Shown: piece by piece, positions 1 through 64,000 of the stretch | How the letters are laid out: the number at the start of each line of letters is the position of its first letter | How positions within the stretch are numbered: position 1 is the stretch's first letter | Source: Streptomonospora salina | Lineage (GTDB): Bacteria; Actinomycetota; Actinomycetes; Streptosporangiales; Streptosporangiaceae | Assembly: GCF_014204715.1 (NCBI RefSeq) | Contig: NZ_JACHLY010000001.1 | Location: 2,746,001-2,810,000 of the forward strand | Length of the DNA: 64,000 nt | Reading direction: 5' to 3' | The notes under the pieces: generated by a model | Told to the model about the DNA's origin: nothing | The model's input: only the letters and a program-made list of their open reading frames with translations | Databases searched by the model: none | Translations under genes and position numbers: made by a program

Positions 1-1
1 G

Positions 2-1993
2 GCCCAGGAGGAAGGGGAGGGCCTGTTCGCGGAGCTCGGGCGAGAGCTCGTCGGCTTCGGGCGTGAGCTGGTCGGCGAGCTCGTACCTGGCGGAGGCAGG
101 GGCGATACCGCCCAGCCCGCAGCCCGGGATCGCGGCGCCGACCGGCCGACGCAGACGAAGTTCGACACGGCCGAACCCGCCTTCGAGGTCCAACTGCTCC
201 TACGCGCCGAATCCGAGATCCCCGGGCGCGCTGAAGCGCACCTGCACCAGCTGCAGGCGGCCTTCGACGCCTGGCGGGGCGACAACTACTGGCGTGCAGC
301 CGGACTCAACCTCGGCTTCGCGCACATCGGAGCGGACTACTGGCCGTGGCGGCGCCGGTTCGAGCGTCGATGGACGACCGGGCTGTTCCGTCCGCGCAAA
401 CGCAACATCGTGACCGCCTCCGAGGTCAGTGGACTGCTCAAGCCCCCCACCAAGCACTGCGAATCGCTCAACGTACGCCGATCCGGGGGCGTCGTGCCCC
501 GGCTGCCACGGGAGCTGCCGGTCTACAACGGACAGCGCGACGTGCTGCCGATCGGCTACGCCACCGGTCCCGACGCTGTCGAACGGCTCTACGGGATGCC
601 CTTGGACGATCTGTTCTTCAGCTTCCGGATCGGCAAGAGCCGCTACGGAAAAACCGAGACGGCACTGGTCCAAGCGGTCAGCCTGGCCCTGGCGGGGCAT
701 GGAGTGTGGTTCCTCGACCCGCACGCCGACGGCTGGAAGCGCGCGGCTCCGCTACTCACCGACCCTGAGGTCCTGGCGCGGTTGTGGGAGATCGATCTGA
801 CCGTGCGCGGCGACGACGCGATGATCGCCGGATACAATCCCTTGTCGATGGCCGGTCTGACCACCGAGCACATCGAGGACAAGGTCGACTCCGTCGTCAC
901 CGCGGTCGCCTCCGCTCTGTCCTGGCCCGACCAGGCATCCCGCGCCCGCACGATCCTCACCAAGGCCGCCGAGACACTGTGCCATCTCGCGCTGAAACTG
1001 CCCCCCGAAGTGGCACCCACGCTCTTCCAGATCCCCACACTGCTGCACGACGAGGAGTGGCGACAGGCGGTCATCCAGCTCCTGCCGGCCCATGTCCGGA
1101 GTTATTGGTCCGAGGTCTACACCAAGTACCCGGCGGAGGCCGCGCCCGCAGTCAGCAACATCATCGACCGCCTGCGGTCGAGCCGCACCATGTCGGCCTT
1201 CCTCGGATCCAGCGCCACGACGTATGACGTGCGCACAGCCATGGACCTGGGAAAGGTGGTCTTCTTGTGCACGCCCGGCGGAGATATCGGCCGCCTGGCA
1301 TCCTGCTTCCTCACCTACGACCTGTTCCGCGCCGGCCGCTCGCGCATCGACGTGGCGCCGGAGGGGAGAACTCGCTTCGACGCCTTCGTCGACGAGGTAA
1401 CCGCGGTCGACAGCGCCTCCAAAGGCCATCTTGCAGCGATTCTGGAGCAACTCGGCAAGTACGGCGTCCGCCTGCACGCCATGACGCAGATGGCCCAGCG
1501 GCTGTCGACGTCCACCCGCGACGCCCTGCTGCAGAACCAGAGCCTGCTGTCGTCCACCGCCGGAGAGGTCGACGCGGTACGCGTCGTCACCCGGCAGTGG
1601 CAGCGCCACGTGCACCCCGACACCGTGGTCGACCTCCCCCGTTACCACCACATCGTCTCCGCCACGGTCGCCGGCGAGACGACCACCCCCTTCCGGGTGC
1701 GCGGAGCGACCGTCGACCTCTTCGCCGGGCAGCACCAGCCCGACCGGCTGCACCTGCAGCGCAAGGCGATCGACGCCAACCTCGGGCGTCAGCGGATCGG
1801 CGACGCGCTCACACAGCTCGAAAGCCTCGACGCCCGAATCCTCGCCGCCGTCACCTCCGAGCGTCGCTCGGCCGGACCGGCCCCGGGTCTCGGTTCGGAA
1901 CCGGACGAGCCTGTCGCGGATGGTGGCCGCGGGAGCGGGCGGATCACGGAGATGCACGAGGGCGCCGATGCGGACCGCTCCAGCACCGGTTGA
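2..1993 (+). CDS. TraG/VirD4-like type IV coupling ATPase, 5' end cut by the window edge
   Basis: The reading frame is open from base 2 with no in-frame stop, so the GTG near 410 is internal and the gene starts outside the window. The visible part is about 663 residues. It carries a Walker A motif GKSRYGKT at 632-655 and a Walker B stretch FDAFVDE near 1376-1396. The N-terminal part (FDTAEPAFEVQLLLRAES, then a GDNYW segment) resembles the region before the P-loop in actinobacterial conjugative ATPases of the TraG/VirD4/TrwB group, which pump DNA or protein substrates into the mating channel at the membrane. Family assignment rests on motifs and on the conjugation-type neighbours. A second, decayed copy of the first ~80 bases lies near 39.3 kb. 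The C-terminal 60 residues are low-complexity. Confidence 0.75.
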   Translation, partial: AQEEGEGLFAELGRELVGFGRELVGELVPGGGRGDTAQPAARDRGADRPTQTKFDTAEPAFEVQLLLRAESEIPGRAEAHLHQLQAAFDAWRGDNYWRAAGLNLGFAHIGADYWPWRRRFERRWTTGLFRPRKRNIVTASEVSGLLKPPTKHCESLNVRRSGGVVPRLPRELPVYNGQRDVLPIGYATGPDAVERLYGMPLDDLFFSFRIGKSRYGKTETALVQAVSLALAGHGVWFLDPHADGWKRAAPLLTDPEVLARLWEIDLTVRGDDAMIAGYNPLSMAGLTTEHIEDKVDSVVTAVASALSWPDQASRARTILTKAAETLCHLALKLPPEVAPTLFQIPTLLHDEEWRQAVIQLLPAHVRSYWSEVYTKYPAEAAPAVSNIIDRLRSSRTMSAFLGSSATTYDVRTAMDLGKVVFLCTPGGDIGRLASCFLTYDLFRAGRSRIDVAPEGRTRFDAFVDEVTAVDSASKGHLAAILEQLGKYGVRLHAMTQMAQRLSTSTRDALLQNQSLLSSTAGEVDAVRVVTRQWQRHVHPDTVVDLPRYHHIVSATVAGETTTPFRVRGATVDLFAGQHQPDRLHLQRKAIDANLGRQRIGDALTQLESLDARILAAVTSERRSAGPAPGLGSEPDEPVADGGRGSGRITEMHEGADADRSSTG

Positions 1994-2046
1994 CTCCGTC
2001 GACCCGATCGCCACTCGTCCGCTCCTGGAACAGGGAAGGAACGTCC

Positions 2047-2970
2047 GTGCTGAGCCCCTCCGCAGCCCACATCCTGCACCTCCTGCACCACCATCGCCTG
2101 CTGACTACCGCGCAGGTCCACACGATGGCGACTCCCAACGCGACGACCTCGCGCTTCGCCCTGCGCATGCTGCACACCCTGCGCGAGGAAGCACTGGTGG
2201 AATCTGTCGGTCGCCGCGGCACACGTACGCCGGCCTTGTGGTTCGCTACCCCCGACGGGGCCTACGTCGTCGAGGCGGGCCTTACCGTTCCAGGTCGGCC
2301 CTATCGGATGGACGCACGGAAGGCCACCGGACCGCTCATGCCGCACACCCTCGCCGTCGTCGACACCGGCCTGGCCTTCCTGCGCCATGCGCGGCAGCGC
2401 GGCGACGAGTTCGATGTGTGCGACTGGTCGCCCGAGATCGCCCACCGCTACCGCAGCGGAGGCGGATTCGACGACAGCCACGTCATCGCCGACGCCCTGC
2501 TCAACTACCTGCTGGTGGAGGGCCGGCGCCGGGCGCAGATGCAGTTCTTCATCGAAGTGGACCGGGCGACGATGTCGTTGCCCCGACTTGCGGCCAAGCT
2601 GGTCAACTACGCCCGCTACTACGACTACGTGCCGGAGTCGCCTCCCGCTCCGGGCGGACGCCGCATCGGACGGCGACAGCCCGCCTGGAAGTCCCGCTAC
2701 AACCGGTTCCCCCGATTGCTGGTCGTGTTCACGGGAGCCAACCCGACACGGTTGGAGAACCGGATGCTGGATCTGGCCGCCCGCCTGCAAGAAGCGCCCT
2801 ACCTGGCCGCTGAGCGTGCCCAGTTCCAAGTGGGAGGGGTGCTGTTGGATCAACTGGTCGAGCACGGCCCTACCGCGCCGATCTTCCGGTCGCTGCTCGC
2901 CCCGCAGGAAGGACTGGCCGACTTCACGCTGCGGACCGTCGCCACCGCGAATCAGTCTGGGACGATATAG
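2047..2970 (+). CDS. Replication-relaxation family protein
   Basis: A 307-residue protein starting at GTG 2047, preceded by GGAAGGAA at a good distance; longer in-frame readings upstream overlap the coupling ATPase and are ignored. The N-terminal part (ILHLLHHHRLLTTAQVHTMA, then TSRFALRMLHTLREEALVE) looks like a winged helix. The middle keeps the conserved pattern PHTLAVVDTGLAFLRHAR and the acidic VIADALLNYLLVEG...FFIEVDRATMS typical of the replication-relaxation family found on actinobacterial plasmids and ICEs. Members sit beside TraG-like ATPases and are thought to act on plasmid DNA, perhaps as relaxase-like or accessory factors. The role here is inferred from family and position, 53 nt after the ATPase gene. 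Confidence 0.7.
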   Translation: MLSPSAAHILHLLHHHRLLTTAQVHTMATPNATTSRFALRMLHTLREEALVESVGRRGTRTPALWFATPDGAYVVEAGLTVPGRPYRMDARKATGPLMPHTLAVVDTGLAFLRHARQRGDEFDVCDWSPEIAHRYRSGGGFDDSHVIADALLNYLLVEGRRRAQMQFFIEVDRATMSLPRLAAKLVNYARYYDYVPESPPAPGGRRIGRRQPAWKSRYNRFPRLLVVFTGANPTRLENRMLDLAARLQEAPYLAAERAQFQVGGVLLDQLVEHGPTAPIFRSLLAPQEGLADFTLRTVATANQSGTI

Positions 2971-3027
2971 CTACTAAACGTCACTACTGCGGCTCGCGTA
3001 CCCGGCATGAATACACCCTTCTGCAGT

Positions 3028-3042
3028 GCGACCACTGGTCGC
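3028..3042. promoter_or_regulatory. 15-bp perfect palindrome upstream of the parB-like gene
   Basis: GCGACCA-C-TGGTCGC is a perfect inverted repeat in the intergenic space between the replication-relaxation and ParB-like genes. It could be an operator or a parS-type centromere for the adjacent ParB-like protein. No second copy was noticed. Confidence 0.4.
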
Positions 3043-3093
3043 GGGGACCGTTCTTCTCAGCCCGGGAACTAGACGCGCCGCACTCGTCTCATC

Positions 3094-3124
3094 GGGCCCC
3101 TGACCCTCGTTGGTTCAGGGGCTC
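3094..3124 (+). terminator. Stem-loop terminator candidate
   Basis: GCCCCTGA at 3096-3103 pairs with TCAGGGGC at 3115-3122. The hairpin sits between the upstream conjugation genes and the ParB-like gene. No T-run follows, as is usual in high-GC actinobacteria. Confidence 0.5.
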
Positions 3125-3222
3125 TCGTCCGTACACGGGCCCTGTCAGAGTGGTGCGGTCCAGACGGCACGACGCGCCCCACCCTCGTCACAGCACGCCC
3201 CGAGCCGCGGCTTTCTTCGGGT

Positions 3223-4488
3223 ATGACGCAATCAGAAGACGAGGGGCTGGCCGCGCTATTGCAGTCTCCCCGCCTGCGGCAGCGGCGGTTCGACACCATC
3301 CCGCTGCGTGGGCCCGGGGCCGCCTCCACCGACGTCCAAGGCCGTCAGCCCGGCGACTCCACCACTCCCACCGAGCTGTCGGACCTCATCAGCTCGATCG
3401 GCACCGTCGGTGTGCTGCAACCTGTCCTCGCCGAGGAGATCCAGCAGAACGACAGTGCCCCTCCTCGGTTGCTGCTGGTCACTGGTGAGCGGCGCTTGCG
3501 CGCGTGCCGGTGGGGAGCTTCCCACCTGCCCGACAATCCGCATTTCGCGTCGCTGCCCGCCATCGTCTGTCCCGGGCCGCTCAGCACCGAAGAGCGGCGC
3601 ACGTGGCAGATCGTGGAGAACCTCGCCCGCGAGCCCCTGCGTCCGGGGGAACAGGCAGCCGCGCTCCTGCTGCACCGCTGCGCCATCCTGACCGGCAAGC
3701 TCCTCCGATCCGGAAAGCCCATCCCTCCAGACGCCGCAGCGATCGAGGATCCTGTCGAGCGCTGGGAAGCACTGGAGCGCATCCGCGCCGGCGACCCGGC
3801 GTGTGCGGCACCGTGGCCGGAGGTGCTGCGCCGACTCGGCCTGCAACTGTCCGAGCGCAAGGCCCGCCAGCTCGTCTCGGCATTCCGCGCCCTGCCGCGC
3901 CACGTCTCCGAAGAGATGGATGAGGCGCAGGTCCGCCTGCACACCCGCATCCGGATGGGGCGGCTCATGGCAGGCCGGGCGGAGGCCGCCGAGGGCATCT
4001 GGGCCGCGGTGGCCGCACGCGGGCAGACGCGGCTCCTGCCGGCGGCGGTGCAGGCCGCCATCGACGATCCCGACTCCTCCGCCGATGAGGCGTTGCAGCA
4101 CGCCGAGCAGCAGCGGGACGAGGCCGACGCCGCCCGTGCCGAGGCCTTGTCCAAGGACGATTCCGGGCTCGCCCCCGAAGTAGCCGATGCGCTGCACTCT
4201 CCACAACCGGAGCCCCCGACCGATGAAAAAGAGCGTGGCTCCGAAGAGGCGAGCGACGACCACGGCGACGACGCTCCTCACTCCCCCGCCGCTAGAGAAA
4301 GCGACGAGGACGATCCTCCACAGGCCGAACGCCAGGAGGACTCGGCCGCGGCGCGCTGCCTGGCCGGGCTGCGGCACCTGGTGTCCGACCTCCGTGTCGG
4401 GCGGCGGCCCGACCGTTACACAGCCGGCTCCCTGCGCCTGCTCATCGACGAGATCCGCCCCCTGCTCGACACCGAGGGAACCGAATGA
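3223..4488 (+). CDS. ParB/RepB/Spo0J-type partition or regulatory protein
   Basis: A 421-residue protein. Residues ~45-95 contain the ParB N-terminal nuclease-like fold signature: ELSDLISSIGTVGVLQPVL followed by LLLVTGERRLRACR, matching the GERRxRA box that binds CTP in ParB proteins. A central helical part (about 180-260) would hold the DNA-binding region. The last third is acidic and low-complexity (PEPPTDEKERGSEEASDD). No ParA partner is visible, so it may act alone on a plasmid-like element, for instance in segregation or as a nuclease-like accessory factor. Its stop overlaps the next start by 4 nt (ATGA), so it is co-translated with the DUF4417 gene. The start is ATG 3223 with only a weak ribosome-binding site. 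Confidence 0.7.
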   Translation: MTQSEDEGLAALLQSPRLRQRRFDTIPLRGPGAASTDVQGRQPGDSTTPTELSDLISSIGTVGVLQPVLAEEIQQNDSAPPRLLLVTGERRLRACRWGASHLPDNPHFASLPAIVCPGPLSTEERRTWQIVENLAREPLRPGEQAAALLLHRCAILTGKLLRSGKPIPPDAAAIEDPVERWEALERIRAGDPACAAPWPEVLRRLGLQLSERKARQLVSAFRALPRHVSEEMDEAQVRLHTRIRMGRLMAGRAEAAEGIWAAVAARGQTRLLPAAVQAAIDDPDSSADEALQHAEQQRDEADAARAEALSKDDSGLAPEVADALHSPQPEPPTDEKERGSEEASDDHGDDAPHSPAARESDEDDPPQAERQEDSAAARCLAGLRHLVSDLRVGRRPDRYTAGSLRLLIDEIRPLLDTEGTE

Positions 4489-5609
4489 GCCCCACTGACC
4501 TGCCGATTCCCACTGTCGGAGTTCCCCGGCCGGGACGCGCATGCGACTGCACGAGGTGCGCCTTCTGGAGCGGCCCGGACGGCACCGGGGGTCCCGCCAC
4601 CGTCGAACCGCTGTGCTCCGGGTCGAACTCGGACTGCTCCTACTGCGGGTGCGCTCGCTCGGAAGCCGGCGCCCCGTCGGGGGCGTGCGGCACCTGCCCG
4701 GTGCGCTGCGGCTCTCGCGACAACATCGGCGACTGGATGGCCGACGTCGGCGGCACGCTGGCCTTCGACGACGTCGACATCGCCTGCGAACTCCCCCGCG
4801 GGCTGCCCAGCTACATTCCCCAGACCGACGGCACCGGCATCCCCGATCTGGACGACCACCTGGACTGGCCCGCCTACGCCGTCGGACTACGCCGCGTCTT
4901 CTCCCCGCGCACGTTCGAACTCTTTCCCCGCTGGCGCGACGCGTCGGCCCACGACCTCCTCGGCCTCAAGCCGGGCCAGCTCGCGGTGCTCAGCGGCTAC
5001 GGCGAAGACCCGCTGGTGGAAGCGTTCTGGACCCGCCGGCGCCGTGACGCCCTAGTTGAACGCATCGCCGCCCAAGGCTGGGACCTGGTGTTGGCCTGCA
5101 ACTACTCCGTCTACGGCAACTGGCCGCGGGCCGAGCACCTGATCAACATGCGCCGCTCACTCCTGCTGGCCCAGGAGTTCGCCGAAGCCGGAATCGCCGT
5201 CGTCCCCAACCTCTACTGGTTTCGCCTAGAGGACCTTCTGCGGTGGGGCGAGTGGATCGAGCAAGCCGAACCGCCGGCGATCGCGATCAACGCTCAGACC
5301 ATGCGCACCGCCGCCGACTGGGACAGCTGGCTGCTTCCCGGACTGCACTGGCTCGCCGCCACCATTCCCACGGACCTTCCGGTGTTCATGACCGGTTTGT
5401 CGCGGCCGGATCGCATCGGCGTCGCCACGGATCTGTTCGGCCCGCGCCTGGTCCTGCTCAACACCACTGCCCAGTCCTACGCCCTGCACGGCGAGGTCAT
5501 GGGGGCGCAGGGGCGGCGCCGGGTCCACGCCAAGACCGCTGACGCTTTCCGCTCCACCGTCGGCTACTACGCCTCCCTGCTCGTCTCCGGGAGTCTTCAT
5601 GACCGCTGA
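4485..5609 (+). CDS. DUF4417-domain protein with a cysteine-rich N-terminus
   Basis: A 374-residue protein. The region from about residue 165 (LAVLSGYGEDPLVEAFW, then LVLACNYSVYGNWP, LINMRRSLLLAQEFAEAGI and VVPNLYW) follows the DUF4417 pattern seen in phage, plasmid and ICE proteins of unknown function. Before it, residues 20-75 hold about ten cysteines, including CDCTRC, CSYCGC and CGTCPVRC, which suggests zinc or an iron-sulfur cluster. It overlaps the ParB-like gene by 4 nt and the next gene by 11 nt, so it is part of the same operon. A function in mobile-element maintenance is only inferred. Confidence 0.65.
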   Translation: MSPTDLPIPTVGVPRPGRACDCTRCAFWSGPDGTGGPATVEPLCSGSNSDCSYCGCARSEAGAPSGACGTCPVRCGSRDNIGDWMADVGGTLAFDDVDIACELPRGLPSYIPQTDGTGIPDLDDHLDWPAYAVGLRRVFSPRTFELFPRWRDASAHDLLGLKPGQLAVLSGYGEDPLVEAFWTRRRRDALVERIAAQGWDLVLACNYSVYGNWPRAEHLINMRRSLLLAQEFAEAGIAVVPNLYWFRLEDLLRWGEWIEQAEPPAIAINAQTMRTAADWDSWLLPGLHWLAATIPTDLPVFMTGLSRPDRIGVATDLFGPRLVLLNTTAQSYALHGEVMGAQGRRRVHAKTADAFRSTVGYYASLLVSGSLHDR

Positions 5610-5949
5610 TCCTCTGTCCTGCCGCCGCCTGTTCGTCATGCTCACCTGGTCACCGGAGGCGGGATCAGCAGTAGACCCGGTCGGCGTGCTCGCTGTCGAC
5701 CAGGGCGGTCCGGAAATGCTTCGCGCGGTGTCCTGGGTGCCGCTGACCTACGGCGCAGCCGCGGCCTGGCGCCGCCGCGTCCGCGACGCGCGGCTCACGG
5801 AAGAGGTGCTCCAAGCCTGGCTGGAAGCCGGCGGTGCCGAACAGCTCGCCGAGGTGCTTCAGTTCCCCTTCCCCGATGCATCGCTGACCGACTTCACAGA
5901 GGCGGCGATGGATCGCCTGCTGACGGGACAGATCTGGGAGGAGGAGTAG
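5599..5949 (+). CDS. Hypothetical protein of the mobile-element operon
   Basis: A 116-residue protein not recognised. It is compact and acidic at the C-terminus (LLTGQIWEEE), with no signal peptide, membrane segment or known motif. It overlaps the upstream DUF4417 gene by 11 nt and abuts the following gene, whose ribosome-binding site lies inside its last codons. The tight packing argues for co-translation and a shared role with the two large proteins that follow. It could be a chaperone or immunity factor for them, but this rests on position only. Confidence 0.5.
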   Translation: MTADPLSCRRLFVMLTWSPEAGSAVDPVGVLAVDQGGPEMLRAVSWVPLTYGAAAAWRRRVRDARLTEEVLQAWLEAGGAEQLAEVLQFPFPDASLTDFTEAAMDRLLTGQIWEEE

Positions 5950-8418
5950 TTGGGCTCGGGCGGCAAGACGACACACGCCACCTACGACACCGCCCCCACT
6001 GCGGGAGAGCTCGACGACTCTCTCGACCCGCTGACGGAACCGTCGGAAGCGGTGGACTACCCGCCCGAACTCCAGCAGCAGTTGGGTGCCCTCCAGTCGC
6101 TGTCCGAAGCGGGGATGTCCCCGGTGGGTGACACGACCACCACCTCGCCGCAGGACTGGCACGCCGACTTGGAGGCCGCAGCCGCGCAAGCGTCGGAGGG
6201 CGTGCAGGAATTGCCCGCCGCGCAGCAGCCGGCCGCCGCGGCCGAGGTCGACACGGCGGTCCACGCGGCCTTGGCGGCTCTAACACCGGAGCAACTCAAG
6301 GAACTGGCAAAGGAGCAGGGGTTCTCCCATCCCGAGCTCGTGGGCGCTTCCGGCGGCCAGCCGCACCCGCTTGCCGTATGGCTCTCTCCGACGACGCCGG
6401 AGATGACCAAGCTCCGTATCCAGACTAAGGCCGACGAGCGCTTCGCCGCGCTGTGCGCGGGCGAATCCGTGGCCGGGCTGACCTACGCCGATATCGAACC
6501 TCCCACACCGGCCGACGGCACGTGGACGGCAACCCCCGAGCAACTCAGCGAACTCGCCGCTCAGGTGCACAGCCACGTAGGCCAGGCCACGGCGTCCACC
6601 GGCCCCGCCGCGGCCGACGCGCTGGCCGCGGCAGTGGCCGCCGAGCAGCAGCTGGCTACGGCTTACTGCCCTGCTGCCGATGCGGCGCAGGTCCATGCGG
6701 CCCAAGCACCGGCGACCGCCGCCATCGACGAACTCGCCGAGAGCATGCCGTCGACGTCGCAGAGCTTCGGTCCCGTGCTGGAGCAGGCCAAGGCCGAAGG
6801 CCACCTCACGCCGGAGCAGTGGTCGGTCCTGTCGCAGCCCGAGAGCCTTCGACTGGCTCGGGCCGCGACCCCGGAGGCGGAGAAGACCGCGCTGAGGGCC
6901 ACCGCCGAGCAACGCCACGAACAGCTGGTTGCCCTCGAAAAGAGCGCTGACTGGCTCGCCGACCACGCCACCTCGGCGGACGGCGGCTGGCAGCTGCATG
7001 TTCCCGAGTCATTGTCCACGTCGCCTGATCCGGCGGCTTCGCCCGTGGTGGATCTCGCCAAGAGCGCGGAGCAGTACTTCGACGCCTACAACCAGGTGCA
7101 ACCGTGGGTGAGCAACGCGCCGGCGCAGTGGACTGAGGAAGGGGAACTGTCTGCGGAGGTGCCGGCCCCGAAGCCGGCGCCGCCTCCCTGGGGGATGACC
7201 ACCGCTTTCAACGAGTGGATCGCCCACCCCGGTGTGGACAATGCCGCGGTGAAGCAGGCGGCGGTCAGCCTCGGCATGCCGGAGCACGGCAGCAACGTCT
7301 ACGACGCCAAGAAGTGGATCGCCTCCCACTGGGATCCCATGCTCGACCAGGGGGCGATCGCGCAGCACATCGAGAAGAAAGCCGCAAAGCAGGCAGCGAA
7401 GAGCAGCAAATCGGCGGTTGATCCGCCGAAGGCAGAGGCTGCGGCGGCTGCGTCGCCGGGGTGGGCGACCCAGCACGGTCAGCTCGTGGCCGCGCTCAAA
7501 CAGCACGGGGGCGCGTGGGCCGACGTCCCCAAGCCTGTCGAACCGGCCGTTGTGGCGGGCCACGACTTCGGCGCAGGCGCCTCCGGCGGTGGGCTCGGCG
7601 GGGTGCATACGAAGTCGGTCCACACCGGCCCGGACGGCGGCAAGTGGATGTTCAAGCCGGACAAGTCCACCGGCGGTGCCCGTGCCGAAGCCGAAGCGGT
7701 GGTATCCCGGATCGCGGAGGCCGCCGGCGTTCCTTCGGTGCCCGCTTACAAGGCCGAGGTCTCCGGCAAGTCGGGAGTAGTCCAGCCGCTCGTGCCTTCC
7801 GCCACGCCGCTGTCGTCCGAACCCTCATCGTGGACCCAGAGCGATGTGGACTCCCTGGTCCGCTCGCACGTCCTGGCGTGGACGGTCGGCGACCACGACG
7901 CCAACCCCTCGAACGTCCTGCGGACGGCCTCAGGCGGACTGGTCGGCATCGATCGCGGCCAGGCGTTCAAGCACTACGGCGAGGACAAGCTGTCGCTCGA
8001 CTACCATCCCAACGCCGCATTCGGGACACCCCAAGCAGCCCACCACCAGGCGTACAAGGCGTTCAAGGGTGGCGATCTTGCTACAGGCGTGCAGGTCAAC
8101 CCTGCGGCCGCTCACCCCGTGATCGCGAAGCTGGAAAGCATCCCGGACAGCCAGTGGCGCGCAACACTGCACACCACCGCACATGAAGGGGCCAAGCATT
8201 CGGAGACCATCGCGTGGGGACCGACCATGCGCAAACGGGCTGCGGCCACGCACGGCATCAGCGAAAGCTCAGTGAGCCCCCAGCACATCGCCGAAGCCTT
8301 CCTCGATTACGCGTGTGAGCGCAAGAACTCCTTGCGCTCCGACTTCGCCGCCTTCTTCTCCAGTGAACTCGGACTCAACGGCCAGGCTCTCAAGCACGCC
8401 GGCGGGGAGGCCGGCTGA
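5950..8418 (+). CDS. Large polyvalent-type protein with C-terminal kinase-like domain
   Basis: An 822-residue protein starting at TTG 5950, directly after GAGGAGGAG. It opens with GSGGKTTHATYDTAPTA, a motif repeated at the start of the next protein. Residues 30-530 are alanine-rich and helical. The C-terminal 270 residues look like an atypical protein/lipid-kinase fold: a strand with K569 (MFKPDK), then GDHDANPSN at 647-655 as a catalytic loop, then GIDRG at 666-670 as the metal-binding DFG equivalent. This resembles HipA/PI-kinase-like effector kinases. Large multidomain proteins carrying such effectors on conjugative elements are known as polyvalent proteins, some thought to enter the recipient with the DNA. 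The kinase call is by motif and untested. It overlaps the next gene by 1 nt. Confidence 0.55.
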   Translation: MGSGGKTTHATYDTAPTAGELDDSLDPLTEPSEAVDYPPELQQQLGALQSLSEAGMSPVGDTTTTSPQDWHADLEAAAAQASEGVQELPAAQQPAAAAEVDTAVHAALAALTPEQLKELAKEQGFSHPELVGASGGQPHPLAVWLSPTTPEMTKLRIQTKADERFAALCAGESVAGLTYADIEPPTPADGTWTATPEQLSELAAQVHSHVGQATASTGPAAADALAAAVAAEQQLATAYCPAADAAQVHAAQAPATAAIDELAESMPSTSQSFGPVLEQAKAEGHLTPEQWSVLSQPESLRLARAATPEAEKTALRATAEQRHEQLVALEKSADWLADHATSADGGWQLHVPESLSTSPDPAASPVVDLAKSAEQYFDAYNQVQPWVSNAPAQWTEEGELSAEVPAPKPAPPPWGMTTAFNEWIAHPGVDNAAVKQAAVSLGMPEHGSNVYDAKKWIASHWDPMLDQGAIAQHIEKKAAKQAAKSSKSAVDPPKAEAAAAASPGWATQHGQLVAALKQHGGAWADVPKPVEPAVVAGHDFGAGASGGGLGGVHTKSVHTGPDGGKWMFKPDKSTGGARAEAEAVVSRIAEAAGVPSVPAYKAEVSGKSGVVQPLVPSATPLSSEPSSWTQSDVDSLVRSHVLAWTVGDHDANPSNVLRTASGGLVGIDRGQAFKHYGEDKLSLDYHPNAAFGTPQAAHHQAYKAFKGGDLATGVQVNPAAAHPVIAKLESIPDSQWRATLHTTAHEGAKHSETIAWGPTMRKRAAATHGISESSVSPQHIAEAFLDYACERKNSLRSDFAAFFSSELGLNGQALKHAGGEAG

Positions 8419-10514
8419 TGGGAAGCGGAGGGTCCAAGAACCACGAGACCTACAACACGGCACCGACAGCGGCCCCCGCTCACGATCAGTCGGATCCCTC
8501 CCAGGAGGAGTCTCCGCCCGTCAGCGACGAGGCGCTTCCTCTCCTGGACCAAGAGTCGGCGGCCGACGACCCGGGTGGCGCAGCGGGGGAAGAAGCCGGG
8601 GCTGAGGAGGAGCATCCGGCTCCAGAAGAGAACCCGCAGGAAGAGAATTCTCAGGAGACTCCGTCGGACGAACCACTCGCGGAGTCGGCCAGTGACGCGC
8701 TGACTCCGATCCCCGACGCACCGGCGGAAGGAGCGCCAGCCGGGACCCCCGTGCTGGCCGGCGGCGCCGATCTGGTGGACAGCACGGCCACGCTCATCTC
8801 CTATTCCGACCCTGAAGGCGGGCCACCGCGCGAGGTGCTGCTGGCCTCCGTCGACGAGCAGGCCGAAGCCAAGCTCATGGAGGCCCTGGAGCTGCAGAAA
8901 ACAGAACCGATCCACGTGGAGGAGGAAGTCTCCGGGCGCCTTCCGCTGGACGAGGAGAAGCAGCTCTATGAACTCACCGCGAAGGCCGCCAAGAGCGTCA
9001 ACCACAAGCTGAAGACCGGCACCGCAGTCCCCGAACACACGAAGGAGTACCTCGCCCAGGCCCAGGCCGCGGTACAGGAGGTACTCGACTCGCCCTTTGC
9101 CACGGCCGACGAACTGGAGATGGCCGGTTACTACAAGAACTGGCTCGGCAAGGTCGAGCACACCATCGACACAGCTGGAGCGGGAAGCAAGCCCTATGCC
9201 GACGTCAAGATCCCGACGGTGCAGGCGTACGAGCAGCAGGGAACGGCGACAGTAACCGCGATGGTGCCTGCAGAACCCGAGGGGACCGGCCTGCCGACGG
9301 AGTCCCGGACCGCCGGCCGAATCCAGGCCGCCGTCGACGCCGAAAGCGGCACCACGTCGTGGAACGGGTCCGACCGCGTCTCGGCCGAGGGCACCGAGTA
9401 CGCCGTCGACCTCGGCGACGGCTGGAGCGCGGTGTATCGCCCTTACCAGGCCAACGACCCCGCGAAGACGGAGTACTCCCTGCGCGGGCAACTGGAGGTG
9501 CATGCTCCCCAGGGCGCCGGCCACGGAAAGAAGCTGGTCAGCCGCCTCGGCGACCTGAACCTCGTCAACCGCGCGCTCACCGCCAAAGAAGGCGAATGGA
9601 CCTACCTGATGAACAACCTCACCGCCCAGGGCCTGCAGTCCGAACCGCAGGTGAAGACCGCGCTGGGTCAGGCGGAGGAATTGGAGGAGATGCAGCTCCA
9701 AGAGATCTTCCACAGCCAAGCCCACAAGGCGGCCGGCCTCGACGAGCACGGGCTGGCGAAGCTCGCCAAGAGCTGGCAGGTGGAGGCGGCCGCGTCCTGC
9801 CTACCGAGGAAGGTCGCCCTGGTACGTGACGCCGCCGCGAAGGCGGCCGGCTTCGCCGACGGAGGCGAACTCGCCGCGAGCCCCGGCTATGACCCCGTCC
9901 CGCGCTCCTCAGGCGGCTGGCTCACGTGGTCGCGCTGGGACGTCGGAAACAGCGCCGCGATGGAAACGGCATGGAGCGGGAAAAGCCTCACGCACTCCAT
10001 CGGCGCGGGAAGCATGAGCGACCTGCTCGCGACCGGGGTACTGGCCTCCACCGAGCGCCGCAGCGTCATGGGTGTCTCCAGCGACATCGGGATGAGCGAG
10101 AACGCGGACAAGAAGAGCGGCGGCGCCAACTCCGTGTTCACCCGCGTCACGTCCCAGGCCGCGGTCACGCAGTACGGACTCGGCAAAGGCGCCCACCTGG
10201 TCTGGGACGACCCGCCTCGCCTCCTCGACAACACCAGCGTGTACGGCTACCCGAGCGACCACTTCGGCGCGGTGAACCCCAAGGGCAACCACTCCATGCA
10301 CGCCATGACCAAGGACCCGAAGAAGATGGCGGAGTTCACGGCTCACAACAACGAGGTCATGTTCCGCCACGGTCTCGACCTACTCGGAGCGGAAGCGCCC
10401 TCCCGCATCGTCTGCAGCGGGGAGCAGGAGAAGAAGAACGTGGTAGCACTGCTGAACAAGCGGGGCATCACCCACCTCGCCGGTAAACCCATCGACCAGG
10501 TCGTTCAGGCCTAG
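8418..10514 (+). CDS. Large polyvalent-type protein with possible ADP-ribosyltransferase-like C-terminus
   Basis: A 698-residue protein whose ATG overlaps the preceding TGA. It begins GSGGSKNHETYNTAPTA, nearly the same motif as its upstream neighbour. Residues 25-115 are acidic, proline-rich and disordered; 130-500 are mainly helical. The C-terminal 190 residues have the order H526 (SLTHSIGAGSMSDLLATGVL), STERR at 544-548 and a late glutamate E646 (NNEVMFRHGLDLL), which resembles the His...Ser/Arg...Glu layout of DarT/KptA-like ADP-ribosyltransferase folds. That reading is tentative. Together with the kinase-like neighbour it suggests a pair of translocated or host-modifying proteins sharing a targeting tag. 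Confidence 0.5.
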   Translation: MGSGGSKNHETYNTAPTAAPAHDQSDPSQEESPPVSDEALPLLDQESAADDPGGAAGEEAGAEEEHPAPEENPQEENSQETPSDEPLAESASDALTPIPDAPAEGAPAGTPVLAGGADLVDSTATLISYSDPEGGPPREVLLASVDEQAEAKLMEALELQKTEPIHVEEEVSGRLPLDEEKQLYELTAKAAKSVNHKLKTGTAVPEHTKEYLAQAQAAVQEVLDSPFATADELEMAGYYKNWLGKVEHTIDTAGAGSKPYADVKIPTVQAYEQQGTATVTAMVPAEPEGTGLPTESRTAGRIQAAVDAESGTTSWNGSDRVSAEGTEYAVDLGDGWSAVYRPYQANDPAKTEYSLRGQLEVHAPQGAGHGKKLVSRLGDLNLVNRALTAKEGEWTYLMNNLTAQGLQSEPQVKTALGQAEELEEMQLQEIFHSQAHKAAGLDEHGLAKLAKSWQVEAAASCLPRKVALVRDAAAKAAGFADGGELAASPGYDPVPRSSGGWLTWSRWDVGNSAAMETAWSGKSLTHSIGAGSMSDLLATGVLASTERRSVMGVSSDIGMSENADKKSGGANSVFTRVTSQAAVTQYGLGKGAHLVWDDPPRLLDNTSVYGYPSDHFGAVNPKGNHSMHAMTKDPKKMAEFTAHNNEVMFRHGLDLLGAEAPSRIVCSGEQEKKNVVALLNKRGITHLAGKPIDQVVQA

Positions 10515-10526
10515 GCAGGAGCCACC

Positions 10527-10994
10527 ATGCAATGGGAGCGACACCTCGCCGACCTCCTCGCCGGCCGCCACACCATGACGGACGACCCGCTCGACGCCGG
10601 CGCACAGATGGTCGTCACCGAACCCGGGGCGGGCGGAGACGAGGCCTTCCGCGCGCCGCTGGCGCGGCATCACCGCGTCGAGAACGACGACCCGCACCTC
10701 ATCTGGATCCGTCCGATTATCCCCGGCCGCCGTGATCCGAAGACCGGCGAGATGACCTTCAACTTGAACATCTGCCGCCGCCGCGGCCTGCAATGGGAAC
10801 AAGCCGAACCGGTCGACGGCGGAATCGAACTCGTGCTGACCTCCGGCCAGCGGGCACGCATCGAACCCGCCGCCGGCCCGGAACTGGAGGTCCTCTACGC
10901 CTGGGACACCTTCACCCTCGGGGCGCTCACCGCTGAAGAGGAAAGCGCCCTGGACGCGCTGCGCGAGGACAGCTGGACGGGACGGTTCGCTTGA
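10527..10994 (+). CDS. Hypothetical protein, possible partner of the preceding effector-like gene
   Basis: A 155-residue protein starting 12 nt after the previous gene, behind a CAGGAG ribosome-binding site. I recognise no family. It is acidic, has no membrane segment or signal peptide, and looks like a single mixed alpha/beta domain (HLIWIRPIIPG, MTFNLNICRRR, ELVLTSGQRARIEP). It is the last gene of the conjugation-type operon. Small acidic proteins directly after large toxin-like proteins are often immunity or chaperone partners, which is the best guess here. Confidence 0.5.
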   Translation: MQWERHLADLLAGRHTMTDDPLDAGAQMVVTEPGAGGDEAFRAPLARHHRVENDDPHLIWIRPIIPGRRDPKTGEMTFNLNICRRRGLQWEQAEPVDGGIELVLTSGQRARIEPAAGPELEVLYAWDTFTLGALTAEEESALDALREDSWTGRFA

Positions 10995-11027
10995 GGGGAT
11001 GAGCGCGTGCCGCCGTCGGCCTTGATT

Positions 11028-11220
11028 TTGCCGTCTGCTCACTCACGGCGTATGTCGGCACGATGGCGGTGTGCACTACGCGGTGGGTAGATGCAGCGCC
11101 CCCCGACGGCGATGCGCAACTGGACGCGTTGCGACGGCCCCGTGAAGAGTCGGATATCCTCCCGGCGTCTGTGCTGAAGGGGGACAAGGCATCCAAGCGC
11201 CGTCGTTTCGGAACAGGTGA
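11028..11220 (+). pseudogene. Chimeric remnant: start of the 43.4-kb gene joined to the 3' end of cas2
   Basis: Bases 11028-11150 resemble the upstream and first codons of the gene at 43405 (shared gccgtctgctcac, gatggcggtgtgca and GCGCAACTGGAC), with small indels. From about 11151 to the TGA at 11218-11220 the sequence resembles the 3' end of cas2 at 26340-26412; both encode KASKRRRFG. The fused frame (AQLDALRRPREESDILPASV) is open but shifted past the cas2 stop by a one-base deletion. It is therefore a recombination scar that brought the cas2 end and leader here. Confidence 0.7.
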
Positions 11221-11301
11221 GGCTATATGGGTGGTTTGTCGGATTCTCGGCGAGTGAATGAAAACGGCCTCTGGCGCTGGTAAACGCGCAGGTCATTCAG
11301 T
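11221..11301 (+). promoter_or_regulatory. Copied CRISPR leader of the secondary array
   Basis: These 81 bases are almost identical to the 90-base leader between cas2 and the main array (26413-26502), including GTGAATGAAAACGGCCTC and CGCGCAGGTCATTCAGT directly before the first repeat. The copy lacks 9 bases (one copy of a doubled GGGTGGAAT-like segment). The leader should carry the array promoter and the integration signal. Confidence 0.8.
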
Positions 11302-11756
11302 GTGCTCCCCGCGCACGCGGGGATGGTCCCCCTAGGGTGAAAAGCATGTCAAGGAGGGCAGCGTGCTCCCCGCGCACGCGGGGATGGTCCCGTCCCGATA
11401 CCGGCGTCGAGGTGGCGGTGCCCGTGCTCCCCGCGCACGCGGGGATGGTCCCCGAAACCGGCGAAGCGATCGCATTGATGAACGGTGCTCCCCGCGCACG
11501 CGGGGATGGTCCCCGGTCTCCCGCCCGCCAGGGCGTCGGCCTGGCGTGCTCCCCGCGCACGCGGGGATGGTCCCGAAGGCGGCACGCCCGGCAGCGTCCC
11601 AGGCGTGTGCTCCCGCGCACGCGGGGATGGTCCCGGCTGGTCAGACGTCGGATATAACATCCTCGTATGCTCCCTGCGCACGCGGGGATGAATCGGACTA
11701 CTGCCTCCGCCACGCCGGCGTGGCGCGCCGAGCCTCGCGGACGTGGGGATGAACGG
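11302..11756 (+). CRISPR. Secondary type I-E CRISPR array, 6 good and 2 decayed repeats
   Basis: Repeats of 29 nt (GTGCTCCCC..., core CCCCGCGCACGCGGGG, end ATGGTCCC) start at 11302, 11363, 11424, 11485 and 11546, with 32-nt spacers. The sixth (11607) has lost one C. The seventh (11667) is degenerate, and an eighth at 11728, exactly one unit further, is still recognisable at about two thirds of positions. The leader is on the left, so decay increases away from it, as expected for old distal units. The repeat is the same as in the main array, so the Cas set at 17-26 kb can serve it. The last two units overlap the 3' end of the methyltransferase gene on the other strand. Confidence 0.95.
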
Positions 11757-12405
11757 CCTGCACGATCAGCGTCCCCACATCATCCGGATCCGGCGCAGGC
11801 TCCACCCACGCCCGCACGTCGACGAACCCGTGTCGCTTCAGGATCTCCGCCCACATCTCGGGTTCGTACGCCCATCGGTATACCCACACCTGTCGGCCCC
11901 TGAATCCGTTGGCGTACATGCCCTGTATGCCGTAGGCGCCGGGAACGGCGGGCGCCTGCGCGAACACCAACCGACCGCCCGGAACGAGGCGCTCGCGGAC
12001 GAGCGGCAGGAGGACGTCGGGGTCGGTGAACCAGACCGCGCCCCAGATCGAGAACGCCGCCTCCCACCGGTGCCGGGTGTCTGAGAGGTAATCGATCACG
12101 TCGGCGTGCGTGAACCGGGCGTTGGCGAGGTCGCCCCACCATTCGTGTGCGGCGCGCACGTGCTCGACAGACAGGTCCACTCCGGTCGCGTCGATGCCCT
12201 TGGTCGCCAGCGCGGCCACCGCATCACCCCGCCCGCACCCCAGCTCCAGGGCCGTGACCGGATCCCCGAGAAGCTCCGCGCCGGGGCCGTGGTCGGGGTA
12301 CTGGCACCACCGCAGCGCCTCCTTGAGCGCGTCTTCGCGGGGCGGAGCGGGAAGCTGGCCGGCGTAGCGGTCCCAGTAGGTGGTCAGGTCGGTGACTGCG
12401 GACAT
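11698..12405 (-). CDS. Class I SAM-dependent methyltransferase
   Basis: A 235-residue protein. Motif I is ALELGCGRGDAVAALA near residues 50-65, followed by GVDLSVEHVRAA (motif II), the acidic FTHADVIDYL, and LVPGGRLVFAQAP (post-motif III), all typical of UbiE/methyltransferase-11 type small-molecule methyltransferases. The substrate is unknown. The C-terminal residues VHPHVREARRATPAWRRQ are encoded by the two decayed CRISPR repeats of the array on the opposite strand, so the original C-terminus was probably replaced when array and gene were joined. It is monocistronic and convergent with the array. Confidence 0.75.
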   Translation of the reverse strand: MSAVTDLTTYWDRYAGQLPAPPREDALKEALRWCQYPDHGPGAELLGDPVTALELGCGRGDAVAALATKGIDATGVDLSVEHVRAAHEWWGDLANARFTHADVIDYLSDTRHRWEAAFSIWGAVWFTDPDVLLPLVRERLVPGGRLVFAQAPAVPGAYGIQGMYANGFRGRQVWVYRWAYEPEMWAEILKRHGFVDVRAWVEPAPDPDDVGTLIVQAVHPHVREARRATPAWRRQ

Positions 12406-12487
12406 GGTGTGGCCCCTGTGGCGGGAGAACAGGACCCGTCACACGGTAGCCACCGCGAGACCAAGGCGGCAGGAGAACACACGGATG

Positions 12488-12512
12488 CCCCGGCACCGGG
12501 TGGATGCCGGGG
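12488..12512 (-). terminator. Stem-loop downstream of the 12.5-kb small gene
   Basis: CCCCGGCA (12488-12495) pairs with TGCCGGGG (12505-12512) around a 9-nt loop, 16 bases past the stop of the minus-strand gene ending at 12529. It is a plausible intrinsic terminator. Confidence 0.5.
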
Positions 12513-12528
12513 GCGTGGGCGCGGGCGG

Positions 12529-12807
12529 TCAGTGGCAGTCGGAGCCGTGGTAGCACGGGGTGCACGTGGCGCCGTCGCGCTCCCACAGCGGCCAGTCGAT
12601 GCGGAACCCGCTGCCCTCGATGATCTGGGCGGTCTTCATAACCGACCCGTCGTACTTGAATTCGATCTCGGGGACGTGTTCCAGGAAGCCGCCGAAGTGG
12701 CGCCGGCAGAACTCGCGGTAGTTGACGGTGTCGAGGATGAAGCCGTGCACGGCGATGTCGATCAGCGGCCCGCAGCCCAGTCCGAGGTGCCGGCCGTGCT
12801 TCTCCAT
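12529..12807 (-). CDS. Conserved-looking small hypothetical protein
   Basis: A 92-residue protein from ATG 12807 (MEKHGRHLGLGCGPLIDIAV). I do not know its family. It has no signal peptide. It ends with three cysteines, CTPC...C, and a histidine (TCTPCYHGSDCH), which could bind a metal. The frame is open further upstream, but that part reads like non-coding sequence, so the internal ATG is preferred despite a weak ribosome-binding site. It stands alone between the methyltransferase and the XRE/DUF397 pair. Confidence 0.45.
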   Translation of the reverse strand: MEKHGRHLGLGCGPLIDIAVHGFILDTVNYREFCRRHFGGFLEHVPEIEFKYDGSVMKTAQIIEGSGFRIDWPLWERDGATCTPCYHGSDCH

Positions 12808-13090
12808 CGCGGTGATCCAGCAAAAGCGCCAAGCCGAACATGCAGAAAACCAGCGGCTGACCGCAAGGGGTAAACAGGAGGCAGAGCCTCCACCTGAGCC
12901 ACGGCCTCGCCGGTCGCCCCGTCGCGCACAAGAGACGCGGTCCGCCGGCTGCCCAGTGGTGACCCACCGATTCAGCACACGGTCGCAGGCCGACCGCTCC
13001 CGAACAAGGATTCCCGCCCGGGCATGACAGCCCCCGCAGCCAGCCAGCCGCAGGGTTCGCAGTCGCAGGGGGGGGGGAGCGTGTGGTGGG

Positions 13091-13285
13091 CTACAGCTCC
13101 GCCGACTTCACCGCGCGCATAAACGCCGCCCACTCGGCAGAGGGCAACTCAAGGTGTCCCCCGTCGCGGTCCTTGGTGTCACGCACAGCCGCACCGTTAT
13201 CAGCTGTGTCGGCCACCTCCACGCAGTCACCACCCTTTGAGTTGCTATAGCTACTCTTGCGCCAGGTGTCAGGGTTGACGCTCAC
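13091..13285 (-). CDS. DUF397 family protein
   Basis: A 64-residue protein with the standard DUF397 layout: TWRKSSYSNSKGGDCVEVAD, then VRDTKDRDGGHLELPSAEW and a C-terminal WAAFMRAVK. DUF397 proteins are small partners of Scr1-type XRE regulators in actinomycetes and affect antibiotic production and sporulation; they behave like the toxin-like half of a toxin-antitoxin-type pair. Its GTG start overlaps the stop of the upstream regulator by 4 nt, so the two are translationally coupled. Confidence 0.9.
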   Translation of the reverse strand: MSVNPDTWRKSSYSNSKGGDCVEVADTADNGAAVRDTKDRDGGHLELPSAEWAAFMRAVKSAEL

Positions 13286-14094
13286 TGTAGATCTCCTCGT
13301 GCCTTTCTGATGAGGTCCGCCGACTCCTGGGGAGCGAGGGCGAGCGCCCGCAAGTCCTCAAAGACCTGTGTGTACTCGTTCACATGGTCGGCATCGTCGT
13401 CTGCATCCGCCGAGACACGCGACTCCAGCGCTAGGAAGGTCTCCCGACGCGGCAGCCGCAGCAGCTGAAACGTTCCGTCCAGCCCTGGATGCGGCCCGGC
13501 GTTCATGGGGAGCACCTGCACCGTGATATGAGCATGTCCAGCGGCTGACAGAAGTTGATCAAGCTGTCGGGTCATGATGTCACGGCCCCCGATCGGTCGA
13601 CACAGCACACCTTCCTCTAGTACCACGAACAGCAGCGGCGGGTTTTCTCCCCACAGTAGTTCTTGGCGCTTGAGGCGGGCGTTGACGGCTTGCTGAAGGC
13701 CTGTGGTCGACAAGGACAGGTCGCCCGCACGTAGGGCTAGACGTGCGTAGTCCTCCGTCTGAAGGAGTCCAGGGAGCCAGCCGAGCTGGAACTGGCGGAT
13801 CTCCGCAGCTTGGTGCTGCAACCGCTCCACATCCAGGAACCATGTCGGTGTCCCGGGGTCAGCGTTCGCCTTTCCGACCAGACGCAGTACACGGCCACCT
13901 GTCTGAAGCGCCGTGTCGAGCTCTTCGGCGAATTCCGGCTTGCATCCTCGTATGCCCCGCTCGATCGAACTCAGCATAGCGGGGGACAAGGTCATGAGCT
14001 GGGATAACTGGTCCTGGGACATCCGGTTTGCGCTCCGAAGGCGGCGGATCTCTTGCCCCACCTTGAGCCATTCCGGTTTCGGTTTGATTTGCAT
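13282..14094 (-). CDS. XRE-family regulator, Scr1/DUF5753 type
   Basis: A 270-residue protein. Residues ~9-63 form the helix-turn-helix (GQEIRRLRSANRMSQDQLSQ, then SPAMLSSIERG). The rest is the DUF5753 ligand or partner domain: EIRQFQLGWLPGLLQTEDYA, then LLFVVLEEGVLCRPIGG. The start is ATG 14094 with GGAG 9 bases upstream; an earlier in-frame GTG at 14112 is possible. It pairs with DUF397 and is normally the DNA-binding antitoxin-like half of that system. The upstream region contains repeated TGTCGA half-sites (14095-14130) that could be its own operator. Confidence 0.88.
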   Translation of the reverse strand: MQIKPKPEWLKVGQEIRRLRSANRMSQDQLSQLMTLSPAMLSSIERGIRGCKPEFAEELDTALQTGGRVLRLVGKANADPGTPTWFLDVERLQHQAAEIRQFQLGWLPGLLQTEDYARLALRAGDLSLSTTGLQQAVNARLKRQELLWGENPPLLFVVLEEGVLCRPIGGRDIMTRQLDQLLSAAGHAHITVQVLPMNAGPHPGLDGTFQLLRLPRRETFLALESRVSADADDDADHVNEYTQVFEDLRALALAPQESADLIRKARGDLQ

Positions 14095-14307
14095 AGGTCG
14101 ACACTCCAACACACTTGCTCGACACCTGTCTACACAAGCCGACGGATATCGTCAGTTCCGTGTAACGCCTAGAAACGCGCCACCGGCAAAGGGATCGTAG
14201 ACAGCGCTCGCCGCCGACATGCGGAGTGCACAAAAAACGGCCCTGCCGGTGCGCAGAACACCAGGCAGAGCCTTGATCCCCGACCTGAAGAAGCCAGGTG
14301 GAGACCC

Positions 14308-14688
14308 GTGCTCAACTCTAGCGGTCCGGACCCGGACCACAGGCCTCATGTGCGCCCATACGATCCCGGCAATAGGGCCGCCGCAGGTGCACCGCATCAG
14401 CGCCGCCGCGCTCGCCGCCCGCGCGGCGCACGCCCGTACCTGGCGATGCAACCGGAAGCCGAAACCGTCGTACTCCCCGCGGTCACCGACGGCACCGCCC
14501 CGCCCGCATCCCGATCCCGTACCGAGGAACACCGCGTTGTCGGCCCCTGGCTACAGCGCCACGAGCAGCCCGCCCCCGCCGACGACATGGCCGACTTGCG
14601 GGCAGCGACCCGGCGACTGATCGCCCACCGCCCCGACCTGGCCCACCCGGACCACCCGGCCCCCACCACGGCGGGAGTGCACCGATGA
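14308..14688 (+). CDS. Hypothetical protein upstream of an ATPase
   Basis: A 126-residue, arginine- and proline-rich protein starting at GTG 14308 behind GGTGGAG. The N-terminal half is low-complexity; the C-terminal half (LQRHEQPAPADDMADLRAAT) is helical. Small proteins of this sort commonly precede anti-sigma-like ATPases beside XRE/DUF397 pairs in actinomycetes. It overlaps the ATPase gene by 4 nt. I assign no function. Confidence 0.45.
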   Translation: MLNSSGPDPDHRPHVRPYDPGNRAAAGAPHQRRRARRPRGARPYLAMQPEAETVVLPAVTDGTAPPASRSRTEEHRVVGPWLQRHEQPAPADDMADLRAATRRLIAHRPDLAHPDHPAPTTAGVHR

Positions 14689-15158
14689 CGACCACCACAC
14701 CCGGAATCCTGGTCGCCCGCACCTTCCCCGGCACCCCGGACCAGGTCGGCACCGCCCGCCGCTGGCTGGAGGACACCCTCACCCGCACCCCCGGGCGCAT
14801 CCCCGACGCGACCACCGCCACAGCCGCACTGCTGCTGTCGGAAACCGCCACCAACACCCTGCGCCACACGCCCACCGGCGCCCCCGGCGGGACCTTCACC
14901 GTCCACGTCCACGCCGATCGGCACACCCTGGCCGTGACGGTCCAGGACGCGGGCAGTGCCACCACACGGCCCGAGCGCGTGCCGACCTCCGTCGAGGACG
15001 ACCACGGGCGCGGCCTGGCTCTGGTCGACGCCTTCGCCGACACGTGGGAACCACTGCCCGCCGGCAACGGGATGGTCTTCACGCTCAGCCTCGCCCCGGC
15101 GCCGACCGGCACGGCCGATCGTGCCGGCGCCCGCGCGGTAGAGGAGCGTCTCCGGTGA
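14685..15158 (+). CDS. HATPase_c_2 ATP-binding protein, anti-sigma-factor-like
   Basis: A 157-residue GHKL ATPase. The N box is LLLSETATNTLRHTP (E, N and a H close by), the G1 box is VQDAGSATTRP, and the G2-like segment is DDHGRGLALVDAFADTW. This is the RsbW/SpoIIAB-like regulatory ATPase family that is greatly expanded in actinomycetes and often sits near XRE/DUF397 pairs. It may bind a sigma factor or a partner regulator, but no target is visible here. It is co-translated with the preceding gene (ATGA overlap) and with the frameshifted gene that follows (GTGA overlap). Confidence 0.8.
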   Translation: MTTTTPGILVARTFPGTPDQVGTARRWLEDTLTRTPGRIPDATTATAALLLSETATNTLRHTPTGAPGGTFTVHVHADRHTLAVTVQDAGSATTRPERVPTSVEDDHGRGLALVDAFADTWEPLPAGNGMVFTLSLAPAPTGTADRAGARAVEERLR

Positions 15159-15438
15159 CCGGCTTCCCCTACACCGACCTCGGACCCGACGGCTACGCCC
15201 CCACGGATGCCTCAACCACCGCTTCGGCGCCACCTGGCACATCACGTGCGAACCCACCCCCGGCGGGTGGCACTGGACTGCCACCCGCCGCCGCAGCGCA
15301 CCCGCCACAGCCGCCCGCCACGGGGTACGCGACCACCACATGGGCGGGATGAGCGCGGCCGAACTGTGGCGGTGGCTGAAGGACCAGGAATCCGCCTGGC
15401 AGCGCTGGAACACCGGACAACCGCCTCCCACCGGCTGA
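15155..15438 (+). pseudogene. Small actinomycete-type gene broken by a frameshift at a C-run
   Basis: The start is clear, GTG 15155 overlapping the previous stop, and gives MTGFPYTDLGPDGYAP. After the C-run near 15198-15202 the protein-like sequence continues in another frame: CLNHRFGATWHITCEP, then GGWHWTATRRRSAP and SAAELWRWLKDQESAWQRW, to TGA 15436-15438. Adding one C to the run would restore one protein of about 95 residues. This is either a real one-base deletion or a homopolymer error. The family is unknown. Confidence 0.55.
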
Positions 15439-15529
15439 GACCGCCCGCACCCGCCGACGCGGCCGGGAAGCGCAGCCTCCCCGGGCCAATGACACCCGGC
15501 CGCACCCGTGACCGACACCGGAGCGCCGC

Positions 15530-15781
15530 ATGAGACGCACCGACGACCGCACCGATGATCCGCCTGAGCTCGCCGAGCACCTCACCGCCGCAGAGACGGC
15601 CGACTTGTTGGCCGCGCACCGAACGACTATCGCCCGATGGGCACGCGAGGGACACATCCGCTACATTCACACACCGGACGGGTACCGCCGCTACCTACGC
15701 GCCGACATCGAGGCGATCATCAACGGCCGACCGACCCCCGCAGCCGATCCCGCCGAGACGGAGGAGCGCGCCACGGCTTAG
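15530..15781 (+). CDS. BldC-like helix-turn-helix DNA-binding protein
   Basis: An 83-residue protein. Its core matches the MerR-like excisionase/BldC fold: LTAAETADLLAAHRTTIARW, AREGHIRYIHTPDGYRRYLR, then ADIEAIINGR. BldC proteins bind DNA as head-to-tail multimers and control development; short relatives on mobile elements act as excisionases. Since the window has an integrase 18 kb away, either role is possible. It sits alone at the end of the regulatory island. Confidence 0.75.
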   Translation: MRRTDDRTDDPPELAEHLTAAETADLLAAHRTTIARWAREGHIRYIHTPDGYRRYLRADIEAIINGRPTPAADPAETEERATA

Positions 15782-15941
15782 GTCGCGGTGAGAACTTTCT
15801 TTACACGATCAAGCCCGATGCCACACGCGCGAAGCGCTTCGCCACCTGCGCCGGCCGGCCCCGCACCCTCCGCCGATCCGGCCCGTGCATGGCCCGCGAA
15901 GGATGAGCGACGCCGCCAACCGGCGCTTACGCGTGCGACAC

Positions 15942-15959
15942 GATCACCACGCGGTGATC
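15942..15959. promoter_or_regulatory. Perfect inverted repeat GATCACC-ACGC-GGTGATC
   Basis: Seven-base arms around a 4-base centre lie in the gene-free stretch 15782-16041, which otherwise shows no coding signal. It could be an operator for the HTH protein just upstream or a small hairpin. Confidence 0.35.
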
Positions 15960-16041
15960 ATGCCGTGCGCGTCCGAGCAGGTCAGCGGCACCGGTCATGA
16001 CATGAGAAGGGGCAGCACCCCGATAGGATGCCGCCCCGAAT

Positions 16042-16253
16042 CCGGTCCCCTCTCACGCGGGGATGGTCCCTCGTCGTTGACCGTGGTTTCGAGCTGGTCG
16101 GGGTGCTCCCCGCGCACGCTGGGATGGTCCCGAACCGGAGCTGTTCGACGAGACCCAGGACGGGTGCTCCCCGCGCACGCGGGGATGGTCCCCACGAGTC
16201 GCGCCCCGGCGGGCGGGGCGTGTGGTTCTCCCCGCGCACGCCGGGATGGCCGG
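16042..16253 (+). CRISPR. Decayed leaderless CRISPR array, 4 repeats and 3 spacers
   Basis: Units of 61 nt start at 16042 (first third degenerate), 16103, 16164 and 16225 (degenerate at both ends). The two central repeats have the same 29-nt consensus as the other arrays, with one mismatch in the hairpin of the second. No copy of the 26413-type leader precedes it. It is an old fragment, perhaps still processable from read-through transcripts. Confidence 0.85.
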
Positions 16254-16426
16254 AGCTGGGGGTGAGGTAGACGCGTAGCTGAGCGTGTCTCTCGTGGCCC
16301 AGGTGACTTCATACGGTCTACGCGCCTGGTGGGTGATACTGCGCTGCCCAAGGCAAAGCGTGCCGCGTGGGCTGGTGCAGGCCGGAAGTCCATGCTGGTG
16401 ATCTCCGGCCAGCGCGATGTGAGCTC

Positions 16427-16690
16427 CTACTGGGACCAGGGCAGCAAGCGATCGAGGACGCGCCACGCCGCATCCCGACGATCGGCCTTGCTCGACCAGA
16501 CCGCAGGCACAACGATGCCGACGAAAAGCAGCAGCGCCACCCCAGCGAGCACCCATCCGGCTCCTGGCACGTGACGTAGCAGCGGCTCAGCTAGGGACAC
16601 CAGGGGCGGGGCGCCCGCCATGTCCAGGACCTCGTTCGGCGTGTCGCTCCTGACATGTTCAAGCCCAGGTGGAGCGTCTACGATAGGCAT
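16427..16690 (-). CDS. Small single-pass membrane protein between CRISPR loci
   Basis: An 87-residue protein starting at ATG 16690 with AAGGAAG 7 bases upstream, a good ribosome-binding site. One hydrophobic segment, GWVLAGVALLLFVGIVVP at about residues 45-62, is followed by KADRR, so the C-terminus should be cytoplasmic. I do not recognise a family. It is transcribed away from cas3 and lies between the decayed array and the pseudo-repeat element. It could be an accessory of the CRISPR locus or unrelated. Confidence 0.5.
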   Translation of the reverse strand: MPIVDAPPGLEHVRSDTPNEVLDMAGAPPLVSLAEPLLRHVPGAGWVLAGVALLLFVGIVVPAVWSSKADRRDAAWRVLDRLLPWSQ

Positions 16691-16732
16691 TATCGACTTC
16701 CTTTCTTGTTAACGGGCGGAAGTTGTTTGCGA

Positions 16733-16760
16733 GCGGCCTCCCGGTGCAACGGGGGGCCGC
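16733..16760. repeat. GC-rich hairpin upstream of the small membrane protein
   Basis: GCGGCCTCCC (16733-16742) pairs with GGGGGGCCGC (16751-16760) with one mismatch. GTTGTTTGC occurs on both sides (16722-16730 and 16762-16770). It could be a terminator or leader structure for minus-strand transcription into the gene starting at 16690. Confidence 0.4.
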
Positions 16761-16905
16761 TGTTGTTTGCGGTGGAGGCCCAGTCGCCCCACCAGCGCAA
16801 GCGGCGTAGGCCGCTCGCTGGCCACGTAGGCCAGGGCGCAGGGCGGACTGAGACAGGGTGACGATAGCACGCATGGTACTGCTGTGTGGGCCTCTCGGTC
16901 GGTTA

Positions 16906-16937
16906 CATGAGAGGTGCGTAGTGAGTGAATCTAGACC
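16906..16937 (-). promoter_or_regulatory. Partial protospacer-like target of the upstream mini-array guide
   Basis: Read on the minus strand from 16937, this site matches the pseudo-spacer 17064-17095 at 22 of 32 positions. Positions 1-7 (GGTCTAG) match exactly. The ten mismatches are at 8, 9, 12, 16, 18, 24 and 29-32; positions 12, 18, 24 and 30 are ones that type I-E Cascade flips out and does not read. The minus-strand base triplet before the match is AAC, close to the usual I-E PAM AAG. The site overlaps the ribosome-binding site and first codons of a mini-ORF. Confidence 0.6.
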
Positions 16938-16965
16938 GTTCAGCGGGTTGGTGAGAGAAGCGTAA
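16921..16965 (+). CDS. Candidate 14-codon mini-ORF under guide control (CreT-like or leader peptide)
   Basis: GTG at 16921 follows GAGAGGT (16909-16915) at 5-6 bases, a strong ribosome-binding site, and reads VSESRPFSGLVREA before TAA. It uses AGA at codons 5 and 12, which is very rare at this GC content, and the following bases to 16980 are AGA-rich. A hairpin CCCGAG/CTCGGG with a T-rich loop at 16987-17008 could end a small RNA. In known CreTA modules the repressed partner is a small RNA whose mini-ORF traps a rare arginine tRNA. The similarity is suggestive only. Confidence 0.3.
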   Translation: MSESRPFSGLVREA

Positions 16966-17034
16966 GAGAGAGAAGCAAGACCGTTGCCCGAGTTTGAGTT
17001 TTCTCGGGTATGGTGATCACTGCGAACGAAGTTC

Positions 17035-17124
17035 TCGCTCCCTTCGCATGGAGGGATGACCCCGGTCTAGCGTCGCTCTCGACGCAACTCTTGCAGTGCT
17101 CCCCGCGCCTGCGGGGATCGATCG
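17035..17124 (+). CRISPR. Degenerate two-repeat mini-array upstream of cas3, candidate regulatory guide RNA
   Basis: A 29-nt pseudo-repeat at 17035-17063 matches the CRISPR consensus at 21 positions. A better one at 17096-17124 differs mainly in the loop and the 3' tail. They are exactly 61 nt apart, enclosing a 32-nt pseudo-spacer. In the first pseudo-repeat two hairpin pairs have changed on both sides: pair 9-18 from C-G to T-A, and pair 10-17 from G-C to T-G. Stem pairing therefore survives, which argues for selection on the RNA. The spacer partly matches 16906-16937. Such features define creA/creR-type guides. Confidence 0.65.
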
Positions 17125-17126
17125 CG

Positions 17127-17183
17127 GGTGGACGGTTCGGAGGGCGGCGGTTTGGCCTGTCTGCCCTCCGGCCCGCATCCACC
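17127..17183 (+). repeat. Two-part stem-loop between the mini-array and cas3
   Basis: GGTGGA (17127-17132) pairs with TCCACC (17178-17183), and GGAGGGC (17139-17145) pairs with GCCCTCC (17163-17169). It begins directly after the second pseudo-repeat and ends 50 bases before cas3, so it could terminate the guide RNA or attenuate cas transcription. Confidence 0.5.
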
Positions 17184-17232
17184 GAGTTATCGGAGCACTA
17201 AATTTCCCGTTCTGCCTGCCATGGGAGGTCTC

Positions 17233-20184
17233 ATGCGATTGACTTCTCCCATGGACTCCGAGGGCTCCCCCCTGCCTTGGCCCGACAGGCTGTCCGCAGC
17301 CGCGCGCGCCGTGTGGGCCAAGCACGATCACGACTTCGACGGCTGGCTTCCGCTGTGGCGGCACATGGCCGACAGTGCCGCCGTTGCGGGGCGGCTGTGG
17401 GACGAATGGGTGCCCGACCAGGTCCGTCGGCTGGTGTCGGCCGAGCTGCCCGGCGGCGCCGACGACGCGCGCCGACTGGCGGTGTGGCTGGCCGCGGTCC
17501 ACGACATCGGCAAGGCGACGCCGGCCTTCGCTTGCCAGGTCGAAGGCCTCGCCGACCGGATGCGCAGCGAAGGTCTGGAAATGCGGCTGCAGAAGCAGAT
17601 CCCCGACCGCAACCTCGCCCCGCACGGACTGGCCGGCCAGCTGCTGCTGCAGGAATGGCTCATCGAGCGACACGGCTGGCCCAAACCGGCCACGCTCCAG
17701 CTGTCGGTGGTCGTCGGCGGCCACCACGGCATTCCGCCGACCCAGGCGCAGATCCACGAGCTGATACGGCACCGGTCGCTGCTGCGGACCCGCGGCAGCG
17801 AGGACGCCTGGCGCAGCGTCCAGCACGAACTCCTCGACGCCGCCGCGCAGACCTGCGCCGTTCACGATCGCCTGCCCCTCTGGCGGGAGGTGAAGCTGCC
17901 GCAACCGGTGCAGGCGCTGCTGACCGCCGTGGTGATCATGGCCGACTGGATCGCCAGCAACCCGGAATTGTTCCCGTACTTCCCCGGAGAACGCGGCAGC
18001 GACCCCGAACGCGTCGACGCGGCCTGGCAGGGCCTGAACCTGCCGCGCCCCTGGGCCGCGGACGAGCCCGAGGCCGAGCCCGGCGCCCACGTCGCCGCGC
18101 GCTTCGACCTGCCGGCCGGCGCCCGGATCCGCCCGGTGCAGGAAGCCGCGGTGGCCGCAGCCCGCGACATGGCCGCACCGGGCCTGATGGTGATCGAGGC
18201 GCCGATGGGAGAGGGCAAGACCGAGGCCGCCCTGGCCGTCGCGGAGGTCTTCGCGGCCCGTTCCGGCGCCGGCGGCTGCTTCATCGCGCTGCCCACGATG
18301 GCCACCGGCAACGCCATGTTCCCCCGCCTGCTCGACTGGCTCGACCACCTGCCCGACACCCGTGAGGGAACCGGTGCGCACTCCGTGTTCCTCGCCCACT
18401 CCAAGGCCGCGCTCAACGAGGACTTCGCCGAGCTGATGCGCGCCGGACGCCGCTCCCTGGCCGGCATCGACCGCGACGGCGGCGCCGACACGTGGCAGCC
18501 CCGCACCGACGCCCAGGCCGCCTCAGCCGAGCTGGTCGCCCACCACTGGCTGCGCGGCCGCAAGAAGGGGATGCTGTCCTCCTTCGCCGTCGGCACCATC
18601 GATCAGCTGCTCTTCGCCGGGCTCAAGAGCCGCCATCTGGCGCTGCGCCACCTCGCCCTGGCGGGCAAAGTCGTGGTGATCGACGAGGCCCACGCCTACG
18701 ACACCTACATGAACGCTTATCTCGACCGGGTCCTGTCCTGGCTGGGCGCCTACCGGGTGCCGGTCGTGGTGCTCTCGGCCACGCTGCCGTCGCGCAGGCG
18801 CCGTGAGCTCGCCCATGCCTATGCCGGAGCCCAAGCCACCGACACCGGCTTCGCCGGCGTTCAGGCGGCACAGGCCTATCCCCTCATCACCGCCGTCGCC
18901 CCGGGCGGCCTTCCCCGGGTGTCGGCCCCCGAGGCCTCCGGCCGCGGCACCGCGGTGCACGTGGAGCGTCTCGACGACGACTTCGACCACCTGACCGACC
19001 GGTTGGAAACCGAACTCGAGGACGGCGGGTGCGTCCTGGTGGTGCGCAACACCGTGCGCCGCGTCGTGGAGACCGCGGCGCATCTGCGCACACGCTTCGG
19101 CGATGAGCAGGTCACCGTCGCCCACGCCCGCTTCCTTGATCCGGATCGCGCCGACAACGACGCCGGGCTGCTCGCCGAATTCGGCTCCCCCGACTACGTC
19201 GCGAAACACGGCGGCGCCCGCCCCGAGCGGCGGATCGTGGTCGCCAGCCAGGTGGCCGAGCAGTCCCTGGACGTCGACTTCGACCTGCTGGTCAGCGACC
19301 TGGCCCCGATCGACCTGCTGCTGCAGCGCATGGGCCGCCTGCACCGCCACCGGCGCGGCGCGGACCAGAGCGAGCGCCCGCCGCGGCTGCGCAGGGCCCG
19401 CTGCCTGATCACCGGAGCCGACTGGGACGCGCCTGTGCCCGAGCCCGACCCTGGCTCCCGCCGCGTCTACCGCACCTATCCCCTCCTGCGGTCGGCGGCC
19501 GCCCTCGAGCCCTACCTCGCCCGGACGGACGGGACCGGGAACGCGCTGCGCCTGCCCGAGGACATCAGCCCCCTCGTGCAGCGCGCCTACGGCGACGAGG
19601 AGATCGGCCCTGCGGAGTGGGGCGAAGCCATGGGCAAGGCGCGCGCCGACCACGAAAAACACCAGGCCGAGCAGCACGCCAAGGCCGACGCGTTCCTGCT
19701 CAACCCGCAGGCGCGCCCCGGCCGGGCCCTGGTGGGCTGGGTCGATGCCGGCGTCGGCGACGCCGACGACACCCGCCGCGGCAAAGCCCAAGTCCGCGAC
19801 ACCGAGGAGACCCTCGAAGTCCTGGTCGTGCAGCGGCGCCCCGACGGCGCCCTGGCCACGGTGCCCTGGCTGAGCCCCGACCGCCACGGCCGCGCCCGCG
19901 GCGGCCTGGAACTGCCCACCGACACCGCCCCCGATCACCGGCGCGCACGCATCGTGGCCGCCTGCGGGCTCCGCCTGCCGCCCGAGTTCTCCAACGCCCG
20001 CACCCTGGATCGGGCCATCGCCGAACTCGAGGAGCAGTGCGTGCCCGGCTGGCAGAGCAAGGAGGCCTATTGGCTCGCCGGCGAGCTGGTCCTCGTCCTG
20101 GACGAGGAATGTCATAGCAGCCTGGCAGGCTACGAACTCCGCTACACCCGGTCCGACGGTCTCGAGGTCCACCGTGCCGAATGA
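17233..20184 (+). CDS. cas3: Type I-E Cas3 nuclease-helicase
   Basis: A 983-residue protein. ATG 17233 was chosen because GGGAGG ends four bases before it; earlier in-frame starts lie in the hairpin. The N-terminal HD nuclease has HMADSAAVAG and H90-D91 (VHDIGK), with further histidines near 137-165. The SF2 helicase follows: Walker A GEGKT (K329), DEAH at 484-487, VLSATLP, and motif VI QRMGRLHRH. It degrades DNA marked by Cascade. Its stop overlaps the cas8e start by 11 nt, opening a tightly packed eight-gene operon. Control by the upstream mini-array is proposed. Confidence 0.97.
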   Translation: MRLTSPMDSEGSPLPWPDRLSAAARAVWAKHDHDFDGWLPLWRHMADSAAVAGRLWDEWVPDQVRRLVSAELPGGADDARRLAVWLAAVHDIGKATPAFACQVEGLADRMRSEGLEMRLQKQIPDRNLAPHGLAGQLLLQEWLIERHGWPKPATLQLSVVVGGHHGIPPTQAQIHELIRHRSLLRTRGSEDAWRSVQHELLDAAAQTCAVHDRLPLWREVKLPQPVQALLTAVVIMADWIASNPELFPYFPGERGSDPERVDAAWQGLNLPRPWAADEPEAEPGAHVAARFDLPAGARIRPVQEAAVAAARDMAAPGLMVIEAPMGEGKTEAALAVAEVFAARSGAGGCFIALPTMATGNAMFPRLLDWLDHLPDTREGTGAHSVFLAHSKAALNEDFAELMRAGRRSLAGIDRDGGADTWQPRTDAQAASAELVAHHWLRGRKKGMLSSFAVGTIDQLLFAGLKSRHLALRHLALAGKVVVIDEAHAYDTYMNAYLDRVLSWLGAYRVPVVVLSATLPSRRRRELAHAYAGAQATDTGFAGVQAAQAYPLITAVAPGGLPRVSAPEASGRGTAVHVERLDDDFDHLTDRLETELEDGGCVLVVRNTVRRVVETAAHLRTRFGDEQVTVAHARFLDPDRADNDAGLLAEFGSPDYVAKHGGARPERRIVVASQVAEQSLDVDFDLLVSDLAPIDLLLQRMGRLHRHRRGADQSERPPRLRRARCLITGADWDAPVPEPDPGSRRVYRTYPLLRSAAALEPYLARTDGTGNALRLPEDISPLVQRAYGDEEIGPAEWGEAMGKARADHEKHQAEQHAKADAFLLNPQARPGRALVGWVDAGVGDADDTRRGKAQVRDTEETLEVLVVQRRPDGALATVPWLSPDRHGRARGGLELPTDTAPDHRRARIVAACGLRLPPEFSNARTLDRAIAELEEQCVPGWQSKEAYWLAGELVLVLDEECHSSLAGYELRYTRSDGLEVHRAE

Positions 20185-21826
20185 CGCCCCCCGACCCTCC
20201 TTCGATCTGACCACGCGACCGTGGATCCCCGTGCAGCGGCTCGACGGCACCGAGCAAGAACTGTCGCTGCACGACCTCCTCCAGCACACCGCGTCACTGC
20301 GCCGGATCGTCGGCGACGTCCCCACCCAGGAGTTCGCCCTGGTGCGGCTCGTTCTGGCGATCGTCCACGACGCCGTCGACGGGCCGACGGACACAGACGA
20401 ATGGTCTCAGTACCGGGAGGACGGACTGCCCGCCGAGGTGTTGTCGGCCTACCTGGACGAACACCGCGACCGCTTCGACCTGCTGCACCCGCAGACGCCC
20501 TTCTTCCAGGTCGCCGACCTGCGCACGGCCAAAGACGAGGTCTTCTCCCTCGACCGGATCGTGGCCGACGTGCCCAACGGCGACCCGTTCTTCACCATGC
20601 GGGCCCGCGGCGTCGACCGGCTCGGCTTCGCCGAGGCCGCCCGCTGGGTCGTCCATGCCCACGCCTTCGACCCCTCCGGCATCAAATCCGGCGCGGTGGG
20701 CGACCCCCGCGTCAAAGGCGGCAAGGGCTACCCCCAGGGCGTGGGGTGGGCCGGCAACCTCGGCGGGGTCCTGGCCGAGGGCGCCACACTGCAGGAGACA
20801 CTGCTGCTCAACCTGGTCGCCGCCGATGTCGACAACCTGCGCATCGACGCCGACGACCGCCCCGCCTGGCGCCGCGACCCCGCCGGCGCCGCCCCCGCCG
20901 AGGACACGGAGCTGGCCGCGCGCCCCACCGGGGTCCGCGACCTCTACACCTGGCAGAGCCGCCGCCTGCGGCTCCAGTACGACGCCGACGGCGTCTACGG
21001 AGCGCTGCTGGCCTACGGCGACCCGCTGCCGGCACGCAACATGCACAACCGCGAACCCATGACCGCCTGGCGGCGCAGCCCCGCCCAGGAGAAGAAGCAC
21101 AGCCTGGCCCAGGTGTACCTGCCGCGCGAGCACGACCCCGCCCGCAGCGCCTGGCGCGGCTTGGCGGCCCTGGTCACCGGCCGGGTCACCGGCGGTGAAC
21201 AACGCCAAGAGGCCGCGGCCCTTGTACGGCCGCGCATCCTCGACTGGGTCGCGCGGCTGGCCAACGAAGGATTCCTGGAAGCCGACCACCCCATCCGACC
21301 CCGCCTGTTCGGCGCCGTCTACGGCACCCAGCAGTCGGTCATCGACGAGATCGTCGACGACGGCGTCGCCATGGCCGTGGTCCTCCTGCACGAGCGCGAC
21401 GACGGACTCGGGCAGACCGCGGTCGATGCGGTCAACGACGCCGAGAAGGCCGTGACCGTCCTGGGCGATCTCGCCCAGCGCCTGGCTCAAGCGGCCGGAG
21501 CCGAATCCGACGGCCCGCGCGCGACGGCCCGCGACCTCGGCTTCGCCGAACTCGACGGCCCCTTCCGCGACTGGCTGGCCGCGATCGCGCCCGGCGACGA
21601 GCCCGAAGACAAGCACACCGAGTGGCAGCACCGCGCCCGCCGACACATCCGCGACCTCGGCAAGCAGTTGGTCGACCAGGCAGGCGACGCGGCCTGGACC
21701 GGACGCCTCATCGAAACCAAGCAGAACACCTTCTGGCTCACGGCGGGCGGCGCCGACCTGCGTTTCCGCGCCGACCTGAACAAGGCGCTGCCCATGACCG
21801 CCCCGGCAGACAAGGAATCAGCGTGA
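20174..21826 (+). CDS. cas8e: Cascade large subunit Cas8e (Cse1/CasA)
   Basis: A 550-residue protein with the Cse1 opening FDLTTRPWIPV and SLHDLL, and the family segments FALVRLVLAIVHDA, LLHPQTPFFQV and GNLGGVLAEGATLQETLLLNL. A four-helix bundle forms the C-terminal third. Cse1 reads the PAM, starts unwinding of the target and recruits Cas3. The length is usual for actinobacterial members (500-570 residues). It overlaps cas3 by 11 nt and cse2 by 4 nt. Confidence 0.95.
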   Translation: MPNDAPRPSFDLTTRPWIPVQRLDGTEQELSLHDLLQHTASLRRIVGDVPTQEFALVRLVLAIVHDAVDGPTDTDEWSQYREDGLPAEVLSAYLDEHRDRFDLLHPQTPFFQVADLRTAKDEVFSLDRIVADVPNGDPFFTMRARGVDRLGFAEAARWVVHAHAFDPSGIKSGAVGDPRVKGGKGYPQGVGWAGNLGGVLAEGATLQETLLLNLVAADVDNLRIDADDRPAWRRDPAGAAPAEDTELAARPTGVRDLYTWQSRRLRLQYDADGVYGALLAYGDPLPARNMHNREPMTAWRRSPAQEKKHSLAQVYLPREHDPARSAWRGLAALVTGRVTGGEQRQEAAALVRPRILDWVARLANEGFLEADHPIRPRLFGAVYGTQQSVIDEIVDDGVAMAVVLLHERDDGLGQTAVDAVNDAEKAVTVLGDLAQRLAQAAGAESDGPRATARDLGFAELDGPFRDWLAAIAPGDEPEDKHTEWQHRARRHIRDLGKQLVDQAGDAAWTGRLIETKQNTFWLTAGGADLRFRADLNKALPMTAPADKESA

Positions 21827-22491
21827 CTACGACGGCCCCCAAGCACGTACCGGATCTGCAGTGGGTCGGCGCCTTCGTCGACGAGCGCGTCCGCGAGATC
21901 CAATACGGCTACCTGCAGGACCGCTCCGATGCTGTGGCCACCCTCGCGCAGCTGCGGCGCGGCGCCGGGAAGACCGTCGCCGAGGTCCCCGAGCTGTGGG
22001 GGCTGACGCTGGACGACCGGTTCTACACCCGGGCACCCCGTGTTCCCGACGCGGACACCGGGGGCGACCCGGCCGAGGAAGCCGCCCACGTCGCGCTGAC
22101 GCTCTATGGCGTGCACCAGCAGTCGCGCCGCGAGGACCGCATGCACCAGCGCGGACGCGACCTCGGTGGTGCCGTGCGACGGCTGATGCCGCCCGGCGAC
22201 ATCGACGAACCGGTGCGCCGCCGGTTCGTCCAGGCCGGTACCGCCCACGACCTCCCCAGCCTCGCCTACCGGCTGCGCGAGATCGTCGTGCTGCTGCGCC
22301 GCGAGGCCGTGGCTCTGGACTACGGCCTGCTGGCCGACCGGATCCACCGGTTCCAGCAGCCCGGTGGCCGCACCACGGTCCGCGCGGCATGGGGTCGGGC
22401 CTTCCACGCCGCCTCCGCCGCGGCCGTCCCCGCCGACGCCTCCGCACCCCCTGATGACACCACTCCCGAGACCGACGAGGACCACGCATGA
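21823..22491 (+). CDS. cse2: Cascade small subunit Cse2 (CasB, Cas11)
   Basis: A 222-residue helical protein. The start is GTG 21823, overlapping the cas8e stop (GTGA); longer upstream readings are out of register with the operon layout. It shows the Cse2 pattern LAQLRRGAGKTVAEVPELWG and ALTLYGVHQQSRREDRMHQRG, then RRFVQAGTAHDLPSLAYRLREIV. Two copies line the belly of Cascade and stabilise the R-loop. It overlaps cas7e by 4 nt. Confidence 0.93.
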   Translation: MTTTAPKHVPDLQWVGAFVDERVREIQYGYLQDRSDAVATLAQLRRGAGKTVAEVPELWGLTLDDRFYTRAPRVPDADTGGDPAEEAAHVALTLYGVHQQSRREDRMHQRGRDLGGAVRRLMPPGDIDEPVRRRFVQAGTAHDLPSLAYRLREIVVLLRREAVALDYGLLADRIHRFQQPGGRTTVRAAWGRAFHAASAAAVPADASAPPDDTTPETDEDHA

Positions 22492-23669
22492 GCCGCACCA
22501 TCCTGGACCTGCACGTGCTCCAGACCGTGCCGCCCAGCAACATCAACCGCGACGACACCGGCGCCCCTAAAACCGCGGTCTACGGCGGTGCGCGCCGGTC
22601 CCGCGTCTCCAGCCAGGCCTGGAAGCGCGCCACCCGCATGGCCTTCGACGACCTGCTCGACGCCGGCGAACTGGGTGTGCGCACCAAACGGGTCGCCGAA
22701 CTGCTGACCGTGCGCATCCAGAACATCGACACCGCGATCGAGGAGCGTGAAGCCTGGACCCTGGCCGCCGAGACCGTCCAGGCCGCCACCGGCTCCAAGA
22801 TCGACGTCCCCAAACGCAAGGCGGAGGCGGCCAAGAAGAACGGCCAACCGGAGCCGGCTCCCGAGTCCGCCTACCTGATGTTCCTCAGCGCCCGCCAGCT
22901 CGACGCCCTCGCCGAGCTCGCCGTCGAAGGCCGCGCCGACATCAAGGCCTTCCTCAAGGACAACAAGAAGCGCGCCAAGGAGCTCGCCGACACCCGCCAC
23001 TCCGTCGACATCGCCCTGTTCGGCCGCATGGTCGCCGACGGCGCCGACGTCAACGTCGACGCCGCCGCCCAGGTCGCCCACGCCATCAGCGTGCACCCGG
23101 TGGAGAACGAATCCGACTACTACACCGCCGTCGACGACGAGAACCCTGACGAGGAGACCGGCGCGGGCATGATCGGCACGGTGGAGTTCAACTCCGCCAC
23201 CCTGTACCGCTACGCCGCCCTGGACGCCGACCTGCTGCGCCGCAACCTGGGGGAGGGGCTGCGCGAGGACGAGCCGGTCACCCAGCCGCTGCGCCGCGCC
23301 GTGGAGGCCTTCGTGCGCGGGTTCGTCGAATCCCTTCCCACCGGCAAGGTCAACACCTTCGGCAACCACACGCTGCCTGAGGCGGTGATCGTGAAGCTGC
23401 GCCGCACGCGTCCGGTTAGCTTCGTCGGCGCCTTCGAGGAACCGGTCGCGCCGGGCGACGGCCACGTGCGCAAAGCCAGCGAGCGCCTGGCCGACTACGT
23501 CGGCCAGGTCGAGGCGGCCTACGGCCTCGCCGACGATACCGAGACCTGGGTGCTGCGGGTGGGGCCCAGCACGGCCGACCTCGCCGATCTGGGCACCGAG
23601 CTGCCTCTGGCCGAGTTGGTCACCGCCGTCGGTACCGCCACGGCCGAGCGGTCGGCGCCCACCGCATGA
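22488..23669 (+). CDS. cas7e: Cascade backbone subunit Cas7e (Cse4/CasC)
   Basis: A 393-residue RAMP protein. The N-terminus is diagnostic: LDLHVLQTVPPSNINRDDTG, then GGARRSRVSSQAWKRATR. A lysine-rich insertion (KRKAEAAKKNGQ) and FNSATLYRYAALD follow. Six copies form the backbone along the crRNA, and their thumbs flip out every sixth base, the spacing that the mini-array mismatches follow. It sits between cse2 and cas5e with 4-nt overlaps on both sides. Confidence 0.96.
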   Translation: MSRTILDLHVLQTVPPSNINRDDTGAPKTAVYGGARRSRVSSQAWKRATRMAFDDLLDAGELGVRTKRVAELLTVRIQNIDTAIEEREAWTLAAETVQAATGSKIDVPKRKAEAAKKNGQPEPAPESAYLMFLSARQLDALAELAVEGRADIKAFLKDNKKRAKELADTRHSVDIALFGRMVADGADVNVDAAAQVAHAISVHPVENESDYYTAVDDENPDEETGAGMIGTVEFNSATLYRYAALDADLLRRNLGEGLREDEPVTQPLRRAVEAFVRGFVESLPTGKVNTFGNHTLPEAVIVKLRRTRPVSFVGAFEEPVAPGDGHVRKASERLADYVGQVEAAYGLADDTETWVLRVGPSTADLADLGTELPLAELVTAVGTATAERSAPTA

Positions 23670-24379
23670 GTGCCCTGATGCTCCAGCTGGCCGGTCCCCT
23701 GCAAGCGTGGGGATCGGCGGCCCGCTTCGCCCGGCGCACCACCGAGAACGCCCCCACCAAGAGCGGGGTGATCGGACTGCTGGCCGCAGCCCAGGGCCGC
23801 GATCGCACCCAGGACCTGTCGGATCTGACCGCGCTGGATTTCGGGGTGCGTATCGACCAGCCCGGCACCCGCGTGCGCGATTACCAGACCGCCCACCACC
23901 TCGACACGGACCGGTCCATGCCCGTCTCCGAGCGGTTCTACCTGGCCGACGCCGTGTTCGTCGCCGCGGTGGCAGGCGACGACGCGCTCATCGACCGGCT
24001 CCATGAGGCGGTGCGGGCACCGGTCTACCTGCCGTATCTGGGGCGGCGCTCGTGCCCGCCGGCACGGCCCGTCGACCTGGGCCTGCGCAGCGGAACCGGT
24101 GTGCACGAGGCGCTCGAATCCGAGGAATGGCGGGCCTCGACCTGGTACCAGCGCCGTCTGCGGCGGGAGGCCGCGGTATCCCTGCCGCTCCTGGTCGACG
24201 CCGTTGCCGGCGACACCCGCGCCGACAGCCGGCGCGACACCCCGCTGAGCTTCGATCCGCTCCACCGCCGCTACGCCCTGCGCGGCGTGCGCACCCACAC
24301 GGTCGAGGTCGCCAACCCGTGGGCCCGAGGACCCGCGGCCCCCGAACACGATCCGACCAGCCTGCTGGGAGGCGACTGA
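23666..24379 (+). CDS. cas5e: Cascade subunit Cas5e (CasD)
   Basis: A 237-residue RAMP protein. It opens with ALMLQLAGPLQAWGSAARFA and TKSGVIGLLAAAQGR, the hallmark of Cas5e, followed by GVRIDQPGTRVRDYQTAHHL and a C-terminal glycine-rich strand. It binds the 5' handle of the crRNA at the foot of Cascade. Its last base is the first base of the cas6e start codon. Confidence 0.95.
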   Translation: MSALMLQLAGPLQAWGSAARFARRTTENAPTKSGVIGLLAAAQGRDRTQDLSDLTALDFGVRIDQPGTRVRDYQTAHHLDTDRSMPVSERFYLADAVFVAAVAGDDALIDRLHEAVRAPVYLPYLGRRSCPPARPVDLGLRSGTGVHEALESEEWRASTWYQRRLRREAAVSLPLLVDAVAGDTRADSRRDTPLSFDPLHRRYALRGVRTHTVEVANPWARGPAAPEHDPTSLLGGD

Positions 24380-25101
24380 TGCACCTCACCCGGTTCCGCC
24401 TCAACACCGCACGCAGCGGAGCGCGCCGGCTGCTGTCGTCACCGCGCACCATGCACGCCGCGGTGATGAACGCGTTCCCCGACGTACTGCCCACCGACAC
24501 CGACACCCCCCGTGTGCTGTGGCGGGTGGACCGCAACGCCAAAGCCGAAGTGTTCCTCTACATCGTCAGCCCCGCCAAGCCCGACCTGACGCACGTGGTG
24601 GAACAGGCCGGTTGGAAGGAGCGGCCCAACTGGCAGACCTACGACTACGGCCCGTTCCTGGAGCGGCTGGCCGAGGGCCACACGTGGGCGTTTCGCCTCA
24701 CCGCCAACCCCGTGCACAGCATCCGCCGCAAAGACGGCGAACCCACCAAGGTCACCGCCCACGTCACCCCGCGCCACCAGGCGCAATGGCTGCTGCAGCG
24801 CCAAGAGGCGGCCGGCTTCCGCGTGCTGGAGAAACCGGAGGATCAGCGCCTGCTGCCCGAGGGCGACGAGCACGAGCTCCTCGTGCACGACCGCCGCAGC
24901 AACGCGTTCGACAAGCCCGAGCACCAGCCGGCAGCCACGGCGAACGGGAAGAGGAAGAACCGGGTCTCCCTGGTCACCGCGACCTTCGACGGGCGGCTGG
25001 AGGTCGTCGATCCCGAGGCGCTGCGCCGCACCCTCACCCGAGGACTCGGGCGGGCCAAGGCCTACGGGTGCGGACTGATGACCCTCGCCCCGGCGGAATG
25101 A
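24379..25101 (+). CDS. cas6e: crRNA-processing endonuclease Cas6e (CasE/Cse3)
   Basis: A 240-residue protein starting at ATG 24379, overlapping the cas5e stop by one base. It has the two ferredoxin-like folds of Cas6e. The probable catalytic histidine is in RTMHAAVMNAFP near residue 26, and the glycine-rich loop is GLGRAKAYGCGLMTLAP at the C-terminus. It cuts each repeat 3' of its hairpin and stays bound to it. The well-paired hairpin kept in the pseudo-repeats upstream of cas3 should still be a substrate. Confidence 0.95.
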   Translation: MHLTRFRLNTARSGARRLLSSPRTMHAAVMNAFPDVLPTDTDTPRVLWRVDRNAKAEVFLYIVSPAKPDLTHVVEQAGWKERPNWQTYDYGPFLERLAEGHTWAFRLTANPVHSIRRKDGEPTKVTAHVTPRHQAQWLLQRQEAAGFRVLEKPEDQRLLPEGDEHELLVHDRRSNAFDKPEHQPAATANGKRKNRVSLVTATFDGRLEVVDPEALRRTLTRGLGRAKAYGCGLMTLAPAE

Positions 25102-25111
25102 GAGGGACCCC

Positions 25112-26065
25112 ATGGCCACGGCCGGCAGGCGCAGCGCCTCCACACCCCGCGAGCTGACCCGCGTCGCAGACCGACTCTCCTTCGTCTACCTGGAGCGGTG
25201 CACGGTACACCGCGACGCCAACGCCATCACCGCCGAGGACGGCGACGGCATCACCCACATCCCCTCGGCCACCATCGGCACCCTGCTGCTGGGCCCCGGA
25301 ACGCGGGTCACCCACCAGGCCATGAGCGTGCTCGGCGAGTGCGGCGCCGGCGTGGTGTGGGTAGGCGAGCGGGGCGTGCGCTTCTACGCGGGCGGCCGGT
25401 CGCTGACCCGCTCCGCCGCGCTGGTCGAAGCCCAAGCGCGGGCCTGGGCGAACCGGGTGACGCGCCTGGAGGTGGCGCGCGCCATGTACCGGATGCGCTT
25501 TCCCGACGAGGACACGGCCGGGCTGACCCGCCAGCAGCTCCTGGGGCGGGAAGGCAAGCGGGTCAAAGAGTTCTACCGCAAAGACGCCGCACGCGTGGGC
25601 ATGCGCTGGACGGGGCGGCACTACGTCCCCGGCGATTTCGACGCCGGGGACCCGCTCAACCAAGGCGTGACCGCGGCCGCCCAATGCCTCTACGGCGTCT
25701 GCCACGCGGTGGTGGCCGCCCTGGGATGCGCCCCCGGGCTCGGCTTCGTCCACTCCGGCCACGAACTCGCCTTCGTGCTGGACGTGGCCGACCTGTACAA
25801 GACCGAGATCGGGATCCCGGTCGCCTTCGACACCGCGGCCCAAAGCCCCGAGGACGTCGGCCCACGCACCCGCCGCGCCCTGCGGGACCGCATCAACGAC
25901 ACCGGGTTTCTGGACCGCTGCGTGGGCGACGTGCAGGGCCTGCTCCTACCGGACGGCGCGGAGGGCGATGCGGCCGATGCCACGGTCGACCACGTCGGCC
26001 TGCAGACCGACCGCGGCGGCGAAGTGGAATCCGGACGCAACTACGCCGACGGAGTCATCTGGTGA
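25112..26065 (+). CDS. cas1e: Spacer-integration nuclease Cas1, I-E type
   Basis: A 317-residue protein. The beta-rich N-domain ends near residue 85. The catalytic helical domain has the expected glutamate in LLGREGKRVKEFY and the histidine and aspartate in GFVHSGHELAFVLDVADLYK. The tail after about residue 285 is variable. It forms the Cas1-Cas2 integrase that adds new spacers next to the leader. A 10-nt gap follows cas6e and a GTGA overlap links it to cas2. Confidence 0.96.
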   Translation: MATAGRRSASTPRELTRVADRLSFVYLERCTVHRDANAITAEDGDGITHIPSATIGTLLLGPGTRVTHQAMSVLGECGAGVVWVGERGVRFYAGGRSLTRSAALVEAQARAWANRVTRLEVARAMYRMRFPDEDTAGLTRQQLLGREGKRVKEFYRKDAARVGMRWTGRHYVPGDFDAGDPLNQGVTAAAQCLYGVCHAVVAALGCAPGLGFVHSGHELAFVLDVADLYKTEIGIPVAFDTAAQSPEDVGPRTRRALRDRINDTGFLDRCVGDVQGLLLPDGAEGDAADATVDHVGLQTDRGGEVESGRNYADGVIW

Positions 26066-26412
26066 CGGTCATCGTCCTCACCAACTGCCCGGCCGGTCTC
26101 CGCGGGTTCCTCACCCGCTGGCTGCTGGAGATATCGCCCGGCGTCTTCATCGGCGGCCCCTCCGCGCGCATCCGCGACATCCTGTGGGCCGAAGTGCGCG
26201 AGTACGCCGGCAACGGTCGCGCGCTACTCGCCTACAGCACCGACAACGAACAGGGCTACACGTTCGAGACCTTCGACCACAAGTGGCACCCGATCGACCA
26301 CGAAGGCCTGACCCTGATCCGGCGCCCCAGCGAGGAAGCGGCTATCCCGCCGGCGTCCGCGCCCAAGGGGTGGAGCAAGGCGTCCAAGCGCCGCCGTTTC
26401 GGGAACCGGTGA
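26062..26412 (+). CDS. cas2e: Cas2, I-E type
   Basis: A 116-residue protein starting at GTG 26062, overlapping the cas1 stop. It shows the Cas2e pattern MTVIVLTNCPAGLRGFLTRW, EISPGVFIGG, IRDILWAEV and the C-terminal extension SKASKRRRFGNR. It dimerises to bridge two Cas1 dimers in the integration complex. Its last ~70 bases and the adjoining leader were copied to 11.15-11.30 kb. Confidence 0.95.
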   Translation: MTVIVLTNCPAGLRGFLTRWLLEISPGVFIGGPSARIRDILWAEVREYAGNGRALLAYSTDNEQGYTFETFDHKWHPIDHEGLTLIRRPSEEAAIPPASAPKGWSKASKRRRFGNR

Positions 26413-26502
26413 GGCCGCATGGGTGGAATGGGTGGTTTGTCGGATTTTCGCGGAGTGAATGAAAACGGCCTCTGGCGCTGGTAAACGCGCAGGTCATTCA
26501 GT
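26413..26502 (+). promoter_or_regulatory. Leader of the main CRISPR array
   Basis: The 90 bases between cas2 and the first repeat contain GTGAATGAAAACGGCCTC and end CATTCAGT. The same sequence, less 9 bases, precedes the secondary array, so it is the functional leader unit. Confidence 0.88.
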
Positions 26503-28610
26503 GTGCTCCCCGCGCACGCGGGGATGGTCCCGGATCATGGTCAATCTCCCAGGTGAAATCGGTGTGCTCCCCGCGCACGCGGGGATGGTCCCCTGCTCGC
26601 GTTCCGCGGCGTGGAGGCGATCCGGTGCTCCCCGCGCACGCGGGGATGGTCCCAACGAGACCGACGCATGGTCGCGCGAGCACACGTGCTCCCCGCGCAC
26701 GCGGGGATGGTCCCTGCCGGGCCTGTTCGTCCCCTTGGACGTCAAGGTGCTCCCCGCGCACGCGGGGATGGTCCCTGCGGCCGACGGATCGAGCTTGCCG
26801 AGTTCACGTGCTCCCCGCGCACGCGGGGATGGTCCCGTCTCCGACGCCTCCGCCTGCGTGTCGTCCTCGTGCTCCCCGCGCACGCGGGGATGGTCCCTGC
26901 CGGGCAACGCCTCGGCCGAGGAGCTGCAGGTGCTCCCCGCGCACGCGGGGATGGTCCCGCCTGGCTACGCAGAGCAGCCGGGCGCCAGTAGGTGCTCCCC
27001 GCGCACGCGGGGATGGTCCCGGCGCTTGCCGCAGGTCGACGTGCGGCGGCGCGTGCTCCCCGCGCACGCGGGGATGGTCCCGAGGCCGCGCTCAACTCGC
27101 TGGCCACCGTGGTGTGCTCCCCGCGCACGCGGGGATGGTCCCGGCGCGTCTCGGTCGTATCGGACGGTGACGTGGTGCTCCCCGCGCACGCGGGGATGGT
27201 CCCGACTACGAGGATGTGAAGGTCAACGAGTGGCGGTGCTCCCCGCGCACGCGGGGATGGTCCCCGCTCCAGCCTGGCGAGGGTGTTGGGGGCGGCGTGC
27301 TCCCCGCGCACGCGGGGATGGTCCCATGACCAACCGCACCAGCGCGCCCCGCCGCGAGTGCTCCCCGCGCACGCGGGGATGGTCCCCGGCCGGACACGTG
27401 CCAGAACACGCCCCCGGCGTGCTCCCCGCGCACGCGGGGATGGTCCCCCCGACGGCCCCGCCCACTGGCTGCGTAAGAGGTGCTCCCCGCGCACGCGGGG
27501 ATGGTCCCGCGTCCTCGGGAGTGCGGCAGCTCATGCCGCCGGTGCTCCCCGCGCACGCGGGGATGGTCCCACATACCGGTAGACCGGCACGCGCGACCCC
27601 CTGTGCTCCCCGCGCACGCGGGGATGGTCCCGTGCAGACCGTCCTGGGCAGCGGGAGGCGCCGGTGCTCCCCGCGCACGCGGGGATGGTCCCCAGGAGTA
27701 TCCGACGTCGTCCCACCCGCGGTCGTGCTCCCCGCGCACGCGGGGATGGTCCCTGGAGCCAGCGGATCGGCTGCCGGGTCTGCCGGTGCTCCCCGCGCAC
27801 GCGGGGATGGTCCCGACGACCCCGAGATCCCGGTGCGCACGACGGTGTGCTCCCCGCGCACGCGGGGATGGTCCTCACCCCGCCATCGTGCGGGGTTTTC
27901 GCATGTCGTGCTCCCCGCGCACGCGGGGATGGTCCCCGGGCGACTTCAACGAGTTCGTGGCTCCCGCCGTGCTCCCCGCGCACGCGGGGATGGTCCCAGC
28001 GCTGGCGGCTGCGCACCGCCCTGTACCGCGTGCTCCCCGCGCACGCGGGGATGGTCCCATGGGCGCGCTCGTGATCATGGACTTTCCCGAGTGCTCCCCG
28101 CGCACGCGGGGATGGTCCCGGCCGGACCATCGACCTGATCAGCATCGGCATGTGCTCCCCGCGCACGCGGGGATGGTCCCCACTGAACCGCCCCGCTCGT
28201 CGGCCCCCGGCGGTGCTCCCCGCGCACGCGGGGATGGTCCAACCTTGCCCGCCTGCCGGGTGGTGGCCGCGGCGTGACTCCCCGCGCACGCGGGGATGGT
28301 CCCGAGGAGGTGGACCAGCCGTGCTGACTCTGGCCGTGCTCCCCGCGCACGCGGGGATGGTCCCCCCTTGCGTTCCCACGTTCGGGTCAACTTCCCGTGC
28401 TCCCCGCGCACGCGGGGATGGTCCCCCCGCATACCCGCTGATGGCGCCGTGGTTCGGGTGCTCCCCGCGCACGCGGGGATGGTCCCACGTCGTCCCGGCT
28501 CGAATTCGAGGGGACGTTGTGCTCCCCGCGCACGCGGGATGGTCCATGACCAAATTGCATGTGAAAATCTATGGCAGAAAAGTGCTCCCCGCGCACGCGG
28601 GGATGGTCCG
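26503..28610 (+). CRISPR. Main type I-E CRISPR array, 35 repeats and 34 spacers
   Basis: Repeats of 29 nt start every 61 nt from 26503, with two spacers of 33 nt (before 26992 and 27542) and the rest mostly 32. The core palindrome is CCCCGCGCACGCGGGG. Repeats 1-28 are nearly invariant. Repeat 23 (27847) ends TCCT, 29 (28213) has lost its last C, 30 (28274) has an extra A, 34 (28519) lacks one G and 35 (28582) ends CCG, so decay is confined mainly to the distal end. The leader is on the left. Confidence 0.99.
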
Positions 28611-28742
28611 ATTCTCCCGGTCACCGTCGTAGTTGGTTGTTGCGCCGCCCTTCGCTTGTTTGGAAGGGCCGACTGCTTGCGCCTGCCGAAATCGGAGCGG
28701 ACCCTGCCGACCATCTAGTAGCACTTGTCAAGGACGTCCACG

Positions 28743-30167
28743 TTGACCGAGAACCCGATCCGCACCCGTTTCGCGCCGTCGCCGACCGGCATGTTCCATG
28801 TCGGCAGTGCCCGTTCTGCCTTGTTCAACTGGGCGCTGGCCCGGCAGCAGGACGAGGGCAGGTTCGTGCTGCGCATCGAGGACACCGATGCCGCGCGCAA
28901 CAAGCCGGAATGGACCGAGGGGATCCTGCAGGCGCTGACCTGGCTGGGCATCGGCGACGCCGATCCGCACTTCGAAGGCCCCTACTTCCAGTCGGACTAC
29001 GCCGGAAAGCACCGCGAGACCGCCGAGCGGCTCTATCAGGAGGGGCGCGCCTACTACTGCGACTGCACCCGCGAGCAGGTGCAGCAGCGGCGCGACAATC
29101 CCAACCTGGGCTACGACGGCTTCTGCCGCGACCGCGCTCTGGAGCCCGGCCCGGGCCGGGCGCTGCGGTTCCGGGTGCCCGAGGGCGGTCCGACCGTGGT
29201 CGCCGATGCGATCCGCGGCCGGGTGGAGTTCGACCACGCCTCCATCGAGGACTTCGTCGTCGCCCGCGCCGACGGCTCCCCGCTCTTCGCGCTGGCCAAC
29301 GTCGTCGACGACGTCGAGATGCGCATCACCCACGTGGTGCGCGGCGAGGAGCACCTGTCCAACACCCCCAAGCAGCAGTTGCTGTGGCAGGCGCTGGGCC
29401 AGGCCCCGCCGGGGTGGGCGCACCTGCCGGTGATCGTGAACGAGAAGCGCCAGAAGCTGTCCAAGCGCCGCGACAAGGTGGCCCTGGAGACCTACCGGGA
29501 CGAGGGCTTTCTGCCCGAGGCGATGGTGAACTACCTGATGCTGCTGGGCTGGTCGCCGGGCGAGGACCGCGAGATCATGCCGTGGTCCGAGATGGAGCCG
29601 CTGTTCGCGGTCTCCGACGTCAACAGCGCGAGCGCCTTCTTCGACGAGAAGAAGCTGCGCGCTTTCAACGGCGAGTACATCCGCGCGCTGGAGGTCGACG
29701 ACTTCGTCGACCGCTGCCGGCCGTGGCTGGACCCCGAGGCGGCGCCGTGGCCGCAGGAAAACTACGACGAGGACGCCTTCCGCGCCATCGCCCCGCTGGC
29801 CCAGAGCCGGGTGGCCGTGCTCGGCGAGATCGTGGCCAACGTCGACTTCCTGTTCCTGGATGAACCGGTTTTCGACGAGCAGTCGTGGACCAAGGCGATG
29901 AAACCGGGGGTGGGCGCGGAGATGCTCGCGGCCGCGCTGAAGCGCTTCGCCGATCCTGAACTTCCCTGGCAGGCCGAGGAGTTGAAGGCCGCTCTGGAGG
30001 AGGCCGGGCAAGATCACGGGTTGAAGCTGGGCAAGGCCCAAGCGCCGGTGCGGGTGGCGGTCACCGGCCGTACGGTGGGTCTTCCGCTGTTCGAGTCGTT
30101 GGAACTGCTGGGGCGCGAGTGCACGCGTCAGCGCATCGAGGCGGCGCTGGCTCGTCTCAACGCCTGA
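28743..30167 (+). CDS. gltX: Glutamyl-tRNA synthetase
   Basis: A 474-residue class I synthetase. I place the start at TTG 28743 ([16 protein letters not shown]) because AAGGA lies 8 bases upstream; TTG 28725 is the alternative. The HIGH-type motif is [14 protein letters not shown], then RIEDTD, the zinc-type insertion [16 protein letters not shown], and the KMSKS-type motif KLSKR. The C-terminal anticodon-binding domain is complete. It charges tRNA-Glu in the cytoplasm. Its position, between a CRISPR array and a convergent operon holding a GluRS-like pseudo-enzyme, raises the chance that it is a second or dedicated copy. Confidence 0.95.
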
Positions 30168-31417
30168 CGGGCCGCGGTGAGTCTGGCTCGCACGAGGCCG
30201 GCGGGCAACCGCTCCACGCCCGGTCCCAGCCCGGGAAGGTCGGTCTCGCCGGTCAGGACCCAGGCCAGGGCCGGTGGCGCCGGGGCCTCGGCGCCACCGC
30301 GGAGGTGCCGCTCCAGCCACGCGACGGCCTCGGCCGCGCGCTGCGGCGGTTCTCCGTACGCGGGCTTGTACTCGAGTAGGGCACAGAGCCGCGACTGCTG
30401 GGGCAACGGCCGCCGGTAGTGGGCGGCGACCCAGGCGAGCAGCTCAGGCTCCGCGGTCGCTCCCGCTCGGATGAGTTCATCGCAGGCGACGGAGCTGGGG
30501 AGCGCTCCGGAGAGTTTGCGGTCCAGCGCCGCCAGGCGCCGCTGGTCGAAGCGGGCGTCGGCCCGTAGCCGCACATCGGCGCGCAGCCGGGTGACCAGAT
30601 CGGCGAACGACTGCGGTCCAGGACCCGAGGCAGGCGCGAGGAAGGGTTCCGCCAGGTACCACCGCAGGGCCGAAGGCCGGACGCCTCCGTCCAGCAGGGC
30701 GGCGGTGCGGGTGCCGTCGCGGTCGGTCTCCAGGAGCCGGGGGACGAAAAGGAAGGCCGGCGGCGCGGGTGCGCCCAGCAGGAGGAAGAGCCGCACCTGG
30801 ATGGCGGTGGCGTTGATCTTGTCGGAGCCGCGCACGATCAGCGTCGTGTGCCGGTGGATGTCGTCGACGACGCTGGCCAGATGCCACAGGGCGCGCCCGT
30901 CGGACCGGAACAGACGCACCCGGGCCTCGACCGGTTCGCGTTGGACCCGCGTATTGACCGCCGCCTCCGCTGTAGCCGCCTCCGGCTCCTGGCCTCGGCG
31001 TCGCAGAAGACGGTCGGCGGCGGCGATATCCAGACACGCGGCGCCGTCCTGATCGCGGATGACGCCGAGTTCCTGCAGTCGCCCGAGCGCCCGGAGGTAA
31101 CGCTGTGCGCCGTCGCTCTGGCGCAGTCCGGCGTCGCTGACGGGGATCTGGGCCACGTTGCGGAGCTCGTCGAGCAGACGCGGCTCATGGCATCGGCGGG
31201 CGCGTGAGGGGTCGGTGTCGTCCCACCGCACGTGGACGTGGGCGGAGGCACCGGTGCGTTCGGCGACAGCGTAGGCGAACAGCGCCGTGAGCAGGTGGGT
31301 GCGCAGGACACCGGCGCGCAACGACGGGTGGTTGGGTGAGATACCCAGGCGTGTGCGCACGAGCCCGGACCCCGGCCCTACGAGCGCGGGGTGGTCGAGT
31401 CGGGGTGGCGCCCCCAT
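30128..31417 (-). CDS. Divergent GluRS-like protein without intact HIGH and KMSKS motifs
   Basis: A 429-residue protein. The GluRS fold can be traced: [18 protein letters not shown], then [26 protein letters not shown] (compare RIEDTD), and [19 protein letters not shown] (compare [17 protein letters not shown]). HIGH has become RAGV and the KLSKR stretch is replaced by DRDGTRTAA, so classical aminoacyl-adenylate chemistry is doubtful. The last gene of the metK-hydrolase operon, 16 nt after the hydrolase, it overlaps gltX tail-to-tail by 40 bases. It could be a tRNA-binding or ligase-like biosynthetic protein. Confidence 0.65.
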
Positions 31418-31433
31418 CGGCCGTCGCCGCCTT

Positions 31434-32336
31434 TCACCGCTCGAGCAGGCCGCACCACAGCGGGACTGTGGTCACGGTGGGGTGGGGGTGGCCGTGCCCG
31501 TAGCGTCCGTCCTCGCCGAACTCGTCGCCGTGGTCGCCGCAGACGACGACCAGGGGGCGCCGGTGGGCGAGCTGAACGAAGAGCCGGCCCAGTCGGGCGT
31601 CGGCCCATTCCAAACAGCGTCGCTGCATGTTCTGCAGCGTGGCCGCCTCCGCAGCGTCGAGTGGCCGAGGTGCGGCGGCGGAAGGGCCGGCGTCGTGGAG
31701 GCGGTACAGGCGCTCCAGAAGTACAGCGGTCGCCTCACTCAGCACGGCTGCCGGGCTGGTGTAGGGGATATGGGTGCACGGGCAGTTGATGAAGCAGAAG
31801 AACCGTTCGGCCTGCAGACACGTCTGGGCCAGTTCGTCCACATGGGCCAGCGTCAACGACGTGTCGCGATCCACCACGCGCGCGGCGGCATCGGCCGGGG
31901 AGGCTGCCACCCGGCCGAAGTAGCGGAACTCCGGGAACCGGGTGGGCAAGCTGTTGCAGGGGTGGGTGGGGTCGAAGAAGGTGACGCCGCCCGCTCCCAG
32001 GACGCGATAGCCCTGGTCGGCGTAGTGATCCATCAGGGTCGGCGCGCGGAACGAGATGCCTCCGTCGCCGGGGCGCCCTCGGGCGGCGGCCGATCGCCAG
32101 ATACTGCCCAGACGTTTCCCGGCGACCTCGACGCAGCCCTCGGTCGGTCGGGGAAGGAATCCGGTGAACATGGCGGCGTGGGCGGGCAGGGTGAAGGTCC
32201 CCGGGCTCTCCGCCCGCTGCAGCGGCCCCAGCGAGGACAGTGCGGGCAGGTCGGCGGTGCGGGCGGTGTCGTAGCGGCAGGAGTCCAGGGTCACCAGCAC
32301 CACATCGCGCGTGGCGAGTTCGGCGTCCACGCTCAC
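31434..32336 (-). CDS. Sulfatase-like hydrolase of the alkaline phosphatase superfamily
   Basis: A 300-residue protein. GTG 32336 overlaps the stop of the SAM synthetase gene (GTGA). The N-terminal metal site is VVLVTLDSCRYDTA, and the nucleophile region TFTLPAHAAMFTGF resembles sulfatase-like proteins that use Thr or Ser instead of formylglycine cysteine. The C-terminal metal ligands are VVVCGDHGDEFGEDG followed by YGHGHPHPT. It probably cleaves a phosphate or sulfate ester, or transfers a phospho-group. The substrate is unknown; position between SAM synthetase and a GluRS-like protein suggests a small-molecule pathway. Confidence 0.7.
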   Translation of the reverse strand: MSVDAELATRDVVLVTLDSCRYDTARTADLPALSSLGPLQRAESPGTFTLPAHAAMFTGFLPRPTEGCVEVAGKRLGSIWRSAAARGRPGDGGISFRAPTLMDHYADQGYRVLGAGGVTFFDPTHPCNSLPTRFPEFRYFGRVAASPADAAARVVDRDTSLTLAHVDELAQTCLQAERFFCFINCPCTHIPYTSPAAVLSEATAVLLERLYRLHDAGPSAAAPRPLDAAEAATLQNMQRRCLEWADARLGRLFVQLAHRRPLVVVCGDHGDEFGEDGRYGHGHPHPTVTTVPLWCGLLER

Positions 32337-33565
32337 GCCTCCAGCAGCAGACCCGGGTGACGGAACCGGTCGAGAACCGGGGTAGTCAGAAGCCACTTGG
32401 ACAACTGGGAAAGCGCGGCCATCTCACCTTCGACGACGTCGGCGATATGGCGCTGTTCTGCGGAGCCGGCCTTCTCGCGGGTGCGCACACCGACGAAGGA
32501 GGGGGAGTCGAGCCGGTCGCCGTTGCGGGCGACCAGGACGGTGTGGTTGGGCATGCCGATGCGGTGGGCGATCCGTTCGGCAGCAAGTGTGTAGAGCTTG
32601 CCGGCGTGGTGCAGCGGGTTCTTGCCCGCGATCGCCTCCCCGCTGTCGCCGCGGTCGGCGGCGATGATCCCGTTGGCCCGGTTGCCGCGCCCGACCAAAC
32701 CGCAGTCGCCTTTGCCCAGCGAGGTTCCCCACGGCGCGAGGTAGGCCCCGCCTTGCCGGTCTTTGGTGTTCACGGCGACGTTCAGCCGCCAGTCCGTGTC
32801 CAGTTTCGCCGTGTGGGCTGCGGCGTGAGCGTCCATGCGCCGTCGGGCCTCGGAAACGACCTCCGCGTATTCGCGGCGATACGCGACTTGCTCCGGGTGG
32901 ATGGGGAGACAAACGGTGATCTCGACGGAGGTTCCGGTGCGCACGAGCATGACCTTGACATCGCGCCCCGTCGGCAGGTCGGCGCCGAGCTCGGGGCCGG
33001 CTGCGAAATTCTCCAGGCTGATGGCCAGGCGTTGCAGTGCCGTGGCGGGGGCGTAGGCGGAGCAGAAGACGGTGTCGTTGGCGCGCAGATCGTGGGTATC
33101 CGCCAGGTCGCCACCCTGTGCCGGGCGGTAGAAGGTGGCGGGATGGTCGGCGGCGATTCCCGCGGTGTTCTCTACTGACGACTCGACGTGGGATGCGATC
33201 GAGGACGCGTCGGTGGCAGCGGGGAGAAGGTCGCGGATCGCGCCGCGGAAGATCTCGTCGACGGGGATGTGTTGATCACCGACGGCTCTTGTGATCTTGC
33301 CGAAGAGATGGGCCTGCACCGGACTTTCGATCGAGTACCCGCCGAAATCCACCCGGGAGCGTGCCCCGACGAGCGTGGTCTTGTCGACCCAGTGATTGGG
33401 AACCTCACCGAAGATCTCCAGGCCGTACAGGGCGTACCTCTGGGAAAAAGCCTCGGCGAGCAGATCGGCAAGCGAGTCGGGATGACCGATGCCTTTGCGT
33501 TCGATGACCTCGACTCCGTCGGCAGGTGCAACCTGTGGCAAACCAGCGCTGACCTGGATGTGCAC
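32333..33565 (-). CDS. Archaeal-type S-adenosylmethionine synthetase
   Basis: A 410-residue protein starting at GTG 33565 with AGGAG six bases upstream. It belongs to the archaeal MAT family (PF01941), not to the usual bacterial MetK: VEVIERKGIGHPDSLAD, GEVPNHWVDKTTLVGARS, FGKITRAVGDQHIPVDEI, APWGTSLGKGDCGLVGRGNR and IAGKNPLHHAGKLYTL. It makes SAM from methionine and ATP, or an analogue. Archaeal-type copies in bacteria are usually accessory and lie in special gene clusters. It is first in the operon with the hydrolase and the GluRS-like protein. Confidence 0.9.
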   Translation of the reverse strand: MHIQVSAGLPQVAPADGVEVIERKGIGHPDSLADLLAEAFSQRYALYGLEIFGEVPNHWVDKTTLVGARSRVDFGGYSIESPVQAHLFGKITRAVGDQHIPVDEIFRGAIRDLLPAATDASSIASHVESSVENTAGIAADHPATFYRPAQGGDLADTHDLRANDTVFCSAYAPATALQRLAISLENFAAGPELGADLPTGRDVKVMLVRTGTSVEITVCLPIHPEQVAYRREYAEVVSEARRRMDAHAAAHTAKLDTDWRLNVAVNTKDRQGGAYLAPWGTSLGKGDCGLVGRGNRANGIIAADRGDSGEAIAGKNPLHHAGKLYTLAAERIAHRIGMPNHTVLVARNGDRLDSPSFVGVRTREKAGSAEQRHIADVVEGEMAALSQLSKWLLTTPVLDRFRHPGLLLEA

Positions 33566-33848
33566 GAAGGCTCCTGGTGCTTATAGCCGACTGAGGCGGT
33601 GCGCGCGGTGAGCGGGGAGACACGAAGGGGGACAGAAGCAATCAAGCAAGTAGAAATATATGCGAACGACACATGATGTGTCTATCGATCGCTCCATCCC
33701 TATGATCGGGTAAGGGACGAAACGATCAAGAAAATCGCCTGGTGACTGCCGTATCGCGGTCCCTCGTGATCTTTTTGGAGGCTTCAAGGGGGTTGCGTCT
33801 TGAGATATATGGGCCGCCGTTTACAGACGTGAACGTTTACGCCGCGGA
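33566..33848. promoter_or_regulatory. AT-richer control region of the SAM-synthetase operon
   Basis: This stretch is visibly less GC-rich than its surroundings. It contains a perfect palindrome, GACACAT-G-ATGTGTC, at 33668-33682, about 100 bases upstream of the SAM synthetase start, well placed for a repressor. A 68-codon minus ORF here has no supporting signal and is not called. Confidence 0.55.
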
Positions 33849-33938
33849 GCGCTCCCCGCGCACGCGGGGATGGTCCCTGGTGGCGGTTGTCAAGCAGGTC
33901 GGCGTAGTCGTGCTCCCCGCGCACGCGGGGATCGTCCA
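33849..33938 (+). CRISPR. One-spacer mini-array between the SAM-synthetase operon and the integrase
   Basis: Two repeats at 33849-33877 (GTG changed to GCG at the start) and 33910-33938 (end changed to ATCGTCCA) flank a 32-nt spacer at 33878-33909. There is no leader. The hairpins are intact. I saw no clear spacer match in the adjacent promoter region by eye. Confidence 0.9.
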
Positions 33939-34037
33939 CGGGAGGCGTCGGCGGGCGGCCAAGTTGGCTCCTTCGCCGTTCGTCGGAGCTTCACAGGAGT
34001 GCCAGCCATCGCGGTTCGGCATCCAGGTGCCGGAACG

Positions 34038-34072
34038 CAGGGGCTCGCAGTGGTTTCCACTGCGGGCCCCTG
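34038..34072. terminator. Strong bidirectional stem-loop downstream of the integrase gene
   Basis: A 16-bp stem with one wobble: CAGGGGCTCGCAGTGG (34038-34053) and CCACTGCGGGCCCCTG (34057-34072), loop TTT. It lies 22 bases past the integrase stop. Confidence 0.75.
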
Positions 34073-34094
34073 CGTCGGCAAAATCGATTCCTGG

Positions 34095-35453
34095 TCAGCT
34101 GACGCTTCGCGCGGAGTCTCTACCGTTGCGGCCGCGGATGTTGCCCAAGGCTTCGAGGGCGCTGTCGTCGGCGTCGGGGAGGGTGTGCAGGTAGCGCTCG
34201 GTGGTGGTGATGGACGCGTGTCCGAGGCGTTCCTTCACCACCATGAGGTCGGCCCCGCCGGCCAAGAGCCAGGAGGCGTGGGCGTGCCGCAGCTTGTGCG
34301 GCGTGATGCCCTTCGGCAGGTCCGCGGTCTCTCGGGCCGGGTTCCAGATGTGCTTGCGGAACCAGTCGGCGGGGATATGGCCGTCGGTGTTGACCGTGCG
34401 ACGTCTGCGGGGCTGGTCCTTGCCTTCGGCCCGGCGAACCGCTCGGTAGTTGGCGAAGGCCGCTCGACAGTATTCGCAGCGGCATTTGCCGTTGGTGTAG
34501 GCGGTCGTGGTCCCGTGTCTGTAGCGTCGGCCTGTGGCGTTGGGAGCGGTGAGCCCGAGATCGGTGTCGTGGGGGACGCCCGGGATGGGAGCCTCGGTGT
34601 CCTGCTCGGGGAAGGCGAAGAGGAGGTCGTCGTCGCGGATGCCGGAGGCCATGGCGAAGGCGCCGATCCTGGTGACCAGGCCGCGCCGGAGCTTGAGGCG
34701 TCGGAACTTGCCGTCCTTGGGGTAGTCCTTGACCAGGAATCTCTCCCCGGTGGGGTGGAACTTCGGTGAGAGTTCGACGACGACGCGGCTGACGGTGAGG
34801 ATGCCGGTCGACCTGTCGAGGTCCTTCGGGCGCAGTTCGCTGAGCTCGCCCCACCGCAGCCCGGACTCGATCGCGACTTCGACGAGCAGTTTGAAGACGT
34901 CGCCGTCGATGTGCGAGTAGAAGTCGTCGAACTCTTCGGGCGTGATGATGGTCAGCGGCTGGCGGCCGACCCGGGGTAGGACGATCCCCTTGCACGGGTG
35001 GGTGAAGATGATCTGGTTCAGCAGTGCTGCGGAGAAGATCGCGCTCAGCACCGTGACGGACCGTCGGATGCTGCTCGCTGCGAGCCCTTTGTCCTGGCAG
35101 TTGCGCACGAACTCCTGGACGTGGCCGGGCAGGATCTCGTTCATGCGCATCTTGCCGAACTCGGGGATCAGGTGCTTGTGCACGCAGTAGGTGTTGTTCT
35201 GTTCCGTGGTGGCCTCGACGATGTGGTTGGGAAGCCAGGTCTCCAGCACGTAGTCGGCGAATCGCTGCCGGCCGTGCTTGGTGCTGGTGACGCGCCCCTC
35301 GGCGACCTTCGCCTCGGCGTGTTGCCATGCTCGGTCGGCTTCTTTGCGGGTGGTGAAGGTGCCAGCCGACCGCTCCTCTCCCTTGATGTCGATGTAGTAC
35401 GCGGTGAAGCGTGTGCCGCTCTTGGTGCTGACGCGAGCGCGTGCGTATCCCAT
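34095..35453 (-). CDS. Tyrosine recombinase, integrase of a mobile element
   Basis: A 452-residue protein. The N-terminal arm-binding and SAM-like core-binding domains ([14 protein letters not shown]) come first. The catalytic domain has R in ESGLRWGEL, the HxxR box [12 protein letters not shown], and [13 protein letters not shown] with the second His and the nucleophile Tyr. An insert, [20 protein letters not shown], resembles a short zinc-like motif seen in some actinobacterial integrases. The gene reads away from the tRNA-like att sequence 150 bases upstream of its start, the usual arrangement in ICEs and phages. Confidence 0.92.
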
Positions 35454-35472
35454 GTGGACAGACCCCGTTCTT

Positions 35473-35498
35473 GACCGTGATTTGACCGTGTGACCGTG
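35473..35498. repeat. Three GACCGTG direct repeats upstream of the integrase
   Basis: GACCGTG occurs at 35473, 35484 and 35492, just before the integrase start and between it and the att-like site. These could be arm-type integrase binding sites or operators. Confidence 0.5.
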
Positions 35499-35604
35499 CG
35501 GTGAAGCACGGCATCCGGCGTCACGTCGCGAACGGCCAAAGGCCGCTCAACAGGGAGAAATCCGGTTCGGCGAGCCTTGTGACAGGTCCCCGGAGCACGC
35601 GGAT

Positions 35605-35651
35605 TATCGCTGATAAGGATGAGGCCCCAGGTTCAAGTCCTGGTACGCCCA
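35605..35651 (+). other. tRNA 3'-end-like attachment site (att)
   Basis: CTGATAA (35610-35616) looks like an anticodon loop with GAT (isoleucine). After it comes a perfect T-arm, CCAGG-TTCAAGT-CCTGG (35627-35643), the acceptor 3' strand TACGCCC (35644-35650) and A. No matching acceptor 5' strand or D-arm is found upstream, so this is the 3' part of a tRNA gene, as left at one end of an element integrated into a tRNA. A terminator follows at once. Confidence 0.7.
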
Positions 35652-35667
35652 CTCGTTTATGCAGATC

Positions 35668-35706
35668 AGAGCCTGGTCTCCGCCACCGGAGGCCAGGCTC
35701 TGTTTC
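35668..35706 (+). terminator. Intrinsic terminator following the tRNA-like end
   Basis: AGAGCCTGGTCTCC (35668-35681) pairs with GGAGGCCAGGCTCT (35688-35701) around GCCACC, followed by GTTTCTT. It is probably the terminator of the original tRNA gene. Confidence 0.8.
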
Positions 35707-35890
35707 TTGTGTCCGTCAGCCGTCCGTGTGGAGCTCACGGCACCCGCGGACAGCTCGCGGCAGGATGCGACATCCGGCGTCATCGCGGGGACGGGTGGTG
35801 CTGCTGGTGTCCTGCGCCCGAAATCCGTTGTAGATAGCGGGCGAGGGAGTCGAGCTTCCTGCCCGTGTTCGCCCCCGCCCCTGCGGGTTC

Positions 35891-36211
35891 TCAGTCCTGC
35901 GGGTCGGTGCCCCGCATCTGCTCGTTGATCCGCTGGGCCTCCTCCAGCTGGTCCTGCAGAATCACGATCGTGCACGCCGCCTCGATCGGCGTGCCCTCGT
36001 CGACCAACTCCCGGGCCCGGACCGCGATACGCAATTGGTAGCGGGAGAAGCGCCGGTGCCCGCCCGCCGAGCGCAGCGGCTCGATCAGCCCGGCCTCGCC
36101 CAGAGAGCGCAGGAACGCCGGCGTCGTGCCGACCAGTTCCGCGGCCCGGCCCATGGTGTAGGCGGGAAAGTCGTCGTCATCAAGCCGGTCATCGGCGTCG
36201 GAACCGGTCAC
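35891..36211 (-). CDS. MerR-type HTH regulator
   Basis: A 106-residue protein starting at GTG 36211. The MerR winged helix is YTMGRAAELVGTTPAFLRSL, then EAGLIEPLRSAGGHRRFSRY, followed by the dimerisation helix (AACTIVILQDQLEEAQRINE). There is no effector domain. Short MerR proteins of this type are common housekeeping regulators in actinomycetes. It lies just outside the att site. Confidence 0.85.
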   Translation of the reverse strand: MTGSDADDRLDDDDFPAYTMGRAAELVGTTPAFLRSLGEAGLIEPLRSAGGHRRFSRYQLRIAVRARELVDEGTPIEAACTIVILQDQLEEAQRINEQMRGTDPQD

Positions 36212-37342
36212 AGCACCTCGTCAACGTCTCCGTGAGCACGTCGAGGGCCCCGGCGCCATTGCGGCGCCGGGGCCCGAGAGTTCAACACCATCTACGTACC
36301 GGCCCAAGCGGGGCCGATCTACCGATTCCCGTAGAACCTGCTGCGACGGGAAAGCGGGGATCGCGGTTGTCTGACCGTGGACCACCTTCTTCCGAACCAG
36401 GGTCCTGCGGTACCCGCGCGGCGACGTTCCTCACGCGGGCGATCCTGATGGCATCTGCTCCTCTCGTCCTCACAACCTGCAACTGCCTCTACTGCTCTAC
36501 TGCTGCACTGCTATGTACCGCGTACTGCTGTACTACCGGCCCCCGGCGCCTTACCGCACGTGCGCGCCGGTCGAGCCGACCTGCTCTCTTCCTGCTGCGG
36601 CCTCCCCCGCGAGGGCGGGACGCCGGTGGTGCACTTGCACTTCTTCGTTCCACCTGCGGTGGTCCTGCCAGGCGGCCTCCGGACGCGTTCTCACACCCTC
36701 ATCCAGCGCCGGGACGCCCTTATTCGCTGCTGCTTCCCCCGTGGTGGCGGGAAGCCTCCTGCGGTACTGCAACTGCGTGTACTGCGTACTGCTGTACTAC
36801 CGGCCCCCGGCGCTCTGCTGCCTGCACCGGTCAGGCCGACCTGCTCCGCCGGTGCTTCCCCGGCGGTCATCCGCAGCCCGTCTGCTCGGCTACGACAGAA
36901 AATCTAGCAGCAACCCCGGTGCATGTCTACTCCGGCCACGATAGTTTTTCGCGTGTACCGCAACCATGAATCCTCCCCTCCCCAGGCCGGCGGCCCAGCC
37001 GGCGCGGATCGGTCCCAAGGCGGAGCAAGTCCTCTGCGACGTCTGCTCTGGCCGCGCCGGTGAACGCGTAGTGCCTCAGGAAGCTGATGCGGTCGCAGCC
37101 GACGAGCGAGAGCGGGACGCGGGGACGCTTTCGGCACGCGGCCGCCCCGAAGGGGCGCATCGGGGCGCCGCGCCTGGCCGCTCGGCCCTGGCGAGGCCGG
37201 TGAGCACACGCGCGGAATCCGCATCGGCTCCTCGCCCACCCCGGATGCCGGGGAAACAGGGGACGCTCCAGAGGGCCGAGACCGGGGGGTGGCGCAGATC
37301 CGCTTGTCCTGTCGTCGCCGTGCGCGGCAGTCTCGCCCGGGC
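36212..37342. repeat. Gene-poor stretch with a 29-bp direct repeat
   Basis: No reading frame here has convincing protein features. A 29-bp sequence beginning CGTACTGCTGTACTACCGG occurs at 36521-36549 and again at 36785-36813, and each is followed by related sequence (GCCGACCTGCT). CTG/TAC-rich runs surround both. The stretch from about 36900 to 36960 is AT-richer. It may be a decayed or non-coding element. Confidence 0.55.
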
Positions 37343-38359
37343 TCACCCGTCGGGTCGGGAGCGGGCGATCCGGGCGTTCAGCTCGGCGCCGAGCAGCACC
37401 GCCAGCGCGGTCACATACAGGAACAGCAGGGCCGCGGCAGGCGCCGCCAGTACGCCGTAAGCGGCGTTGCCCGCGATCGCCAGCGACAGGAACAACCGCA
37501 GCGCCATGCTGCCGCCCAGCCACAGCAGCATCGCGAGCACCGCGCCGGGCATGTCGCGCCGCCAGCGGCCGCGTACCGGGGTCGCCGCACGGTAGAGGAC
37601 GACTAGCAGCCCGGTGCAGAGCACGATGAGAACGGGCCAGTAGCCCACGCTGACCAGCGGCCCGACGACCGGGCGGGCGTCTGCGGGTGTGGCGGCGAGG
37701 ATCCAGTCGGGAGTCGCGACCAGCAGCGGCAGCACGAGGGCTCCGGCGCCCAGCGCTCCCAGGTAGAGGGCGAAGGCCAGCGCCCGGGCTCGAAGCGCCG
37801 GGCGAAGTTCGTTCATCCCGTAGGCGATGGTGATGGCGTTGACGTAGGTGTTCATCGCCGCCGAACCGCTCCACAACGCGAGCAGGAAGCCGACCGAGAC
37901 GATCTCGCCGCGTCCGTGGTGCAGCACATCGGCCAGGACCGGGTCGATGACCCCCTCGACTGCGGAGGGCGCCAGGACATGCCCGGCCACCGTCAGGATC
38001 CAGGCTTCGACCTCGCTTACCGTACCGGCGCCGAACAACGGGGGCAGGTACCCGATGGCGGCCACTAGGACCAGCAGCAAGGGCGTCAGGGAAAGCAGCG
38101 CCCAGAATCCGGCCTCGGCCGCCAGCCCCAGAACCCGGTCCGCCCAGGCCCGGCCGATGGTCCGGGCAACCAGCTGCCGTGCCCGCCGCGCCCCCGCGCC
38201 GACCCGTCGAGCTCCCCCGCGCCGGGAGCGCGTTCCGGCGGCCGCCGCACGGGCGGCGGCCGGATCCGCCACCGGTGATGCGGCGGTTCGAGAGGGCCGC
38301 CGAGTCCGTAGGAGCCCGGTGCGCCGTGCGTGCAGGAATCCTCGGAGGCGGGTCGTCAC
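37343..38359 (-). CDS. YihY/BrkB family inner-membrane protein
   Basis: A 338-residue membrane protein. An Arg/Ala-rich cytoplasmic N-terminus of about 65 residues is followed by roughly six hydrophobic segments. Family hallmarks are LAAEAGFWALLSLTPLLLVL, LLALWSGSAAMNTYVNAITI and YGVLAAPAAALLFLYVTALA. The family was once called ribonuclease BN but is a membrane protein of unclear role. The GTG start overlaps the stop of the upstream small membrane gene by 4 nt. Confidence 0.9.
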   Translation of the reverse strand: MTTRLRGFLHARRTGLLRTRRPSRTAASPVADPAAARAAAAGTRSRRGGARRVGAGARRARQLVARTIGRAWADRVLGLAAEAGFWALLSLTPLLLVLVAAIGYLPPLFGAGTVSEVEAWILTVAGHVLAPSAVEGVIDPVLADVLHHGRGEIVSVGFLLALWSGSAAMNTYVNAITIAYGMNELRPALRARALAFALYLGALGAGALVLPLLVATPDWILAATPADARPVVGPLVSVGYWPVLIVLCTGLLVVLYRAATPVRGRWRRDMPGAVLAMLLWLGGSMALRLFLSLAIAGNAAYGVLAAPAAALLFLYVTALAVLLGAELNARIARSRPDG

Positions 38360-38757
38360 GGTCGGGACGCGAGAGGTCGTCGCCTGCCGCGAACGCGGTG
38401 CCGGAGGCGGGTGAAGTGGGTGGCGGCAAGGATCAGCGTGATCACGCTTCCGGCGACCATCGCGATGAGCAGCGCGATCGCCAGGGGCGGCTCGCCGCGG
38501 AAACCCGGGAAGCCGGCTCCGGCCTGAGCGGTGCCGCTTAGGGGGAACACGAGGAGGACGACGGCGAGCAGCACGACGGCCCCCATCGCGGCCCGCACCG
38601 CGCCGGTGCGTGCCGGTTCAGCGGGCTCTTGGCGCTGCTCCGGTGCCACTCCCGCATCCGGATCCGGTTGCGCAGGGGAAGTCGTCCGGGATGTGGCCGT
38701 GCCGGGTCTGTCGCTGTCACGTGCGCGGTGTCGGTTGAATCTGCGGCGGTTCGGCAT
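38356..38757 (-). CDS. Small two-pass membrane protein
   Basis: A 133-residue protein. A charged, proline-rich N-terminus of about 50 residues is followed by two hydrophobic segments, AMGAVVLLAVVLLVFPL and AIALLIAMVAGSVITLILAA, and a basic tail. The layout recalls LapA/DUF1049 proteins. It is co-translated with the YihY gene through a GTGA overlap and may act with it. Confidence 0.7.
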   Translation of the reverse strand: MPNRRRFNRHRARDSDRPGTATSRTTSPAQPDPDAGVAPEQRQEPAEPARTGAVRAAMGAVVLLAVVLLVFPLSGTAQAGAGFPGFRGEPPLAIALLIAMVAGSVITLILAATHFTRLRHRVRGRRRPLASRP

Positions 38758-39520
38758 GGCGCATACCCTCTGGCGGAAACCGGCGTGGCGGGCACCTCGG
38801 GTCGGGAGTGTCGTCGATACCGGGTACCTCCGATTCTACGCCGCGGCGATCTCCCCAGCATGGCCGTGATCCGCAGCGCCGTTCCCCGCCGGAACAGCGG
38901 TCGGCGGGGGCGTTCCCGGCTCAGCAGCCGCACGGTACGCAGCCCCGACCGTGCGGAACGGTCGGGGCAGCACGCTTCAGGTGTCGTCTTCGCCGCCGTC
39001 CCGGTGCCCACCCTCGGCAACCCCTCCGCTGTCTGGGGCCTGCCGGGCGGACGGCTCCACCGTCCCGTGGATGTCATCGGCTGGAAGGACCTTTCAGAGC
39101 CCCTCTCCCAGCACGCAGCCCTGCCAGCGGCCAGGTAGAGCCTGCGCCAAGGCGAGGACTGTTCCGACAGAGCCGCCGCGTGTAGGACACGAGCCGTGGA
39201 ACTGCTCCGATGCCATCGACGCCCGAGAAGCGTGCCGAGGAGGCCCTGATGGAGGCTCACTCCGGCACGCGACGCACACCTCCGCCGGAAGGCCACGCGG
39301 GCCGCCCAGGACGCAGGGGAGGACATGTTCGCGGAGCTCGGACGAGAACTCGTCGGCTTCGGACGTGAGCCGGTCAGCGATCTCGCCCCTGCGCGGCGAA
39401 GGATGAGGTCCGGATTTTCCCCGCCACTTTTACTTTATACCAGATTCGTGCGCCTCATGAAGCGGCGAAAACTACTCCATACTTGCTGCCGTGCGAAGTG
39501 AATCGACGAACGGCGGGGCA
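38758..39520. other. Gene-poor stretch with a hairpin and a decayed conjugation-gene fragment
   Basis: I find no intact gene. A perfect hairpin, CCCCGACCGT (38943-38952) and ACGGTCGGGG (38958-38967), could terminate transcription. Bases 39250-39385 are a remnant of the coupling ATPase gene (listed separately). The last 100 bases before rph are AT-richer (TTTTACTTTATACC) and probably hold its promoter. Confidence 0.6.
39250..39385 (+). pseudogene. Fragment of a TraG/VirD4-like gene, paralogous to the window start
   Basis: Bases 39304-39385 align with bases 2-83 at well over 80% identity, and the frame reads GEDMFAELGRELVGFGRE against GEGLFAELGRELVGFGRE. Upstream, in the same frame, DAHLRRKATRAAQ could continue the homology beyond the window start; a stop lies at 39247. 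After about 39385 similarity ends and the frame soon stops. Confidence 0.75.
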
Positions 39521-42133
39521 ATGGAATCGCGTTATGTGATGGGGTTCGAGCAGGTCGGAGCGGCGAATACCGCAGACGTCGGCGGGAAAGGGGCGCTTCT
39601 GGGCGAGCTGTCGCGGATCGCCGGTATCGGCGTTCCATCCGGCTTCTGCATTACGGCGGACGCGTTTCGGCGGATCGTTGCCGAGACACCGTCGATCGGT
39701 ACCCGGTTGGACGCGCTGGCGCGCGCGGAACCCGACGACCGCGCGGCGATCCGCACCCTGAGCGCCGATGTACGCAGCAGCATCGCAGGCGTCGCGGTGC
39801 CCGACGCCCTTGCGGCGGAGATCGGCGGGGCGCTCACCCGGCTCGGGGAGCACGCCTCCTACGCGGTGCGGTCCAGCGCGACCGCCGAGGACCTGCCGTC
39901 CGCATCCTTCGCGGGCCAGATGGACTCCTACCTGAACGTCACGGGTCCGGCGGCGATCCTTCGGCACGTCCGGCGGTGCTGGGCTTCGCTGTTCACCGAG
40001 CGGGCGGTGGCCTACCGACTTCGCAACGGCTTCGACCACCGCACGATCGGTATGGCCGTGGTCGTACAGCGAATGGTGTTCCCGGACGCGGCCGGGACCC
40101 TGTTCACCGCCGACCCGGTGACCTCGGATCGCGCGACCGCCACCGTGGAAGCCGGCTGGGGGCTCGGCGATGCGCTCGTTTCCGGGCTGGTCGCCGGTGA
40201 CGTCTACACGGTGCGCGACGACGAGGTCGCATCCGCCGCGATCGCCGCCAAGACCCGGATCACGCAGGTGTCGCCGGAAGGCGGCACCCATGACGCGCCG
40301 ATCGAGCCGCAGCGGCAGACGCAGCCCGCTCTGACGGAAGCACAGGTCGTGCGCCTGGTGCGGTTGGGCAGACGCATCGAAGCGCACGCCGGCCGGCCCC
40401 AGGACATCGAATGGTGCCGGGTCGGCGACGACTTCCACATCGTCCAGAGCCGTCCCATCACCACCCTGTTCCCGACCCCCGCGACCGGCGACGGAGAGAA
40501 CCGCGTCTACGTCTCCGTCGGTCACCAGCAGATGATGACCGACGCGATGAAGCCGCTGGGACTGTCCCTGTGGCAGTTGACGACTCCCCGACCGATGCAC
40601 GAGGCGGGCGGCCGGTTGTTCGTCGACGTCGCCCCCGCCCTGGCGACGCCCGCGGGCCGCGCGAGTCTCATGGCGACCCTGGGAAGCTCCGACCCGCTGA
40701 TCGGGGACGCGCTGCGGACCGTCCTCGACCGCGGCGACACCCTCCCCGCGCCTCCGGACGAGGATTCCACTGCGGCGCCCGCCGGTGACGGCCCCGCCCC
40801 GATCGCAACCGATCCCGACATCGTCAGCGAGCTGATCCGACGGAATGAGGACTCCGTCGCCGCCTTGCGGTGCGGGATCCGGGATCTGTCCGGTCCGGCC
40901 CTGCTCGACTTCGTCCGGGCCGACATCGCCGAGCTGCAGCGCCTCCTCTTCGATCCGCAGAGTCTTCAGGTGGTCACGGCGGCGCTGGAGGCGAGCCAGT
41001 GGATCAACGATCATGTGCAAGCGTCGTTGGGCGAGAAGAACGCGGCCGATGCGCTCGCCCGATCCGTGCCGCGCAACGTCACCTCGGAGATGGGGATGGC
41101 GCTTCTCGACGTGGCGGACACGATCCGGCCGCACTCCGACGTCGTGGCGTTCCTGCAGCGTGTGGTGGACGAAGGCCGGGAGGACGACGGTTTCTTGGCC
41201 GAGATGGCCGGACTCGCCGGTGGACCGGAGGCACGTGATGCGATCCGGAGCTACCTCGACACCTACGGAATGCGGTGCGTGGGAGAGATCGACGTCACCA
41301 GACCACGCTGGAGTGAGCGGCCCGCCGCACTCGTGCCCGCCCTGCTCGGCTTCATCGGGAACTTCGAGCCGGGCGAAAGCGAGCGACGCTTCGAACAGGG
41401 GCGCCGGGAGTCGCACCGGAAAGAACAGGAGATTCTGTCGCGCTTGGGCGCCCTTCCCGACGGTGAAGGCACGACCGGGGAGACCAAGCGGATGATCGAC
41501 CGTATCCGCACCTTCGCCGGATACCGGGAGTACCCCAAATACGGGATGGTCACCCGCTACTTCGTCTATAAGCAGGCGCTGCTGCGGGAAGCCGACCGCC
41601 TCGTCCGCTCGGGCGGCCTGCGCGAGAGGGAGGACATCTTCTTCCTCCGCTTCGAGGAGCTGGAGGAGGCCGTGCGGACCGGTTTCGCGGACGCCCGACT
41701 CATCCGGGAGCGGCGGGAGGCGTTCCGGTCGCACGAGGCGCTCACCCCGCCCCGGGTCCTGACGTCGGACGGCGAAGCCGTAACCGGCCGGTATCGGCGC
41801 GGCGACGCCCCGGCCGGCGCGTTGATCGGCCTTCCCGTCTCGGCCGGGGTCGTCGAGGGCCGTGCCCGTGTCGTCACGGATATGGCACAGGCCGACCTTG
41901 AGGCGGGCGACATCCTGGTCACCGCCTACACCGACCCCAGCTGGACCCCGGCGTTCGTCACCGTCGCCGGCCTGGTGACGGAGGTAGGCGGACTGATGAC
42001 GCATGGGGCGGTGATCGCGCGCGAGTACGGCCTGCCGGCCGTCGTGGGTGTGGAGCAGGCCACCCGCGGAATCCGCGACGGGCAGCGGATCCGCGTCCAC
42101 GGGACCGACGGTTACGTCCGGATCCTCGACTGA
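39521..42133 (+). CDS. rph: Rifampin phosphotransferase, PEP-synthase-like
   Basis: An 870-residue three-domain protein. The start at ATG 39521 (MESRYVMGFEQVG) fits the family and has GGCGGGG before it; GTG 39491 is in frame. The ATP-grasp domain has VGGKGALLGELSRI and YAVRSSATAEDLPSASFAGQ (about 10-320). The rifamycin-binding domain spans about 330-760. The swivelling His domain has GGLMTHGAVIAREYGLPAVV, with the phospho-carrier H828 placed 42 residues from the end, as in characterised Rph enzymes. It inactivates rifamycins with ATP. I saw no rifamycin-associated element upstream. Another PEP-utilising function cannot be excluded. Confidence 0.85.
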   Translation: MESRYVMGFEQVGAANTADVGGKGALLGELSRIAGIGVPSGFCITADAFRRIVAETPSIGTRLDALARAEPDDRAAIRTLSADVRSSIAGVAVPDALAAEIGGALTRLGEHASYAVRSSATAEDLPSASFAGQMDSYLNVTGPAAILRHVRRCWASLFTERAVAYRLRNGFDHRTIGMAVVVQRMVFPDAAGTLFTADPVTSDRATATVEAGWGLGDALVSGLVAGDVYTVRDDEVASAAIAAKTRITQVSPEGGTHDAPIEPQRQTQPALTEAQVVRLVRLGRRIEAHAGRPQDIEWCRVGDDFHIVQSRPITTLFPTPATGDGENRVYVSVGHQQMMTDAMKPLGLSLWQLTTPRPMHEAGGRLFVDVAPALATPAGRASLMATLGSSDPLIGDALRTVLDRGDTLPAPPDEDSTAAPAGDGPAPIATDPDIVSELIRRNEDSVAALRCGIRDLSGPALLDFVRADIAELQRLLFDPQSLQVVTAALEASQWINDHVQASLGEKNAADALARSVPRNVTSEMGMALLDVADTIRPHSDVVAFLQRVVDEGREDDGFLAEMAGLAGGPEARDAIRSYLDTYGMRCVGEIDVTRPRWSERPAALVPALLGFIGNFEPGESERRFEQGRRESHRKEQEILSRLGALPDGEGTTGETKRMIDRIRTFAGYREYPKYGMVTRYFVYKQALLREADRLVRSGGLREREDIFFLRFEELEEAVRTGFADARLIRERREAFRSHEALTPPRVLTSDGEAVTGRYRRGDAPAGALIGLPVSAGVVEGRARVVTDMAQADLEAGDILVTAYTDPSWTPAFVTVAGLVTEVGGLMTHGAVIAREYGLPAVVGVEQATRGIRDGQRIRVHGTDGYVRILD

Positions 42134-42401
42134 ATCGCCGGATCGAATCGGGGCCGGCCGGGCCGCACTGCACCGCATCGACCCGGCCGCCCCGCCTCTC
42201 GTGCCGGCGCCGGCGGCATCCGCAGTGATACCCGGCGTGTTTCCGCTGATCGCACGGCTGTGCGCGCTGCGGATGCACAGTGGTGTCGGCTTTGTCTATC
42301 CTTGACCGACAGGATCCGGCCGAGAGCGGACGTCCAGGTGTCCAGGCCGGCGGATCCACTGCTGCGGGGCTACCCCGATCGCTGACTGAGGTGGGTATTC
42401 G

Positions 42402-43223
42402 ATGACAGACGGCTTCTTCTCGCCCGTTCCCGCCGGAACCGAGCCCGCGCCGGAGCTGGATACCTCCGTACCGCACTCGTCCCGGATCTGGAACTACTGG
42501 ATGGGCGGTAAGGACAATTTCGCGATCGACCGCGAAGTGGGCGACCAGGTGTACGCGTCCTTCCCGGAGATCGCCGACCTGGCCCGCACCAGCCGGGAGT
42601 TCCTGAGCCGCGTCGTGACCTACCTGGCCGGTACGGCGGGCATCCGCCAGTTCCTCGATATCGGTACCGGAATGCCCACGGTCAACAACACCCACGAGGT
42701 CGCCCAGGCCGTCGCTCCGGAAAGCCGGGTGGTCTACGTGGACAACGACCCGCTCGTGCTGGTCCACGCGCGCGCCCTGCTCGTCGGGTCTCCCGAGGGC
42801 GTCACCGACTACATCGACGCCGACCTGCGCGATCCGGACGCGATTCTGGAGCGGGCCGCCGACGTTTTGGACTTCGACCAGCCCGTCGCACTCATGCTGC
42901 TGGGGATCCTCGGCCACATGCCCGACGACGAGGTGCAGCCGATCATCCGGCGGCTCATGGACGCGCTGCCGTCCGGTAGCTACCTGGCGATGTACGACGG
43001 CACCAATACCAGCGAGGCGTACAACGAAGCCATGGAGCGCGGAAACCAGCAGGGCGGGGTCCCGTATCTGCTGCGCAGCCCCGAGGCGATCGAAAGCCGC
43101 TTCAACGGCATGGAACTGGTGGATCCGGGTGTGGTCCCGTGCCCGATGTGGCGCCCCGAACCCGTCGAGGTCGGCACGCGGCGCGGCATGGACCAGTACG
43201 GCGGGGTGGCGCGCAAGCCCTGA
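42402..43223 (+). CDS. SAV2177-family (DUF574) SAM-dependent methyltransferase
   Basis: A 273-residue protein with all family hallmarks: HSSRIWNYWMGGKDNFAIDR, QFLDIGTGMPTVNNTHEVAQ, VVYVDNDPLVLVHARALL and CPMWRPEP near the end. The family is restricted largely to actinomycetes and often occurs beside SARP or XRE regulators; its substrate is unknown. It is one of two copies in the window, the other at 48246. Monocistronic; the 268 bases upstream hold no gene. Confidence 0.9.
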   Translation: MTDGFFSPVPAGTEPAPELDTSVPHSSRIWNYWMGGKDNFAIDREVGDQVYASFPEIADLARTSREFLSRVVTYLAGTAGIRQFLDIGTGMPTVNNTHEVAQAVAPESRVVYVDNDPLVLVHARALLVGSPEGVTDYIDADLRDPDAILERAADVLDFDQPVALMLLGILGHMPDDEVQPIIRRLMDALPSGSYLAMYDGTNTSEAYNEAMERGNQQGGVPYLLRSPEAIESRFNGMELVDPGVVPCPMWRPEPVEVGTRRGMDQYGGVARKP

Positions 43224-43404
43224 CTCCGGCCTCCGGCGCCGGCAGCGAGGTACTCGCAGGGGGGCGGGCCGCCATGCGGCCCCGCCGCCGGACCGCAGTA
43301 CCGCTGGGCGCGCCGGTTCGCCGGAGGGGACGCCGCCGCGTCTCCGCCGGCCCCGATTTCGTCGTCTGCTCACGCACGGGCGCATGTGTCGGCATCATGG
43401 CGGT

Positions 43405-44478
43405 GTGCATTATGCGGTGAGAGTGGATACAGCGATCCCCGACGGCGGCGCGCAACTGGACTCCTTGCAGCGTGAGGGCGCTCTCCGGGTGTTCGGGCAG
43501 GCGCTGGAAGGCGTCGAGCCCATCAAGGGCCCCGATGGTATGGAAGTCGACCTGTTCGACTGTGCCATCGCTGTGCACGCGGAGGGGGTGCTCCTGACGC
43601 TGATGCTGGACGCGCCGGCGCTCGAGTTCGCCGAGGCCGCCGGCCGGGCCCTGATCGAAGAACTGCTGGAGGCGGTCGAGCTCTTGTCCGGCTGGACCGT
43701 GCAGCACTCGGGCGTCGAGCTGCACCCCGACTCGCTTGCGGAGAGTCTCGCCGCTGCCGACGGCCCCGACGCGCCTCCCGACGACCTCGGGGCGCGGCGC
43801 AGTCGGTACCTGGCGCCGCAAGCGCCGCCGAGCGGTCCGAGCCCGGAAGAGGCGGCTGCGCGGCGGGCCTGCTTGCAGGCGCTCGCCCCGCGCCTGAAGG
43901 CGTTCTCTCCCGTTTCCTTCGGGGGCGGCGACCCCGGCGAGGAGGATGGCGCCGCGGGGTTCGGCGTCGATCAGGGGGCCGCCGATCTGGCCGCCGGCGC
44001 TCTGTTCGAGGCCTCGGTCGCGGTGCTCGACGAACTCTTCATGGATGTGCACGAACTGTGGACCGAAGATACGGCGGTTGCCGGGTGCGACGGCCCGCTG
44101 ATGCGCCTGGAAGACTTGCCGGAGCGGTTCGCCGAGCACTACACCGCCGGATTCGCACGCCGCTTCCTGGTCACCGCAGTCGCGCTGACCACGCGTTTCA
44201 CCGACGGAACCTTTCGGAGCCTCGGGTCCGTCGCCGAGGAACTCGCCCTGCGGCTTCTGCTGGGTCAGGCCCGAACCATCCTCGATATTCACGGTCTTCT
44301 CGACGAAGGCGGCCCAGCGTTGGACACCTTCGCCGAGTCGGTCCATGAGGGTAGGGACCGCGCGTGGCTCTACAGCGACGTCCCCGCCGAAGACGGGGCC
44401 GCGGCTGTCACGGCCTGGTTCCTGCCGTTCGACGACACCGACCGCTACGTCCATCCTTTCGCGGTCGGAAACGTCTGA
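43405..44478 (+). CDS. Hypothetical protein with a paralogous fragment at 11 kb
   Basis: A 357-residue protein from GTG 43405 (MHYAVRVDTAIPDGGAQLDS). I do not recognise the family. It is acidic and looks like two cytoplasmic domains joined by a linker near residues 110-160; the second holds LFEASVAVLDELFMDVHELW and FARRFLVTAVALTTRFTDGT. The ribosome-binding site is weak, so the start is uncertain. The first ~30 codons and upstream region are repeated, with indels, at 11028-11150, where they are fused to a cas2 remnant. Confidence 0.6.
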   Translation: MHYAVRVDTAIPDGGAQLDSLQREGALRVFGQALEGVEPIKGPDGMEVDLFDCAIAVHAEGVLLTLMLDAPALEFAEAAGRALIEELLEAVELLSGWTVQHSGVELHPDSLAESLAAADGPDAPPDDLGARRSRYLAPQAPPSGPSPEEAAARRACLQALAPRLKAFSPVSFGGGDPGEEDGAAGFGVDQGAADLAAGALFEASVAVLDELFMDVHELWTEDTAVAGCDGPLMRLEDLPERFAEHYTAGFARRFLVTAVALTTRFTDGTFRSLGSVAEELALRLLLGQARTILDIHGLLDEGGPALDTFAESVHEGRDRAWLYSDVPAEDGAAAVTAWFLPFDDTDRYVHPFAVGNV

Positions 44479-44484
44479 AGCGCA

Positions 44485-45223
44485 CGGAGTGACGATCGGG
44501 AAGCTCCGGGCCGGTTCGGTCAGCGATGCCGGCAGCCGCCGGAACAGGCCGGTGTCGCCCTCGGTCCGCAGCCCGTCGAGCCCGCCGGCGGAGATCGCCT
44601 GGAGGAGCTGGGGCACGGTGGGGCCGACCGACAGGCCGGCGGGTGCTCCGCTGCCGGGGACCGACCGGGTCACCAGGACCCCGTTGGCGAGGGGCGTGCG
44701 ACGGCTCTCGCCCAGGTCGGTGAACGTCCAGTCGATGCTCAGCCGCTCGTCCCAGCAGCCGGGGCCGTCCACCCGCACCGCCAGCGAGTCGAATACCTGG
44801 TCCACGGTCAGCGCAGCGACCATATCGGCGCCGCCCATGAACTCCACGTAGCGCTTCGCCGACTCCACCGGCGGGTGCTCCCACAGGTGCGCGGGACTGC
44901 CGTCGAACCAGCCTATGCAGTGTCGGCAGATCGCCTTGACGTTGTGGCTGACCGAACCGTAGTAGCCCTGCGCGTGCCACGCGCTCTCCAGCGCCGGCGG
45001 CAGCCCATGGTCTCGGTGATCTCGATTCCGGTCAGATCGCTGTTGACGCCGCGCAGGGGCTGGTCGTGCTTTCGGGGCACTCACCGTCGAGGAAGCCGTA
45101 GGCGCCGCCGTCCCGGACCGTGGTGCCGTCCGCAGCGGTGATCACCGCCGAATCGAGGGAGGTGACGAAACCGCGACCAGCGTCGTCGAAGTCGGAGCGA
45201 TCGCTGAAAGAAGGAAGTGCCAT
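44485..45223 (-). pseudogene. Alkyl/aryl sulfatase remnant with large internal deletions
   Basis: The N-terminus is intact in sequence (ATG 45223: MALPSFSDRSDFDDAGRGFV, then ITAADG and AYGFLDGECP). It then jumps to the dimerisation region (ESAWHAQGYYGSVSHNVKAI and WFDGSPAHLWEHPP), and again to the SCP2-like C-terminal domain (DMVAALTVDQVFDSLAVRVD), ending near TEGDTG and FPIVTP. The metallo-beta-lactamase domain with its HxHxDH zinc site is gone. A reading-frame change occurs near 45030. The normal stop is lost against the convergent gene. Confidence 0.75.
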
Positions 45224-45389
45224 CCCCTGATCGTCGAGACCGGACCGTCGCCGAGGGGATCTGACCTGGTACGTCGCGCAAAAAGCGAGGCCGGTCCCCC
45301 GCACGCCGCCGAGGGCGCGGCACGCCGCGACCGCGACGGCCGGGAGCGGTCGCAGCGCATCCGCCGGTTCCGGATTCCGCTGAGCGGCG

Positions 45390-45947
45390 TCATCCGCCCC
45401 CGCGCTCAGACGGAGCGCCCGCGCCCGCCACGCTGGTCAACAGGTCCGTATCCAGGGGGCGGCCGTCCGCGTTCTCAAGCAGCACCGACACATCACCGGT
45501 GGTTTCCAGAACCGCGGCTGAGACGTGCTCCACGCTCGTCACTCCGGCCAGCCGCAGTTTCGAGCGCAGGTCGTTTTCGGTCATCCGCGCCTTTCGCAGA
45601 TTCTTCGGCAGCATCCGGGAATCGCGCATCAGCAGGAGCGGGCGGTTCTCCAGCAGCAGCTGCAACCGGAAGCGGAACCGCGCCTGTGCTACGGCCGCCT
45701 GAACCGTGAACAGTACCGCGAGGGCGACCCCGCCCTGCAGCAGGGAAACCTCGGGGTTCACGATCGTGGTGGCGAGCATCGAACCGAACGCCACGGTCGC
45801 GGCCAAGTCGAAGTTGGTCATCTCGGAGAACGAACGCAGCCCGGCGAGCTTCGAGAACGTGATCAACCCCAGGTACGCGACCGGCGCGGTCACCGCTACC
45901 AGTCCGATCACGTCCCAGGAGGTCGCCAACCGTTCGAGGAGTATCAT
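45390..45947 (-). CDS. DUF421/YetF-like membrane protein
   Basis: A 185-residue protein with three N-terminal hydrophobic segments (VIGLVAVTAPVAYLGLITF, the FDLAATVAFGSMLATTIV region, and GGVALAVLFTVQAAVAQ) and a cytoplasmic domain with LLLENRPLLLMRDSRMLPKN and TENDLRSKLRLAGVTSVEHV. These match DUF421. The role of the family is unclear; Bacillus YetF is a phospholipid decarboxylase-like protein. It stands alone between decayed genes. Confidence 0.85.
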   Translation of the reverse strand: MILLERLATSWDVIGLVAVTAPVAYLGLITFSKLAGLRSFSEMTNFDLAATVAFGSMLATTIVNPEVSLLQGGVALAVLFTVQAAVAQARFRFRLQLLLENRPLLLMRDSRMLPKNLRKARMTENDLRSKLRLAGVTSVEHVSAAVLETTGDVSVLLENADGRPLDTDLLTSVAGAGAPSERGGG

Positions 45948-46059
45948 CGGTCTCCTTCCGCGTCGCGTACGCGCCAGAATCGCACAGGCGCAATGGGAGC
46001 GGACTGCACACGGAGCCGTCGGCGTGGTTGCGGACAGGTTCGCGGCGCGGCGCGGCCGG

Positions 46060-46332
46060 GCCCGCGCTACACGGGCGGTGCCGCGGGCCCCGCCGCTCGT
46101 CGAAGCGGCAGGCCCAGCGCCACACCTCCTGGGTGACCTCCTCCGACTGGGCGGGGGCGCGCAGGATGCGCCGGACGAGGCCGTACACCGACGGGCTCAT
46201 CCGGTCGTAGGCCTGCTCGAAGGCGCGTTCGTCACCGCGGGCGACGCGGCGCAGGAGGTCGCCGAGCCCTTCCGGGGGCGGCGCCTCGGCCCGGGAGGCA
46301 CCGGACAGACGCGGCACCGAATCGTCGTCCAT
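46060..46332 (-). pseudogene. ECF sigma factor remnant (SigK-like), truncated
   Basis: From ATG 46332 the sequence encodes a normal start, with LLRRVARGDERAFEQAYDRM, SPSVYGLVRRILRAPAQSEE and VTQEVWRWACRFD, i.e. sigma region 2 with a few residues missing. It then turns into non-homologous sequence. Region 4 is absent, so no functional sigma factor remains. Confidence 0.7.
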
Positions 46333-46422
46333 CGTCCTCGTTCCTGTCCCGGTCCGCTACCCCGGACGGGCCGTGTCCACCGCCGACCCGCCCGGGAGCT
46401 CGAATTCAGGGCGCCGGCGCCC

Positions 46423-46650
46423 TCAGCTCTGCGGCATCAGGACGCCGTCGACCGTGTAGTCCTCGCCGGAACCGGAGGTCTCGACCGTTTCGCCCTGCAA
46501 CGAGGTGAAGGATCCGTTCTCCAGCTCACCGGGGGCGTGCTTGCCCTCGACGACGTGGCAGGTCAGCACCTCGGTGAGCCGCTCCCGGTCCTCCAGCAGC
46601 GCGTTCAGGTCCGCTTCGGGGATCGTGTCGAAAGCGGGCAGGCGGTTTTT
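46423..46650 (-). pseudogene. Fasciclin-domain protein remnant, 3' end
   Basis: The minus strand reads AFDTIPEADLNALLEDRERL, TEVLTCHVVEGKHAPGEL and SLQGETVETSGSGEDYTVDG before VLMPQS and stop at 46423. That is the end of a fasciclin (MPT70-like) domain with an internal deletion before the final strand. The 5' part with signal peptide is missing. Fasciclin proteins are often SigK targets, and the SigK-like remnant lies next to it. Confidence 0.7.
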
Positions 46651-46818
46651 TCGGCGGCGGGATGGGCGGTGCCCGGCTCACCTGAGCGGGCACCGTGCAG
46701 CCGGGGGGCGGGACCGTGTGCGAGCGGGAATCGCCCGGGGCGTGTCCCGTCGCCGCGAACCGCGCTCGGTGGCCTCAACCGGTGCAGTGATCGACCGAAC
46801 GCGCCGTCGCGTACGGCC

Positions 46819-47469
46819 TCACGGCGGGCCGCGGTCGGCTGCTGCGGCGGGCCGCCGGTCGGTGCGGCGGCGCCTCGCTCCCCTGCCGTCGCGGGCGGTA
46901 GGAGCGGTGGAGACCGCGGCGACGAGTGCCAGGGCCGCGGTCGCCGAGGCACCGGCCCACACCGTGCCGAGTAGCGCCACCGGCCCTGCGGGCAGGGAGT
47001 GGACGGTCAGGCCGCCGTTTTCGGGGAGTGCGGAGAGCAGCAGGAGGGCGCCGAGGAGGCCGAGACCGTAGCCGGCCAGCGCGGGGATCAGGAGCCGGAA
47101 CCGGCGCACGCCGGTGCGCCGGGCGCGACGGGATACCGCGTACGCCATCAGCAGGCCGGGCAGCACCGGAAGCAGCACCGCTACCGCCGTCCACGGCGCG
47201 TACGGCACCTGTGCGGCCAGTGAGAACGCGACCGGCCCGGCGGGGCCGGGCACCGGGGCGGGAGCCGGCTCCCAGACCACGGGGGTGCCGGTCGCGGCGC
47301 CGAACACGAGCAGAGCGGCGTCGCGGAAATCCCCGCGCAGAGGGGGCATGGGGCACGCTTCCGCCGCTGCGGAGCATCCGCCGCCGCCGAGAACGAGCCG
47401 GGCCAGCACGACCGCGGCCGCGGACAGCAGCGCAGCCGAGACCAGCGCCGGCCCGACCGTGGCGACCAT
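46819..47469 (-). CDS. Hypothetical membrane protein, about four passes
   Basis: A 216-residue protein from ATG 47469 (MVATVGPALVSAALLSAAAV). Hydrophobic segments lie at about 5-27, 80-110, 130-150 and 160-185, and the last ~30 residues are Arg-rich. Two cysteines, GGGGC and EACP, lie in the first outside loop. No family is recognised. The frame is open far upstream, but that part lacks protein character. The ribosome-binding site is weak. Confidence 0.5.
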   Translation of the reverse strand: MVATVGPALVSAALLSAAAVVLARLVLGGGGCSAAAEACPMPPLRGDFRDAALLVFGAATGTPVVWEPAPAPVPGPAGPVAFSLAAQVPYAPWTAVAVLLPVLPGLLMAYAVSRRARRTGVRRFRLLIPALAGYGLGLLGALLLLSALPENGGLTVHSLPAGPVALLGTVWAGASATAALALVAAVSTAPTARDGRGARRRRTDRRPAAAADRGPP

Positions 47470-47695
47470 GTGGCCGGCAGCGGTCCCCGGACTCCGTGTC
47501 GTCAGCGTCTTCGGCAACGCCGGGCAGGATCGCACGACGGGGAGGTCGGCGCCAGGGGCCGCGGAGCCGGGCTCCGGGGCGAGGCGTGCCCGCGTGCGTT
47601 TTCGCTCCCCGCCGTCTGGGCGCCGGAAGCGGACAAGCCGTTTCGCCGACGTGTCGACATGGCGGTTCGTGTCCCGGTCGGCGCCGGTGGCGGCG

Positions 47696-48147
47696 TCACT
47701 GCGGTGGGTCGGGCGCCGCACGCGTCGGCGTCGTCTGCGCGAGAGCGATCCGCCAGGATCCGCTGTCCGTGCGCAGCACGTAGGTGAGCGCGCCGTGCGA
47801 CGGCACGGCGGTGTGGGCGTCGCCGCCACCGCGGCCGTCGTGGACCGTTTTGATGCAGCTGACGACGGCTGCACCGGGGGCTGTGCGGCGGATGTCGACG
47901 ACCTCCACGCATGTGCGGACGTCGCCGAGAGGGGAGGCGAGGGCGGCGGCCATCGCCTCCCCGAACGCCGCGCGCCCCAGGACGCGCCGCCCGCGATGTT
48001 CACGATCACGGTGTCCGGTGTGTGCAGCGCGAGCAGCGCGTCCGGATCGTTCTGCGCTTCCTGCGCCTGTGCCACGAGCTCTCGGATCGCCTGCGCGTCT
48101 TCGGCCGCGACGGTCGGGTTCTCATCGGAGTCCATACGCGGGAACAT
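47696..48147 (-). pseudogene. SgcJ/EcaC-type NTF2-fold protein with a frameshift
   Basis: The start gives EDAQAIRELVAQAQEAQNDP, DALLALHTPDTVIVNIAGG. Near 47990 homology moves to the next frame: GRRVLGRAAFGEAMAAALAS, then VVDIRRTAPGAAVVSCIKTV and LTYVLRTDSGSWRIALAQTT. One missing base explains it. Joined, this is a ~145-residue SnoaL-like (DUF4440) protein, a family of small enzymes or binding proteins. It is either a real frameshift or a base-calling error. Confidence 0.65.
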
Positions 48148-48245
48148 ATTTCCTGAACTTTGGTTCAGGTCAGGTCGATGGAGGGAGCCCGGGCGGACGC
48201 ACTACGATGATCGCGTCCACGACGCCCGACCGACGGAGGCCCCCG

Positions 48246-49082
48246 ATGGACGACTCCCCCGAGTGGATGCGCGCCACGGCCGACGATCCCCCTGTGCCCC
48301 CGGGGATCGACACCAGCCTGGCCCACCCCGCCCGGATCTACGACTACTGGCTGGGCGGCAAGGACAACTTCGCGGCCGATCGTGCCGTCGGCGACCGGAT
48401 CATCGCCGCCACACCCCCGATCGTCGAGGGCGCCCGCGCCAACCGGGCGTTCCTCCAGCGGACGGTCCGCTATCTCGCGGGCGAAGCCGGCATTCGCCAG
48501 TTCCTCGACATCGGCACCGGGATCCCCACGGCGGGCAACACGCACACGGTCGCGCAGTCGGTCGCCCCGGACAGCCGCATCGTCTACGTGGACAACGACC
48601 CCGTCGTCCTCGCCCACGCCCGCGCTCTGCTCGTCGGCGCGCCGGAAGGCGCCACAGACTACATCGACGCCGACCTGCGCGACCCGGACACCATCGTCGA
48701 CAGCGCCGTGAAGACACTGGACCGGAACCGGCCGACCGCCGTCATGCTGCTGGGCATCCTGGAGTTCGTCACCGACGACGCGCAGGCCCAGGACCTCGTC
48801 CAGCGGCTGATGCGCTCTTTCCCGAGCGGGAGCCACCTGGTGGTCTCCCATTCGACCAACGTGGTCGACCCCGAGGGCATGGACGAAGCCGCCCGCCTGT
48901 GGAACGAAGGCGGATCGACTCCGCTGACCCTGCGGTCACCGGAACAGGTCGCCGAGCTCTTCTCGGGGCTGGAACTCGTGGAACCCGGGGTGGTCTCCTG
49001 CCCGCTGTGGCGCCCGGACGAGTCCGACGTCGGCGCTGTGCGCCCGACCGACGGCTACGGCGCCGTGGGCCGCCGCCCCTGA
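48246..49082 (+). CDS. Second SAV2177-family methyltransferase
   Basis: A 278-residue protein from ATG 48246 with CGGAGG five bases upstream. Hallmarks: HPARIYDYWLGGKDNFAADR, QFLDIGTGIPTAGNTHTVAQ, IVYVDNDPVVLAHARALLVG and CPLWRPDE. It is clearly paralogous to the copy at 42402. Two such genes 5 kb apart are common in actinomycetes and say little about function. Confidence 0.92.
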   Translation: MDDSPEWMRATADDPPVPPGIDTSLAHPARIYDYWLGGKDNFAADRAVGDRIIAATPPIVEGARANRAFLQRTVRYLAGEAGIRQFLDIGTGIPTAGNTHTVAQSVAPDSRIVYVDNDPVVLAHARALLVGAPEGATDYIDADLRDPDTIVDSAVKTLDRNRPTAVMLLGILEFVTDDAQAQDLVQRLMRSFPSGSHLVVSHSTNVVDPEGMDEAARLWNEGGSTPLTLRSPEQVAELFSGLELVEPGVVSCPLWRPDESDVGAVRPTDGYGAVGRRP

Positions 49083-49202
49083 TACGCGCACGGCGACGGG
49101 CCGGCGGCTCCCGGCGCTGGGGAGCCGCCGGCCTGCGGCGCTTTGTCGACAGGTGGACATAGGGCTACGGCGACCGGCGCATCCCGGCGGGCGCGGGGGC
49201 CG

Positions 49203-49616
49203 TCATCCGCCGCTTCCCCCGCTCCCTCCGCAGCCGAGGCAATCGGTGCTGAACACCGTCTCGCCTGCCACCTTGCCGGTGAAATCGCCGTCGACGCCGT
49301 CGGTGAAGTCGGTGTCGCCGGGGTCGAACGAGCCGTCGAAGGAGACGTCGGCACCTTGCTGAGTGGCCCCACTGCAGTCCGCCGTGACCTGGGAGCCGTC
49401 GCTTTCCCCGACCTCGCAGTCCAACTGGCCCTCGATGGGGAACCCGGCCGACGCGAACGCCTCCTCGGCCGCCACACGCAGGCCTTCGGCCGCGATGCCG
49501 CCGAAGAGGTTCTCCCGCTGCTCGGCCGTACACCCGCTGACCGCTGCGACCGCCAGGGCCACCGCAGCGGTCGCCGCCGTCCAGTGCCGTCTGCGTCCGT
49601 CGCCCGCGATCGTCAT
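49203..49616 (-). CDS. Small secreted lipoprotein
   Basis: A 137-residue protein. The signal peptide has basic residues, then TAATAAVALAVAAVSGC with a lipobox cysteine at about position 29. The mature part has two cysteine pairs (DCEVG...ADCSG and DCLGC) and is acidic and glycine-rich at the end. It resembles DUF4333-type actinobacterial lipoproteins. It would be anchored outside the cell membrane. Confidence 0.7.
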   Translation of the reverse strand: MTIAGDGRRRHWTAATAAVALAVAAVSGCTAEQRENLFGGIAAEGLRVAAEEAFASAGFPIEGQLDCEVGESDGSQVTADCSGATQQGADVSFDGSFDPGDTDFTDGVDGDFTGKVAGETVFSTDCLGCGGSGGSGG

Positions 49617-49661
49617 GGGCCACAGCGTATGCGCGTTTCCTGTATCCGCCAGCGCTCCAGG

Positions 49662-50045
49662 TCACTCCGGGGATCGGTCCACGACGAAGCGTGCGCGCTC
49701 GGGCACGGACGACCGGGGAAGTTCGACCAGGTCGTAGCCGTAGTCGGTGCAGGCGGACACCATCGCCGCGTAGATGCGCTCGGCCTGGGCGAACGTCTGT
49801 GCGCGCTCGGTGCCGGTGCGGTAGATCGCCGACCACGGCGGGGCGATGAACACCGTGCGGTCGTAGCGGAAGCGGAGAGCGGCGCTGTGGACGTGCTGGG
49901 GCACACGGCGGCCCTCCACACGCAGGTAGCCGGCGACATCGACGACGCCCCGGTCGAAGAACACCGTCGCGCCGCTCGCGGCGGCGCGGCCGTGGGCGCG
50001 TATCTCCCGTGCCGGCATCGCATCGGCGAACAGGTCGCGGTCGCG
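49662..50045 (-). pseudogene. AAA_28-type nucleoside-triphosphatase, 5' part missing
   Basis: The recognisable part is FFDRGVVDVAGYLRVEGRRV, HSAALRFRYDRTVFIAPPWS, AIYRTGTERAQTFAQAERIY and YGYDLVELPRSSV, the C-terminal two thirds of a small AAA_28 kinase-like ATPase. The N-terminal P-loop (GGPGSGKTT) that should come about 60 residues earlier is absent; upstream in frame there is only Arg/Pro-rich sequence containing a TGTCGACGTG repeat. It is a truncated gene. Confidence 0.65.
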
Positions 50046-50283
50046 TCCGCGGCGGCGGAATCCGGATCGGTGCGCGGACGCCGAGCGGTGTCCGCGTGTC
50101 GACGTGTCGCCATGTCTGCGGTGCTCGCCGGGTCGAGCCTGCCGGGACGCCCGGGGCGTCGGCGGGGCGGATGCGCGGCCGAAGGCGGGGAGGGCGGGGA
50201 CGCGCCCCGGCTGTGCCGTCGGTAGGCCGGTACCGGCCGCGCACTCCTGTGGCCGCGGCAGTACGGATGCGCCAGGATCGGGG

Positions 50284-50677
50284 GTGACCGTGTCGCCCCG
50301 GATCGGAGGCCTCTGCGCTCCTCGGACTGCGCACGACCGCATACCCGGCGTCCGATCCGGCCGCGCTGACGCGGTGGTACACGGGCGTTCTGGGATACGG
50401 CCCCTGCTTCAGCGAGGACTACTGCGTCGGCTTCGACGCCGGCGGCTACGAACTCGCGCTGCACCCCGTCGAACTGCCCGGCCGGCGTCCCGTTACCTAT
50501 CGGGGTGTCGCCGACATCGATGCCGCGCTCGCCGGGATCCGGGCGCATGGAGCGGTGCCGAAGAGCGGAGTGCGGGAGGTAGGCGGGGGAATCCGTGTGG
50601 CGACCGTGCTGGATCCCGAGGGCAGCGTCCTGGGGCTGATCGAGAACCCGCACGTCCGGGCGCACGGGGAACGCTAA
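50284..50677 (+). pseudogene. VOC/glyoxalase-like gene with a frameshift near its start
   Basis: GTG 50284 gives MTVSPRIGGL, then in another frame LLGLRTTAYPASDPAALTRW, YTGVLGYGPCFSEDYCVGFD, AGGYELALHP and EVGGGIRVATVLDPEGSVLG, ending at TAA 50675-50677. That is a typical ~125-residue bleomycin-resistance/glyoxalase-fold protein. The shift lies at about 50312-50318. The second frame has no standard start codon of its own. Confidence 0.65.
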
Positions 50678-50769
50678 GGTGTGTCCTTCGAAGGGCGCGG
50701 ACGCCGAGGTGCGGACCGGCTCCCGAGGCCCTCTCCGAGGACGCCCGTTGTGGCGGGTTCGCCGAAGAC

Positions 50770-50799
50770 GAGCGCGGGGTTTCACCCGTGCCCGCGCTC
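50770..50799 (-). terminator. Stem-loop at the paaZ stop codon
   Basis: GAGCGCGGG (50770-50778) pairs with CCCGCGCTC (50791-50799), overlapping the last bases of paaZ. It is a likely terminator. Confidence 0.55.
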
Positions 50800-52837
50800 A
50801 GCTCTCCGGCTGCTCCTTGGCCACCAGGGTGAGCACGTCGTAGGTGGCCACCGGCTGCCCCTCGGCGTTCTCGACGACCGCGTCCCAGCGGACCTCGCCG
50901 TAGTCGGCGTTGATGCGCGGGGTGATCCGCTTGGCGGTGAGCGTGACGGCGATGGCGTCTCCCGCCTTCACCGGCGTCGCAAAGCGCAGGTCGTCGACGC
51001 CGAAGTTCGCCAGTACCGGCCCCGGCGCGGGGTCGACGAACAGCCCGGCGGCCAGGGAGACCACCAGGTAGCCGTGGGCGACGATGCCGCCGAACAGGGG
51101 GTTGGCGGCGGCGGCCTCCTCGTCGGTGTGGGCGTAGAAGGTGTCGCCGGTGAGGTCGGCGAAGCGGTCGATGTCCTCGCGCGTCACCGTGTGCGGCCCG
51201 GAGGCGACGGTGTCGCCGATGCGCAGCTCGGCCAGGCTCTTGCGGAACGGGTGGACGCCGTCGTCGCGGCGCCGTGCGCCGGTGGTCCAGCGGCCGGTGA
51301 TCGCGGTCGCCATATCCGGGGAGGCCTGCACGGCGGTGCGCTGCATGTGGTGCCGGACGGCGCGCATACCGCCGAGCTCCTCGCCGCCTCCGGCGCGCCC
51401 GGGGCCGCCGTGCACGAGCACGGGAAGCGGGGATCCGTGTCCGGTGGACTCTTCGGCGTCGTCGCGGTCGAGCACGAGCATCCTGCCGTGCCAGGGTGCC
51501 AGTCCCAGCACCATCTCGCGTGCGGTGCCGGGGTCGTTGGTGACGACGGAGCCCACCAGGCTGCCGCGTCCGCGTGCGGCCAGCTCGACGGCCTCCCGTA
51601 CGCCGCGGTATCCGATGACGGTGCTGACCGGGCCGAACGCTTCGACCTCGTGGGGCTCGGCCGCGTCCTTGCCGGCGCGCAGCAGGACCGGTGCGACGAA
51701 GGCGCCGCGCTGCGGATCGGCGCCGGCCGGCGTGCAGCGCTCCGGGTCGCCGAGGACGGCCTCCGCCGATCCGCGCAGCGCGGCGACCGCCTTGAGCACC
51801 TCGGTGCGCTGGTCCGCGCCGACCAGCGGGCCCATGGTGGTTCCGGGGTCGGCGGGGTCGCCGACCACGACCTGTTCCAGGCGCCGGCCGACGGCGTCGA
51901 CCACGGCGTCGGCGAGGTGCTCGGGTACGAGCGCACGCCGGATGGCCGTGCACTTCTGTCCGGTCTTGACCGTCATCTCGGTGACGAGCTGGTCGGCGAA
52001 GAGCGCGAACTCGGGGTCGTCGGGCGCGACGTCGGGTCCCAGTACCGAGCAGTTGAGCGAGTCGGCCTCGATCCCCAGCCGGACTCCGTTGTGCACGACC
52101 GCCGGGTGCGCGCGCAGCTTGGCGCCGGTTTCGGCGGATCCGGTGAAGGCGACCGCGTCCTGCGGACCGAGGCGGTCGAGCAGTCCGGCGGGCCCGCCGG
52201 CGAGCAGCTGCAGCGAGCCCTCGGGCAGCAGCCCGGACTCGACGATGCGTCGCACCACCAGCTCGGTGAGGTAGGCGGTCTGGCTCGCGGGTTTGACGAT
52301 GCTGGGCACGCCGGCGAGGAAGGCCGGGGCGAGCTTCTCCAGCATGCCCCACACCGGGAAGTTGAAGGCGTTGATCTGCACGGCTACGCCCGGGCGGGAG
52401 GTGTAGACGTGCTGGCCGACGAAGGTGCCGCCGCGGCCGAGGCGTTCGGCGGGGCCGTCGGGCAGCACCGTGTCGTCGGGAAGTTCGCGTGCGCCCTTGC
52501 TCGCGTAGCTGAAGAGGGTGCCGATGCCGCCGTCGACGTCGACGGCGTTGTCGCGGCGGGTGGCGCCGGTGCGGTGCGAGAGCGCGTGGAATTCGGCGGC
52601 GCTCCCGGTCAGGTGCTTGGCCAGGCTCTTCAGGATCGCCGCGCGCTGGTGGAAGGTGAGTGAGCGCAGCGCGGGGCCGCCCACGCGGCGGCCGTAGTCG
52701 ATCATTCCGGGCACGTCCAGCCCGGTGGCGGACAGGCGGGCGACGGTTTCACCGGTGGCCGCGTCCGCCAGCGGCATGCCCTCGTCGGACGCCCGGTACC
52801 AGGCGTCCTGCGCGTAGCTCTCCAGTAGTGCGGTCAC
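50798..52837 (-). CDS. paaZ: PaaZ, oxepin-CoA hydrolase / semialdehyde dehydrogenase
   Basis: A 679-residue fusion. GTG 52837 (MTALLESYAQDAW) is chosen for its GGAGGGA ribosome-binding site. Residues ~1-510 are aldehyde dehydrogenase (NAFNFPVWGMLEKLAPAFLA, VAFTGSAETG, the nucleophile in VKTGQKCTAIRRA). Residues ~530-679 are a MaoC hot-dog hydratase (DRFADLTGDTFYAHTDEEAA, GGIVAHGYLVVSLAAGL). It opens the oxepin-CoA ring and oxidises the resulting aldehyde in phenylacetate degradation. It is divergent from paaABCDE; the remaining beta-oxidation genes and paaK are not in the window. Confidence 0.95.
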   Translation of the reverse strand: MTALLESYAQDAWYRASDEGMPLADAATGETVARLSATGLDVPGMIDYGRRVGGPALRSLTFHQRAAILKSLAKHLTGSAAEFHALSHRTGATRRDNAVDVDGGIGTLFSYASKGARELPDDTVLPDGPAERLGRGGTFVGQHVYTSRPGVAVQINAFNFPVWGMLEKLAPAFLAGVPSIVKPASQTAYLTELVVRRIVESGLLPEGSLQLLAGGPAGLLDRLGPQDAVAFTGSAETGAKLRAHPAVVHNGVRLGIEADSLNCSVLGPDVAPDDPEFALFADQLVTEMTVKTGQKCTAIRRALVPEHLADAVVDAVGRRLEQVVVGDPADPGTTMGPLVGADQRTEVLKAVAALRGSAEAVLGDPERCTPAGADPQRGAFVAPVLLRAGKDAAEPHEVEAFGPVSTVIGYRGVREAVELAARGRGSLVGSVVTNDPGTAREMVLGLAPWHGRMLVLDRDDAEESTGHGSPLPVLVHGGPGRAGGGEELGGMRAVRHHMQRTAVQASPDMATAITGRWTTGARRRDDGVHPFRKSLAELRIGDTVASGPHTVTREDIDRFADLTGDTFYAHTDEEAAAANPLFGGIVAHGYLVVSLAAGLFVDPAPGPVLANFGVDDLRFATPVKAGDAIAVTLTAKRITPRINADYGEVRWDAVVENAEGQPVATYDVLTLVAKEQPES

Positions 52838-52883
52838 GGCGGGGTCCCTCCATTGCGCCCTCGGCCAGCGTGGTGGCAGACTA

Positions 52884-52905
52884 TTACAGACCGAACGGTC
52901 AGTAA
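52884..52905. promoter_or_regulatory. Palindromic operator between paaZ and paaA
   Basis: GACCGAACGGTC at 52889-52900 is a perfect palindrome, and TTAC and GTAA one base outside each arm extend it to 22 bp. It is centred in the divergent promoter region. TetR-family PaaR repressors bind sites of the ACCG...CGGT type in other bacteria, so this is probably the phenylacetyl-CoA-responsive operator. Confidence 0.7.
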
Positions 52906-52938
52906 ATGGACCGGTTGCAGCGGCTGGTTGGAGCGACC

Positions 52939-53925
52939 ATGGCGGCACCCGCAGCAGCGGACGAAGAACGGCTCAGCGCGGAGTTCGACGCGGTCATCGC
53001 ACGCCAGGAGCGCATCGAACCGCGCGACTGGATGCCCGAGGGCTACCGCACGACCCTCATCCGCCAGATCGCCCAGCACGCCCACTCCGAGATCATCGGC
53101 ATGCAGCCTGAAGGCGCCTGGATCTCGCGCGCCCCGTCGCTGCGCCGCAAGGCCGTCCTGCTCGCCAAGGTGCAGGACGAGGCCGGCCACGGCCTGTACC
53201 TGTACTCCGCGGCCGAAACGCTGGGCGTCGACCGCGCCGAACTGACCCGCCGCCTGCTGACCGGGGCGCAGAAGTACTCCTCGATCTTCAACTACCCCGC
53301 GCTCTCCTACACCGACGTGGGCACCATCGGCTGGCTCGTGGACGGCGCCGCCATCTGCAACCAGGTGCCGCTGTGCCGCAGCTCCTACGGGCCCTACAGC
53401 CGGGCGATGATCCGCATCTGCAAGGAGGAGTCCTTCCACCAGCGCCAGGGCTACGAGCTGCTGGCGACCATGATGCGCGGCACCGACGAGCAGCGCGCCC
53501 TGGTCCAGGAATCGGTGGACCGCTGGTGGTGGCCCTCCCTGATGATGTTCGGCCCGCCCGACGCCGACTCCCCCAACACCGCGCAGTCCATGCACTGGGG
53601 CATCAAGCGCCACACCAACGACGAACTGCGGCAGCGCTTCGTCGACATGTCGGTTCCCCAGGCCGACGCGCTGGGCGTGCGTCTGCCCGACCCGGAGCTG
53701 ACCTGGAACCCCGACCGCGGCCACTACGACTTCGGCGAACCCGACTGGGCCGAATTCACCCGCGTCGTCAAAGGCGACGGCCCCTGCAACGCCGAACGGA
53801 TCGCCCACCGCCGCCGCGCGCACGAGGACGGCGCCTGGGTGCGCGAAGCCGCGGCGGCCTTCGCCGCGCGCGGAGCGCAGCAGCAGGCCCCGGCCGGCAG
53901 CGGCGCAGCACACGGAGGCCACTGA
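52939..53925 (+). CDS. paaA: Phenylacetyl-CoA epoxidase catalytic subunit
   Basis: A 328-residue ferritin-like di-iron protein. ATG 52939 has GGAG six bases upstream; ATG 52906 is in frame but directly abuts the palindromic operator. Metal-binding helices are seen in [18 protein letters not shown] and [16 protein letters not shown], with EIIGM earlier. It makes the ring-1,2-epoxide of phenylacetyl-CoA with PaaC, B and E. Stop and paaB start share one base. Confidence 0.96.
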
Positions 53926-54224
53926 TGGACACCGAGACCACCGCACCCGACTGGCCGCTGTACGAGGTCTTCGTGCGCAGCAAGCGCGGGCTCAACCACG
54001 TGCACGTGGGCTCGCTGCACGCCGCCGACGACACCATGGCGCTGCGCAACGCCCGCGACGTCTACACCCGCCGCAACGAGGGCGTGAGCGTGTGGGTGGT
54101 GCGCTCCGCGCTCATCACCGCCTCCAGTCCCGACGAGAAGGACCCGATGTTCGCCCCCAGCGGCGACAAGGTCTACCGCCACCCCACCTTCTACACCGTC
54201 CCCGACGACGTCCCCCGTATGTGA
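53925..54224 (+). CDS. paaB: Phenylacetyl-CoA epoxidase subunit B
   Basis: A 99-residue protein from ATG 53925 (TGATG overlap with paaA). It shows the family core WPLYEVFVRSKRGLNHVHVG, ALRNARDVYTRRNEGVSVWV and ITASSPDEKDPMF. PaaB bridges PaaAC heterodimers in the epoxidase complex and has no active site. Confidence 0.95.
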   Translation: MDTETTAPDWPLYEVFVRSKRGLNHVHVGSLHAADDTMALRNARDVYTRRNEGVSVWVVRSALITASSPDEKDPMFAPSGDKVYRHPTFYTVPDDVPRM

Positions 54225-54231
54225 GGCCGCT

Positions 54232-55161
54232 ATGACGCACTCCCCCGCCGCCGAACCGAACGAGGAGTCGGTCTATGCGGGTCTGGTCGACGTCGGCGGC
54301 GACGCCGCGCAGTGGGCTTTCGGGGCCGGCTTCGACGATCCGCTGGCCGGCGTGGACACCACGGTGCCCGCAGGCGTCGACCGCGCCGACCTCGCCGCCT
54401 ACTGCCTGATGCTCGGCGACGACGCGCTCGTGCTCGCCCAGCGCCTCGCCGAGTGGTGCAGCAACGCTCCCGAGCTGGAGGAGGACGTCGCACTCTCCAA
54501 CATCTCCCTCGACCTGCTGGGCCAGGGGCGGCTGCTGCTGGCGCGCGCCGCCGCGGCCGACCCCGATTCGGTTCCCCCGCTGCCGTCCGACTCCCCTGTG
54601 CCCGCCGAGGACGCGCTCGCGTTCTTCCGCGACCCCGGCGGCTTCCGCAACGTCGCACTCGCCGAGATCCCCAACGGGGACTTCGCGCAGTCCACGCTGC
54701 GGCTGCTGCTGTTCTCCGCGTGGCGCCTGGCGCTGCTGGAGGAGCTGCGCGGCTCGGTCGACCCGGTGCTCGCCGCGGTCGCCGCCAAGGGTGTCGCCGA
54801 GGTCGCCTACCACCGCGACCACGCCGCACGGTGGACGGTGGCCCTGGCGCAGGGCACCGCGCGATCGCGCCGGCGTATCGATGCCGCCGCCGCGGCCGTC
54901 TGGCCGCACGCCGCCGGACTGTTCGCGGTGCACCCCGTGGAGCGCCGCATGGCCGAAGCGGGTGCGGGCGTCGCGCCGGACGCGGTCCGCGCGGCGTGCA
55001 CGGCGGTCCTGGACGACGTCCTCCGAGCCGCCGACCTGCACCGTCCCGCCCTCGATGCCGCCGCCGTGCGCGGGCGCGCCGGCGAGCACACCCCGGCGCT
55101 GTCCGAGCTGCTGGGCGACATGCAGTCGCTGGCCCGGGAACACCCCAGGGGCACCTGGTGA
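54232..55161 (+). CDS. paaC: Phenylacetyl-CoA epoxidase structural subunit
   Basis: A 309-residue ferritin-like protein related to PaaA. Family features are AYCLMLGDDALVLAQRLAEW, EEDVALSNISLDLLGQGRLL, FAQSTLRLLLFSAWRLALLE and EVAYHRDHAARWTVALAQGT. It lacks a full di-iron site and supports PaaA. It starts 7 nt after paaB and overlaps paaD by 4 nt. Confidence 0.94.
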   Translation: MTHSPAAEPNEESVYAGLVDVGGDAAQWAFGAGFDDPLAGVDTTVPAGVDRADLAAYCLMLGDDALVLAQRLAEWCSNAPELEEDVALSNISLDLLGQGRLLLARAAAADPDSVPPLPSDSPVPAEDALAFFRDPGGFRNVALAEIPNGDFAQSTLRLLLFSAWRLALLEELRGSVDPVLAAVAAKGVAEVAYHRDHAARWTVALAQGTARSRRRIDAAAAAVWPHAAGLFAVHPVERRMAEAGAGVAPDAVRAACTAVLDDVLRAADLHRPALDAAAVRGRAGEHTPALSELLGDMQSLAREHPRGTW

Positions 55162-55703
55162 GCGCCCAGCGCGCGGGAGCCCCCGCACAGGCCGCTCGGG
55201 CCGAATCCGACCGGGTGCGGGCCCGGCAGGCGGCAGCGGCGGTCACCGATCCCGAGCTGCCCATGCTCACCCTGGCCGACCTGGGCATCCTGCGCGCGGT
55301 CGACGCCGACGGCGACGGCGGTGCCGTCGTGTGGATCACCCCCACCTACTCGGGATGCCCGGCCATCGGCGTCATCCGCGCCGATGTGGACCGGGCGCTG
55401 CGTGGTGCCGGGTTCGACAGCGTGGAGGTGCGCACGGTGCTCGACCCGCCGTGGAGCACCGACCGGATCACCGAACGCGGCAGGCGGCTGCTCGCCGAGC
55501 ACGGCGTCTCACCGCCCGGCGCTGCGCCGCACCGCGGCGGCCCGGTGCCGCTGTCGCTGACCCCGCGCCGCCGCGCCCTGCACTGTCCCCGGTGCGGTTC
55601 CGGAGCCGCCGAGCTGACCTCCGAATTCGGTTCCACGGCCTGCAAGGCGCTGTACCGCTGCACGGCGTGCGCCGAACCCTTCGAGCACATCAAGGAGATC
55701 TGA
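55158..55703 (+). CDS. paaD: PaaD, iron-sulfur/metal maturation factor of the epoxidase
   Basis: A 181-residue protein from GTG 55158 (GTGA overlap). The DUF59/MIP18-like domain has AVTDPELPMLTLADLGILR and ITPTYSGCPAIGVIRADVD. The C-terminus adds a zinc-ribbon-like set, CPRCGSG...C...CTAC. PaaD is needed for assembly of the active epoxidase or its reductase cluster. The paaE start follows directly. Confidence 0.93.
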   Translation: MSAQRAGAPAQAARAESDRVRARQAAAAVTDPELPMLTLADLGILRAVDADGDGGAVVWITPTYSGCPAIGVIRADVDRALRGAGFDSVEVRTVLDPPWSTDRITERGRRLLAEHGVSPPGAAPHRGGPVPLSLTPRRRALHCPRCGSGAAELTSEFGSTACKALYRCTACAEPFEHIKEI

Positions 55704-56795
55704 GTGACCGCCACCTCCAGCGAGCCGCGGCGGCGCACGGCCCCGGTTTTCCACACCCTGTGCGTGTCCTCCGTCGAGCGGCTGTGCCCCGACGCTGCGG
55801 CGGTGACGTTCGAGGTCCCCCCGGAATCGGCCGCCGACTTCGCGTTCCGGCCCGGCCAGTCGCTGACGCTGCGCCGCTGGATCGACGGCGGCGAACACCG
55901 GCGCACCTACTCGATCTGCTCCCCCGACGGCGGGCCGCTGCGCATCGGCGTCCGCGAGGTCCCCGGCGGCCTGTTCTCCGCATGGCTGGTGAACGAGATC
56001 GCCCCCGGCACAGAGGTCGAGGTGGCCACGCCCTCCGGCTCGTTCTGCGCCGACTCCGCCCAGGGCGGGCGGCACCTGCTCGTCGCCGCGGGCTCGGGCA
56101 TCACCCCGGTGCTGTCGATCGCGGCGTCGCTGCTGCACGGCCACCCCGGAGCCGAGGCCACGCTGATCTACGGCAACCGCACCGCGCGCACGGCCATGTT
56201 CGCCGAGGAGCTCGCCGACCTGAAGAACCGCTTCCCCGACCGGCTCCACCTCCTCCACGTGCTCTCCCGCGAACCCCGCGACGCCGAACTGCTGTCGGGG
56301 CGGCTGGAGCCCGACCGGCTCCGCCGGGTGCTGGAGGCGCTCGTTCCGCTGCGGGGCACCGCCCACGTGTGGCTGTGCGGGCCCTACGCCATGACCGAGG
56401 GCGCGCGCGGCGTCCTCGCCGATCTGGGCGTGCCCGCCGAGCGGGTGCACCGCGAGCTGTTCCACGTGGACGCCCCACCGCCCCCGCCGCGCCGCGTCGA
56501 GGCCGCCGGGCCCCAGACCGGAGGAAGCCTCACCGTCGTGCTCGACGGGCGCACCGGTACCGCGCCGATACCCGCCGGATCCACCGTCCTCGACTCCGCC
56601 CAGGCCGCGCGTGCGGATATGCCCTTCGCCTGCCGCGGCGGAGTATGCGGCACCTGCCGCGCCAAGGTCACCGCCGGCGAGGTGGACATGCGCCGCAATT
56701 TCGCGCTGGAAGACGCCGAGGTCGCCGAGGGCTTCGTGCTGACCTGCCAGTCCTATCCCGTCACCGCCGAAGTGACGGTGGACTACGACGCGTGA
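55704..56795 (+). CDS. paaE: Phenylacetyl-CoA epoxidase reductase
   Basis: A 363-residue FNR-type reductase with C-terminal plant-type ferredoxin. FAD-binding RRTYSICSPDGGPLRIGVRE, NADPH-binding LVAAGSGITPVLSIAASLL and VWLCGPYAMTEGAR come first; the 2Fe-2S cysteines are in FACRGGVCGTCRAK and VLTCQS. It passes electrons from NADPH to the PaaA di-iron centre. GTG 55704 follows the paaD stop without a gap. It is last in the operon. Confidence 0.95.
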   Translation: MTATSSEPRRRTAPVFHTLCVSSVERLCPDAAAVTFEVPPESAADFAFRPGQSLTLRRWIDGGEHRRTYSICSPDGGPLRIGVREVPGGLFSAWLVNEIAPGTEVEVATPSGSFCADSAQGGRHLLVAAGSGITPVLSIAASLLHGHPGAEATLIYGNRTARTAMFAEELADLKNRFPDRLHLLHVLSREPRDAELLSGRLEPDRLRRVLEALVPLRGTAHVWLCGPYAMTEGARGVLADLGVPAERVHRELFHVDAPPPPPRRVEAAGPQTGGSLTVVLDGRTGTAPIPAGSTVLDSAQAARADMPFACRGGVCGTCRAKVTAGEVDMRRNFALEDAEVAEGFVLTCQSYPVTAEVTVDYDA

Positions 56796-56865
56796 CGCGG
56801 TCCCGGTAGCGCGGCCGGGATGCGCACCCGGCGGCCGCACTACGCCGCTGCGGCAGCCCCGGCCA

Positions 56866-56895
56866 TTGACGCGTCTGAGAAAGGCTGTTTACAGT
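56866..56895 (+). promoter_or_regulatory. Promoter candidate for the GH3 gene
   Basis: TTGACG (56866-56871) and TACAGT (56890-56895) are 18 bp apart, about 120 bases before the glucosidase start, in an AT-richer stretch of the 221-base gap 56796-57016. No other gene is seen there. Confidence 0.45.
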
Positions 56896-57016
56896 ATGTT
56901 CACTTTGTGCGATGGGCTGATCACGGAAAGGGGAGGCGCCCTTCGACGCACGACCGCCGGGGTGGGGCCGCTGGGGTTTCGAAGCGCCGCACGGCGCAGA
57001 ATCAGGAGGTCGACCA

Positions 57017-58882
57017 ATGGCAGGTCCCCGCGCGGCCACCGCGCGCAGATCCCGTCCGCTCCTCTCCGCTTGCTCGGCGACCGCAGGTGCCCTACTGCTG
57101 CCGTTCATGGTGGCGGCAGCCCCGACCGCCGCCGCGGCACCCCGCTGCGACTCCACCGAGGACTGCCTCGCGCAGATGACCCTTGAGGAGAAAGCGGGCC
57201 AGATGACGCAGGTGAACCACACCGACGTCATGGACGACACGGATGCCGTCGCCGAGTACGGCCTCGGTTCCCTGCTCTCCGGCGGCGGCGCCGGTCCGGA
57301 CGGCGACGCCGGCGGAACAGCCGCCGAGTGGGCCGACATGTACGACGACTACCAGCGCGCCGCCATGCAGAGCCGGCTGGGCATCCCGCTGATCTACGGC
57401 GTCGACGCGGTGCACGGCCACAACAACGTCGAAGGCGCCACCGTCTTCCCCCACAACATCGGCCTGGGCGCTACGCGCAACCCCGAGCTGGTGCGGCGCG
57501 CCCAGAACGTCACGCGCCACGAGGTGCTGGGCACCGGTATCGACTGGAACTTCGCGCCTGCGGTGAGCGTGCCCCGCGACGACCGGTGGGGCCGCACCTA
57601 CGAGGGATTCGGCGAAGTCCCCCGGCTCGCGCGCACGATGGGATCCGCCTCGATCACGGGCTTGCAGGGCCACGACCTCGACTCCGAGAGCGTCGCGGCG
57701 ACCGCCAAGCACTACGTCGCCGACGGCGGCACCGCCTGGGGCACCGGCGAGGGCGATTACGCGATCGACCAGGGCGACGCGCGGATGAGCGAGCGCGAAC
57801 TGCGCCGCATCCACCTGCGCCCCTACCGCGCTGCCGTGCGGGCCGACGTGGCCTCGGTGATGGTGTCCTTCAGCAGCTGGGACGGGCTGAAGATACACCA
57901 GCACGAGTACCTCGTCGACGACGTACTCAAGGGCGAGCTCGGCTACGACGGCGTGGTGATCTCCGACTGGGCCGGCGTGCGCCAGGTCGAGGGCGGCTCC
58001 TACGCGGAGAAACTCCGCGCGTCGATCAACGCCGGGCTGGACATGATCATGGTCCCCGACGATTACGAGCAGAACATCGACGCCATCGTCGGCGAGGTCC
58101 GCGCCGGCCGCATCAGTGAGGAGCGCATCGACGACGCGGTCCGGCGCATCCTGGACCTGAAGTTCGACCAGGAGCTGTTCGACAAGCCCTTCACCGACCG
58201 GAGCTACACCGGCGACGTGGGTTCCGCCGAGCACCGCGCGGTGGCACGCGAGGCGGTCGCCCAGTCGCAGGTGCTGCTGAAGAACGACGATGTGCTGCCG
58301 CTGTCGCCCGACTCCGGGAAGGACATCGTCGTGGGCGGCAAGACCGCCGACGACCTCGGCTACCAGATGGGCGGCTGGTCCATCAGCTGGCAGGGCAGCG
58401 GCGGCGACACCACCGAAGGCACCACGCTCTGGGAAGCCGTCCAGCGGGAGACCGACGGCACCGACACAGAGGCGCGGTTCGTCGGCACCGACACCGGACA
58501 GGACTTCTCCGGCGACGTCGGCATCTGGGTCGGCGGCGAAACGCCCTACGCCGAGGGCATCGGCGACGACGGCGACCTGGCGCTCAGCGAGGCCGACAGC
58601 GAGCAGCTCGGCGACATCTGCGCCAAAACCGACGTGTGCATCGCCATGCTGGTTTCGGGGCGCCCGATGATCATCAATGAGGAGCTTGAGACCGCCGACG
58701 CGTTCGTCGCCTCCTGGCTGCCGGGCACCGAGGGCGCGGGCATGACCGACGTCCTCTTCGGCCACGAACGCTTCCACGGACGCCTCCCGGTGACCTGGCC
58801 GTCCTCGGTCGACCAGGAACCCATCAACCGCGGCGACGGCCAGAACCCCCTCTTCCGCCTGGGCTACGGATTGCGCCACTGA
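57017..58882 (+). CDS. Secreted GH3 beta-glucosidase
   Basis: A 621-residue protein. The signal peptide is RRSRPLLSACSATAGALLLP through AAAPTAAAA, with cleavage near residue 41. The mature GH3 enzyme has GIPLIYGVDAVHGHNNVEGA, WNFAPAVSVPRDDRWGRTYE, AATAKHYVADGGTAWG, and the nucleophile aspartate in VVISDWAGV. The second domain carries the acid/base glutamate, probably in GGETPYAEGIGD. It is complete in length for a two-domain exo-glucosidase such as barley ExoI types. It probably feeds on beta-glucans alongside the mannanase 2.3 kb downstream. Confidence 0.93.
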   Translation: MAGPRAATARRSRPLLSACSATAGALLLPFMVAAAPTAAAAPRCDSTEDCLAQMTLEEKAGQMTQVNHTDVMDDTDAVAEYGLGSLLSGGGAGPDGDAGGTAAEWADMYDDYQRAAMQSRLGIPLIYGVDAVHGHNNVEGATVFPHNIGLGATRNPELVRRAQNVTRHEVLGTGIDWNFAPAVSVPRDDRWGRTYEGFGEVPRLARTMGSASITGLQGHDLDSESVAATAKHYVADGGTAWGTGEGDYAIDQGDARMSERELRRIHLRPYRAAVRADVASVMVSFSSWDGLKIHQHEYLVDDVLKGELGYDGVVISDWAGVRQVEGGSYAEKLRASINAGLDMIMVPDDYEQNIDAIVGEVRAGRISEERIDDAVRRILDLKFDQELFDKPFTDRSYTGDVGSAEHRAVAREAVAQSQVLLKNDDVLPLSPDSGKDIVVGGKTADDLGYQMGGWSISWQGSGGDTTEGTTLWEAVQRETDGTDTEARFVGTDTGQDFSGDVGIWVGGETPYAEGIGDDGDLALSEADSEQLGDICAKTDVCIAMLVSGRPMIINEELETADAFVASWLPGTEGAGMTDVLFGHERFHGRLPVTWPSSVDQEPINRGDGQNPLFRLGYGLRH

Positions 58883-59229
58883 TCGGTAGCGGCCCCGCCT
58901 GAGGGCGCCACCCGGATAGCGCGGCCGCGCCGGACCTGCCCACCGGCGCGGCCGTTTCACGTGGAACGAGCCGCCGCGGGAGCGCCCGGTGCGTCTCTGT
59001 ATCCGTTCTCGGCGCCGGCCGCGGCCCCAGAGGCACGCTCGACGGACGCAGGCCGCCGGAAAATCCGTTGCTGCGCGCGCAGAGCCGCTGCGACGCTGGT
59101 CGTGGCGGGTGCCGCAGCGCCCGCAGCGGATGATCGCCAAAACACGGAGGTGGCCCTTTCCGATGCGAATGACCAACCGAACCGCGACTGCTCTGCTGGT
59201 TCCGTCGGCGCATCGCCGGGAGGCATCCC
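58883..59229 (+). other. Leader region of the ABC-F gene with a possible upstream ORF
   Basis: No full gene is seen. ATG 59163 opens a 37-codon ORF (MRMTNRTATALLVPSAHRRE...) that ends at 59276, overlapping the ABC-F start out of frame; GGAGG lies 12 bases before it. Antibiotic-responsive ABC-F genes are often controlled by short leader ORFs, so this could be one. The evidence is limited to position. Confidence 0.35.
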
Positions 59230-60849
59230 TTGTCCCACTCCATCGTCTGCTCCGAACTCGCCTTCGAATGGCCTGACGGCACCGCCGTCTTCTCCGGGCT
59301 CGACGCCGCCTTCGACAGCGGGCGCACCGGGCTGATCGGGCTGAACGGCTCGGGCAAGTCCACCCTGCTCAAGGTCATCACCGGGGAGCTCGCCCCGGCC
59401 TCGGGCAGCGTCCGGGTGGACGGCGGCATCGGCTACCTCGACCAGGGCCTGCCCCTGGACACCGGGCGGACCGTCGCCGAACTGCTCGGCATCGCCCGCA
59501 CCCGCGCCGCCCTGCGTGCCATCGAGGCCGGCGACGCCTCCGAAGCCAACTTCTCCGCCGTCGGCGACGACTGGGACATCGAGGAGCGCGCGACCGCCGA
59601 ACTGGAGCGGTTCGGCATCGCGCTCGACGGCCCCGAGCCGCTGGACCGCACCGTCGCCTCGCTTTCCGGCGGCGAAGCGATTCTCGCCGCGCTGGCCGGA
59701 CTCATCCTGCGCCGGCCGCCCGTCACCCTGCTCGACGAGCCGACCAACAACCTCGACGCCAGAGCCCGCGCTCTGCTGTACGAGGCCGTCGACGCCTGGC
59801 GCGGCGTGCTCGTCGTCGTCAGCCACGACCGCGAACTGCTGGAGCGGGTCGACCGCATCGCCGAACTGCACGGCGGCGGCATACGCGTCTGGGGCGGCAA
59901 CTACTCCGCCTACGCCGAGCAGTCGGCAACGGAGCAGGAGGCGGCCCGACGCGCGGTCAGAACCGCCGAAACCGAGGTCCGCAAGGAGAAGCGCCAGCTC
60001 ATCGAGGCGCGAACCAAGCTCGACCGCCGGGCGCGCTACGGCCGCACGATGAACGAGTCGAAGCGCGAGCCGAAGGTCGTCATGAACCAGCGCAAGCGCG
60101 ACGCCCAGGTCTCGGCGGCCAAGCACCGCATCATGCAGGCGGGAAAGCTGGAAGACGCCGAGCAGGCGCTGGCCGAGTCCGAATCGGCGGTGCGCGACGA
60201 CGAGCGGATCCGCATCCGGCTTCCCGACACCGCGGTTCCGGCCGGCCGCACCGTGCTGGAGCTGGACGGCCCGCAGGACCGCATCCACGTGCGCGGCCCC
60301 GAACGGATCGCGCTGACCGGAGACAACGGAGCGGGCAAGACCACGCTGCTGCGGGCGGTCGCCGACGCCGCATCGGCACCCCATCCCGCCCTCTCGGTGG
60401 TCCGCGCCGCCGATCGCGTGGGCTACCTGCCCCAGCGTCTGGACATCCTCGACGACGCGGCCAGCGTGCTGGACAACGTGCGCGCGGCCGCGCCCGAGGC
60501 GACGCCCCACGAGGTGCGCGCCGACCTGGCGCGCTTCCTCATCCGCGGCGACCGCGTCGAGGACCCGGCCGGGGTGCTCTCGGGGGGCGAGCGGTTCCGC
60601 GTCTCGCTGGCCCGCCTGCTGCTGGCCGACCCGCCTCCGCACCTGCTGCTGCTGGACGAGCCGACCACCAACCTCGATCTGCACAGCGCCGCCCGGCTGA
60701 CCGAGGCGCTGGCGGCCTACCGCGGCGCGCTGATCGTGGCCGGGCACGACACGGCCTTCCTCACCGAGATCGGCATCACCCGGTGGTGGCGGGTGGAGCG
60801 GGGAGGCGCCCCGGTCGAGTCCGACCCACCGCCGGAAGCGGAAGCGTAA
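59230..60849 (+). CDS. ABC-F subfamily ATPase, possible ribosome-protection factor
   Basis: A 539-residue protein from TTG 59230 with GGGAGG seven bases upstream. There are two ABC cassettes without membrane segments: Walker A GLNGSGKST (about 37-45) with SLSGGEA and LLDEPTNNLD, and Walker A GDNGAGKTT with LSGGERFRVSLARLLL and LLDEPTTNLD. The charged interdomain linker (about 230-320) would reach the peptidyl-transferase centre. The first Walker B aspartate is followed by E. Such proteins give resistance to macrolides, lincosamides or streptogramins, or act as translation factors; which one cannot be told. Confidence 0.9.
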   Translation: MSHSIVCSELAFEWPDGTAVFSGLDAAFDSGRTGLIGLNGSGKSTLLKVITGELAPASGSVRVDGGIGYLDQGLPLDTGRTVAELLGIARTRAALRAIEAGDASEANFSAVGDDWDIEERATAELERFGIALDGPEPLDRTVASLSGGEAILAALAGLILRRPPVTLLDEPTNNLDARARALLYEAVDAWRGVLVVVSHDRELLERVDRIAELHGGGIRVWGGNYSAYAEQSATEQEAARRAVRTAETEVRKEKRQLIEARTKLDRRARYGRTMNESKREPKVVMNQRKRDAQVSAAKHRIMQAGKLEDAEQALAESESAVRDDERIRIRLPDTAVPAGRTVLELDGPQDRIHVRGPERIALTGDNGAGKTTLLRAVADAASAPHPALSVVRAADRVGYLPQRLDILDDAASVLDNVRAAAPEATPHEVRADLARFLIRGDRVEDPAGVLSGGERFRVSLARLLLADPPPHLLLLDEPTTNLDLHSAARLTEALAAYRGALIVAGHDTAFLTEIGITRWWRVERGGAPVESDPPPEAEA

Positions 60850-61167
60850 CCGAGCCGAGGAGCCGGCGGATCCCGGTGGAGGGGTCGGCGAAGCGACATA
60901 CCGAGGAGTCGACGAGTCGGCAGGGCGCGGAGCCGTCCTATCGGCGCAGACGTGGATCCGCTGATGTGCAGGCGGATCCGCGGTGCGCTCCGGACGTCGG
61001 CGCGGGGGCGGGACCGCCGCCGAGGAATCTTACTTAGGCAGTTGAGTTAACTAAGTCACATCGCTTATAGTTGCGAACGCGCAACAGGGGGAAGCCGTCC
61101 GGCCGGCCGGTACGTCCACACGTTCCGGGTCCATGACCCGTGGCGACGCCCACCTTGAGGAGTTCAC
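60850..61167 (+). promoter_or_regulatory. Promoter region of the mannanase gene
   Basis: No gene is seen. TTGAGT (61042-61047) and TATAGT (61066-61071) are 18 bp apart, a good promoter. ACTTAG (61032-61037) and CTAAGT (61051-61056) form an inverted repeat over the -35 box and could be an operator. Confidence 0.6.
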
Positions 61168-62520
61168 ATGCGAACACGCCTCGCCTTAGCCGCCTCAGCG
61201 GCCGCCACCCTCCTCCTATCCCTCGCCCTCGTCGTCCAGCCGGCCAACGCCGACACCGGGTTCCACATCGAGAACGGACGCCTGGTCGACGCCAACGGCG
61301 ACGACTTCGTCATGCGCGGGGTCAACCACCCGCACTCCTGGTTCACCGACGAGACCGAGTCCTTCGCCGAGATCAGCTCGCTCGGCGCCAACGCGGTCCG
61401 CGTCGTGCTGAGCAACGGCGTCCAGTACAACCGCAACGGCGCCGACGACGTCGCCGACGTCATCAGCGAGTGCAAGGCCAACCAGCTCATCTGCGTACTG
61501 GAGGTGCACGACACCACCGGATACGGCGAAGAGAGCGCGGCCTCCTCCCTGGACGAGGCAGTCGACTACTGGATCGACATCCAGAGCGCGCTCGAAGGCG
61601 AAGAGGCCTACACCATCCTCAACATCGGCAACGAGCCCTACGGCAACGAGGGATACGAGCCCTGGGCCGCCGACACCTCCGACGCGGTCGACCGGCTGCG
61701 CGACGCCGGCTACGAACACACGATCATGGTCGACGCTCCCAACTGGGGCCAGGACTGGACCAACACCATGCGCGACAACGCCGCGCAGGTATTCGAGAGC
61801 GACCCCGACCGCAACGTCCTCTTCGACATCCACATGTACGGGGTCTACGAGGACGCCGCCACGATCCGGGACTACCTCGGATACTTCGTGGACAACGGGC
61901 TGCCCATCGCGGTCGGCGAGTTCGGACACGACCACAGTGACGGCGATCCCGACGAGGACGCCATCCTGGCCACTGCCGAGGAGTACGGCCTGGGCTATCT
62001 GGGCTGGTCCTACAGCGGCAACAGCGGCGGCGTCGACTACCTCGACCTGACGAACGACTTCAACCCCGACAGCCTGACCCCGTGGGGAGAGCGCCTGTTC
62101 GAGGGGGAGAACGGGATCGCCGCAACGGCCGAGACGGCGAGCGTCTACGACGGGTCGGGCGATCCCGATCCCACACCCGATCCGACCCCCACCCCCACGG
62201 ACGAGCCCACCGAGGAACCGTCGGGAGCCTGCACGGCCGACTACACGGTGCAGAACGAGTGGGACAGCGGCTTCGTCGCCGAGGTGACCGTCACCGCGCA
62301 GGAAGCTGTCAGCGGCTGGGAGGTCTCCTGGACCTACGACGACGGCCAGAGTGTCACCAGCGCGTGGAACGCCGAAGTCAGCTCCAGCGGGTCGCAGGTG
62401 GCCGCGAACGACGTGTCCTACAACGGCGGCCTGGACGCCGGGCAGAGCACGGCGTTCGGTTTCCAGGGCACCCACAGCGGCGGCAACCCCGTCCCGGAGC
62501 TGACCTGCTCCGCGCCCTGA
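61168..62520 (+). CDS. Secreted GH5 endo-beta-1,4-mannanase with CBM2
   Basis: A 450-residue protein. The signal peptide LALAASAAATLLLSLALVVQ ends at ANA/DTG, residue ~29. The GH5 domain (about 30-320) is of the GH5_8 mannanase type: GRLVDANGDDFVMRGVNHPH, the acid/base glutamate in LNIGNEPYGNEG, HMYGVYED, and the nucleophile in PIAVGEFGHDH, then LGWSYSGNSGGVDYLDL. A Pro/Thr linker (about 330-352) leads to a family 2 CBM (CTADYTVQNEWDSGFVAEVT ... CSAP) with tryptophans for cellulose binding. It cuts mannan while held on cellulose. Confidence 0.95.
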   Translation: MRTRLALAASAAATLLLSLALVVQPANADTGFHIENGRLVDANGDDFVMRGVNHPHSWFTDETESFAEISSLGANAVRVVLSNGVQYNRNGADDVADVISECKANQLICVLEVHDTTGYGEESAASSLDEAVDYWIDIQSALEGEEAYTILNIGNEPYGNEGYEPWAADTSDAVDRLRDAGYEHTIMVDAPNWGQDWTNTMRDNAAQVFESDPDRNVLFDIHMYGVYEDAATIRDYLGYFVDNGLPIAVGEFGHDHSDGDPDEDAILATAEEYGLGYLGWSYSGNSGGVDYLDLTNDFNPDSLTPWGERLFEGENGIAATAETASVYDGSGDPDPTPDPTPTPTDEPTEEPSGACTADYTVQNEWDSGFVAEVTVTAQEAVSGWEVSWTYDDGQSVTSAWNAEVSSSGSQVAANDVSYNGGLDAGQSTAFGFQGTHSGGNPVPELTCSAP

Positions 62521-62840
62521 CCGGGGCCCACCGGACCGGCTAGAAGCCCGGTCCGCTGAGACGTCCGGCGGCGGCCTTCCGGCCGGGAGCGCTCCCAACC
62601 TCCAGTGCCGGAGAGCCGTCGCCGGGCCCGGGCGCCGCATCCGTCCACCAAGCCGGGTGCGGCGCCGCCGACGGCGCCGCACGCCGACGTCAGCGAACGG
62701 CCCGTCCCCGTGCGCTTCCTCCGCCGTCCCGGGCGCGCCGGTACAGAGCCGACGTGTCGCTGTGTCGACGTGTCGACGTGCCGCCGTGTCCGCTTGCGGA
62801 CCTGGTGCCGGCGACAGTGGCGGATCTAGCCTGGCGGGCT
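62521..62840. other. Non-coding stretch with a CebR-like palindrome and a TGTCGACGTG repeat
   Basis: GGGAGCGCTCCC at 62585-62596, with C before and A after, matches 13 of 14 bases of the CebR operator (TGGGAGCGCTCCCA) that controls cellulose genes in actinomycetes. It lies 65 bases after the mannanase stop, which is odd for an operator. Bases 62752-62800 are a run of GTGTCGACGTGTCG-type repeats also seen at 47.65 and 50.1 kb. Confidence 0.55.
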
Positions 62841-63284
62841 ATGGAGATACGACGGATCCGTGCTTTCGCCGCCGGTGTGCTCATCGCCAACAGTGCACCG
62901 CACATCGCTACCGCGGCCGGCGGGCGACGGCACATGACTCCGTTGGCCGGCCGGGGGTCCGGCCCTGTGGCCAACGGCGTGTGGGCCGGGCTCAACCTCG
63001 CCGCCGGCGCGCTACTGCTGAGCCGGAAGCGGACCCGCGGATCCGCAGAGCGCTGGGACGGTGACCTGGTGGCCTTCGACGCCGGCTGCCTCGCTTTCGC
63101 GCTGTGGATGACCGGAGCGGAGGCGAAACTGCGGATGAACTGGGACCCGTCCGCCGGTCGTGCGCGCGCCGGTCCGCGGCCGCGCACACGAGAAGAGGGG
63201 GCCGCACGAGCGGCCCCCTCCGGGTGCGAACGCGGATCGCCGCGCGCGGCTTCGCGCCTCAGGCGGCCGTCTTACCGGCCTTGA
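62841..63284 (+). CDS. Small membrane protein, tail probably not native
   Basis: A 147-residue ORF from ATG 62841 (MEIRRIRAFAAGVLIANSAP). About three hydrophobic stretches (FAAGVLIANSAPHIATAA, GVWAGLNLAAGALLLS, LVAFDAGCLAFALWMTGAE) fit a small integral membrane protein of about 110 residues. The last ~40 residues are Arg-rich and are encoded across a strong hairpin at 63195-63220 and into the 3' end of wrbA, so a stop has probably been lost or shifted. No family is recognised. Confidence 0.5.
   Translation: MEIRRIRAFAAGVLIANSAPHIATAAGGRRHMTPLAGRGSGPVANGVWAGLNLAAGALLLSRKRTRGSAERWDGDLVAFDAGCLAFALWMTGAEAKLRMNWDPSAGRARAGPRPRTREEGAARAAPSGCERGSPRAASRLRRPSYRP
63195..63220. terminator. Bidirectional terminator hairpin between convergent genes
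   Basis: GAGGGGGCCG (63195-63204) pairs perfectly with CGGCCCCCTC (63211-63220). It lies 39 bases past the wrbA stop and inside the tail of the convergent ORF. Confidence 0.65.
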
Positions 63285-63879
63285 GGTCGGCGGCTACGCG
63301 GACCACGCGCCGGGACTGGACCTGCGCTGCGGTGCGCGTCACGTCGTCGACGGGGCTGTTGCCCTGGGCGTCCACGTGCGACGTGCCGTAGGGGTTGCCG
63401 TCGGCGAACTTGCTCGCGTCGGTGTAGCCGGGGGCCACGATGATGCCGCCGAAGTGGTAGAAGGTGTTCGACAGCGCCAGCAGCGTCGACTCCTGGCCGC
63501 CGTGCAGCGTGGCCGAAGAGGTGAAGCCGCTGTAGACCTTGTCGGCGAGCAGGCCCTGCTGCCACTGCGGGCCGAGCTGGTCGATGAACTGCTTCAGCTG
63601 CGAGGCGATGTTGCCGTAGCGGGTGGGCGAGCCGAAGATGACGGCGTCCGCCGAGACGACGTCGTCCGGAACCGCCTCGGCGACGTCCGCGGTGGCCTCG
63701 ACGTTGGCCTGCCACGCCGGGTTGGCGGCGATCGCTTCGGCGGGAGCCAGCTCGGGCACCTTGCGCAGGCGGACGTCGGCGCCGTCCTTCTGCGCGGCCT
63801 CCTCGATCTCGCGGGCGATGGCATAGCCCGTTCCAGTGGAGGAGTAGTAGATGATGCTCAGCTTCACAGGCTCGCTCAT
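63259..63879 (-). CDS. wrbA: WrbA-type NAD(P)H:quinone oxidoreductase
   Basis: A 206-residue flavodoxin-like protein. The FMN phosphate loop is YYSSTGTGYAIA, followed by AVIFGSPTRYGNIASQLKQF, FTSSATLHGGQESTLLALSN and the late HFGGIIVAPGY. It reduces quinones by two electrons and protects against redox cycling. ATG 63879 has GGAGGGA upstream. TTACTTT and AAGATAA at 63909-63928, arms of an imperfect palindrome in the promoter, resemble HxlR-type operators. Confidence 0.93.
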   Translation of the reverse strand: MSEPVKLSIIYYSSTGTGYAIAREIEEAAQKDGADVRLRKVPELAPAEAIAANPAWQANVEATADVAEAVPDDVVSADAVIFGSPTRYGNIASQLKQFIDQLGPQWQQGLLADKVYSGFTSSATLHGGQESTLLALSNTFYHFGGIIVAPGYTDASKFADGNPYGTSHVDAQGNSPVDDVTRTAAQVQSRRVVRVAADLKAGKTAA

Positions 63880-63908
63880 GGGGTCCCTCCGGGGACGGAG
63901 TGATGGAA

Positions 63909-63928
63909 TTACTTTCCTAGCAAGATAA
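63909..63928. promoter_or_regulatory. HxlR-like operator candidate upstream of wrbA
   Basis: TTACTTT-CCTAGC-AAGATAA is an imperfect inverted repeat in an AT-rich patch 30 bases before wrbA. HxlR-family repressors of redox genes use related TACTTT/AAAGTA sites. Confidence 0.45.
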
Positions 63929-64000
63929 TGCTTCTGTATCGAACATGCGACTCCTGGCCGCCCCGTGTGGTGAGAGCCACTCGGCCGGGTGCAGGCGGGG

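What the first reader, a model, noticed from the sequence alone, without database searches (positions are those of the whole stretch)
16903..17232. CreTA/CreR-like element: pseudo-CRISPR guide partly matching a site upstream of its own locus and cas3
Seen: two degenerate repeats at 17035 and 17096, exactly 61 nt apart, enclose a 32-nt pseudo-spacer. In the first, hairpin pair 9-18 changed from C-G to T-A and pair 10-17 from G-C to T-G, so the stem is kept by paired changes. The pseudo-spacer matches the minus strand of 16906-16937 at 22 of 32 positions with the first seven perfect; four of ten mismatches are at 12, 18, 24 and 30, bases that Cascade does not read. The PAM-side triplet is AAC. 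The target covers the ribosome-binding site of a 14-codon ORF with two rare AGA codons, followed by AGA-rich sequence and a hairpin. Known: CreA/CreR guides use pseudo-repeats and partial seed matches to repress a toxin RNA or cas promoter. Inference: this is a type I-E actinobacterial version that silences a small RNA and/or the cas operon.
Basis: partly seen in the sequence, partly recalled or inferred. Interest (0 to 1): 0.95.

Follow-up and report, generated by a model that had tools for sequence, protein, structure and literature searches.

The report
CRISPR mini-guide silencing a membrane-protein gene
Beside its CRISPR genes this actinobacterium carries a two-repeat mini-CRISPR whose guide matches two sites in front of a small gene predicted to encode a membrane protein, and 16 other loci show the same kind of guide-target pair, so the CRISPR complex likely silences that gene, which would be a toxin guarding the CRISPR system.

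Summary
Two degenerate repeats (17035, 17096) enclose a 32-nt spacer matching 16906-16937 (minus) at 22 of 32 positions, with AAC on the PAM side. One of 20,000 shuffled spacers gives an AAC site this good.

Comparison shows a family. The 22 target sites kept, in 17 type I-E loci, all carry AAC, although a phage protospacer of this system's array and the Streptomyces avermitilis I-E system use AAG. Seed positions match, but positions 6 and 12, which I-E Cascade does not read, mismatch in 17 and 16 of 22 sites. Guides and targets change together between sister loci. Guides tried on other loci give 0 AAC hits in 262 pairs.

In all 16 loci where I identified a neighbouring ORF, the protospacer is on its coding strand, whichever way the mini-CRISPR or cas3 runs. 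In 12 the ORF encodes a 59-87-aa hydrophobic protein; in the window it is 16427-16690 (minus). Best reading: a CreA-type antitoxin RNA repressing a protein gene, closest to CrePA, not an AGA RNA toxin and probably not mainly cas autorepression. Transcription, repression and toxicity are untested.

The parts
17035..17063 (+). degenerate repeat 1 of the mini-CRISPR (would supply the 5' handle; reads ATGACCCC)
   Evidence: 20 of 29 to array consensus, stem kept by paired changes
17064..17095 (+). 32-nt guide (pseudo-spacer) of the creA-like gene
   Evidence: guides of the same kind in 16 other loci
17096..17124 (+). degenerate repeat 2 (3' hairpin)
   Evidence: 23 of 29 to consensus; lies about where L005, L009 and L011, which have full arrays, have their last, degenerate repeat
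16906..16937 (-). target site T1; AAC PAM is the complement of 16938-16940
   Evidence: 22 of 32; 12 of 15 read positions among 1-17
   Evidence: 14 of 15 read positions among 1-17, 15 of 32 overall
16427..16690 (-). 87-aa ORF with one predicted transmembrane segment and an AAAGGAAG ribosome-binding site; inferred regulated gene (candidate toxin)
   Evidence: T1 and T2 lie on its coding strand, 247 and 292 nt upstream of its start
16732..16761 (-). hairpin in the presumed 5' leader of the 87-aa ORF (also reads as a terminator-like site on the plus strand)
   Evidence: similar hairpins read by eye in L048, L052 and L149
16984..17014 (+). possible weak promoter of the mini-CRISPR (TTGCCC, 19 nt, TATGGT), read by eye; its -35 overlaps the T2 PAM
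   Evidence: sequence; the consensus scan found no sigma-70 promoter
17251..20184 (+). cas3; likely start at 17251, where the ATG of L048 aligns
   Evidence: NCBIfam Cas3 models; relatives
20174..26065 (+). rest of the type I-E cas operon: cse1, cse2, cas7, cas5e, cas6e, cas1e
   Evidence: cas2 was not recovered in the frames tested
26503..28730 (+). main canonical CRISPR array (right end approximate)

Best explanation
The locus is a creA-like two-repeat mini-CRISPR whose guide would be loaded into the neighbouring type I-E Cascade and likely represses a small gene predicted to encode a membrane protein (16427-16690, minus strand) by binding two partly matching sites, T1 and T2, upstream of it. 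Steps: (1) a short transcript of 17035-17124 is predicted to be cut by Cas6e, because both stems are kept (inferred). (2) Cascade with this guide would bind T1 and T2 through AAC PAMs and read-position seed matches (match pattern shown; binding inferred). (3) The limited match and the AAC PAM, which replaces the system's AAG, would allow binding without Cas3 cleavage (inferred). (4) Transcription towards the 87-aa ORF, and possibly from the mini-CRISPR's own promoter beside T2, would be blocked (inferred). (5) If Cascade is lost or blocked by an anti-CRISPR protein, the membrane protein would be made and would harm or arrest the cell, so the module would guard the CRISPR system (inferred, by analogy with CreTA and CrePA).
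For: (a) AAC at all 22 sites kept, in 17 loci. The ranking did not use the PAM and gave AAC as best hit in seven loci. Of 23 seed hits of the 17 guides in their own loci, 21 carry AAC; 0 of 262 guide/foreign-locus pairs give an AAC hit. (b) Mismatches at unread positions 6 (17 of 22) and 12 (16 of 22), against 0 of 22 at 1, 2, 4, 5, 7 and 11. (c) Guide and target co-vary at read seed positions in four of five sister pairs: 3; 5, 10, 11 (not 9); 5, 7, 10 (8 with the second site); 1, 11; the fifth pair has identical guides. (d) The protospacer is on the coding strand of a downstream ORF in 16 of the 16 loci located, distance to the start 21-94 nt in 12 loci and 204-292 nt in 4, the window among them. 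Without hand-picking: starts of hydrophobic ORFs with a Shine-Dalgarno motif within 320 nt lie on the coding strand in 11 of 17 loci and on the opposite strand in 1. (e) Canonical PAM AAG from a phage protospacer of this array and from S. avermitilis (PMC4762764, passages). (f) The I-E effector genes are present.
Against: The window's ORF is atypical: its targets lie 247 and 292 nt upstream, a word-based search of 5.8 billion proteins found only itself, and its C-terminal half belongs to a small-protein family found in 34 of 341 genomes, itself included, with no repeat cluster beside the nine copies looked at. No promoter was recognised. T2 could repress the mini-CRISPR's own promoter. The 17 loci were partly selected for AAC and seed match, so counts at read positions are biased upwards; positions 6 and 12 were not selected. 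Beyond the seed, guide differences between sisters are mostly not matched in the target. The 16 ORFs were chosen by me; L052 also has a hydrophobic ORF on the other strand and L084 an overlapping one. L150's ORF is below the hydrophobicity threshold, L073 and L157 are frame-broken, L072 is not a membrane protein. L071 has a unit and a similar reading frame but no AAC target; L149 a unit, a shortened ORF and no good target; L016 targets but no clear ORF. The same-genus genomes G002 and G005 have an array instead. No RNA or toxicity data.
Confidence: 0.6

Rival explanations
1. CreR-type autorepression: the guide represses the promoter that drives the mini-CRISPR itself and, by read-through, cas3.
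For: T2 lies directly upstream of the mini-CRISPR and its PAM overlaps a possible -35 box. In L048 and L052 a TATGCT or TATAAT sequence directly follows the PAM in the cas direction (read by eye). CreR is reported for type I-E (PMC13131331, one passage).
Against: Target orientation follows the small ORF, not cas3. In L049 and L066 the mini-CRISPR points away from cas3. In L070, L157, L164 and L166 the small ORF separates the target from the mini-CRISPR.
Confidence: 0.22
2. Relic: the end of a decayed array whose last spacer happens to resemble upstream DNA, with no present function.
For: Repeat 2 lies about where L005, L009 and L011 have the terminal degenerate repeat of a full array; same-genus genomes G002 and G005 have full arrays there.
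Against: Two AAC sites, 1 of 20,000 shuffles; repeat 1 stem kept by paired changes; the same pattern in 16 other loci.
Confidence: 0.1
3. CreTA with an RNA toxin: the guide silences a small RNA with a 14-codon AGA-containing ORF (16921-16965).
For: The ORF exists, has a Shine-Dalgarno motif and overlaps T1; CreT RNAs use AGA codons in Haloarcula (PMC8501985, passages).
Against: One of the two AGA codons and the AGA-rich stretch lie in T2, so the guide match explains them. The two AGA codons are not consecutive. The ORF runs on the strand opposite to the protospacer, and no other of the 17 loci has such a mini-ORF near its target.
Confidence: 0.04

Closest known systems
CrePA (CreA RNA with protein toxin CreP)
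   Same: A crRNA-like RNA guides the CRISPR effector to the region in front of a protein gene; toxicity would be released when the effector fails (review PMC12737573, section 10 read).
   Different: The review describes CreP as typically a KilA-N protein; here the neighbouring genes are mostly small hydrophobic proteins and, in L072, a weak DUF3800-like protein. Toxicity is untested.
CreTA (CreA RNA with RNA toxin CreT)
   Same: Two-pseudo-repeat creA, short seed match, module inside the cas locus (PMC8501985, abstract and passages).
   Different: The neighbouring gene codes for a protein; the AGA mini-ORF is better explained as target sequence. No actinobacterial or I-E CreTA appeared in the passages seen.
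CreR (cas-regulating RNA), reported for types I-B, I-E and V-A
   Same: Mini-CRISPR guide with limited match near cas genes (PMC13131331, one passage; PMC12737573, passages).
   Different: Targets track a small protein gene rather than the cas promoter. The original CreR paper was not seen; it is known to me from these reviews and recall.
Canonical type I-E CRISPR array
   Same: 29-nt repeats, 32-nt spacer, 61-nt period, same strand as the cas genes.
   Different: Both repeats degenerate, self-target with AAC instead of AAG, only a partial match; some relatives have guides of about 20 nt.

Membership tests
CrePA/CreTA creA gene | two divergent repeat-like sequences that keep the Cas6-type stem | tested here: met
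CrePA/CreTA creA gene | guide with seed-limited match to a nearby target next to a usable PAM | tested here: met
   two AAC sites in the window; 22 sites in 17 loci. That AAC is usable is not tested.
CrePA | target in the promoter or 5' region of an adjacent protein gene | tested here: inconclusive
   position and strand fit in 16 of 16 loci located and in 11 against 1 without hand-picking; promoters not identified; window distances 247 and 292 nt
CrePA | the protein is toxic | not testable with these tools
   no assay; the candidates are uncharacterised
CrePA | KilA-N toxin, described as typical | tested here: not met
   Pfam gives no match above cut-off for the five small ORFs tested, and for L072 only DUF3800 at E 0.016, below cut-off
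CreTA | toxin is a small RNA (CreT) that sequesters a rare tRNA or blocks translation | tested here: inconclusive
   one AGA codon overlaps T2; no similar mini-ORF near the targets of the other 16 loci; RNA not assayed
CreR | target in the cas operon promoter | tested here: inconclusive
   T2 is beside the mini-CRISPR promoter region in the window, but family-wide orientation follows the small ORF
type I-E CRISPR-Cas | cse1, cse2, cas7, cas5e, cas6e, cas3, cas1e | tested here: met
CreA/CreR | mature RNA bound to Cascade | not testable with these tools
   needs small-RNA sequencing

The most novel reading that the evidence does not exclude
A family of CRISPR guard modules in type I-E actinobacteria: 20- or 32-nt self-guides, locked to an AAC PAM that would permit Cascade binding but not destruction, hold in check interchangeable protein toxins (small membrane proteins, and in one genome a DUF3800-like protein), so that losing or inhibiting Cascade would trigger membrane damage or growth arrest.
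Probability: 0.45. Interest if true: 0.87.

Novelty: new variant of a known kind. Interest (0 to 1): 0.76.

Why it matters
It would extend CRISPR-guarding toxin-antitoxin modules to the type I-E systems of Actinobacteria, with uncharacterised small membrane proteins as the likely toxins. The constant AAC (against AAG for immunity) and the free positions 6 and 12 give a natural record of which bases Cascade reads when it regulates instead of cutting. The pattern is a simple search rule for finding such modules in genomes, and it makes the AAC binding-without-cleavage idea directly testable.

Tried and rejected
Rejected: the AGA RNA toxin (one AGA codon and the AGA-rich stretch coincide with T2; no such mini-ORF near the targets of the other 16 loci). 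Rejected: an ordinary self-targeting spacer (no AAG PAM, partial match). Weakened: cas autorepression as the main role (strand rule).

Led nowhere: a Gordonia phage hit for a spacer of L004 was not a real protospacer (no seed match). The AAC status in E. coli I-E was not found by text search in PMC6568314, while PMC8482600 lists AAC as an I-E PAM for Bifidobacterium (passage), so AAC may be functional in other systems. The sigma-70 scan found no promoter. The gene neighbourhoods of the window ORF's paralogues were listed as ORFs in two cases and not named. Second spacers in L016 and L079 gave no convincing target. Of the 22 AAC hits, three were dropped: L024, L025 (repeat 1 only 13 of 29) and an array spacer of L070 at -1178. 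Seven of the 29 loci (L026-L032) were scanned for repeats only and not for targets.

Literature: the searches in the held library (listings and starts of abstracts seen) showed no report of an actinobacterial I-E CreA module or of small membrane-protein partners; the original CreTA, CreR and CrePA papers did not appear in them.

Full report
Setting. The window is part of a 5.6-Mb genome, probably a Streptomonospora: the same-genus genome G005 has a contig of 723,971 bases, the length of the Streptomonospora sp. PA3 contig. It holds a type I-E cas operon starting with cas3 at about 17251 and several canonical arrays with the repeat GTGCTCCCCGCGCACGCGGGGATGGTCCC.

Observation. Repeat 1 keeps a 7-bp stem despite nine differences from the consensus. 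The guide matches T1 (minus 16906-16937) at 22 of 32 positions; 5 of 3000 dinucleotide-shuffled spacers reach 22 of 32 within 800 bp and 0 of 3000 do so with a perfect 7-nt seed. A scan that ignores every sixth position found a second site T2 (minus 16951-16982), also after AAC, matching at positions 1-5, 7, 8, 10, 11 and 13-17. Counting the 15 read positions among 1-17, T2 scores 14 and T1 scores 12; the next best of 17 AAC sites in the 602 bp upstream scores 7, and 1 of 20,000 shuffles reaches 14. T2 contains the second AGA codon and the AGA-rich stretch on which the RNA-toxin idea rested.

Relatives. I collected the DNA upstream of cas3 orthologues: 29 loci from named genomes (22 of them used for target scans) and the loci of the family census, in which 73 of 341 genomes have a match at E 1e-200 or better (sequences), with seven class-level loci outside the family. 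Ninety-seven upstream regions went into the scan; some are the same locus from two collections (for example L016 and L077). In the ranking, which did not use the PAM, ten mini-CRISPR units were examined: the best seed match carried AAC in L043 (the window), L048, L052, L070, L072 and one unit of L016, and the match with most identities did so in L073; L016's other unit, L025 and L079's second spacer gave nothing. The open scan on both strands with spacers of 18-34 nt gave 330 seed hits; AAC was the commonest PAM with 22 (next GGT with 15) and revealed guides of 20-21 nt in L049, L066, L079, L082, L112, L164 and L166. L084 came, L157 and L150. Of the 22 AAC hits I dropped three as weak or chance (L024, L025, L070 at -1178), kept L150, the only one outside the family, with this warning, and added T1 and the two L016 sites: 22 sites in 17 loci. 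Sixteen of the 73 family genomes with an orthologous cas3 thus carry the pattern.

Recognition logic. In the 22 sites, mismatches fall on position 6 (17) and 12 (16), while positions 1, 2, 4, 5, 7 and 11 never mismatch and positions 3, 8, 9 and 10 do so in 2, 2, 5 and 1. That type I-E Cascade flips out every sixth base is established knowledge (recalled). The selection required matches at read positions, so their conservation is partly built in; the freedom at 6 and 12 was not selected for. A guide copied recently from its target would match there too, so the read bases appear maintained by use. Sister loci support this: where guides differ at read seed positions, the targets differ in the same way in L048/L052 (position 3), L070/L157 (5, 10, 11; not 9), L049/L066 (5, 7, 10, and 8 with the second site) and L112/L082 (1, 11). 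The fifth pair, L164/L166, has identical guides, and beyond the seed most guide differences are not matched in the target. Guides searched in other loci give no AAC hit in 262 pairs, sister pairs excluded.

PAM. The array spacer at 28243 matches the terminase gene of Streptomyces phage Chymera with AAG at the PAM, and AAG is the experimental PAM of the S. avermitilis I-E system (PMC4762764, passages). The self-targets kept use AAC without exception. I infer that AAC lets Cascade bind with little or no cleavage; this is untested, and PMC8482600 lists AAC as an I-E PAM in Bifidobacterium.

What is regulated. In 16 loci I could place an ORF downstream of the target, and in 16 of 16 the protospacer lies on its coding strand, whether the ORF runs with cas3 (L049, L066, L070, L157, L164, L166, L150) or against it (the other nine, the window included). 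A 17th script entry, L025, was not located, and L016 has no clear ORF. Position 1 of the protospacer is 21-94 nt from the start codon (nearest site 21-74) in 12 loci and 204-292 nt in the window, L048, L052 and L150. These ORFs were chosen by me, so I repeated the test mechanically: hydrophobic ORFs of 40-130 aa with a Shine-Dalgarno motif that start within 320 nt of the first-listed site lie on the coding strand in 11 of 17 loci and on the opposite strand in 1 (L052, which has both). The 11 are L043, L048, L049, L052, L066, L070, L079, L084, L112, L164 and L166; L082 has a similar 67-aa ORF without the motif. L150's 49-aa ORF scores below the hydrophobicity threshold (1.03 against 1.45). L073 and L157 carry a related reading frame that is broken at a C7 tract just after the start (read by eye). 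L072 has a 197-aa DUF3800-like protein instead (E 0.016, below the Pfam cut-off). A profile of eleven of the small proteins finds 15 proteins in 5.8 billion at E 0.001 or better, among 7994 scored candidates; some are the input proteins themselves, the window ORF included, none has a Pfam domain, and those with a name are called hypothetical.

The window ORF. The 87-aa protein (16427-16690, minus) has one predicted transmembrane segment. The protein search returned only itself, from 12 candidates. It resembles the 49-aa ORF of L150 (39 per cent identity by the aligner's count, many gaps), and shares its C-terminal half with small proteins in 34 of 341 genomes, itself included; the nine such stretches I looked at show at most one repeat-like sequence. 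Its membership in the CRISPR-linked set therefore rests on position and on the two targets. A strong hairpin lies in its presumed leader; L048, L052 and L149 have hairpins in a similar place (read by eye).

Interpretation. The most economical account of these loci is a CreA-type guide repressing a small protein gene, that is, a CRISPR-guarded toxin-antitoxin module closest to CrePA (PMC12737573, section 10 read), whose described toxin is a KilA-N protein. Toxicity is inferred from the analogy, from the small hydrophobic character and from the two broken and one shortened ORFs (L073, L157, L149). Autorepression of the mini-CRISPR and cas3 remains possible in addition, above all in the window, L048 and L052, where a site adjoins the mini-CRISPR promoter region. 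The position of repeat 2 suggests that the module arose from the end of an array.

Limits. No expression data; promoters not recognised; the module is absent from the two other same-genus genomes with a close cas3 (G002, G005); L071 and L149 have units without a good target.

Noticed in passing
L073 and L157, about 300-490 bases upstream of cas3: The small hydrophobic frame is broken at a run of seven C just after the start codon in both loci; could be inactivation, phase variation or a sequencing error.
   Followed up: partly
L072, 275-956 bases upstream of cas3, minus strand: A DUF3800-like protein replaces the small membrane protein in front of the same kind of AAC target, which suggests exchangeable partner genes.
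   Followed up: partly
L149/L172 (G418, same genus as L150): The small ORF is shortened relative to L150 and the guide has no good local target, as if both had decayed together.
   Followed up: partly
L049, L066, L079, L082, L112, L164, L166: Guides of 20-21 nt instead of 32 between the two degenerate repeats.
   Followed up: partly
window 28243-28274: Array spacer matching the large terminase gene of Streptomyces phage Chymera, PAM AAG.
   Followed up: yes
window 16732-16761: Strong hairpin in the presumed leader of the 87-aa ORF; hairpins also in L048, L052 and L149.
   Followed up: partly
window 13282-14112, minus strand: Helix-turn-helix regulator with DUF5753, between two CRISPR arrays.
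   Followed up: no
G000 C1 2435592-2435756 (L182): Second protein in the same genome like the C-terminal half of the 87-aa ORF, away from CRISPR; family motif PAVWS-K-RR-AA-VLDRLL.
   Followed up: partly
window 5950-10514: Two large ORFs (822 and 698 aa) next to an array with no Pfam match at E 0.001; the first has a weak PADLOC PDC-M03A hit.
   Followed up: no
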